Made by a program: the position numbers and the translations under genes
Notes under the pieces: model-generated
Database searches by the model: none
Seen by the model: the letters and a program-made list of their open reading frames with translations, nothing else
Told to the model about the DNA's origin: nothing
Shown here: piece by piece, positions 1 through 36,518 of the stretch
How the letters are laid out: each line of letters starts with the position of its first letter
How positions within the stretch are numbered: the first letter of the stretch is position 1
Assembly (NCBI GenBank): GCA_013425405.1
Contig: JACCLF010000013.1
Coordinates: 1-36,518 of the forward strand
Length of the DNA: 36,518 nucleotides
Direction: 5' to 3'
From: Microcaldota archaeon
GTDB lineage: Archaea > Micrarchaeota > Micrarchaeia > Burarchaeales > Fermentimicrarchaeaceae

Positions 1-1
1 A

Positions 2-133
2 TCCATCTTCCAATACATATTCATCGTCTCCGGGGACCCTGCACACCTGCAGGATTACATGGGGCAGGCGGGTCCCCTAATAAAAATCACAATGAGTCAG
101 AAAAAGGCTTGCCTCTGCATGTCAACTAATTAG
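2..133 (+). CDS. C-terminal fragment (43 aa) of a gene truncated by the window edge, ...SIFQYIFIVSGDPAHLQDYMGQAGPLIKITMSQKKACLCMSTN*
   Basis: Open frame from the window edge (frame 2) to TAG at 131-133, just upstream of the pilin-like ORF; no start visible. Confidence 0.4.
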   Translation, partial: SIFQYIFIVSGDPAHLQDYMGQAGPLIKITMSQKKACLCMSTN

Positions 134-194
134 ACAGCATCGTCATACCGCAATGTTTTTATTCTACCTCTTGCATATACTAACGGTGATCAAA

Positions 195-542
195 ATGAGG
201 AATAATACCAAAATGCTTTTCATCCTACTTCTGCTGGGCTTGTCCACGCCAGTTTTTGCGGCAACAACCACATCAATGGCTGCGGCCATAGCACTGGGCT
301 TGTGCGGCTTCAAAACTCTTGTCTATGGTGTTCTGCCAACTCTCGCCCTCATAATGTTCCTGTTTGCAGGGTTGGCATACGCTGCAGGCCAGGCATTCGG
401 TGCTGAAATGAGAGCCAAGGCGCAGGGCTGGGCAATGTCTCTCCTTGTTGGAGGGATAATTGGAATATTCCTTGCAGTGTTGGCACCAATACTTGTAACC
501 ATATTTGTGAGCATGGGTCTGCCTAGCGGATCTGCCTGCTAA
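195..542 (+). CDS. Small hydrophobic protein with signal peptide and two TM segments; VirB2/TrbC/CedA1-like pilin candidate
   Basis: MRNNTKMLFILLLLGLSTPVFA signal peptide, then two long hydrophobic helices around a short polar loop (GQAFGAEMRAKAQGW), the architecture of VirB2-type pilins. Internal ATG at 195 preferred over 153 because GGTGAT lies just upstream (~185-190). First gene of a VirB4-containing cluster. Confidence 0.6.
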   Translation: MRNNTKMLFILLLLGLSTPVFAATTTSMAAAIALGLCGFKTLVYGVLPTLALIMFLFAGLAYAAGQAFGAEMRAKAQGWAMSLLVGGIIGIFLAVLAPILVTIFVSMGLPSGSAC

Positions 543-731
543 CATCATAATCGCACACATGAACCTGCCCGTAGTCAAGGCTTCCGGAAATACACCTTTT
601 TTATTTTTATCCTCTTCTTGATTATCCACGCTGCTTGCCGTAAATAGAAAATACTTTATCAACTCACAGTTAGTTTTAAAAACCACCGAACTCAAACTAT
701 CAAATATAGCAAAGAGCTGGTGGTTTTGACA

Positions 732-1664
732 ATGCTGCTACTGATAGATTTGAGTGGTGGTAAGTTTCTTGGAGGATGGGAGTCGGTTGCCCTACTCGCG
801 CTTCTGGTCTCGTTTGGCATAATAGGAATTGCTTTCGCAATAGGCATAGGCTTCCACTATCGAGAGCTTGAGGAGTGGGCCAAGGCGGAGTTTTACGAGG
901 TAATAATGACCGGCTTTCTACTGGGGGTTCTTGTTGCATTCGTTAACTTTCTATTCGGCATATCAACGAATCTGGCTGGTGGCAACCCGCTGGATATCGC
1001 GCATAACTGCCTCTATCAGATGCTATACGACACTTCCGGAGTTTTCCTTCAGGTGTTCCTCTATAATATGTACATAAGCGCCCTCTCAACGCTGATGCTG
1101 GGCTTCTTCATACCCATAACCATACCCGAGGTGATTACAATACGCATTGGTTCCTACATAAATCCCTGGGCAGGCTTCAGCGGTCTGGCGCTGGGCATCG
1201 ACACCATCTTCAACCTCATCTCCGCAATGATCGCGCTAATACTTGCTCAGCAGGTTCTCCTTGATTTCTTCAAGGTGACAATGTTCAAATACTTCCTGCC
1301 GCTCGGTGTTCTCATGCGAACCTTTCCGCTCACGAGAGTCGCCGGCAGCACCATCATTGCGGTCGCAGTAAGCGCCTACCTCATCTACCCGCTCGCAATA
1401 ATATACACAACTTCACTCTACAACAGCTTTAAGGCAGTGATAGTGCCGGGACAGCCCGGCAACTTCTATAGCAATCTCTTGTTGGGGCCAATTGTCGGAG
1501 ATATAACGGCTCCAATGGGGACAATAAACGACATGATGCGGAACTTCGTCATAATAACAGCATGTTTCGGGTTGACAGTGGTCATAACGCTGTCATCAGT
1601 GCGTTCCCTTGCAACAGCACTAGGAGGCGACCCGGACTTATTCGGACTTGCAAGGCTGATATAG
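732..1664 (+). CDS. Polytopic membrane protein, paralog 1 of 6 (VirB6/CedA-like candidate)
   Basis: Start at 732 chosen (GGTGGT at ~719-724). Motifs LEEWAKAEFYEVIMTGF; FLPLGVLMRTFPLTRVAGSTIIAVAVSAYLIYPL; C-terminal SVRSLATALGGDPDLFGLARLI. Confidence 0.75.
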   Translation: MLLLIDLSGGKFLGGWESVALLALLVSFGIIGIAFAIGIGFHYRELEEWAKAEFYEVIMTGFLLGVLVAFVNFLFGISTNLAGGNPLDIAHNCLYQMLYDTSGVFLQVFLYNMYISALSTLMLGFFIPITIPEVITIRIGSYINPWAGFSGLALGIDTIFNLISAMIALILAQQVLLDFFKVTMFKYFLPLGVLMRTFPLTRVAGSTIIAVAVSAYLIYPLAIIYTTSLYNSFKAVIVPGQPGNFYSNLLLGPIVGDITAPMGTINDMMRNFVIITACFGLTVVITLSSVRSLATALGGDPDLFGLARLI

Positions 1665-1678
1665 GTGGTAACACGAAA

Positions 1679-2689
1679 ATGAAAACATTGATCATATTGC
1701 TTTTTATCGCCAGCATTGCTAGCATAACCTCCCAAGCTGCTCAAATTATTTGCGGTGGAATCGGGTCAACTTGTTGCATAAGCAGCGATTGGGAGACAGG
1801 AGGTTGGATCTACCTAATATCCGTGGGCCTATCAATAATCTTCCTGTCCTTCTCCATAATATACATGAGTTCAAAGATATTTGACAAACCCGAGTGGGTT
1901 GTTTGGATAAAGGACGAGTTCTCCCAGGCCGTCATATCAGTTGTAATAGTGGTCACTCTTGTCATTGTGCTCGGCGCCATCTGCTACATCTTCAACAACC
2001 TTGCAGGAGGAGACCCATTCCAAATAGCACACGGCTATCTCAATGAGGTAGTTTGGGATAAAACTATCAACTTCGCAACAACGGCCTTCCAGGATAGTCT
2101 CATATGCCAGCTGGTTGCCGGTTACAAGACGCAAATGGGGCAATCATCCCTTGGTGTAACATTCCACCAAAGCGCAGGCCTCAAACTGGTTGCAACAGAC
2201 CTGGACTTCCTCTACGCCCTGTTTGCAGGGTTGTCGGCAAGCCTTATGGTTCAGGACATAGGTCTTTCAATAATACAGGCATTCGCCTTCAGGATAATGC
2301 TCCCCCTCGGAATACTCTTCAGAGTATTCCCGTTTCTGAGAAAGGCCGGAGCCATGTTGATTGCTTTGTCAATCGGGCTGTACATAGTATTCCCGCTGTG
2401 CTTCGTGATGGACAAGGCAGTAGTCGACTCGGTAATAAACCAACCCGGCTTCCAGAATTCCCTGATTATGAATGTCGCCCAACTGCAGACAATTGGCGTG
2501 TCGACAATAGTGCTCAGTTTCATATCGCCCTTCCTGCCATGGGCACTGATAGATCTTGTCTGGCTTATGGCGCAGGCTGCGTTACTTTTGCCGCAGGCAA
2601 TTTTCCTCCCAACCCTAAACCTGGTTATAACCCTCACATTTGTAAAAAATGCAGCAAGAGTTTTAAGCCAGAACTTCGGAGAAGGATAA
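1679..2689 (+). CDS. Polytopic membrane protein, paralog 2 of 6, with signal peptide (VirB6/CedA-like candidate)
   Basis: ATG at 1679 (MKTLIILLFIASIASITSQAAQ) preceded by GGTGGT; the longer ORF from 1562 would overlap paralog 1. Motifs PEWVVWIKDEFSQAVIS; MLPLGILFRVFPFLRKAGAMLIALSIGLYIVFPL. Confidence 0.75.
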   Translation: MKTLIILLFIASIASITSQAAQIICGGIGSTCCISSDWETGGWIYLISVGLSIIFLSFSIIYMSSKIFDKPEWVVWIKDEFSQAVISVVIVVTLVIVLGAICYIFNNLAGGDPFQIAHGYLNEVVWDKTINFATTAFQDSLICQLVAGYKTQMGQSSLGVTFHQSAGLKLVATDLDFLYALFAGLSASLMVQDIGLSIIQAFAFRIMLPLGILFRVFPFLRKAGAMLIALSIGLYIVFPLCFVMDKAVVDSVINQPGFQNSLIMNVAQLQTIGVSTIVLSFISPFLPWALIDLVWLMAQAALLLPQAIFLPTLNLVITLTFVKNAARVLSQNFGEG

Positions 2690-2690
2690 T

Positions 2691-3893
2691 ATGACACTAG
2701 CAGCATTCACAGATATATGGAGCAACTGGCAAGCAGTTGCGATAACCGCAGCTACGCTCTCAGTGCTGTTTGCATCCATGGCCTACCTTCTATCGCTTAT
2801 ATTCAGGACGAAGAGCCTTGAAGTTTGGGCCAAGGAGGAAGTATACCAGGCGATTGCAAGCGGATTTATCATAGCGGCTGCGGTGCTTGGGGTGACTCTC
2901 ATGGTGAGCACAGCATGCATCTTAACCGGCGGATGCCCGGCAAATAAAGACCATCTGGATGTAGCAATAAACATAGTTGAGAACCTGAAGAATAAAACAG
3001 TTAGTCAGACGGAATATCTCTTCCAACTAAGCATGCGGGTAGGCTTTATAAAAAGCATGGGCAAGTATTACGACTTCAGCCTTGGGCCGGGTTCGGAGGG
3101 ATGCTTGGTGGGAGCATGCCCAACGGCGTTTGGATGGTCATGGTACATGTGGGCTGGAGCCAGCGTAATAGCCGATTCATTGGACTATACGTTTTCAGTG
3201 TTGATACCAATACTCTCAAGCTTTTTCGCCCAGCTTTGGCTGCTGAAGTTCATACAGCATACCCTTTTCCCAAGCCTTCTCGCTCTGGGGATACTGCTCA
3301 GGACATTCTTCTTCACAAGAAAGGTAGGCGGTTTGCTCATTGCAATCGCGCTTGGTCTTTACACAATATACCCGCTGATGTACGTCCTCATGGGCAGCTA
3401 CATGGACTTCACACCACGCAAATTCTACTACCCAAACAATGACTGGACTCATGGTTATGCATTTATCTCATGCGCCGGGGGCGAATATCTGTCCGGGGGT
3501 TCACCAAATGCTCCGTTCTGCACAGGCTTTCCAGGAGTGCTCTCCTTCATAATACCCGGTCTTCCAACGGCCGTTGGAAACTTTGGCAATGCCGACTTCA
3601 TGTTCAAGAATGGCTGTGATGCCGGCGATCCAAACTCATGTCCTGGCTCGGTATGTTCACCTGATGCTTGGGGTAATACATACTGCGGCGCAAATCCTGC
3701 AGATCCTAAGCCAGATGTATACGCTGGCATGCGAAGCTCATATGATGGAGTGCTCCCAATTGTTGGCTACCTGCTGGTGCCAGCACTCTTCATACCCCTC
3801 ATCATAATACTCGTGACAATAACATTCATAAGGAACCTCTCACCAATGCTGGGAGGAGATGTTGAAATAGCCGGCCTGACAAAGTTCATATAA
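2691..3893 (+). CDS. Polytopic membrane protein, paralog 3 of 6, with long Cys-rich loop
   Basis: Motifs SLEVWAKEEVYQAIASGF; LLALGILLRTFFFTRKVGGLLIAIALGLYTIYPL; C-term TFIRNLSPMLGGDVEIAGLTKFI. Cys-rich insertion CAGGEYLSGGSPNAPFC...NGCDAGDPNSCPGSVCSPDAWGNTYCG before the last TM. Confidence 0.75.
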   Translation: MTLAAFTDIWSNWQAVAITAATLSVLFASMAYLLSLIFRTKSLEVWAKEEVYQAIASGFIIAAAVLGVTLMVSTACILTGGCPANKDHLDVAINIVENLKNKTVSQTEYLFQLSMRVGFIKSMGKYYDFSLGPGSEGCLVGACPTAFGWSWYMWAGASVIADSLDYTFSVLIPILSSFFAQLWLLKFIQHTLFPSLLALGILLRTFFFTRKVGGLLIAIALGLYTIYPLMYVLMGSYMDFTPRKFYYPNNDWTHGYAFISCAGGEYLSGGSPNAPFCTGFPGVLSFIIPGLPTAVGNFGNADFMFKNGCDAGDPNSCPGSVCSPDAWGNTYCGANPADPKPDVYAGMRSSYDGVLPIVGYLLVPALFIPLIIILVTITFIRNLSPMLGGDVEIAGLTKFI

Positions 3894-3902
3894 GGTGTAG
3901 AA

Positions 3903-4841
3903 ATGGTTGTTATAGCCTGGGCAAGTTGGTATGCAATAACCTTCGTGATAATATCAGTAGTTTTGGCCATAATCACCCTGGCGTATATGATAGGCATAGG
4001 CTTCCATCTTCCCAAGCTGCAGGCATGGGCGAAGGATGAGCTTTACCAGGCTCTGGCAAGTGCGATTATAGCAGTCCTCCTCATGTCGTTTGTGTCAACA
4101 ATAAGGACCACAATGATAAGCGTATACGGAAAGGATCCCTTTGAGATAGTTATTCTCGACTACATACCCCAACTGATCGGAAACCTCGGAATCTTCTTCA
4201 TGGGAGTGGTTGAAATAGACGTTTCATTTGCGTTAATGCAAAGCATGCTATTCAGTGCCATGCCCAGCCAGATGGGTTTCAAGATTAACCCCTTCGCCGG
4301 GATGACTACCATAACATCCTTCCTCTCATTAATGATGGAGGCAATTCTTACAGGAATGGCAATACTGTTCGGCCAGCTCACCTTCCTCATATTCATCCAG
4401 AATAGGCTTTCAATCCTCTTCCCAATCGGAATAGCTCTTAGGGCATTCCCGTTCAGCAGGCAAGCCGGTGGCGCCCTCATTGCCACCTTCTTGGGCTTCT
4501 ATGTCTTCTACCCCTTCCTATGGGTTTTCGACCGTGCAATCTATAATGAAGTTTCAGTATTTTCCCTCACTTCGATCAACGCAGGCCTGCCTAACTCTGC
4601 AGGCATAGGGTCTGCCTGCACTGACAACACGGCTCAATGCACAACGAACACCCCGGATATAGGGCTCAATATAATACTGTGGATTGTCAGCGCCATAGCC
4701 TACCCTGTAATCTACTACCTGTTCGTATTCGTCGTTATAATGTCCATTTTCAACCTGCTAACCACGCTTGTGCTGATAAATGAGCTGGCGAAATTACTTG
4801 GTTCTGAAATAGACCTGGGAGGCCTGAGCGGATTAATATGA
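3903..4841 (+). CDS. Polytopic membrane protein, paralog 4 of 6
   Basis: Motifs KLQAWAKDELYQALASAI; LFPIGIALRAFPFSRQAGGALIATFLGFYVFYPF; C-term VLINELAKLLGSEIDLGGLSGLI. ATGA overlap with the next gene. Confidence 0.75.
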   Translation: MVVIAWASWYAITFVIISVVLAIITLAYMIGIGFHLPKLQAWAKDELYQALASAIIAVLLMSFVSTIRTTMISVYGKDPFEIVILDYIPQLIGNLGIFFMGVVEIDVSFALMQSMLFSAMPSQMGFKINPFAGMTTITSFLSLMMEAILTGMAILFGQLTFLIFIQNRLSILFPIGIALRAFPFSRQAGGALIATFLGFYVFYPFLWVFDRAIYNEVSVFSLTSINAGLPNSAGIGSACTDNTAQCTTNTPDIGLNIILWIVSAIAYPVIYYLFVFVVIMSIFNLLTTLVLINELAKLLGSEIDLGGLSGLI

Positions 4842-5899
4842 ACATCCCAAAAAAACTCAAAGTCTGCTTGCTTGTTTTAGCCATATCCTTGGCCGGCTGC
4901 ACCATAGGTGCGGGAGGGACATTGGACATTACTCCTGCGTGCCAGGCCGGAGCCGTAAGCGCTGGCTTTATCAATCTGTGGTCCGCAACCTGGCAGGGAA
5001 TATGCTTCCTTGCGGCTACAACTGTCTGGGCAGTGGCCATACTCGTCTATGTTGTTGGCTTTGCCCTGAACCATCAAAAAGCAATAATATGGGCAAGGGA
5101 GCAGATGCAGGAGGCAGTATTCGCCATGCTCATCACAATGTTCGTGATTGGATTCGTATCATTCCTCTGCACTCTTGACCTGAATTCGCTCGGCTTGGGG
5201 GGAGCATGCTTAGGAGGTGCAACCACTAACTTTATCGATGCGGCTTTCTGCTCGCTCTCTTCCATGTACCTTACTCTCATGCAGGGCTTGCTGCTTGTAA
5301 TTGCCTTAAACTCCGCCATGGCGGCAGCTGCAACATTTACCATAGGGTTTGCCCCCGGCGGAGTCGGGACAGTCTTCACACCGCTCGCAGTCCTGGGCGA
5401 AGTTGCAAACTCGTTTGTGCCTGCATCCATTGTGCTCGTAACAAGCGCAGTCCTTACGATGACCCAGATGGTGCTTGTGAAGATGAGTGCGAGTATATTC
5501 GTAGCCCTCTTCCCCATAGGGGTTATACTAAGGTCTTTTGGAGCAACTAGAGGTTTCGGAGGAGGCCTCATAGCAATAGCACTGGGCTTCTTGCTGTTCT
5601 ACCCGTTTCTTGTAGTGCTCTTCTACGGATCAGTTGGCGGCAATATGGGCATATCCGACGCCATCACCCAAGACTACAGCTCACTTAGCGACTCATTCAG
5701 TAGCGCGGGGCCATCGCCCGGAGACGCGAATTGGTTTGGAGGCATACTCAGCCCACTTGTAGGCTTCATAGGAAAAGCTATAATGGGTGCAATCTTCATA
5801 CCTCTGTTAATGTTCATGATCCTAATAGTATCCATAAAAGGGCTCTCAGCGGCCCTTGGGGAGGAAGTTGACGTGAGCAACCTCACGCGGCTCATATAG
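4838..5899 (+). CDS. Polytopic membrane protein, paralog 5 of 6, with lipobox-like N-terminus
   Basis: N-term MNIPKKLKVCLLVLAISLAGC (lipobox-like LAGC). Motifs KAIIWAREQMQEAVFAM; LFPIGVILRSFGATRGFGGGLIAIALGFLLFYPF; C-term VSIKGLSAALGEEVDVSNLTRLI. Confidence 0.75.
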   Translation: MNIPKKLKVCLLVLAISLAGCTIGAGGTLDITPACQAGAVSAGFINLWSATWQGICFLAATTVWAVAILVYVVGFALNHQKAIIWAREQMQEAVFAMLITMFVIGFVSFLCTLDLNSLGLGGACLGGATTNFIDAAFCSLSSMYLTLMQGLLLVIALNSAMAAAATFTIGFAPGGVGTVFTPLAVLGEVANSFVPASIVLVTSAVLTMTQMVLVKMSASIFVALFPIGVILRSFGATRGFGGGLIAIALGFLLFYPFLVVLFYGSVGGNMGISDAITQDYSSLSDSFSSAGPSPGDANWFGGILSPLVGFIGKAIMGAIFIPLLMFMILIVSIKGLSAALGEEVDVSNLTRLI

Positions 5900-5907
5900 G
5901 TGATATA

Positions 5908-6915
5908 GTGGCAGCGCCAATAATGTGGTGGACAGAACCCTGGAATACTGCCCCCGTTGATGTAACGGGGAATTGGAATATATGGCAGCCGGTAGCCATG
6001 ATAGCAATTTCAGTAGCCTTCGCCATAGTTTCGATTGCCTACATGCTTGGCGTCTTTTTCAGTCTTGATGGTTTAAAAAAATGGGCAAAGGCGGAGTTCT
6101 ACCAAGCTCTGGCAAGTACAGTTTTGGTAGTATTCCTGTTATTGATGATGGACATAATGCTCAATCAAGGCTTCCAGACAATGATTGGAGGCATGAATCC
6201 ATACAGGAAAGCCTATTCTTATATTGATGGAGTTCTAGTATCACTCCATGCGATATACAAGAATGTCTACCTTGTAAATTTCCCGCTAGAATTCCTAACA
6301 ACTTTCTCATTCTACTTCAATGCAGCAGGTCTTGATTTCGCTCCGTTTGAACTCATACTCAGCCCACTTGTCGAGCAGCTGCATTTCCAGGCCCACGTTG
6401 TCGCCATCGCGACAATCACAGCGGCATCCCAAAAAGCTCTGATACACCTCTTCTACAACACGGGCTTTTCGCTCTTCATACCCGCAGGCGTTCTTCTCAG
6501 GATATTCCCATGGACCCGGGGCGCAGGCGGGTTGCTCATAGCACTGGGAATTGGACTTGCAATAGTATACCCAATCATGTTCACATACGTAGCCCTAATG
6601 TCAGAGAATCCCTCAGAGGTTCAGAATAAGGCAAGTCAGCTCGGCAACAGCATAGGCGGTTTCAACTTTAGCGATTACGGCGCGTGCGCCACTGATTTTG
6701 AAGCTGCGACAGATGTTGCTACCCATAGGGCGTTATCCCCAGAGCTCAGGAACGCATCAGCATGGATTCTGGGCTGGGTTTCCGGAGTATGGCTGAAAAT
6801 ATTTTTCTATCCAATGTTTGTGCTGATAGTAACCTTCACATTCATAAGGACAATAGCTCCATTATTAGGTGCGGATATAACCGAGATAGGACAGGGAATT
6901 TTAAAAATACTGTAG
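5908..6915 (+). CDS. Polytopic membrane protein, paralog 6 of 6 (GTG start)
   Basis: GTG at 5908 with GGTGAT upstream. Motifs GLKKWAKAEFYQALAST; LFIPAGVLLRIFPWTRGAGGLLIALGIGLAIVYP; C-term TFIRTIAPLLGADITEIGQGI. Confidence 0.75.
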   Translation: MAAPIMWWTEPWNTAPVDVTGNWNIWQPVAMIAISVAFAIVSIAYMLGVFFSLDGLKKWAKAEFYQALASTVLVVFLLLMMDIMLNQGFQTMIGGMNPYRKAYSYIDGVLVSLHAIYKNVYLVNFPLEFLTTFSFYFNAAGLDFAPFELILSPLVEQLHFQAHVVAIATITAASQKALIHLFYNTGFSLFIPAGVLLRIFPWTRGAGGLLIALGIGLAIVYPIMFTYVALMSENPSEVQNKASQLGNSIGGFNFSDYGACATDFEAATDVATHRALSPELRNASAWILGWVSGVWLKIFFYPMFVLIVTFTFIRTIAPLLGADITEIGQGILKIL

Positions 6916-6930
6916 GTGATCTTTCTGCAA

Positions 6931-7737
6931 ATGGAAAGAAACATAGCTCTTGCCTGCATCGGCATAGGAGTGATTCTGCTAACTCTTAGTTTCGTTTTAG
7001 GTGATCTGGGAGCCATAACCGGTGTGGTTCTGCTGTTAGCTCCCGTCTTCTCAACAATCGGTCTGATCCTTTTCAAATATGGATACTGGATAGTCCCATT
7101 TCTCACCAAGAGGGTAAGGGTGATAGATGTTATAGAAGAGCCCTACACGCTGTCCCCGCAGCAGGATGCAGTCATAAAGAAGGTCGGCAATGTATACTTC
7201 GCCTCAATGTTCATTCACGTGAAGGTGTATGAATCCACCACTGAAAAAAGTGAGGAGCAGAAGGTCGCCTTCATGAATTTGTGGGAGAGGGCAATCTCCG
7301 GTTTGAAATTTGTTACTAAATTCTGCATATCGTCCTACGCAAAGGATTTAACGAAGTATAAAAGCATAATTGAGGGCAGGAAAGCTGAAGCCCAGCTTAG
7401 GCTTGCAAACGAACGAGGCAAGCCCGAGCCAAGCGATGCGGAGTTGGACAAGATCGAGAGAGAGATAGCCATGTGGGAGAACATGATCTCAAAAATTTCT
7501 GCAGGAGAAAATGCAATAACGCAGATAACCTACATAATGACTTCCGGTCAGGGTCCAACACCCGAGATGGCGCTGGCTGCTGTGAGAAACCAGGCAAATG
7601 AAATAAAATCCACAATATCGACCACCCTCAATGCCGAGGTCGCGGTGCTTATAGGAGACGAAATGAAGAGATGTTTTGAATGGGAATACATGGTGCCTCC
7701 TACGATAAGGGAGGAAGGCGCCCAACAGGTTGTTTAG
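6931..7737 (+). CDS. TM hairpin plus soluble domain; candidate VirB3/VirB4-N-terminal-domain-like protein, copy 1
   Basis: Two N-terminal TMs, then LSPQQDAVIKKVGNVYFASMFIHVKVYES...AFMNLWERAI...KISAGENAITQITYIMTSGQGPTPEMALAAVRNQANEIKSTIS...LIGDEMKRCFEWEY. ATG 6931 preferred over GTG 6916 because GGTGAT overlaps the latter. Clear paralog of the next gene. Confidence 0.6.
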   Translation: MERNIALACIGIGVILLTLSFVLGDLGAITGVVLLLAPVFSTIGLILFKYGYWIVPFLTKRVRVIDVIEEPYTLSPQQDAVIKKVGNVYFASMFIHVKVYESTTEKSEEQKVAFMNLWERAISGLKFVTKFCISSYAKDLTKYKSIIEGRKAEAQLRLANERGKPEPSDAELDKIEREIAMWENMISKISAGENAITQITYIMTSGQGPTPEMALAAVRNQANEIKSTISTTLNAEVAVLIGDEMKRCFEWEYMVPPTIREEGAQQVV

Positions 7738-8562
7738 ATGCCAGCAATAACTATAGGAATAAATGACAAGACAGTTGCGGCTACTACGCTTGGCATCGCA
7801 TTTCTATCCATACTGCTAGCCTTCCAAGCGCGTGGATTAGGCGTGCTCCAAATAGCAATAGTGGCAATAGGAATTCTATCCTTGTTGCTAGATGCTGTTG
7901 TCTACAAGGTTGGTTTTATTATCCTACCTTTCATAACCAGGATTCTAAAAGTCAGGGAGATAAGAACCGGAGGCTTCGAAATTCCACCTTCCCAGGACGT
8001 CATACTCAAAAACGTTGGCGGCGTCTACTACGCAATACAATTTATGTACGCACGTCTATATGAATCTGCAAGCGTTGGTGTCCAGGATGAACAGTCCTCC
8101 TACATGGACCTGTGGGAGAGAGCAGTTGCAAGCGTGTACTTTCCATTCAAGTTCTGCGTGCTCACCTTCTTGGAGGATATCCTGAAATTCAGGGAAGATG
8201 TTGAAACGAGAAGAGCTGCGGCCCAGTTGAGGCTTGGAAGGGAGAGGGAGAAGCCGCGTCCCGATGCAATAACCATAGACAAATGGGAGAGGGAAGTTGC
8301 CAAGCAGAATGAGTTGCTCGCTAGGCTCTCGGCAGGTGAGAAACCATTGGGCACTTTGATGTACATTACAACCCTCGCAATTGGAGTTAGCCCTGATGCT
8401 GCCACGGCTATTGTGAAAGGGCAGGCAAATGAGCTGAAAGCGACTTTCTCCAATGCGCTCAATGTGGAAATACTTGAATTGAAAGGGGAGGACATGAAGA
8501 GATGTTTTGACTGGGAAATTGCATTCCCCTCAACACTTAAAGATTTAAAAGGCTCGATATAA
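7738..8562 (+). CDS. TM hairpin plus soluble domain; candidate VirB3/VirB4-N-terminal-domain-like protein, copy 2
   Basis: Aligns end to end with the preceding gene: YMDLWERAV, AAAQLRLGREREKP, LSAGEKPLGTLMYITT, VKGQANELKATFSNALNVEILELKGEDMKRCFDWEI. Starts directly after the preceding stop. Confidence 0.6.
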   Translation: MPAITIGINDKTVAATTLGIAFLSILLAFQARGLGVLQIAIVAIGILSLLLDAVVYKVGFIILPFITRILKVREIRTGGFEIPPSQDVILKNVGGVYYAIQFMYARLYESASVGVQDEQSSYMDLWERAVASVYFPFKFCVLTFLEDILKFREDVETRRAAAQLRLGREREKPRPDAITIDKWEREVAKQNELLARLSAGEKPLGTLMYITTLAIGVSPDAATAIVKGQANELKATFSNALNVEILELKGEDMKRCFDWEIAFPSTLKDLKGSI

Positions 8563-8572
8563 AAGTGTATCC

Positions 8573-10102
8573 ATGGGAGTGTTAAAAATACAATCAATAA
8601 TGAGCAATGAGCTTTCCAAGAGGCCCCTTTTTGTGAGACCCCCAGAGCCACCTGCAGAGTACCTAACCCTTGATCCCTCAAATTCAATCTACGTGGGAAA
8701 AACGAAAATATTTCACGTGCCTTTCAACTGGTCCTACCAGTATCTGACAAATCCACACATATGCATAGTGGGGATAACCGGAGCAGGAAAATCCTACTTC
8801 GTAAAAACCTTCCTGTCTAGGGCTGCATTCGTCTGGGGAAGCAACGCAATAATAATTGACTGGGCTGGCGAGTATAAGGCATGGGTCAAGCAGACAGGAG
8901 GAAGAATCCTATCACTCGGAAAGGGGGATTTCATAAACCTCCTGGACCTTGGAGGGATGAAGCCTCTTGACAGGGTGAAGCAGATTACAAGGACTCTTGA
9001 AATACTGACAGATATAAGCCAGTACCCGGAGCAGAAGAGACTCACCGAGCAGGCTCTCGAGGAAACATATACTGAAGCTGGCTTCAAGCTCAATGAGACT
9101 GAACACAAGGGCTCTGACGGAAAGCCGTTGCCCCCGCCCACGCTGAAGGAAGTGGTGAAGATACTTGAGGATAAGCTTAAGTCAGGCGCCTATGAGTTCC
9201 CGGCAGAACTGGAGAATGCAATATACCGCCTGAAGAACTTCTGCAGGCCTGGTGAGGATTATTTCGCGCAGCAGAGCACTGTAAAGCTGGAGGAGCTTAC
9301 AGACGTTGGGCTGGTGGACATTGACCTGAGCGGGCTTCCAGATGAAGTTATGAGAGGGCTGGCAGGCCTCTTCGTACTCCAATTCCTCAAGGAAAAGATG
9401 AGATCGACCGGATGGTCCGCAACAAAGGGCCTGAGAGTCCTTGTTGTTCTGGATGAAGCATGGAAGATAGCAAAGGATGAAAGGTCCGATGCCATAATGA
9501 TTGTGAGAGAGGGAAGAAAGTACAACTTCGGCCTCATAGTTGCTTCCCAAAACCCCACCGACGTACATGAGGCAATATTCTCCAATGTTGGCACAACATT
9601 CATCATGAGGGTGAAATTCCAGAATTTCCTTAATTACCTACAGGGCTCTCTCAACTTCAGCGATTATATGAGGGGCGAGATAAGCAAATTCGGTGTCGGC
9701 CAGTGCGCAGTGAACATGGCATTCCAAACTAGTACAAAATTCCCGGAAACTTTCCTGCTTGAGAAAATTCATGGCGAAGAGCCCCTTGAGGAATATTTTC
9801 TGGACGTGCAGTCCATACTCACCCAGGCTCAGCTGGCGGATGAGAACATCCCGCAAAACTATGCTTTTGAGAAAAATGAGCTTAAGAACAAGCTTACTGA
9901 GTTTGGCATGGACGACATCCGCGCATCCGAATTGATAAATATGTTCAACAGGAATAACAAGCGCATGGATATAATCAGCTTCGTGGAATTTCTTGAGAAG
10001 AACGACCTTGCAAGGGGCAATATAACCTCCTTCCTGAAGGCGGTTGGAATGGAGGATTCGATGATAATAGACATACTAAACAGAATAGGAGTTGGAGGGT
10101 AA
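8573..10102 (+). CDS. VirB4/CedB/HerA-superfamily ATPase
   Basis: Walker A GITGAGKSYFVK; Walker B with VirB4-like signature LRVLVVLDEAWKIA; EGRKYNFGLIVASQNP sensor-like motif. An internal start at 8600 (MSNELSKRPLF) is also possible. Confidence 0.9.
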   Translation: MGVLKIQSIMSNELSKRPLFVRPPEPPAEYLTLDPSNSIYVGKTKIFHVPFNWSYQYLTNPHICIVGITGAGKSYFVKTFLSRAAFVWGSNAIIIDWAGEYKAWVKQTGGRILSLGKGDFINLLDLGGMKPLDRVKQITRTLEILTDISQYPEQKRLTEQALEETYTEAGFKLNETEHKGSDGKPLPPPTLKEVVKILEDKLKSGAYEFPAELENAIYRLKNFCRPGEDYFAQQSTVKLEELTDVGLVDIDLSGLPDEVMRGLAGLFVLQFLKEKMRSTGWSATKGLRVLVVLDEAWKIAKDERSDAIMIVREGRKYNFGLIVASQNPTDVHEAIFSNVGTTFIMRVKFQNFLNYLQGSLNFSDYMRGEISKFGVGQCAVNMAFQTSTKFPETFLLEKIHGEEPLEEYFLDVQSILTQAQLADENIPQNYAFEKNELKNKLTEFGMDDIRASELINMFNRNNKRMDIISFVEFLEKNDLARGNITSFLKAVGMEDSMIIDILNRIGVGG

Positions 10103-10104
10103 GG

Positions 10105-10404
10105 ATGGCAAAGTCATATTCCTTTGACAAAAGCGATCTGAGGAAGAAGCTCAAGCTGTTCGGCCTTAGCGATGCGCATCTTGAGGAGATAATGACACTC
10201 TTTGACAAGAAGAACAAGCGCATGGAAGTGATTGCGTTTGTGCTCAACTTGGAGAAGTTTGGTGTCACAAGGGCGCAGATTTCCAATTTCCTTAAAGACC
10301 TTGGAATAGAGGAAACAACGCTCATGAGCGTGTTCTCACGGGCTGACTTCAAGAAGGCCGGGGTTGATGATAAAAAGGTTCAGGAAGTCGTGCTGAAAGG
10401 ATGA
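10105..10404 (+). CDS. 99-aa stand-alone homolog of the C-terminal helical domain of the upstream ATPase
   Basis: YSFDKSDLRKKLKLFGLSDAHLEEIMTLFDKKNKRMEVIAFVLNLEKFGVTRAQISNFLKDLGIEETTLMSVFSR aligns with ATPase C-term YAFEKNELKNKLTEFGMDDIRASELINMFNRNNKRMDIISFVEFLEKNDLARGNITSFLKAVGMEDSMIIDILNR. Confidence 0.8.
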   Translation: MAKSYSFDKSDLRKKLKLFGLSDAHLEEIMTLFDKKNKRMEVIAFVLNLEKFGVTRAQISNFLKDLGIEETTLMSVFSRADFKKAGVDDKKVQEVVLKG

Positions 10405-10408
10405 TGCT

Positions 10409-10762
10409 ATGAAAAAGTCCATCTGCGTAGTTTGCAAGAAGGAGAAGAAGGGAAGAAGAGTTGAGGAGGATCTATACCTAGAGGCCATTAGAAAGATAAA
10501 GACTCGGCTGGGCATTGCCAAGAACAACACGCTTGTGGTATGCGATGATTGCATTCCCAAGGCAAAGGAGAAGAGGCGCAGGTTTGAGAGGACTCTGGCA
10601 ACCTGGGCAATCCTAGCAACTCTGCTGTTCGTGATGCTTGTTGTGATATCCCAGACACTACAGTCTATCTTTTTCAGCCTTGTAGCCGCAGTGGTATTCA
10701 TACTATTCTCGCTTTTATCGTATTTCCCAAGAGTTGAAGAACATGGCAGAAAAAAAGGATGA
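10409..10762 (+). CDS. Zn-ribbon plus two-TM membrane protein
   Basis: N-term CVVCKKEKK and CDDC (CxxC...CxxC), then two hydrophobic segments TWAILATLLFVMLVVIS and IFFSLVAAVVFILFSLLSY. Confidence 0.65.
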   Translation: MKKSICVVCKKEKKGRRVEEDLYLEAIRKIKTRLGIAKNNTLVVCDDCIPKAKEKRRRFERTLATWAILATLLFVMLVVISQTLQSIFFSLVAAVVFILFSLLSYFPRVEEHGRKKG

Positions 10763-11531
10763 AACAAAGATTGAGAAGACGGAGCAGAAGCCGGTTGATA
10801 AGAAGGAACTCAAGGACGAGGTTCCTGCACCGCAGATTGCGGGCTTCAGACTCCCAGCTAGGAGAATTAAGGACTTGAGCGAGATAACAAGCGCTCTATC
10901 CCTGCTAAGTTCAATCCAGCTGGCCGTAGAACAAGATTACGTGGCTGCATTGAATGTTGAGAGCAGGGACATAAAGAAGAACCCGTATCTATTCTCAACA
11001 GTGTACTTCAGGCCTAGCGAAATAGAGATTGTGTACACGATCGTCCCGGGAATCAGCAAGAGGAAGAGGAGCATAGAAGTGCTCAAGCACTTTCTGAACA
11101 TCCTGACCCTCATAGGGCATAACTACGAAATAGACCACAAGCAGTTCTACCAGATTGTAAGGAATTACCTGACTGAGATAACGGAATTTGCCACATCAAC
11201 ATACGATGAGATATACGCAAAATACGATGTGCTGAACGGCGAATCGCTCTCCTTCCAGAGAAAGATTGAGAATCTCAACGCCTCTCTTGCCAAAGTCACA
11301 AAGGAGACGATAGAGCTTAAAGCAAGAAACGATGAGCTGGTGCTTAGGCTAAAAGAGCTTGAATCAATCTCTGATGATACTCTCAAGGTGAAAATACAGG
11401 AGTGGCTTGAGCTGCATAACAACGAGATAAACATAACAGAGTTCGCCAAGGTATACAACGTTCTGGAATCCCGGGTAGAGCACCTGCTAAATGCAATGGT
11501 CACCCAGGGCAATCTTGAGTACATCGGGTGA
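10743..11531 (+). CDS. Cytoplasmic protein with coiled coil and C-terminal winged-helix-like segment
   Basis: Start may be 10734 or 10743 (MAEKKDETKIEKTEQK). Heptad-like region KIENLNASLAKVTKETIELKARNDELVLRLKELE, then wHTH-like LELHNNEINITEFAKVYNVLESRVEHLLNAMVTQGNLEYIG. Confidence 0.6.
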   Translation: MAEKKDETKIEKTEQKPVDKKELKDEVPAPQIAGFRLPARRIKDLSEITSALSLLSSIQLAVEQDYVAALNVESRDIKKNPYLFSTVYFRPSEIEIVYTIVPGISKRKRSIEVLKHFLNILTLIGHNYEIDHKQFYQIVRNYLTEITEFATSTYDEIYAKYDVLNGESLSFQRKIENLNASLAKVTKETIELKARNDELVLRLKELESISDDTLKVKIQEWLELHNNEINITEFAKVYNVLESRVEHLLNAMVTQGNLEYIG

Positions 11532-11535
11532 GCCC

Positions 11536-11733
11536 ATGGAACAAACTTCCAACAATGAAATACTAGAATCCCAATTCAAGAAAGAGACTTACCTCTTCGC
11601 TGTAAAAAAGAGGTTCCAGAACACAAAGCACTTCGTCATAAAAAAGAAATACGAGGAGGAGCAGAATCCGCTGGGTGAGAAATTTACTGAGGTGTTCAAG
11701 AAGCTGGGCTGGGTCAAAGAGGGTCAAAGATGA
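11536..11733 (+). CDS. Small charged protein (65 aa) of unknown function
   Basis: MEQTSNNEILESQFKKETYLFAVKKRFQNTKHFVIKKKYEEEQ...; sits between co-directional genes with ATGA overlap to the 802-aa gene. Confidence 0.55.
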   Translation: MEQTSNNEILESQFKKETYLFAVKKRFQNTKHFVIKKKYEEEQNPLGEKFTEVFKKLGWVKEGQR

Positions 11734-14138
11734 GGAGGAGAACTATACTCATACTCATCGCGGTTCTTATAATTCTTGGAATCGCCGGCGGCCTTTTTCT
11801 GTACCTCTATTTCCTGCCTCCGCCTCCTCCCCCGTCCATCATGAACTCCAGCGTGGAGCTCAACGTGCTGGATTCTGGAGTACTTGACTACGGCAGCTTG
11901 GCCGGAAGCCTTCCAAGCAAGGTCATATTCCTGCTAACGCGGGTGAATGGAAGAAACATCACAAATGCAAATATAAGTGTCAAGCTTTATGACAGCGAGC
12001 TGCCCCGCGACATATACCTTCTGGACTACTCCAGCCCAGGCTTCCCGGGCTGCACAGAATGTGATGGTCTGCCGGACTTTACGAAATCACTAGAGGCAAC
12101 AATCAAAAAGTATGGGCTGCTGGAAGCCAACTCCACAATCAACCAGATAAAGATAAATCATCTGGACAAGCTGACTCGCCGCTCCATAATAGTGGTGCCA
12201 ACTGGAAAGATACCTGCACAGCTCGTTGGCATGGAAAGCGGTCCGGACCTCAATGATTTGATGAGGAGGGGATTTGTTGTAATATTCCTAGGGCGTGACC
12301 TTGATGAGGCGTTCTACGCGAACGGTTCGGTTGTGCGCATACCTTCGGACCGGCTTACGTCGTACGGAATCAGCTATATACATCGAGATGACCTGTCTAC
12401 CTGCGAGGGATACAGACTTCAGAACCCCAGCTTTGTTGTTTCGGCTAAATTTGAAAATTTGGTAGCATGCTCAATGTCCTATGTGCAGAAAGGAGAGGGG
12501 TATCTCTTCGTTCTCCCCAGAAGCATTGACATAGGGTGGAATGCAAATGGGCAAATCGCCGGAGAAGATGTCGGGCGCCTTATATACGAGATCAGATGGA
12601 AGGACCCGTTAACCACGGGCATGCTGAGCATACTCGCGCAAAGGATCAATGAGTCCAATTCCAACACTTCAATGATATTCATGGCACCTTACGCCAACGA
12701 CTCGGGGTGGACGAGAATATTCGTTAATGCAACTACGCTCAATGGCAGTACCCTATACTTCGTCACGGATAAGAAAATAACCAACCCAGTCAAGGGAAAG
12801 ATAATTCATATACCGCAGGGTGTGGGGGACGACAAAATACTCATAGACTTCCAATTTTCCGAAGATTTCCCGAAATTAAGGGATGTAAACATAAGCGTGG
12901 TTGTATACAAGGACATGCAGCGATTTGAGAAGCAATTCGCCCATTCCATAAAAATCAAGACGGAGTACCTGTTCTCAAGCTACTTCATTGTCGACCTGCC
13001 AATTGGTAACTACACACTCCGGGCTGAGGACGATGACGGTTATGTATACGCGCAGTCGTTCTTGAACGTTCCGCCAATAAATGTAACCATAGCTCCAACA
13101 GTCTGGAGTTCGGAGCCCCAGATTTTCCAATTCTCTGCACTTGTGCCAAAGTACATCATACCGAGAAATTCAATTGAATCTTCTAAATTAGCACCTTTGA
13201 CTTACAGAGTTGCGTACTTAACGATAAACAAAACCCCGGGTAAGAACCTGTTCCCTCCCTACTTGAATGTATCTGGTTCTGATGGAGTATTCTCATTCGC
13301 ACAGAGCCCATCTCTAGATTATGGTCTGTACACATTCAAAGTGAACATAAGCAGGCAGATAATAATAATCAACCAAACCAACTCCAAACCTGCCTCATGG
13401 CTCGACAACCCAATAAATGTCGCCATAATTGTGATAACAATTTTAGTTGCAGTGGTTGCAATCGCATTGAGAAGGCCAGAGAAACCGGTGTATACCCTCG
13501 ATGTCCCCGATTTCCCTCCTCTTGAAAAAGTTGTAGTTCCAATCTCAAAATTCTCTGTGCTCAGTCTGTTCGACTCGGTGAATAAGGAGTATAAGTGGAG
13601 CTTCATGCCGCTCAGCCCCCAGGAGCTTAAGAATGAGATGAGAAGGAAGATAACCTACAAAGGCGTGCCAGTCCTCATAACTGATTACAACTTGGACAAG
13701 ATACTTGAGGAGCTTATAGAGAGCGGCGATGTTGCAAAGGCGCTCAACTTCTACGGCCTCAAGACCTGGGAGACCAAAAGCGGCAGAGATATGCGGTACC
13801 TGGCATTGTTCAGGCTGCTGAGGAACTTCCTCATAAACAATGCAATACCGTTCACAGACTTGAACCAGAGGAAGGACTGCGGTATCCTAGCAACTGTGAA
13901 GGGAGAAGGCTTCTACATCCACATATACACAGATGAAAATACATTAAAAAGGGCGCTTGAGCTCACTGGGGCTGGAAAGAATTTCATAGTATTTGAAAGC
14001 AAGAAGGAGCTGGAGGAGACTGTGAAAAAGCTAGACCTCTCCTACAACTCGCTTGCCGTCATCATCAAATCCGAAATAGGAATAGGGAAACTACAGCTCG
14101 TGCATCCAGGCAATTTCAGTGAGATGCTTGGTAGGTAA
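11730..14138 (+). CDS. Bitopic membrane protein (802 aa): N-terminal TM, large ectodomain, second TM, ~200-aa C-terminal cytoplasmic domain
   Basis: N-term RRRTILILIAVLIILGIAGGLFLYLYF; many N-x-S/T sequons; Rossmann/GATase-like segment RSIIVVPTGKIPAQLVG...RRGFVVIFLG; TM NVAIIVITILVAVVAIAL; then a charged globular domain. Confidence 0.75.
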   Translation: MRRRTILILIAVLIILGIAGGLFLYLYFLPPPPPPSIMNSSVELNVLDSGVLDYGSLAGSLPSKVIFLLTRVNGRNITNANISVKLYDSELPRDIYLLDYSSPGFPGCTECDGLPDFTKSLEATIKKYGLLEANSTINQIKINHLDKLTRRSIIVVPTGKIPAQLVGMESGPDLNDLMRRGFVVIFLGRDLDEAFYANGSVVRIPSDRLTSYGISYIHRDDLSTCEGYRLQNPSFVVSAKFENLVACSMSYVQKGEGYLFVLPRSIDIGWNANGQIAGEDVGRLIYEIRWKDPLTTGMLSILAQRINESNSNTSMIFMAPYANDSGWTRIFVNATTLNGSTLYFVTDKKITNPVKGKIIHIPQGVGDDKILIDFQFSEDFPKLRDVNISVVVYKDMQRFEKQFAHSIKIKTEYLFSSYFIVDLPIGNYTLRAEDDDGYVYAQSFLNVPPINVTIAPTVWSSEPQIFQFSALVPKYIIPRNSIESSKLAPLTYRVAYLTINKTPGKNLFPPYLNVSGSDGVFSFAQSPSLDYGLYTFKVNISRQIIIINQTNSKPASWLDNPINVAIIVITILVAVVAIALRRPEKPVYTLDVPDFPPLEKVVVPISKFSVLSLFDSVNKEYKWSFMPLSPQELKNEMRRKITYKGVPVLITDYNLDKILEELIESGDVAKALNFYGLKTWETKSGRDMRYLALFRLLRNFLINNAIPFTDLNQRKDCGILATVKGEGFYIHIYTDENTLKRALELTGAGKNFIVFESKKELEETVKKLDLSYNSLAVIIKSEIGIGKLQLVHPGNFSEMLGR

Positions 14139-14164
14139 GTTAAAATAATACAATAATTAATATA

Positions 14165-14174
14165 AGTATATAAC
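14165..14174 (+). promoter_or_regulatory. TATA-box-like element upstream of the giant surface protein gene
   Basis: AGTATATAAC about 30-39 bp upstream of ATG 14204 in an AT-rich 65-bp gap, the first sizeable gap since ~720. Confidence 0.4.
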
Positions 14175-14203
14175 ACAAATATAACAAAAGTACGTGGTAT
14201 AAT

Positions 14204-17200
14204 ATGGGTGGAGCTAGAGGGTATTCTAAAAAGCTCTTTCTCCTACCATTGTTAATCTATCTTCTTGCTCCAGCAACATTCTCAGCCTCATTGCCTCTTG
14301 CAGCACTCAAGGGCGGCATTGACGGGCAGCTCTACATCCCTAATCCAGCCTACGTGCCGAATCTGCATGTTATCAAAATAGAGCTGTGGTGCAACATGAG
14401 TGACACGGACTGCCAAAGTGGCATATGTGGATGCTCCCGCAGTGTGGGCGATCAGACTGGAGGGGTCCGTCCGTATTCAACCATCAGTCACTGGCCTGAC
14501 GGAACGGTTGATGGTCAGGACACTACAGCCGCTGCCCGTTCATTTGGAGCTGGCGAGGGAATGTCACTATGGGATTATATGGCGGATATAGACCCTGATA
14601 GAGTGGTTGATGGCGAGGATACCACACAAATAGCTAGAAACTTTGGACAGGGCATATTCACCTACTCCACTGATTTGACGAACATAAAAGTAGTATTTGA
14701 TACTGGGGACACCGTATACCCCGATTCTTATGGGTATATCAACATTCCCGCAGGCGCTACTGCCGGCCTCCATAGTTTCACAGTCTACAACGGCTCAAAA
14801 ACAGTTGTGGCACTAGCGACTTTCTGGAATGTTAGCGTGCAACCCTCGCAGCCTTCTGCTCTTGTAGCAATGAAAGGGGGCACTAATGGGTATCTATATA
14901 TTCCCAGCCCAACCTACGAGCCGAATGTAACGAGTATTAAGATAGAGGAGTGGTGCAACATGAGCTCCACAGACTGCCAGACTCTTACTTTTCCAACAGC
15001 TCCACCCAACCCACCTCTCGTTATCACCAAGTGCGGTTGTGACCGTCTGCTGTGCGACCTGGCTGGGGGAGTAAATCCCTACTATCCCCCAGGTGGCGGA
15101 CCACTCTTTTGGCGTACTGCGTCGTGGCCCAACGGCCAAATTGACGCAGCAGATTCTTGGACAAGTATATATCCGCCTACAACACTGGAGGGTTATAACG
15201 TATTCCCATTTACTCCATGGGAGTATGAGGCAGACTGCGTTCCAGATAGAAACATACAAATGTCTGACCTAATCCCTACGTGGTTCACTGGCTTCACCGG
15301 AACCTACTCTACAGATATCTCAAACATAAATGTGGTGTTTGATACTCCTGCTGGTGCTCCCCCTGTGTCCGTTAGCTCACTGGGATATGTAACCATCCCA
15401 GCAGGTGCAACCAGCTTTACAGTTTACAACGGTCCCAATACCGTAATGGCGCTGGCAACATTCTGGAATACCAGCGTGAAATCCTCGCAGATGACGCAGT
15501 CAGCAAGCCCGCCTTCATTCCAGTTGCCGGGCTACCCGGTCACATTCACATGCAACTATATAAATTCATCAAATAACAAGATACCTGGAGCGATTGTTAA
15601 CGTATACATAAACGGGACAGCATACCTAACCACGGAAACAGCAACTGGCTATCAACTCAACCACACATTCACCACTATCGGAAACTATTCATGGTATTGC
15701 AGCGGAACTGACCCAACGGGGGAGTACACTCCCGCAGTTGCACCCCCAGAGAATTATGAGATAAAACCACTATACTGCAACATATCATGGGCTGCTGCCC
15801 CTTCTGCTCCAGGTGATTTCAAAACAAATCCAGACCAACATTTCGCACAGGCGGTTAACTACCAGGTAACAGTTGCGGTTAATCTGACGGATAAAAACGG
15901 AGCTCCAGTTCAGAACGTCAGAGCTACAGTAACTCCTCCCGCGACTCCTCCTCCGGGCATGGGCGCGGCGCAGCTAACGACACTTTCGGATGTCAATGGA
16001 ATTGCCTGGGTCACATTCACCGAACCCGCAACAATTGGCAAATATACGGTTCTCTCAGCATCATCAACACTGTGCCTCGGTGGGTATGATGTGCAACCAG
16101 CCGACATTACCTCCTACATAAATGCCTACCACGATGTCGCAAAAAGCATCAATGTAATCGACCCCAACCCCAAAACAATTTACGTAAACCCCGGAGATTT
16201 TTACAACATAACTATTGAAATTCTAGACCAGTTTGGAAATGTGTGCAACAGCTCATTTGACGGCACACCCTACAACTATACCACAATCCCGCCGGAATAT
16301 AACAGTACGGTAGGCATAAATCAAACTGTTAAGAATTCAACCGATACATGGTACTACGATATCCCCCTATGCAGCATGCGCTCTCCTTTGGAATGCTATA
16401 CGATTTTCAATAAATCAACCAACCCCCAGGGTATCCCCGTTGGGCTTGAAGGCATATACACATTCCAGCTCTTTGCTCATATACCGGAACCTAATACGAT
16501 TATTAATAACATAACAAACGACATCGAACAGTTTGATTTGACCTATCCCAGTGCTGCTAACACAAGCCTCAATGATTCGACGTTTGATTCCTCAGCCCGC
16601 ACCCTGACTGGAGATAGTGTAATTGTAGTCTACAACCAGCCCCACCCCCCTCCTGATCGTCTTCGAGTCATTGCCCAACCTCACCAGATAAGCGTCAATG
16701 ATTCATTCAATATAACCGTACAGGCAATTCTGCAGAATGACTCAGTGGATAAAAACAACAACAACATCACTCGTGTTATCAGATTACATCGTCTTGACGC
16801 GCCCCAAGTTCAAGATCAAGATATAAACAATTCATGCCAGCTTGTAAATGGGGTATGCACTTTCAATGTAACCTCTAACAGATCGCTAAACCTCTTCAAT
16901 GTCAGCGGCGTATACAGGATATTCGCCATACAAACTTCGGACAGTAAAGTTAACGGCACTGGCACTCTTATAGTTGGCACCGGGGCAATAGACCATATCA
17001 ATGTCACAGTTAACCACAATGGAGTCTTCACGAGTCTGCCCTTCTACGCAACTGCGAGCGTTCGGGATGCGGGAGACAATATAATAACAAACTTCACTGG
17101 AGACATGAATATAACCTGTCCGCCTTTTACAACCGACCCGCCCCAGCAGAGCGTATCACTGACTCCGGCTGACGAGGGCCAGACCACTTTCACCGAGATT

Positions 17201-20200
17201 GCAAACCAAAGCGGCACAATATGGTGTAATGTCTCGGCATTCGACTCAATTAAAAGAGTGCTTATAACAGGGAATTTCAGCGTGCTTGTTGTGGAACCCG
17301 ATATGTGCAGTACCTATTCCATACCCCCCGTGATTGCTATGCCTCCTCCTATTGATGTGACTCCGCCGAAAGATAAGATCCCCCCTGCCAGTACCATAAC
17401 CCCGCAAATCCATGCAGTGATGCAGACTAATTATGAAGTAGGCCCTCATCTTATAGGTTATAACCCCGCAACCGGGCAGATGGAGGGGAACTACAGCATA
17501 TGCCTTGAAAGCTATTATTCGGGCAGGTTCTGTATAAACGGTTCAGACATACAGTTCGACAGGGATCCAATCTCAGTTTGCGTTAAGGAGTTTGTCTACA
17601 ATCCGGAGGCAGATGGGTATATCTCAGACCACATCAACTACAACGGAGTTGACGATTTCAAGGCAACCTTCAAACACCCGGAGATTGTCTGGGGATGGGG
17701 ATACAAAGGCGCATCAGGCACCTACACAAACTGCTCCACCAATGGAGTTGACAAATACGAAGTTACGCTAACCCCGCCGCCGCAATCGCAAGTTCACACG
17801 GACTTTTTCAATGTTACGGTCACCCTGCCCCTCGGGGCGCTTGAGTCCTATAACATAACCAATACTACTGCTCTCAACCCGCACGAACTGCAAGCCCCAG
17901 CAGCCATACTTGTGGCGGACCAGTGGAAGTACGGCCCAAATCCGGGCAGAATAGCAAAGTTCGACATGCCCGTTCCTGGCGATGAAGCCGCATTCCTTGA
18001 GGACTACAATTACTCAATAACCGGAGCGAATGCCCAGGCGATGGCATACGACAACAGGGGCAACATATACGTAGCGCTTACGGACTCGGCAAAAATACTC
18101 GTTATGCGCATGGTCAGGTCCTATCCACCTTCGCTTCATTTTGTAAAAATTATAGATGTTAAAACCTTTAACGGCACTGCTTTCTTCCCGTATGGAATGG
18201 ACACGGACAGCTGGGGCAACCTCTACGTTGTGGGCAATACCAACCCGGACCAGCCGGATAATGTGATGTGCATCAACAAGTACAACAAGACCTACGGCTT
18301 AAATGACAGCAACGAGTGCTGCGGCCCTCTAAATGGTGATGGAGAATGCTCTGAGAAATGGGAGGGAACGGTCCCGTCCATAACAGTAAACGAGGCCGGA
18401 AGCGAGGTTTATATTGTGAAAGACAAGAAGAGGGTGTGCACAAATCTGGGCATAACTTGCTTCTGGACAGGAAACCCGCTCTACTATGAGTACAACGCCT
18501 CAAATGTCAGCCAGGAGATTGCAAGCCCAGGAATAAGCATATACGGCGATGGCGGTACTGGAATGACCCTCTGGGGCGCCAACCCAGGTGAGAATATAAC
18601 CGATGGTGGCTGCTACAACGATCTTGGCGGTATGGTTTTTGACAACTATTACGACAGCCCGGATAGTCACTATCTCAGGGCAATAAAGATTAGGAAAGGC
18701 GTCATGTTCATTCTGGATTACATGGCCCTGCCCAGCAGGAGAGTCTGGATGTTATGCTTCCCGCAGTACTTCGTGCCCGGCTGCCTTGGATGCTTCCCCC
18801 CTGGCAGTTGGTGGTGGCCTGGTCAATGCAACCACTGCCATTTCGATGCGCTCATCGAGAACCAGATGACCCGGCTTCTGGCTTTTGAAACAATAAACCC
18901 CGGAGGACCTTACAAAGCAAGAATAACTGTGGAGCCAAACGTGTCAGTTATGGCCCAATGCGCTGAAGAACATCTTCTCCTTTGGCCAAATATCGTATCA
19001 ATATGCACGTGCAGTGGGCTGTGCACCAACTCAAATTCATATTTAACGCACGGGCTGGATGTTGATGGCGACTTCAATGTGTACATAGCGCTGAAAGGCA
19101 AGAACGATGCAATTGTCCGCTACAAACTAAACCAGATGAGCGGCGACCCCACACTGCTCGGCGGCGGCTGGTCATTTGATGTGATAAACGGCTGGGTGCC
19201 GGACCTGTCAAGCGTTTATACCTCAAGAAATCTTGGTTCTTGGACTGCAAACAATATTACCAACAATGTCACCCTTCCTGATGCCGTGCTAGGATACCCC
19301 GATTTGATAGAGTCATCCATGGCGGCTGGAGTTTCCTGCGAGGGATGCTCCATGGAGGGGGCAATTGAACCGAGCGTATGCGGGAGAGAAATTAAGAAAA
19401 CAAATGAGAGTGAGTACGAAAACATAAACCAATCGCTAGCAAACAGCAACATAGTCCCAGGAGTGCCCCTGATTCGCATAAACGCTTCAAATCCGCCGAT
19501 TTACAGGAGGAATTCTCTAGCAACTAACATAACTGCATTCATTAGGTTTAACAACTACCTGATCCAAATAGTAAAAATCACAGGCGGATGCCCCGGCGGA
19601 GGAGCTGCAGGCGCACCAGTAATAATACTAAAGGATATGAACGTAACGAGCTACAGCAACAACCTTGAAACTATTGTTGAGGGCGGAGGCACTCACTTCG
19701 CTCTCACAAGTCCGAGCTACCCCGAGAGGCCTGCCAGGCCGCCGGATACTCTCCCCTACCTGGCTTATGATTACTACAGCAACAGGTTCTTCTACAAGCA
19801 TTTCGCCATGATGGACAACAATACCAATGCATCCGGCAATATAAACACAATGGGCCCACCTCCTAGCATGTTTTGGAACGGCGGTGTGAGCGGTCCGAAT
19901 ATTCCTTATAACTATCCCGGCCCGTGGTGTGCCATGTTCCCAGATGCATGCGCCGTTCCTGATGACAAGGAGTGGATACTCAACGCCAGCTACAGGAAGA
20001 AATTCCAGACATTCCAGAATCAATACTATGGCTATAAATTCATCTCCACAGTCCCAACGGTCAACATGTACAATGAAATTACCCCAATAGCCGGCGTTCA
20101 AGGAAAATGGGACACTGCGACTAATACTTGGAAATACGACCCGACTAAGCGTGACCCCAATGCTCTGGGATACATAAACCCTGACATACTTGGTTACCCC

Positions 20201-23200
20201 CCAGGGACGATACCACTCAATAGCACAATTGAATGGGACTACCCCGTCACCTTCAACTTCACTCCCTCCACCATAACGCGAAACCCGCTTTCGTTTACAC
20301 CTAATCCGGGGGGACCACCCCCTGGTGATTATACCTTTGAAGCAAAAACCAACGTTTCCAGGGTTCAACTCTCAATTATGTGCACAGACAGTGCAGGCAC
20401 TCTTAATACATATACAGTAACTCTCAACAATGCCAGCTGGACCCCGGTGGGGGTCTGCAAGCAAGTGGATGGAATATCCATCAGTGGGGCATCCGGTTTA
20501 GCCTATGTATTCATCAAGCCTGAGATGACGCCAGATAATCCATATGAAGGTATCTGCTTCGAAACTGTAAGCGGGCCGAACAGCATGCTCTGCAGCGGAA
20601 CCAGGGCATGGTTCAGGCAGGCAATTCCACCCAATACCGTAGTCGCTTACGCGAACTTTACCCCCGAGATACCAATGGCAACACGCTACCCGCTTTTGGG
20701 CGAGCCGGATGGCCCTTGGCCGGCATCCCTGAAAATTGTGCCCGTAAATATGAGCGGTCCTACTGTGTTCACGCTCCATGGGCTCAATAACACCTTCAAT
20801 GTCACGGGAAATAATGAATGGGGCAGCATATCAGCTACTGCAAACCTGATCGGCACTCAACTTCCCAATCCACTCCCAATATACTTAACCAATCAGGATT
20901 TATACTTCAGGTCTAGTGCTGGTGTAAAGTTTTCTATAATGGGGTTTGGAGGACCAGGGATGAATAAAATCATAAATTATGTTATAAGCGACGGATGGGT
21001 CAAGATAGAAGACTCGTGCATGGGCTTCAACTGCTATGTGTTTCAGATACTCAATGTGAAATGCAGCGATCCGTTTGGATGCCTGTTCGAGTTTTCAAAT
21101 GATTCTGCAGGGGCGCGCATCATAGGAAAAGCTTACCTCGGCCAGCATCTCAACTTTATCGCTGGGACTCCCAACGGCTTAAAGTATCCTGAGTACACCT
21201 ATTCAGTATCAAAAGGCGAAGTGCAGTCCGTGCCGGATAATCCCTACAACAGGAACTTCATGAATATATCCGCCATTAGCGGCAAGGGCTATATCGGAGA
21301 CCGGTTCAATGTTTATACGAACCCGGATGTAACTCTCTACATAGACAAACTAACTGCTTCTTACTGCAGTAACTGCACAAGCGATGCAGACTGCGCTCCG
21401 GGAGGAGTATGCAATGTTGCAAACGGTGTATGCATGAATGGAGATGACTGCGGGGTAGCAAAGCATCCCTCGGGGGCTCCATGCTTCCAATCCTACGTAT
21501 GCCCGAGGATAGACTTGACAAATGTCAACGAATCCCTCGAGGTCATATCAGACAAGAGCCACGCTACGACATCAACCACGGTGAAGATAATAGGCACGGA
21601 TACAACCCCCGGGCACCACCTACAAATGGATACTGCAACTCTCAGTGGAAGCAGCTCAGCAACTTTTGGCGGGAATACATACAGCGCAGTATTCTTCATA
21701 GAAGTGACCAATGCCGTAAAAGGGGAAACCCTGACATTCACCTCTGGTGGTTATGATGTCGCCAGCTTGTACATACCCACCGCGAACTCCACCACAAAAT
21801 CATCCATAGGCTCAATCTTTCCAAAGCCGAGAAAGCTGAAAATAATGTCCGATGCTCCACCTGGCTCTCAGCTAACTTATACAATAGTCGGCATAAAAAA
21901 CGACGACACGCTTATTGAAGAAACCAGCTCAAAGAACACCCAGGTAGACTGCTCGCTTAAAGGGCCCGCAAACGTGCTCCTAGATCTATCATTGAATAAT
22001 GTATGCAAGTTCCAGATTGACCCCATTCTTTCCCAAGCTGTTGGAGTACCATTCCCCATAAGAATAACAACTGTTCCAACAGGTGCATCGGTTCCAACTC
22101 CACCCGCGGCTGAAAGGCTTGAATACCCACCCTTCTCCAATGCTGAAAATAATGCTGGCATGTGCGGTGGAACTGCCTGGGATTTGGCTACGAAGAATGG
22201 TGTGGGAGCCTGCTTCATAACGCAACCAGTACCTCCTGTTATACCTGGATACTGGACTACGCAATTTTCATATCTATTTACTGATGTGGCGCAGGTTGAA
22301 ATGAAAAACCTTAAGAGCGGGGGAGCAAGTGATATAATCAACGCACCAGATGGAAATACCCTTGACATTCGTACCTGCTTCAACCCTTTCTGGCCGTGTT
22401 TTAGTGTTTTTGTGCTAAACTTGAGCAGTCCAGAAAATATCAGTCAACTTAGCATAACTATGAAAGCTCCGCCACTGGTCCAAGGAATTTGCCCACTTTG
22501 CGGTACTTGGAATTCAAATATCCAAATCAGAATGTCGGATTCCGCCACCTGCTCCAATGGAGATGCAGATGCCGACTTCAATGCAATGACTACCTACCAG
22601 GGTGATTATGATCCAAACCACGACGGCAACTTCCATGATGAAATTGTAGATCTCGGCGCGACCTACAATAATATAAAGTGCATAGGAATTCGAGGGCGAA
22701 ACGCCTGTATCGGAGCAGGTTGCTTGACTTATAACGCATTCTTTATTGATGCAGTTGGAGTAAACAGAACGGTATGGGTTCCACCAGTCATCCCGCCTCC
22801 GCCTCCGCCAGACAGCTTCGCGGTTGTGAAGTTCTTCAACCCGGTAGACATTGACGGATTCATGGTTACTGCAAGGAGCCTGACGCCATCTGTTAACAAA
22901 AAGCTCACCATAAAGATGTCCGACAACCCAGGCTGCTACACAGGTGATGTAGTGGCCGACGCCAACCCCGCCAACTGGCCGACATCCCATGACGTCAGCC
23001 TGATAGCAGACGGCATCTGGCATGACAATGTGGATTCCCAGCTTGGCTTATTCAGAGGTGCCTGGTGCCTAGCTGTCGAGAGTGGTTCTGAGATAGGTTC
23101 CAAGTGGGATATTGATTCAATAGGCATATACGTCCCGCAGCCTGACGCCCTATTCCCGCTGACTGCTGCCGGTTCCATCGGACCTGCCTGCGCCTTACCC

Positions 23201-24772
23201 AACTTGATGCTCGGTTCGCCAGACGCCCAGGCGGCCTGCTCCCCACAGGCATTATACGGAAAATTCGACAAGTCTTACACCCTCAGTGAATTCCTGATAT
23301 ATGCGCAAACAGACCCAATCACTTCGCCCACTGTTGATATCCGAACCTCAAACGACCCCAACTGCTGGGATAAGGCAACTGCAGGCGACTTCAGCACATT
23401 CGGCTCCTACGGCACTTTCCACGCAACCAGCCCGTCCCTTGACCCGTATGTGGTAAATAACGGACTCGTTAGCGCCAGATGCGTGCAACTGGTACTCATA
23501 GGAGGAAATACACTCTCCATTGATGCAGTTGGGATAGTGCCGGCAGTACTGCTGCCAGACTGCAGCCTCTTCAGCGGCAATGCCAACCTTACAGATTCAA
23601 GCGGCATGTGCCCAACAACCATCGGTCCGTTTACCCGAGGTGTCTGGAGAGGCGACGTCATGGTGCCTAATACAAATCCTGCTGATGCAATAACCGCAAC
23701 AAATAACGGAATAACCGGTTCGAGCAATTCATTCTCAGTTACCATCATGCCCGGCTCATCCTCGGCTTCAATTACGACAAACAATCAATTCACGCATGTG
23801 CTTGCAATAGAAATACACGGGAGCGAGGGCGAGAATTTCACCGTGACCACTGCTCCGCTCTATGCGGACTACAGCCACTCATTTGGCAATGACCAGACGC
23901 CAGAGCAGATAGGAGTGATAAACGTTGTCCCCAACGACTTTGTTCTAGGATTCCACCAGAATAGATCGGGCACATACATATACTCGCAGCATGACACAGT
24001 AAAGCTGAACATACCCGACAACAACTCCCTTGGACTCCATGACTTCAGGTTCGATTACTATGACAGATTCAACAACACGTTCATCATTCCTTACACAATA
24101 TGGCTGAGACAGCCTACTGTAATCCTACTGAATATAATCACAACAAGAGACCCCGGGAACCGGTATAAGACCATTGTGAACGTAAATGCGAAGCTTCTCT
24201 ACCAGAGACTGGAAAAGCCGGAAGAGAAGCCCAACACCCCAATGAGTGCCGGCTACAACATCACGCTCTATGTGCAGAACTCCAGCACGACATTCTATGG
24301 CGATAACAACGTGGAAACAGACCCGCCGACCGATCCCAGAAACTGCGACCCAATAGTTGCTGGTGTCTGCCCCAACCCCGCGGCGGGTATCACAAGCGTA
24401 GAGGACAGCAACTGCTCATGTCCTGACTGGTGGGACGATCCCAACGACCCCGGTGAGTGCATACCACATCCAAGCTGCCACCAGTTTGGAATACTGGCGA
24501 ATACCACTCCCAATGGTTACCTATTTCCCACGAACGACAGCGGTGAGGTCAATGCATCATTCGCCATTTTCGGATTTGGAAGAAGGCTGATGTTTGCGGT
24601 GTTCAACGGCACCAGGGACTTCGCCCCGTCAATTGACATAAAGCCATTCTATGCAGGAGGAATGTCCATAGGAATGGGCAGCTTCTCTGTGCTGGAGCCG
24701 GTGTTGCTCATATCCGCCACCCTGGGCTTGTTGGCAATCAAACGAAAGTTTAATAAGCAAAAAAGCAGGTAA
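14204..24772 (+). CDS. Giant (3522 aa) secreted, membrane-anchored multidomain surface protein; adhesin-like
   Basis: Signal peptide KKLFLLPLLIYLLAPATFSAS; dockerin/EF-hand-like loops, Ig-like beta regions, propeller-like repeats, Cys-rich insertions, abundant N-x-S/T; C-terminal TM SVLEPVLLISATLGLLAIKRKFNKQKSR. Confidence 0.85.
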   Translation: MGGARGYSKKLFLLPLLIYLLAPATFSASLPLAALKGGIDGQLYIPNPAYVPNLHVIKIELWCNMSDTDCQSGICGCSRSVGDQTGGVRPYSTISHWPDGTVDGQDTTAAARSFGAGEGMSLWDYMADIDPDRVVDGEDTTQIARNFGQGIFTYSTDLTNIKVVFDTGDTVYPDSYGYINIPAGATAGLHSFTVYNGSKTVVALATFWNVSVQPSQPSALVAMKGGTNGYLYIPSPTYEPNVTSIKIEEWCNMSSTDCQTLTFPTAPPNPPLVITKCGCDRLLCDLAGGVNPYYPPGGGPLFWRTASWPNGQIDAADSWTSIYPPTTLEGYNVFPFTPWEYEADCVPDRNIQMSDLIPTWFTGFTGTYSTDISNINVVFDTPAGAPPVSVSSLGYVTIPAGATSFTVYNGPNTVMALATFWNTSVKSSQMTQSASPPSFQLPGYPVTFTCNYINSSNNKIPGAIVNVYINGTAYLTTETATGYQLNHTFTTIGNYSWYCSGTDPTGEYTPAVAPPENYEIKPLYCNISWAAAPSAPGDFKTNPDQHFAQAVNYQVTVAVNLTDKNGAPVQNVRATVTPPATPPPGMGAAQLTTLSDVNGIAWVTFTEPATIGKYTVLSASSTLCLGGYDVQPADITSYINAYHDVAKSINVIDPNPKTIYVNPGDFYNITIEILDQFGNVCNSSFDGTPYNYTTIPPEYNSTVGINQTVKNSTDTWYYDIPLCSMRSPLECYTIFNKSTNPQGIPVGLEGIYTFQLFAHIPEPNTIINNITNDIEQFDLTYPSAANTSLNDSTFDSSARTLTGDSVIVVYNQPHPPPDRLRVIAQPHQISVNDSFNITVQAILQNDSVDKNNNNITRVIRLHRLDAPQVQDQDINNSCQLVNGVCTFNVTSNRSLNLFNVSGVYRIFAIQTSDSKVNGTGTLIVGTGAIDHINVTVNHNGVFTSLPFYATASVRDAGDNIITNFTGDMNITCPPFTTDPPQQSVSLTPADEGQTTFTEIANQSGTIWCNVSAFDSIKRVLITGNFSVLVVEPDMCSTYSIPPVIAMPPPIDVTPPKDKIPPASTITPQIHAVMQTNYEVGPHLIGYNPATGQMEGNYSICLESYYSGRFCINGSDIQFDRDPISVCVKEFVYNPEADGYISDHINYNGVDDFKATFKHPEIVWGWGYKGASGTYTNCSTNGVDKYEVTLTPPPQSQVHTDFFNVTVTLPLGALESYNITNTTALNPHELQAPAAILVADQWKYGPNPGRIAKFDMPVPGDEAAFLEDYNYSITGANAQAMAYDNRGNIYVALTDSAKILVMRMVRSYPPSLHFVKIIDVKTFNGTAFFPYGMDTDSWGNLYVVGNTNPDQPDNVMCINKYNKTYGLNDSNECCGPLNGDGECSEKWEGTVPSITVNEAGSEVYIVKDKKRVCTNLGITCFWTGNPLYYEYNASNVSQEIASPGISIYGDGGTGMTLWGANPGENITDGGCYNDLGGMVFDNYYDSPDSHYLRAIKIRKGVMFILDYMALPSRRVWMLCFPQYFVPGCLGCFPPGSWWWPGQCNHCHFDALIENQMTRLLAFETINPGGPYKARITVEPNVSVMAQCAEEHLLLWPNIVSICTCSGLCTNSNSYLTHGLDVDGDFNVYIALKGKNDAIVRYKLNQMSGDPTLLGGGWSFDVINGWVPDLSSVYTSRNLGSWTANNITNNVTLPDAVLGYPDLIESSMAAGVSCEGCSMEGAIEPSVCGREIKKTNESEYENINQSLANSNIVPGVPLIRINASNPPIYRRNSLATNITAFIRFNNYLIQIVKITGGCPGGGAAGAPVIILKDMNVTSYSNNLETIVEGGGTHFALTSPSYPERPARPPDTLPYLAYDYYSNRFFYKHFAMMDNNTNASGNINTMGPPPSMFWNGGVSGPNIPYNYPGPWCAMFPDACAVPDDKEWILNASYRKKFQTFQNQYYGYKFISTVPTVNMYNEITPIAGVQGKWDTATNTWKYDPTKRDPNALGYINPDILGYPPGTIPLNSTIEWDYPVTFNFTPSTITRNPLSFTPNPGGPPPGDYTFEAKTNVSRVQLSIMCTDSAGTLNTYTVTLNNASWTPVGVCKQVDGISISGASGLAYVFIKPEMTPDNPYEGICFETVSGPNSMLCSGTRAWFRQAIPPNTVVAYANFTPEIPMATRYPLLGEPDGPWPASLKIVPVNMSGPTVFTLHGLNNTFNVTGNNEWGSISATANLIGTQLPNPLPIYLTNQDLYFRSSAGVKFSIMGFGGPGMNKIINYVISDGWVKIEDSCMGFNCYVFQILNVKCSDPFGCLFEFSNDSAGARIIGKAYLGQHLNFIAGTPNGLKYPEYTYSVSKGEVQSVPDNPYNRNFMNISAISGKGYIGDRFNVYTNPDVTLYIDKLTASYCSNCTSDADCAPGGVCNVANGVCMNGDDCGVAKHPSGAPCFQSYVCPRIDLTNVNESLEVISDKSHATTSTTVKIIGTDTTPGHHLQMDTATLSGSSSATFGGNTYSAVFFIEVTNAVKGETLTFTSGGYDVASLYIPTANSTTKSSIGSIFPKPRKLKIMSDAPPGSQLTYTIVGIKNDDTLIEETSSKNTQVDCSLKGPANVLLDLSLNNVCKFQIDPILSQAVGVPFPIRITTVPTGASVPTPPAAERLEYPPFSNAENNAGMCGGTAWDLATKNGVGACFITQPVPPVIPGYWTTQFSYLFTDVAQVEMKNLKSGGASDIINAPDGNTLDIRTCFNPFWPCFSVFVLNLSSPENISQLSITMKAPPLVQGICPLCGTWNSNIQIRMSDSATCSNGDADADFNAMTTYQGDYDPNHDGNFHDEIVDLGATYNNIKCIGIRGRNACIGAGCLTYNAFFIDAVGVNRTVWVPPVIPPPPPPDSFAVVKFFNPVDIDGFMVTARSLTPSVNKKLTIKMSDNPGCYTGDVVADANPANWPTSHDVSLIADGIWHDNVDSQLGLFRGAWCLAVESGSEIGSKWDIDSIGIYVPQPDALFPLTAAGSIGPACALPNLMLGSPDAQAACSPQALYGKFDKSYTLSEFLIYAQTDPITSPTVDIRTSNDPNCWDKATAGDFSTFGSYGTFHATSPSLDPYVVNNGLVSARCVQLVLIGGNTLSIDAVGIVPAVLLPDCSLFSGNANLTDSSGMCPTTIGPFTRGVWRGDVMVPNTNPADAITATNNGITGSSNSFSVTIMPGSSSASITTNNQFTHVLAIEIHGSEGENFTVTTAPLYADYSHSFGNDQTPEQIGVINVVPNDFVLGFHQNRSGTYIYSQHDTVKLNIPDNNSLGLHDFRFDYYDRFNNTFIIPYTIWLRQPTVILLNIITTRDPGNRYKTIVNVNAKLLYQRLEKPEEKPNTPMSAGYNITLYVQNSSTTFYGDNNVETDPPTDPRNCDPIVAGVCPNPAAGITSVEDSNCSCPDWWDDPNDPGECIPHPSCHQFGILANTTPNGYLFPTNDSGEVNASFAIFGFGRRLMFAVFNGTRDFAPSIDIKPFYAGGMSIGMGSFSVLEPVLLISATLGLLAIKRKFNKQKSR
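14297..15490 (+). repeat. Two tandem diverged protein modules (~190-210 aa each) in the giant protein N-terminus (14297-14857 and 14858-15490)
   Basis: Copy 1 LAALKGGIDGQLYIPNPAYVPNLHVIKIELWCNMSDTDCQ...IPAGA...SFTVYNGSKTVVALATFWNVSV; copy 2 LVAMKGGTNGYLYIPSPTYEPNVTSIKIEEWCNMSSTDCQ...IPAGATSFTVYNGPNTVMALATFWNTSV. Confidence 0.85.
22420..23550 (+). repeat. Three diverged copies of a ~105-115-aa beta-rich domain in the giant protein
   Basis: Shared cores IQIRMSDSATCSNGDADADF / LTIKMSDNPGCYTGDVVADA / VDIRTSNDPNCWDKATAGDF, and ends IKCIGIRG...FFIDAVGV / AWCLAVES...WDIDSIGI / ARCVQLVL...LSIDAVGI. Confidence 0.75.
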
Positions 24773-24781
24773 TATATACCG

Positions 24782-27700
24782 ATGAAGCTTGGTAGACGAC
24801 CCTCCAATTATCTGTTCATTCTTCTGCCGCTTCTTCTTCTAACTAGCATTTCCTACGCCAGCATGGGCAGCATAACAACGTGCTTCCCCTTCTTCCTGCT
24901 CCTTGCATTCCTCATTGCTGCAATGCTAGCCCAGGGCAAAAGCCCTCTTGTGGGCTTTGACATATCGGTACGCAAACCACCTTCAGAAATCAAGTCAACT
25001 TCATACAAGGTTAAATCTTACACTTCTGGGGGCTTTGACACGGTTTCAAAGACGAGGGATATAGAAGGAGGCGGCACGCACGCCACCAGGGGAACCGGCT
25101 GGGTGGCCAATAAAGTCGCCAAGGGGCTTGGTAAAGTTGCCGGGAAAGACTGGGGAAAAGAGGGTGGCTTCACACATAACCTGTCACAAAGGGGCGGGTT
25201 ATATGCAATAACCGGCGGTAAAGCCGGAGGAGGCTACGCAGGGAATGCCGAGCGCGAGAGAAAGGCGAAAGAGCAGTATACAAGTGAGCTTAAGGGTGAG
25301 AAAAAAACGGCCAAGGAGCAAACCAATAAAAGCGTCAAGAGCCTCAGGCAGATGCTAACGACAGGCAAGGGGCTGGCCGTTGCTTATTCTGCATCAGATC
25401 CAAATAAGAAAAGGATAGAGGAATTGGAGAAAAAGAGAAAAAGCGGCATTAGGCTCTCAAATTCTGAGAGGCAGGAGCTCAGCGATCTGACGACTAAGGT
25501 TGCTGCAGGCACCATAAGCGGAATGCGGCAGGAAGTAGAGAGGCTTTCAGAGAGGGAAAGAAGCGGGAAGCTCAAACCTGCAGAGGCTAAGAAACTCAGA
25601 AGCTTGAGAACCGAGCTAACGGCTCTGGACCAGAGATACCAGCAGTTAACTACAAATCAAAAGAGGTATAGCCTGCTCTCCGAGAGAGCTGCTGAACAGG
25701 TGAAGCTTGCTGCCGCGGCGAAGGTCCACGAAAAGAGTCTGAAGGGGGAAGTAGCTGCGCTCGATGGAGTGGGCAGCGCTGCGGCCAGAGCAAAGATGGC
25801 GGCATCCCCGTTCATATTTGCGGTCGCAGGGACAGGGCTTGCGGCCAAAGCCGCATATAGATCTCTCTCCAAGGCAAACAAAAAAGAAAGGGACAAACTT
25901 AAACAAGAGCTCGGGGCTGATGCTGACAAGCCCCTGACCAGGAAAGAGATGAACAAGCTGGATAAAATTAACAAGAAGCTAAAGAATGGAGAGAAGCTAA
26001 ATGCCGATGAACGCATACTCACAAATAAAGCAAGATACCAGAATCTGAGGGACGGGAAAGGAACTATCTCTTCAATATTTAACCCCATGGGGCTGAGCAA
26101 GGGCCAGTACGCTAAAAGACTTGTAAAAGCAAACATAAGAGGAGTTGGCTTTGCAATTTGGGAAACCCCCATACCACGCTTGGGCCGGTGGATTTATGGT
26201 AAATCTGAAGCTAGGACAGAAGGGGGTCATCTAAAGAGCTTGAAGGATGCTAGTAAAATTCTAAATAACATGGATAAGCTAGATAAGTTGCGCAGAGACA
26301 TCGTGAATAGTCAATATATCTCTGTAAGTGAGAAGTACAGGAAGCTCGGGGAGCTCGACAGGATGTTTGCAGACCTCGACAGACTCGTGAGAAGAGAGGT
26401 TCCCGGGAAAAAGGGTCTCCCCATAGAGTTAAAACACGAAATAGCGAAAGGCGAAAGCAAGATGAGAAAGTCACTCGAGCATATGAAAGAGTCTCAGGAA
26501 GAGCTTAACAAGCTTTACAACCAGCGGACAAACACCAGGGAGAAACGCAGAGAAATCCGCGCTAATAAAGGCGATACTGCAGATGCAAATCGCAAGATAA
26601 AAGACCTGAATGACAAAATAATAGCCCGAAATGAAGATTTGAAGAAAAATACCGGCAAAATAAGAGAAATTGTGGAAAAAGCCGGACTCATGAGAAAAGA
26701 AGTCCAAGATACTAAAATGGGTCTTAAGTCCGCCATGTACTCTCGCACTTTCATGAGGGAACTCCAGCGCAGGACTTCCAACTTCTACGATGGTGCACCC
26801 AAGCAAAAGGCCGATGCAGAAAGGGCAGCCGCACGCAACTACGCAATGATGAAGGACTTCTACGACTCAGCTAAATCCAGTAGCATATTCGGCAAGCTGC
26901 TCAAACTTTCATTTGATCCTTTTGCCAACACGCAGAAACTGAGACAAATCGAAGACGATATGGAAAATGTCTCAAACCCGAAGCTGTCTGAAATCCAGAG
27001 GCTGAGACGTGAGCGACAGTTTACCAAAAAGCACCTGGATGATGAAATGGAAGCCCAGGCAAAGCGTGCTAAACTTCTGAAAATTTCTCCCGAGGAACTG
27101 GAAGCAAGGAGAAAACGTCTCCAAGAGCAGCTTGGAAACCTAGAAAAAGAAATTATTACTCTCAAAAAGAATAACGCCCCGCAGCAGCAGATTAAGGAGA
27201 AAGAAGCGCAGCTCAAAGCAACCACGCTAGAACTGGGGCGGAAATTCGGGTATGACCTCCTCATAGAGGATAGGAAGAAAAATCTAAAAAGAATAGATGA
27301 CAATATTAACGCACTGCTCAACTCCTTCCTCTATTCCGACGTCCTTATGTTGCAGAGGAATTTGGATAAAAGAATAAACGAGGATAACAGTGTGGAGGCA
27401 AGAAAACTCAGAAAGCTAATTGATGAAGACGAAGCAAAACTGGTCAGCCTTGAAAGAAGAATGAAGGGTATGGTGCCAACAAGCAAAGAGTACCCGAAGC
27501 GAGAAGCTGAGCGCCAGAAATTAGTTGATTCAATAGCTAAGATGGAAGAAATGAGGGTTAAGCTGGTGGCTGGACGCGATAAAGAGACAGAAAAGCTTAG
27601 GGCTCAGCTGCGTGAAGCATCCGGTCAGACAAAGCGTCTTGTTGAAAAAGAGGAAGCATCAAGGGCGAATTGGTTCAGGAAAACAATGGAAGTGATGGGA

Positions 27701-30058
27701 GACCCACGACCTGGCAGCGAAACCGGCCTGCATAGAGAACATTATGAGCTCTCTAAGCTTTTGGAGATGAGCACGGATGCAAAAATGCTGAAGAAGGAGA
27801 AAGAGAAAGGTTTCACTCCGGAAATGGTCGATTACATCAAAAAAAGACTCTCCTTTGTGAACTCCCAGCTATACATGAAAGAACGGGAAATCTCGGGAAC
27901 GCAAATGATATCCTTTGAAGAAGCTAAGAAATATGACAAAATGTTTGATGACGCCAATGCCAAAAACAATGTTTTGAATGCTTCACTGGAAGCAAAGATG
28001 CGGGAGTTGATTGTAAAATTTGACAAGCGTGAATTGGAAAACGATAGGAGACTTGGCTGGAATGCAGAAGTTGAGAAGCTCAAGGGAATTATAGAAGAAC
28101 ACAAAAATAAACTCAAAGACGTATCCAAGAATATGGGCATTCCAAATGCTTTTAGTGAAATGCAATTCCAAATAAACGAAACACGCAGGGGATGGAATGA
28201 AAAAATAGGCGAAGTGAACGAGAAAATACTCAAAACAAACGAAGAGATTCTGAAAGCATCCGGCCGTGGGGACAAGGCGCAAGTTTCAATACTAAACGAT
28301 TCACTGCAATTGCTTGAAGAGCAGAAGCAGCGCCACATTATTGATGCAGATGCAGAAATAAGCAGAGTTGGAGAGAAATTGAAACAGGACTTCCAGAAAA
28401 AAACAGGCTTAGATTTTGAGGATTACAAAAGAGAGCGCGAAGACTTCTCAAACAAAGAGGAAGAATGTACCGAAACTGCACTGAAGCACAGGTGGGCAAT
28501 GCTCATGATGAGAAAGGATTACATCGAAAATCTCATAGCCCCTGCAGAAGAGCTTGCCGAGCATAGAGGCAAGAAACCAGGAGAGTTTGATAAAGAAATG
28601 TACAGGAAAAATCTTATAGACCGCCTTATTGCAGATGATACAAAGGCGGAACTGCAAGTGCTAGAGGACAAGTACGGGAGCAAACAGCTGGAGAGAGAGG
28701 CGAGGGCGCTGGCGGATAAAGGCGAGTACATAACCGGGGCTTCCCGAGTTTTCACGGAATCCCAAAAGATTCTGAAAGTATACGAAGAAGAAATGAAGGA
28801 GAATAAGAAAAACCTGCGTGAAGTACTCAAAGAAATGCCTGAAATAAAAAAGGAGATAAAACACCTGAATGAGGAAAAGTCAGAACTCGCTAAAGATCCA
28901 ACTAAGGCTTCGGAGTATAAAGAGATTGAGGATACTCTAAACACCTTGAATAATAAACTGCCAGAAGCTCAGAGAAAGTTCAATGATAGCTACAATGAGT
29001 GGAGGGATAGAAATAAAGAATTCGATTTAATTTTCGAGCCGGAGAAATACCGTGAACTGCGAAGACCCGGCAGCGAGAGGGTAGAAGAGAAACACTTCAT
29101 GGACTTTAGACATGATTTGGAGAACAGAATCTACGGCGGGAGATTTTCGCGTTTTTCAGGAGTTGCCTCAAAGTTAGCTACAGCGGAGGAATCCGCCTTC
29201 AAGCATGGCGGGAAGGTTCTTGGCGCAGCCGCAGTTCTGGCACCCCTTGCAATACCCTTTGTAGGGCCGGTTGCATTCCTGGTGAGCGGAGGTGCTGCGA
29301 CTGGGTACATCGCTAAGACGATACTGCGAAAAAGAGAGGAATGGATAGATCACGGCTACGCCGATTCGGGTGGTCTCGGCATTATTGCCCGCGATGCATA
29401 CCACGCTGGCAGGCTGGCATCGCATTTCACAGGCAGGGGTTCGGGCAGGCTACCGACAACCTGGACTGCTGCGTGGGCAAGCCAGACGACCGTTTCAGAG
29501 TACATCACCAGAGGCTTCCGCGTAAACAGGTACGGCGAGGTGAAGCCAGATAAGGAAAAGCTGTCTATTCCCGATGAAGGACTTCCATGGTTCATAAAGA
29601 TTGCAAAAGCACCGATTGACTCCATCGGTTCGACCATTGCCGCCCGCGTCAGGAAACTTACGCTCCAGACGGAGTACCATACGGAATCAGATAAGCTAGC
29701 GCTTTACATCTTGGAGAACCCATCCGTAATACCTGAGGCGGAGAAGAGAATAACCTACCAGTATGCCCAGATGTTCGGTTCCGTAGAGCCTTTGCTTCAC
29801 CCCAAAGCAGCTTGGGAAATGATGGAATACAATATAGCTACGCCATTCCCTGAGTACTCAAAAAATATAATAGTTGTCAAAAAGTACTCGCCTGGGACGG
29901 CACTCTTGAGAGCGCAGGTTGAAGCATATAAATTCCAGAGAGCACAAAATCAAAGGGGGGCTAGGGGTTTGGGCCCGAAGGAAATGATAGACAATGCCTT
30001 CAACAAGAGTATGTATCGTTGGAATGAAACGCGTGAATTGAGAAGAGAAAGATTCTAA
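24782..30058 (+). CDS. 1758-aa membrane-anchored protein dominated by charged coiled coil, with C-terminal hydrophobic segment
   Basis: N-terminal hydrophobic segments (YLFILLPLLLLTSISYA; CFPFFLLLAFLIAAMLA), ~1300 aa of K/E/R/L-rich helical sequence, hydrophobic KVLGAAAVLAPLAIPFVGPVAFLVSGGAATGYIAKTIL, then a ~260-aa C-terminal region. Confidence 0.8.
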   Translation: MKLGRRPSNYLFILLPLLLLTSISYASMGSITTCFPFFLLLAFLIAAMLAQGKSPLVGFDISVRKPPSEIKSTSYKVKSYTSGGFDTVSKTRDIEGGGTHATRGTGWVANKVAKGLGKVAGKDWGKEGGFTHNLSQRGGLYAITGGKAGGGYAGNAERERKAKEQYTSELKGEKKTAKEQTNKSVKSLRQMLTTGKGLAVAYSASDPNKKRIEELEKKRKSGIRLSNSERQELSDLTTKVAAGTISGMRQEVERLSERERSGKLKPAEAKKLRSLRTELTALDQRYQQLTTNQKRYSLLSERAAEQVKLAAAAKVHEKSLKGEVAALDGVGSAAARAKMAASPFIFAVAGTGLAAKAAYRSLSKANKKERDKLKQELGADADKPLTRKEMNKLDKINKKLKNGEKLNADERILTNKARYQNLRDGKGTISSIFNPMGLSKGQYAKRLVKANIRGVGFAIWETPIPRLGRWIYGKSEARTEGGHLKSLKDASKILNNMDKLDKLRRDIVNSQYISVSEKYRKLGELDRMFADLDRLVRREVPGKKGLPIELKHEIAKGESKMRKSLEHMKESQEELNKLYNQRTNTREKRREIRANKGDTADANRKIKDLNDKIIARNEDLKKNTGKIREIVEKAGLMRKEVQDTKMGLKSAMYSRTFMRELQRRTSNFYDGAPKQKADAERAAARNYAMMKDFYDSAKSSSIFGKLLKLSFDPFANTQKLRQIEDDMENVSNPKLSEIQRLRRERQFTKKHLDDEMEAQAKRAKLLKISPEELEARRKRLQEQLGNLEKEIITLKKNNAPQQQIKEKEAQLKATTLELGRKFGYDLLIEDRKKNLKRIDDNINALLNSFLYSDVLMLQRNLDKRINEDNSVEARKLRKLIDEDEAKLVSLERRMKGMVPTSKEYPKREAERQKLVDSIAKMEEMRVKLVAGRDKETEKLRAQLREASGQTKRLVEKEEASRANWFRKTMEVMGDPRPGSETGLHREHYELSKLLEMSTDAKMLKKEKEKGFTPEMVDYIKKRLSFVNSQLYMKEREISGTQMISFEEAKKYDKMFDDANAKNNVLNASLEAKMRELIVKFDKRELENDRRLGWNAEVEKLKGIIEEHKNKLKDVSKNMGIPNAFSEMQFQINETRRGWNEKIGEVNEKILKTNEEILKASGRGDKAQVSILNDSLQLLEEQKQRHIIDADAEISRVGEKLKQDFQKKTGLDFEDYKREREDFSNKEEECTETALKHRWAMLMMRKDYIENLIAPAEELAEHRGKKPGEFDKEMYRKNLIDRLIADDTKAELQVLEDKYGSKQLEREARALADKGEYITGASRVFTESQKILKVYEEEMKENKKNLREVLKEMPEIKKEIKHLNEEKSELAKDPTKASEYKEIEDTLNTLNNKLPEAQRKFNDSYNEWRDRNKEFDLIFEPEKYRELRRPGSERVEEKHFMDFRHDLENRIYGGRFSRFSGVASKLATAEESAFKHGGKVLGAAAVLAPLAIPFVGPVAFLVSGGAATGYIAKTILRKREEWIDHGYADSGGLGIIARDAYHAGRLASHFTGRGSGRLPTTWTAAWASQTTVSEYITRGFRVNRYGEVKPDKEKLSIPDEGLPWFIKIAKAPIDSIGSTIAARVRKLTLQTEYHTESDKLALYILENPSVIPEAEKRITYQYAQMFGSVEPLLHPKAAWEMMEYNIATPFPEYSKNIIVVKKYSPGTALLRAQVEAYKFQRAQNQRGARGLGPKEMIDNAFNKSMYRWNETRELRRERF

Positions 30059-30079
30059 CAGAAGGAGAGGTAGGGGTAT

Positions 30080-30463
30080 ATGACGAATGATTATATGCGC
30101 TCAGTGATGAAAAAAAAGCTGAGAAGGTTCATAGACTATACCAAGCTTATGCTTGCCGCAAGGAACCCCTCAACCCTTTACGATGCGCACGAAATATCCG
30201 AGATAACCATCAGAAAGCTGAAGTTCGAGCTGGAGCTAAACTCAATTCTTCTTGAGGAAGCAAAGAACAACGGCGAGAAAGAGAAGCTTGACGAAGAGAG
30301 GAAGGAGCTGCGGGATACTCTTGCTCTGGAGCTTGCCGATGGAGTTGAAATTCTTAGTACCATTGCGGCGAATCTTAGGCTGGATGGCAGGGAGGAACTT
30401 GCTAGGCAGTTTGAGATTCTTAGAGACATAAGGGAGAGCGAGCTGAATGATCTCAACGGCTAG
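30080..30463 (+). CDS. Small helical protein, unknown
   Basis: 127-aa ORF co-directional and close behind the 1758-aa gene; charged helical sequence. Confidence 0.6.
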   Translation: MTNDYMRSVMKKKLRRFIDYTKLMLAARNPSTLYDAHEISEITIRKLKFELELNSILLEEAKNNGEKEKLDEERKELRDTLALELADGVEILSTIAANLRLDGREELARQFEILRDIRESELNDLNG

Positions 30464-30543
30464 AATGCACGAGTCTCCAGAAAGATATTTATTACCGCAA
30501 GTGCATAAATTTAACCTAATTATATATAATATGGTGCTGAAAA

Positions 30544-31047
30544 ATGAGTCCCCAGCAAGCATTGCTTGAGCCTCCTGAGAAGGTGACGGATTCTCAGAAA
30601 ATGTTCGCAGAGCTATACAAAACCATGTCATCCATAAACCAGGAGCTGGGCCCTCTTCAGAAAAAGGTTCTTGGGTTTGAGGAGAACCTTAAGGCAGGGA
30701 GGATATCCCGTTCTGAGGCAGAGCTTCTGAAAAAGGATATGGGCAGGGTTCTTGTGCTGTACGAAGAGCTAGACAAAGCAACCAAGGGCATACACGAGCT
30801 CAGGAAGCAGCTCCCTCCTGAGACGGTGCAGGATGAGCTGAAAGCACTCAACCACTCCCTGGCGGATGTCTATGCCGAATGGACGAAAACATTCATGAAA
30901 AAACAGGGGAGCAGGACTGACGAGGAGAGAAGAGGTTACGATGAGAAAATGGAAGGGCTTGTTTTTGCCGAGCAGAAGCTACTTGAGTTTAAAGAGGGGA
31001 GAGAGGCTGGCAAGAATCCCGACCTCTCAAAGCACAGGCTCGACTGA
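30544..31047 (+). CDS. Small coiled-coil-like protein, unknown
   Basis: 167-aa ORF; AT-rich TATA-like stretch (CATAAATTTAACC...TATATATAAT) immediately upstream. Confidence 0.6.
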   Translation: MSPQQALLEPPEKVTDSQKMFAELYKTMSSINQELGPLQKKVLGFEENLKAGRISRSEAELLKKDMGRVLVLYEELDKATKGIHELRKQLPPETVQDELKALNHSLADVYAEWTKTFMKKQGSRTDEERRGYDEKMEGLVFAEQKLLEFKEGREAGKNPDLSKHRLD

Positions 31048-31052
31048 CCTCT

Positions 31053-32255
31053 TCATACGGGCATTATTCTTACAACCACCGGCTCCATCTCATTTGAGGT
31101 GAGAACTATGCACTCAAACTGCTTCAGGTTTCTTATGGCCTTACCTACCACATCCCTCCGGTCGTAGTCGTTCCCTCCTGCAATGAGATTAGTGATGTAA
31201 TCGTGCTCCTCTGGCTCCCTCTGGTAGAATGCAAATGCAACCGCAGAGTTTGCAATTATGGACCTGTCAAGGCTCTTGGCCATCTGGTTGCTTGTTATTA
31301 TTCCCAGCCCATACTTCCTGCCCTCCGAGACTAGCCTGCCAGGGAGTGAGAGTTCCCCCGGACTGCTTATGCATACTCTGTGCGCCTCGTCTATCACTGC
31401 AAACAACCTCAGCCGGTGTGTGAGCTTCTGGCTCAGCATGTGGGTGTAGAGCTTCCTAAGAAAAGTCTCAATGAAAAGAGCCTGCGCCTCGCTGCTCCCC
31501 AACTCTGCTATGCTGAAATCATTCAGCCCTTCTAGAATTGTGCTGAAGGGAAGGGTCGTCTTAGCAGAGAATACATCCCCCCTCATGAGCGGGTAGAGCC
31601 TCTTGCTGAGGCCTGAGTAGCCCTGCCTTCCATGCCCCCTTCCCATTGACTCATTTATGCAGTCGTAGACATCCTGCATTGTGGGGGGTTCATTGCACCA
31701 GCTTCCCTGCCCTGCCTGCGTTATGCCCCTGCGCTCATATGCTCTCTCTGCAGAGGCTAGCAGGCTGTAAGCCTGTATATCTCCCAGCTTCAAAATCCTC
31801 TTAAGCATTGTTACGTTTTCAGATATTCTCTCAGCCGGACTCGCACCATCAAGCTCCCACATGTTTATGCTGGACTCCTTCGGGGAATGCACTTTTCCTC
31901 CAAGTTCCAGTGCAAAATCCACGTATTCTGAGTGAACGTCGAATATGCTCACGGGGAGCTTGAGCTTCTCCCTTATACCCCTTACCAACTTCTTACAGAG
32001 GGTGGACTTCCCGTACCCGCTCATACCGGATATGTTCACATGTGGGTTTGCCTCTGAGTTGAAGTCAATGGAAAACCTCCCTCCAGTCCCTCTCCAGACC
32101 CATTTTGTGATTGGCTTGAGTCTCACAAAAGGATGGTATTCGGTTATGTATGATTTTCTCAAAAAAGCAAGCTCGCAAATTTTCTCGCCAACATCAACAA
32201 CTCCGGAATCAGATTTTTTCATAACTCCCAGAATATTTCCAAACATTTTAACCAC
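31053..32255 (-). CDS. HerA/VirB4-like P-loop ATPase (second copy, divergent)
   Basis: Walker A GMSGYGKSTLCKKL; Walker B LRLFAVIDEAHRV; EGRKYGLGIITSNQ; GGAGGTGGT Shine-Dalgarno upstream of the start. Confidence 0.88.
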   Translation of the reverse strand: MVKMFGNILGVMKKSDSGVVDVGEKICELAFLRKSYITEYHPFVRLKPITKWVWRGTGGRFSIDFNSEANPHVNISGMSGYGKSTLCKKLVRGIREKLKLPVSIFDVHSEYVDFALELGGKVHSPKESSINMWELDGASPAERISENVTMLKRILKLGDIQAYSLLASAERAYERRGITQAGQGSWCNEPPTMQDVYDCINESMGRGHGRQGYSGLSKRLYPLMRGDVFSAKTTLPFSTILEGLNDFSIAELGSSEAQALFIETFLRKLYTHMLSQKLTHRLRLFAVIDEAHRVCISSPGELSLPGRLVSEGRKYGLGIITSNQMAKSLDRSIIANSAVAFAFYQREPEEHDYITNLIAGGNDYDRRDVVGKAIRNLKQFECIVLTSNEMEPVVVRIMPV

Positions 32256-32376
32256 CTCCAGCTCTGCTGGAAAAGATTACAAACAGGAAAAAACAAATAA
32301 AAATGGGCGGAGTCAAAAGGTTATAAGAAACCTCCGGATTTCGGGGTACCTTGTGTTTCCTCTGCCCTTCTGCTCC

Positions 32377-32649
32377 TCACTCCTTCAGCACCTTCTTCTT
32401 TATCCTCTTCTCTGCTGTCTCCTCCTCAATCGCTTCTGTGTAGCCATTCTGCTCCTCCTCCCAAAGCTCCTCGTCCCAATTGTCATCATACTGGTCGTCT
32501 GCCGCATTGTACTCTGCCTCCCCTTGCTCTTCCTCCAGCTGTGCATCCTTCATGTCCTCCCAGCATTCGCCTTCCTCCTCGTCTTTCTTTTCGTTCATCT
32601 TCTTCCAGTACTCCCACAGCCTCTCATCCTCCTCCTCAAAAGTCTCCAT
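32377..32649 (-). CDS. Highly acidic small protein (90 aa)
   Basis: METFEEEDERLWEYWKKMNEKKDEEEGECWEDMKDAQLEEEQGEAEYNAADDQYDDNWDEELWEEEQ...; GGTGGGG upstream of ATG. Confidence 0.55.
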   Translation of the reverse strand: METFEEEDERLWEYWKKMNEKKDEEEGECWEDMKDAQLEEEQGEAEYNAADDQYDDNWDEELWEEEQNGYTEAIEEETAEKRIKKKVLKE

Positions 32650-32775
32650 ATCCCCACCCGGTGTTTCATCCGCTGTTCAAAGAACATTCGGAGAATAGGG
32701 CGACCCTCATAGCACACGCTCAGGACTACCCGGAGCACGGCTCACGCTAGGGAATTTTAGCTCGCAAGAATCAGC

Positions 32776-32982
32776 TCAGTTAAACGCGAATTGCTCTCCC
32801 CAAGCGCCCATGCCCTTCCTCGCGGAGCGCTCGCTCACAAGCAGGAAGCAGAGATCGCAGTACTCATTCCCATCCAAAAATATGCCTTCCCAGCGCTCAA
32901 GCTTCCTGAAGCATCTGGCGCATCTTCTGCCTGCTTCACTTTCGTAGTAGCACTCGCCGCACATCCTCATCCGCTGAACCAT
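32776..32982 (-). CDS. Small Cys-rich double zinc-ribbon-like protein (68 aa)
   Basis: CGEC...CARC...CDLC motifs; start codon overlaps the end of the upstream minus-strand mini-ORF. Confidence 0.55.
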   Translation of the reverse strand: MVQRMRMCGECYYESEAGRRCARCFRKLERWEGIFLDGNEYCDLCFLLVSERSARKGMGAWGEQFAFN

Positions 32983-33083
32983 GCAGTCTCATAATGCCCC
33001 ACATACCTTCCGCAGACGATGCAGTGAAATCCCTCAAACTGCGCCATCAACTTCGCTCCGCATTCTGGTTGGCTGCTCTTCAT
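32967..33083 (-). CDS. 38-aa mini zinc-finger-like protein MKSSQPECGAKLMAQFEGFHCIVCGRYVGHYETAWFSG
   Basis: Missed by the ORF track (short). Strong GGAGGTGGT Shine-Dalgarno upstream of ATG; CxxC motif; overlaps the next gene's start. Confidence 0.5.
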   Translation of the reverse strand: MKSSQPECGAKLMAQFEGFHCIVCGRYVGHYETAWFSG

Positions 33084-33332
33084 TATACCACCTCCCAGAC
33101 ATGCGAAAAACTCGCTAGAAAAAAATAAAATGGCGCAAAAACCTCGTAGAACAAGATAAATAAGCTACGCTACAGACAAATAGCTTCCAAACCCACCTTC
33201 CGGCGGATTTCACCCACTCTGCACGGTATTCATCAACGGACAATGACGCCCGGAGATAAGCCCAGTGCGGGCTTAAGCCTGCCTTGCGGCAGATTCAATT
33301 TATTTTCAGTGATAAAGAAATAGCTGAAGCGG

Positions 33333-33342
33333 GTATATAAAA
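33333..33342 (+). promoter_or_regulatory. TATA-box-like GTATATAAAA
   Basis: Good archaeal TATA match, ~172 bp upstream of the 731-aa ORF start. Confidence 0.4.
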
Positions 33343-33390
33343 CTAACACCCTGAGCGGTTTTGCTCCTGAAATCCTGTTGCTCCTAAAGC

Positions 33391-33498
33391 CAAAGTTTTC
33401 CTGCGTTGTAGCGTAATTCAAAAATTACGAGGTAAATAAAAAAAGCAAAAAATAAGCTCTCTGAGGGAGTTGTGCTACAACGCAAAGTTTTCCTGTGT
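33391..33498. repeat. Composite repeat: 16-bp direct repeats flanking/overlapping an 11-bp perfect inverted repeat with internal hairpins
   Basis: CAAAGTTTTCCTGCGT (33391-33406) / CAAAGTTTTCCTGTGT (33483-33498); TGCGTTGTAGC (33402-33412) / GCTACAACGCA (33474-33484); internal CGTAATT-CAAA-AATTACG (33412-33429...). Confidence 0.75.
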
Positions 33499-33513
33499 GT
33501 TTAAATACTCAAA

Positions 33514-35709
33514 ATGAGCAAATTTAAACGGGTTGGGCCTATGGGTGGAGCCATTGCAGAGAAGTCAAAAGACGATGAAAAGAAGTCACGTCAGGAGGAG
33601 TTCAGCAAACTGCACATTAAGGAGGGTAACTGGGAGGCTGGGGAGGAGAAGGAGCTTCTGAAAAAAATAAGGGAAAAGCACGGTTTCTTCCACATACGTT
33701 TTTCAGATAGGGAGATGCTGGTTCGTAGAAGACTCCGTGAAATGCCTGAAGAAGACAGAATTCCCGTGATGAGGATGGCCGCATATCTATGCGAGTGTTC
33801 GCCTTCTTACTCCTTTGGTGCTATTCATGCAATTTTCTCAGATAAATCCAATCCTGCTAAGCATATAAAGAATCTTTATGATAATGCAAGGAAACTAATG
33901 GACGCAGGGGTTGACCCATCGTTTGCTTGCGTATTTGCGAATGGCAGCAACCTTCAGCATATCGATGATTTTGCGAAGGTTAATGAGATTCTAAAAGGCG
34001 AAATCCTAAAGGGAACGGTCCAAGGCCATAGGCTGAATAGTTTAAGCCAAGAACAGATTGCCGCTCTGGCTGAAACCGCCACCAAGGTAGGGAATGACAG
34101 GATAAAGCTTGTGGTGCAGAACGTCGAAGAGAATTTCAGGATGGGCTTGGAGATGCTGAGCAAACTCCTCATCTGTCTGCATGGAGCCGATAGGGAGACA
34201 ACTGAAATCTGGCTGGACCGATTAGAGGATTTGCGCAAGACATATGAACAGAAAGGGTCCAGAGCAACCAGAAAATTAGCCAAAACCATAGGAACTTGGG
34301 AGCAGCCTAGTGGTAGTCTTAGACGTAGTTTGAAGGAGTTGAAAGAGCTAATGGAGTGGAGAAAGGTTGATATAAATATAAAAAAAATTGAAGGAGGACC
34401 AGAACATGCCAAGGAACTAATAGACGCAACTGTTCTAACTTTCAGAAGAAAATCGTCTGACGAACTATTCAAAGATCAAGCACGTTTAATTGAGGAAAGA
34501 GGAAATCTGCAGGGAGTTGAAAAGAAAGCATTTGACATATGGTTTTTCTTCAACGCTGGGGCAGCACCGAACAGTGCCGCATACCTTGCATTAAACGATC
34601 CGAATGCCGACACAATATTCAAAAAGCTTGTCTCTGTTTTCGAAAAGTACGGTGATGACGAAAATACTAGAATTGTCTGCAATGCTAATTTTGAAAATAA
34701 GAATATGCTCTGGCTTGATAACTTTTCATCTACAATGACTGACTGGTACAATAATAAATTACTTTTGTCGAGGGTGGGCTTTAGCTGCCGCAGTGATGAT
34801 GATCTTCCTCTTGCCAGAAGGATTCTCAAAGCGACGGAGCAACACAATCATCTCCAAATTGAAATACTAGGTGTTATTTCAGAGAATTTCAAGGGTAGCG
34901 ATGAAAAACGGATGAAATTCTGGATTGACCGGTTCGAGGACTTGTATAAGATTTCTGATATAAAATATCCGGAGCCTCTTAAAATTGTCGAGAGAGTACT
35001 AGAAGTCGTGAAGAACGATGAACAGCTGAGGACTTTCCAGGAAACTTTCAATGCGGTTAAAGATGAAATGCTATCCTGTTTATCGGAATGCTTAAGAGAG
35101 GGCGGGAGGTGGAAATATGAGGTGTTCGCTGGGAAGGATAATAAAACTTTGAAAACCCCGAGCGGGGTCTATATCGGCAGCTATCATAACACTAAAGTGA
35201 ATGGCTTCCTCCCAGGTCACCTATCCCTAAAAGAAAATGCAGAAGAAATGATACCCTTCGGAGACAAATATGAATTGACACATAAAATACGAGACTCATC
35301 CTCTAGCAGTGAGCGTAGGGAACGTTATGAGGAGTTTCAGCGTTTCATCGGATATAAAACTGAAGAGATTGGAGAGTTGGTGCGGGGTGATCAGATGCGT
35401 GACAGCCATACAAATTATCATACGGTGTATATTCCAATTTATGAGACATACTATAGCGATACACCTGAAGTGTATTATGAGACAATGTATGACAAGAGGA
35501 AATTTTTTATATATCTGAATATAAATGATAATTTCGGACCACTCTTCACAAAGGAGTTTTTTGAGCTTTTCATAAAGGATGCGCCGCTGGAAGAAAGACT
35601 TAAAGCCATTAGAGAAGAACTTGCGGAGTTCGAAAAGAAATTTAAATCAGTGGAGAGGAATGCTGAAATTTTGCTAAATTACCAATACAACCCTCATCCT
35701 AATAAGTGA
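33514..35709 (+). CDS. 731-aa protein of unknown function with helical repeats
   Basis: Long ORF with internal similarity (TEIWLDRLEDLRKTYEQ vs MKFWIDRFEDLYKISDI). Alternative start possible at 33541. Confidence 0.7.
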   Translation: MSKFKRVGPMGGAIAEKSKDDEKKSRQEEFSKLHIKEGNWEAGEEKELLKKIREKHGFFHIRFSDREMLVRRRLREMPEEDRIPVMRMAAYLCECSPSYSFGAIHAIFSDKSNPAKHIKNLYDNARKLMDAGVDPSFACVFANGSNLQHIDDFAKVNEILKGEILKGTVQGHRLNSLSQEQIAALAETATKVGNDRIKLVVQNVEENFRMGLEMLSKLLICLHGADRETTEIWLDRLEDLRKTYEQKGSRATRKLAKTIGTWEQPSGSLRRSLKELKELMEWRKVDINIKKIEGGPEHAKELIDATVLTFRRKSSDELFKDQARLIEERGNLQGVEKKAFDIWFFFNAGAAPNSAAYLALNDPNADTIFKKLVSVFEKYGDDENTRIVCNANFENKNMLWLDNFSSTMTDWYNNKLLLSRVGFSCRSDDDLPLARRILKATEQHNHLQIEILGVISENFKGSDEKRMKFWIDRFEDLYKISDIKYPEPLKIVERVLEVVKNDEQLRTFQETFNAVKDEMLSCLSECLREGGRWKYEVFAGKDNKTLKTPSGVYIGSYHNTKVNGFLPGHLSLKENAEEMIPFGDKYELTHKIRDSSSSSERRERYEEFQRFIGYKTEEIGELVRGDQMRDSHTNYHTVYIPIYETYYSDTPEVYYETMYDKRKFFIYLNINDNFGPLFTKEFFELFIKDAPLEERLKAIREELAEFEKKFKSVERNAEILLNYQYNPHPNK

Positions 35710-35821
35710 TTATCCTGCAGTAAACTGTCTTAAAAAAGATATTTGGGGTAATCCTGAAACAGCTAGTTCATTCAGACAACCGGCATCATCTAGGTTTTAT
35801 TCTCGGAAGAAATTCTCCTAG

Positions 35822-36019
35822 CTACTCTACTGGTATGCTCTCCGCCTTGGGCTTGATTTTCTCCAGCCCCTCTTTCATCCTCTGCTCAGAAATTTCAGCT
35901 TTATGCCTATGAAAAACTTCGCTTGCCGGTTCTCTTCCAAATTCCTTCACCAGCGGCAATTTTTCCACGAATTTGTCTTCAGGCAGCCCTTTCCCTTTCA
36001 GGTAGGCTTTCATTTTCAA
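35822..36019 (-). CDS. Small basic protein (65 aa), unknown
   Basis: MKMKAYLKGKGLPEDKFVEKLPLVKEFGREPASEVFHRHKAEISEQRMKEGLEKIKPKAESIPVE; isolated ORF. Confidence 0.35.
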   Translation of the reverse strand: MKMKAYLKGKGLPEDKFVEKLPLVKEFGREPASEVFHRHKAEISEQRMKEGLEKIKPKAESIPVE

Positions 36020-36217
36020 TTATAAGAAGGGAAGTCAAGGTCACAGCACGTTTCAACTATCATCGCAGGGAATAATTCTCTTATTACTCGGCAGTTTAAA
36101 TATATCTCATAATTCTTAGCGTGGAAAGATGGTACTAACTGCATATTGAGCATTAATATAGATACAAAATGCATTGAGAACCAGAAAATGTGTGAAAAAA
36201 CAAAGCAAGGAACCTAA

Positions 36218-36304
36218 CTAATCTTCCTCCTCTTCCTCATCTAGGTCTTCTTCATCCCACTCCTCATCTTCATCATCATCTTCGTCCTCGTCCAAGTAAA
36301 TCAC
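36218..36304 (-). CDS. Possible 28-aa ultra-acidic microprotein (GTG start)
   Basis: Reverse frame reads (V/M)IYLDEDEDDDEDEEWDEEDLDEEEEED*; only composition supports it. Confidence 0.25.
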   Translation of the reverse strand: MIYLDEDEDDDEDEEWDEEDLDEEEEED

Positions 36305-36466
36305 CCCGTGGGCTGAAATATTGCTTGTTGATTAACTACTGAAAGCTTATATACTTTTCGTTCTTGTAGGCTTTGCACTGCTGTGGTGACTAATTCTCCT
36401 CTGTAGGAATCTTTTTCTACTCTAGACTATAAACTCTTCCCTTGGAGGTGCAAAAGAGGTGCCTCC

Positions 36467-36518
36467 ATGGAGAAGAAAAGGGACTGGAAGAAGTATGAAA
36501 AGGAACTCAGGAAAAGAA
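36467..36518 (+). CDS. 5' end of an ORF (MEKKRDWKKYEKELRKR...) truncated by window; possibly a transposase
   Basis: GGAGGTG Shine-Dalgarno then ATG; RDWKKY near the N-terminus recalls the start of some DDE (IS5-like) transposases. Confidence 0.3.
   Translation, partial: MEKKRDWKKYEKELRKR

Follow-up and report, generated by a model that had tools for sequence, protein, structure and literature searches.

Six tandem VirB6-like paralogs of fixed number and order in a Micrarchaeota operon, and their possible assembly into a hetero-hexameric channel

Introduction

Why does an archaeal operon carry six diverged copies of one membrane protein side by side? The question is raised by a window of 36,518 nucleotides (the whole stretch of DNA that was analysed, from contig JACCLF010000013.1) of a Micrarchaeota genome, in which the ORF list gives six co-directional genes in tandem on the + strand between positions 720 and 6915, with neighbours that abut or slightly overlap, by a few bases, as is expected if production is coupled. 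A preliminary description had read them as non-redundant subunits of a possible VirB6-like ring and had started from the premise that VirB6 is normally encoded by one gene. This premise needs qualifying, as there are five rvhB6 genes in Rickettsia and four virB6 genes in Anaplasma (PMC2653234, PMC7648143), and Saccharolobus has two VirB6-like proteins, CedA and CedE, which are both needed for import and have been proposed to hetero-oligomerise (PMC11868833). VirB6 of plasmid R388 is a pentamer (PMC9259494), and bacterial and archaeal conjugative pili are all 5-start helices (PMC9905601), so that six places would be a departure. How exactly the VirB6 and VirB4 layers are arranged at their 5:6 mismatch, and what role the mismatch has, is a standing question in the biology of type IV secretion systems (T4SS) (PMC12624023). 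In the literature searched, we found nothing on the Micrarchaeota machine described here.

Results

The six genes, all assigned by position orthology, are the following:

720..1664, + strand: VirB6-like paralog p1, with a GTG start at 720
1679..2689, + strand: VirB6-like paralog p2, which like its orthologs is without the common C-terminal tail
2691..3893, + strand: VirB6-like paralog p3, in this window the longest of the six
3903..4841, + strand: VirB6-like paralog p4
4838..5899, + strand: VirB6-like paralog p5, with the tail signature G(E/Q)(E/R).D
5908..6915, + strand: VirB6-like paralog p6, for which R388 VirB6 is the top PDB match of the AlphaFold2 model

For p1, the previously given start at 732 is an alternative only, and for p2 the first in-frame start lies at 1562, the likely one at 1679 or nearby. 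MAFFT alignment placed the six proteins in one polytopic family, with paralogs that have diverged to 24-29% identity relative to copy 1 and 4-9 transmembrane (TM) segments predicted for each. Most of the 16 invariant columns lie inside the three ordered landmarks that had been described before, and the invariant residues include W53 of the WAK.E motif, G196, R200, F202, R206, G209, I213-A214, and P224. A six-protein profile found well over a hundred relatives, a kinship not due to chance, since even the distant ones reached E-values of 1e-10 to 1e-30. The weaker C-terminal motif that had been noted in copy 2 proved real: the LGG..GL..LI tail is absent from p2 in all four groups of relatives, and p2 retains the core of the family. 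Relative to the nearest relative, all six genes are under purifying selection (dN/dS 0.08-0.36, at dS of about 0.9-1.3). The loops are long and fast-changing, exceeding 1000 aa in some p3 proteins.

The neighbouring genes form a T4SS/Ced-like machine:

153..542, + strand: VirB2-like pilin, 129 aa (PF18895, TrwL profile match)
6916..7737, + strand: d1, a 2-TM plus alpha/beta protein and paralog of d2 (34% identical; the fold evidence comes from d2)
7738..8562, + strand: d2, a 2-TM plus alpha/beta protein (AlphaFold2 and Foldseek)
8573..10102, + strand: CedB/CedD/VirB4/HerA-type ATPase, 509 aa (NCBIfam, Pfam)
10105..10404, + strand: free-standing paralog of the ATPase C-terminal domain, 99 aa (37% identity to ATPase residues 427-504)
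10409..10762, + strand: CxxC protein with two TM segments, conserved in the operon
10734..11531, + strand: coiled-coil protein, conserved in the operon
11730..14138, + strand: 802-aa protein with TM segments on its N- and C-side, conserved in the operon

Two features of the T4SS/Ced-Ted superfamily are thus present in the operon, a VirB4/CedB-type ATPase and a VirB2/CedA1-type pilin. The match of the pilin to PF18895 T4SS_pilin lies below the curated cut-off (E 4.5e-4), and a pilin profile built from 14 homologs matched R388 TrwL/VirB2 with an hhalign probability of 86 (E 4.8e-6). In NCBIfam, the ATPase matched CedD (3e-20), CedB (4e-19), and VirB4 models (6e-15 and weaker), all below the equivalog cut-offs, and in Pfam it matched DUF87 (1.8e-14), AAA_10 (1.6e-12), and a TraG P-loop. 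The AlphaFold2 model of d2 (pLDDT 83.7) had as its top PDB match a 685-residue chain of the R388 inner-membrane complex (Foldseek probability 0.98, E 0.055), which we take to be VirB4. Of the relaxase and coupling protein that go with a conjugative T4SS, no relaxase was found among the Pfam matches of the window; a HerA-like ATPase lies at 31053-32255. Downstream of the operon, the genus has a gene for a giant protein, and the neighbouring one here comprises 3522 aa.

As to the kinship of the six proteins with VirB6, their designation as VirB6-like is favoured by operon context and by the top-ranking fold match of p6 but not by sequence profiles. The proteins are polytopic and encoded together with VirB2 and VirB4 homologs, both in the window operon and in solo operons elsewhere, whose layout of pilin, single VirB6-like gene, d gene, and ATPase is a minimal T4SS layout. 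With the AlphaFold2 model of p6, R388 VirB6 ranked first among 350,542 PDB chains (probability 0.95, TM-score 0.31-0.37, at a non-significant E of 0.15), and three R388 VirB6 chains were among the top 33 fold matches. In contrast, recognisable VirB6 profile similarity was not found: searches of Pfam, NCBIfam, PHROGs, and PDB sequences with the six proteins or p6 gave no meaningful match, and the profile-profile comparison that had been proposed as a check scored no better with seven bacterial VirB6 proteins than with a reversed control. A BFVD fold search gave no informative match, and p6 had no match in a phage collection. However, the link between CedA and TedA, at only about 13% identity, was made through profiles, and sequence-profile similarity is therefore a weak criterion for archaea. 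From fold and context, the six proteins are probably homologous to VirB6. In pNOB8, considered as a source of an archaeal plasmid VirB6, the genes are annotated as hypothetical.

A match was present in 92 of 118 related genomes. In 41 genomes we counted 51 complete clusters, each with exactly six copies in the same order, in line with the earlier proposal of non-redundant subunits; contig-cut and frameshifted loci are also compatible with six. Other operons have exactly one copy, some genomes with a six-gene set also encode the one-gene version, and complete clusters of two to five or seven copies were not seen among the clusters surveyed. Many genomes carry two sets, each again of six genes in the same order and usually located away from the ATPase operon. 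Duplication affects the complete set of six, while the numbers of pilin genes, d genes, and sets vary. Two apparent irregularities could be dismissed: about half of the ATPase loci seemed to lack the genes, but six-gene sets sit elsewhere in those genomes, and in genomes with odd tallies the complete clusters again had six.

The positions 1-6 are orthologous: the profile matrices are diagonal, and in 11 further clusters that had not been used for training, the own-position profile was the best match for 66 of 66 genes. In the tree, every position forms one clade, and with denser sampling of the F, A, and B groups, independent lineage-specific expansion was rejected (AU p 2.4e-56); an F-versus-M tree test for such expansion did not reach significance (p 0.36). 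The variable copy number and recent expansion that would have spoken against distinct subunits were thus not found, and non-redundancy of the six copies is strongly supported. A fixed set of orthologous paralogs kept across lineages is also what a hetero-oligomeric ring calls for. A distance-correlation trial gave no signal for the order of neighbours in a ring.

Discussion

Our preferred reading, to which we assign a probability of slightly below 60%, is that the six genes encode obligate, non-interchangeable channel subunits of a T4SS/Ced-like machine that would assemble as a one-of-each hetero-hexamer on a hexameric ATPase. The occurrence of either one or six genes, the latter in fixed order, points to the evolution of a ring with identical subunits into one whose six subunits all differ. 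One ancestral VirB6-like gene would have given rise to six, at the latest in the common ancestor of the compared lineages, and each copy would then have become fixed in one position, as in the hetero-oligomeric rings MCM2-7 and CCT. The hetero-hexamer would lie in the membrane on top of the CedB/VirB4-type ATPase, which d1 and d2 may tie to the membrane by providing VirB3-like helices and a VirB4 N-terminal domain that is not part of the ATPase gene. The channel would be the base for building a VirB2-like pilus and the passage for the substrate, in a machine built into the archaeal chromosome. We infer the ring and its 1:1:1:1:1:1 make-up, and consider it an even call whether the channel matches the ATPase 6:6, unlike the 5:6 arrangement with the homopentameric R388 VirB6, the one-gene version being presumably homomeric. 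With regard to substrate and direction, the likeness to Ced would favour DNA import. Weighing against the hetero-hexamer are the pentamer of R388 and the 5-start pili, the missing sequence-level link to VirB6 together with the non-significant fold E-value, the lack of a neighbour signal in the distance-correlation trial, and, in genomes with two sets, the usual separation of these sets from the ATPase operon.

The R388 pentamer (PMC9259494) and the 5-start conjugative pili (PMC9905601) also fit an arrangement in which five paralogs form a VirB6-like pentamer and the sixth is a plug, an assembly factor, or an adaptor to the ATPase. The best candidate for this sixth protein is p2, the only paralog without the C-terminal tail in all groups, but in every cluster p2 occupies the same place and retains the family core, and the solo operons indicate that one gene can do the job; we regard this arrangement as unlikely. 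Should the six belong to another polytopic family, they could constitute a complex for the scaffolding, export, or anchoring of surface proteins, for instance the 3522-aa neighbour, in line with the giant protein after the operon in the genus and with the lack of a sequence-level link to VirB6. The minimal T4SS layout of the solo operons, the match of the pilin to VirB2, and the R388 VirB6 chains at the top and within the first 33 fold matches of p6 make this improbable.

The long and fast-changing loops, above 1000 aa in some p3, might be directed at partner cells, and Gillespie et al. suggested that the VirB6 copies of Rickettsia form multiple, diverse channels for uptake (PMC2653234). The six proteins might be kept side by side as separate homo-oligomeric channels, or as interchangeable variants that serve different substrates or partners. 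Such families, however, usually gain and lose members, whereas the 51 clusters show neither gain nor loss and sets are duplicated whole, and we consider this explanation quite improbable.

Among known systems, Ced of the Sulfolobales (VirB6-like CedA/CedE, VirB4-like CedB/CedD, pilin CedA1) is likewise a chromosomal archaeal T4SS-like machine with a two-TM pilin and more than one VirB6-like paralog, for which a hetero-oligomer has already been proposed (PMC11868833), and the ATPase described here is closest to CedD/CedB in NCBIfam. Ced differs in having two VirB6-like genes instead of six in fixed tandem order; the ATPase here scores far below the CedB/CedD cut-offs, and a separate 2-TM plus alpha/beta protein replaces part of VirB4. 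The Rickettsiales rvh T4SS likewise has VirB6 paralogs that are ancient and divergent, lie in an operon beside virB4, and are vertically inherited (PMC2653234, PMC7648143), but it is a bacterial diderm machine with a recognisable VirB6/TrbL domain, and its VirB6 number varies between four and five (virB6e was lost in R. massiliae), whereas it is always six here; the present system also has duplicated whole sets and, within one family, operons with a single copy. The R388 T4SS (TrwI/VirB6, TrwK/VirB4, TrwL/VirB2) provides the top PDB folds of p6 and d2 and the profile match of the pilin, but its single VirB6 gene forms a homopentamer, VirB6 sequence similarity to our family was not detected, and VirB3 and VirB4 are arranged differently. 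The T4SS of Patescibacteria also belongs to ultrasmall episymbionts, and the profiles used to search for it include VirB2-like pilins of the PF18895 type; this system is bacterial and MPF_FATA-related, and the description consulted makes no mention of six VirB6 genes (PMC12102498).

As the gene number is one or six and is conserved at about 20% identity, ring size may be readable from genomes alone, and the transition from a homo- to a hetero-oligomer in a secretion channel becomes testable. If the hetero-hexamer is true, a natural pair of homomer and heteromer exists within one family and in some of the same genomes, and a 6-start or symmetry-mismatched pilus would be possible. A widespread chromosomal machine that had gone unannotated, and that may serve DNA uptake or contacts to partner cells, can also be assigned to ultrasmall archaea.

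Operon organization and host

The window contig belongs to a 0.95-Mb assembly whose genus is that of Candidatus Fermentimicrarchaeum (Micrarchaeota). Among named relatives the nearest is the complete chromosome CP058998, with 87% identity in the ATPase. A single gene run on the + strand (153-14138) comprises these genes:

first gene of the run, +: VirB2-like pilin
720-6915, +: p1-p6, polytopic paralogs
6916-8562, +: d1 and d2, paralogous 2-TM alpha/beta proteins
8573-10102, after d2, +: CedB/VirB4/HerA-type ATPase
10105-10404, +: free-standing paralog of the ATPase C-terminal domain, 37% identical to the preceding ATPase
within the run, +: CxxC+2-TM protein
within the run, +: coiled-coil protein
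last gene of the run, +: 802-aa protein with TM segments

TM counts are predictions from a simple hydropathy scan. The paralogs p2-p6 share 24-29% identity with p1, and sequence comparison found the landmark motifs listed in the preliminary description in all six. The start of p5 (4838-4900) carries a lipobox-like signal (..LAISLAGC), present in the related locus L034 and absent from the more distant p5 orthologs viewed. In relatives, too, the ATPase C-terminal-domain paralog adjoins the ATPase. Immediately after the operon lies a gene for a 3522-aa protein without Pfam match (14204-24772), whose place in L035 is occupied by a 2034-aa relative; a 1758-aa protein (24782-30058), also without Pfam match, is apparently coiled-coil-rich with an N-terminal hydrophobic segment. 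A second HerA/CedD-like ATPase of 400 aa (31053-32255, -) is a possible coupling protein or helicase.

VirB6-like genes occur as one or six

The six-paralog profile was run against 80 Micrarchaeota ATPase loci and 118 related genomes, and clusters were tallied gene by gene in stretches taken from these mostly metagenome-assembled genomes, every set being read inside one contig. Exactly six members were present in 51/51 complete clusters (41 genomes), with the locus list for the Fermentimicrarchaeum clade (F) and for families f10/f14 and kin (M) selected for six hits and the loci thereby left out inspected separately. Among the latter, loci broken by a contig end contained p3-p6, p3-p6, p4-p6 and p6. 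Two frameshifted loci have p1-p6 all present, in pieces, and genomes with odd tallies, inspected as possible exceptions, again showed six per complete cluster.

One six-gene set is typical of families f1, f10 and f14, and many other families have two, on different contigs and of six genes each. Solo operons, with one VirB6-like gene, one d gene and one ATPase gene (L194-L196, L199-L202, L163, L167, L168), are the sole form in f18 and occur alongside six-gene sets in other families; genome G048 combines two six-gene sets with two solo operons. A pilin was recognised in L163, L196 and L199, and the solo operon represents a minimal one-gene form of the machine. Since complete clusters contain six and solo operons one, the number rule observed for this family is one or six; elsewhere in the system numbers vary, with 1-3 pilins, one or two d genes and one or two six-gene sets.

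The six positions are orthologous

With A and B denoting the two sets of two-cluster genomes, profile-profile matrices were fully diagonal for F-M, F-A, F-B and A-B, nearly so for M-A, and blurred at positions 3-5 for M-B. The tree of F, A and B, built without two long-branched clusters of one genome, has one clade per position (support 98, 99, 94, 84, 98 and 99%), and the alternative topology with an independent origin of the F copies is rejected (delta lnL 154, AU p 2.4e-56); the same test on F and M only was not significant (p 0.36), and M has diverged strongly. When all 306 proteins were placed in one quick FastTree, 18 position-label changes were required (minimum 5, shuffled mean 197). 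The strongest test came from 11 clusters outside the profile set, in which the own-position profile scored best for 66/66 genes, in the order 1-6. A constant number and order across complete six-gene clusters and, in the tree of F, A and B, the clustering of orthologous positions were both found; the preliminary description had named these as a check on a possible hetero-hexamer.

Position-specific traits are inherited as well: the C-terminal LGG..GL..LI tail is missing from p2 in all four groups, most of the p5 sequences viewed carry the tail signature G(E/Q)(E/R).D, and in F, M and B the median length is greatest for p3. All six genes are under purifying selection (dN/dS 0.08-0.36). The B sets (L144, L148, L150, L155, L158, L161, L174) have a greatly lengthened p3 of about 630-1400 aa, and p6 is frequently followed at once by an ORF some 1000 aa long.

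Relation to type IV secretion systems

No sequence search linked p1-p6 to VirB6. When the AlphaFold2 model of p6 (pLDDT 74.5) was compared with 350,542 PDB chains, VirB6 (TrwI) of the conjugative R388 system ranked first and three R388 VirB6 chains were in the top 33, but the match is below significance (E 0.15, TM 0.31-0.37). Fold and operon context favour the label "VirB6-like" of the preliminary description and make membership in VirB6 proper likely, though not proven.

The pilin profile matched R388 VirB2 (prob 86, E 4.8e-6). The VirB6-like profile also picks up pilins (E 1e-6 to 1e-9), a kinship with weak hhalign support that recalls the one reported for CedA and CedA1 of Ced (PMC9905601). 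For the AlphaFold2 model of d2 (pLDDT 83.7), the top match (prob 0.98, E 0.055) is a chain of 685 residues from the inner-membrane complex of R388, taken to be VirB4 because of its length. The match suggests that d2 may be the N-terminal domain of VirB4, with a gene separate from that of the ATPase. The idea that d corresponds to VirB3 plus the VirB4 N-terminus had been noted before this fold match was known; VirB3 homologs are stated in one paper to be absent in archaea (PMC11868833). Other operons have a single d, whereas the window has the paralogous pair. Taking the p6 and d2 fold matches and the pilin profile match together, we conclude that the operon encodes a T4SS/Ced-like machine.

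Proposed model of the channel

The main rival to a ring of six is a pentamer with p2 in a separate role. In R388, a VirB6 pentamer lies over a VirB4 hexamer of dimers (PMC9259494), and bacterial and archaeal pili alike have 5-start helices (PMC9905601); how this 5:6 mismatch should be understood is not yet settled (PMC12624023). VirB6 or VirB6-like paralogs are known elsewhere: in Saccharolobus, DNA import depends on both of the VirB6-like proteins CedA and CedE, which may form a hetero-oligomer (PMC11868833), and ancient VirB6 paralogs have been kept in Rickettsia (five) and Anaplasma (four) (PMC2653234, PMC7648143).

The six retained positions, the duplication of whole sets and the one-gene form are together best explained by a channel that is a ring with six places. 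Such a ring would be a homo-hexamer of the single protein in solo operons and a one-of-each hetero-hexamer of p1-p6 in six-gene sets, and its six places would be matched to a hexameric ATPase. Likeness to Ced alone makes DNA import a candidate function.
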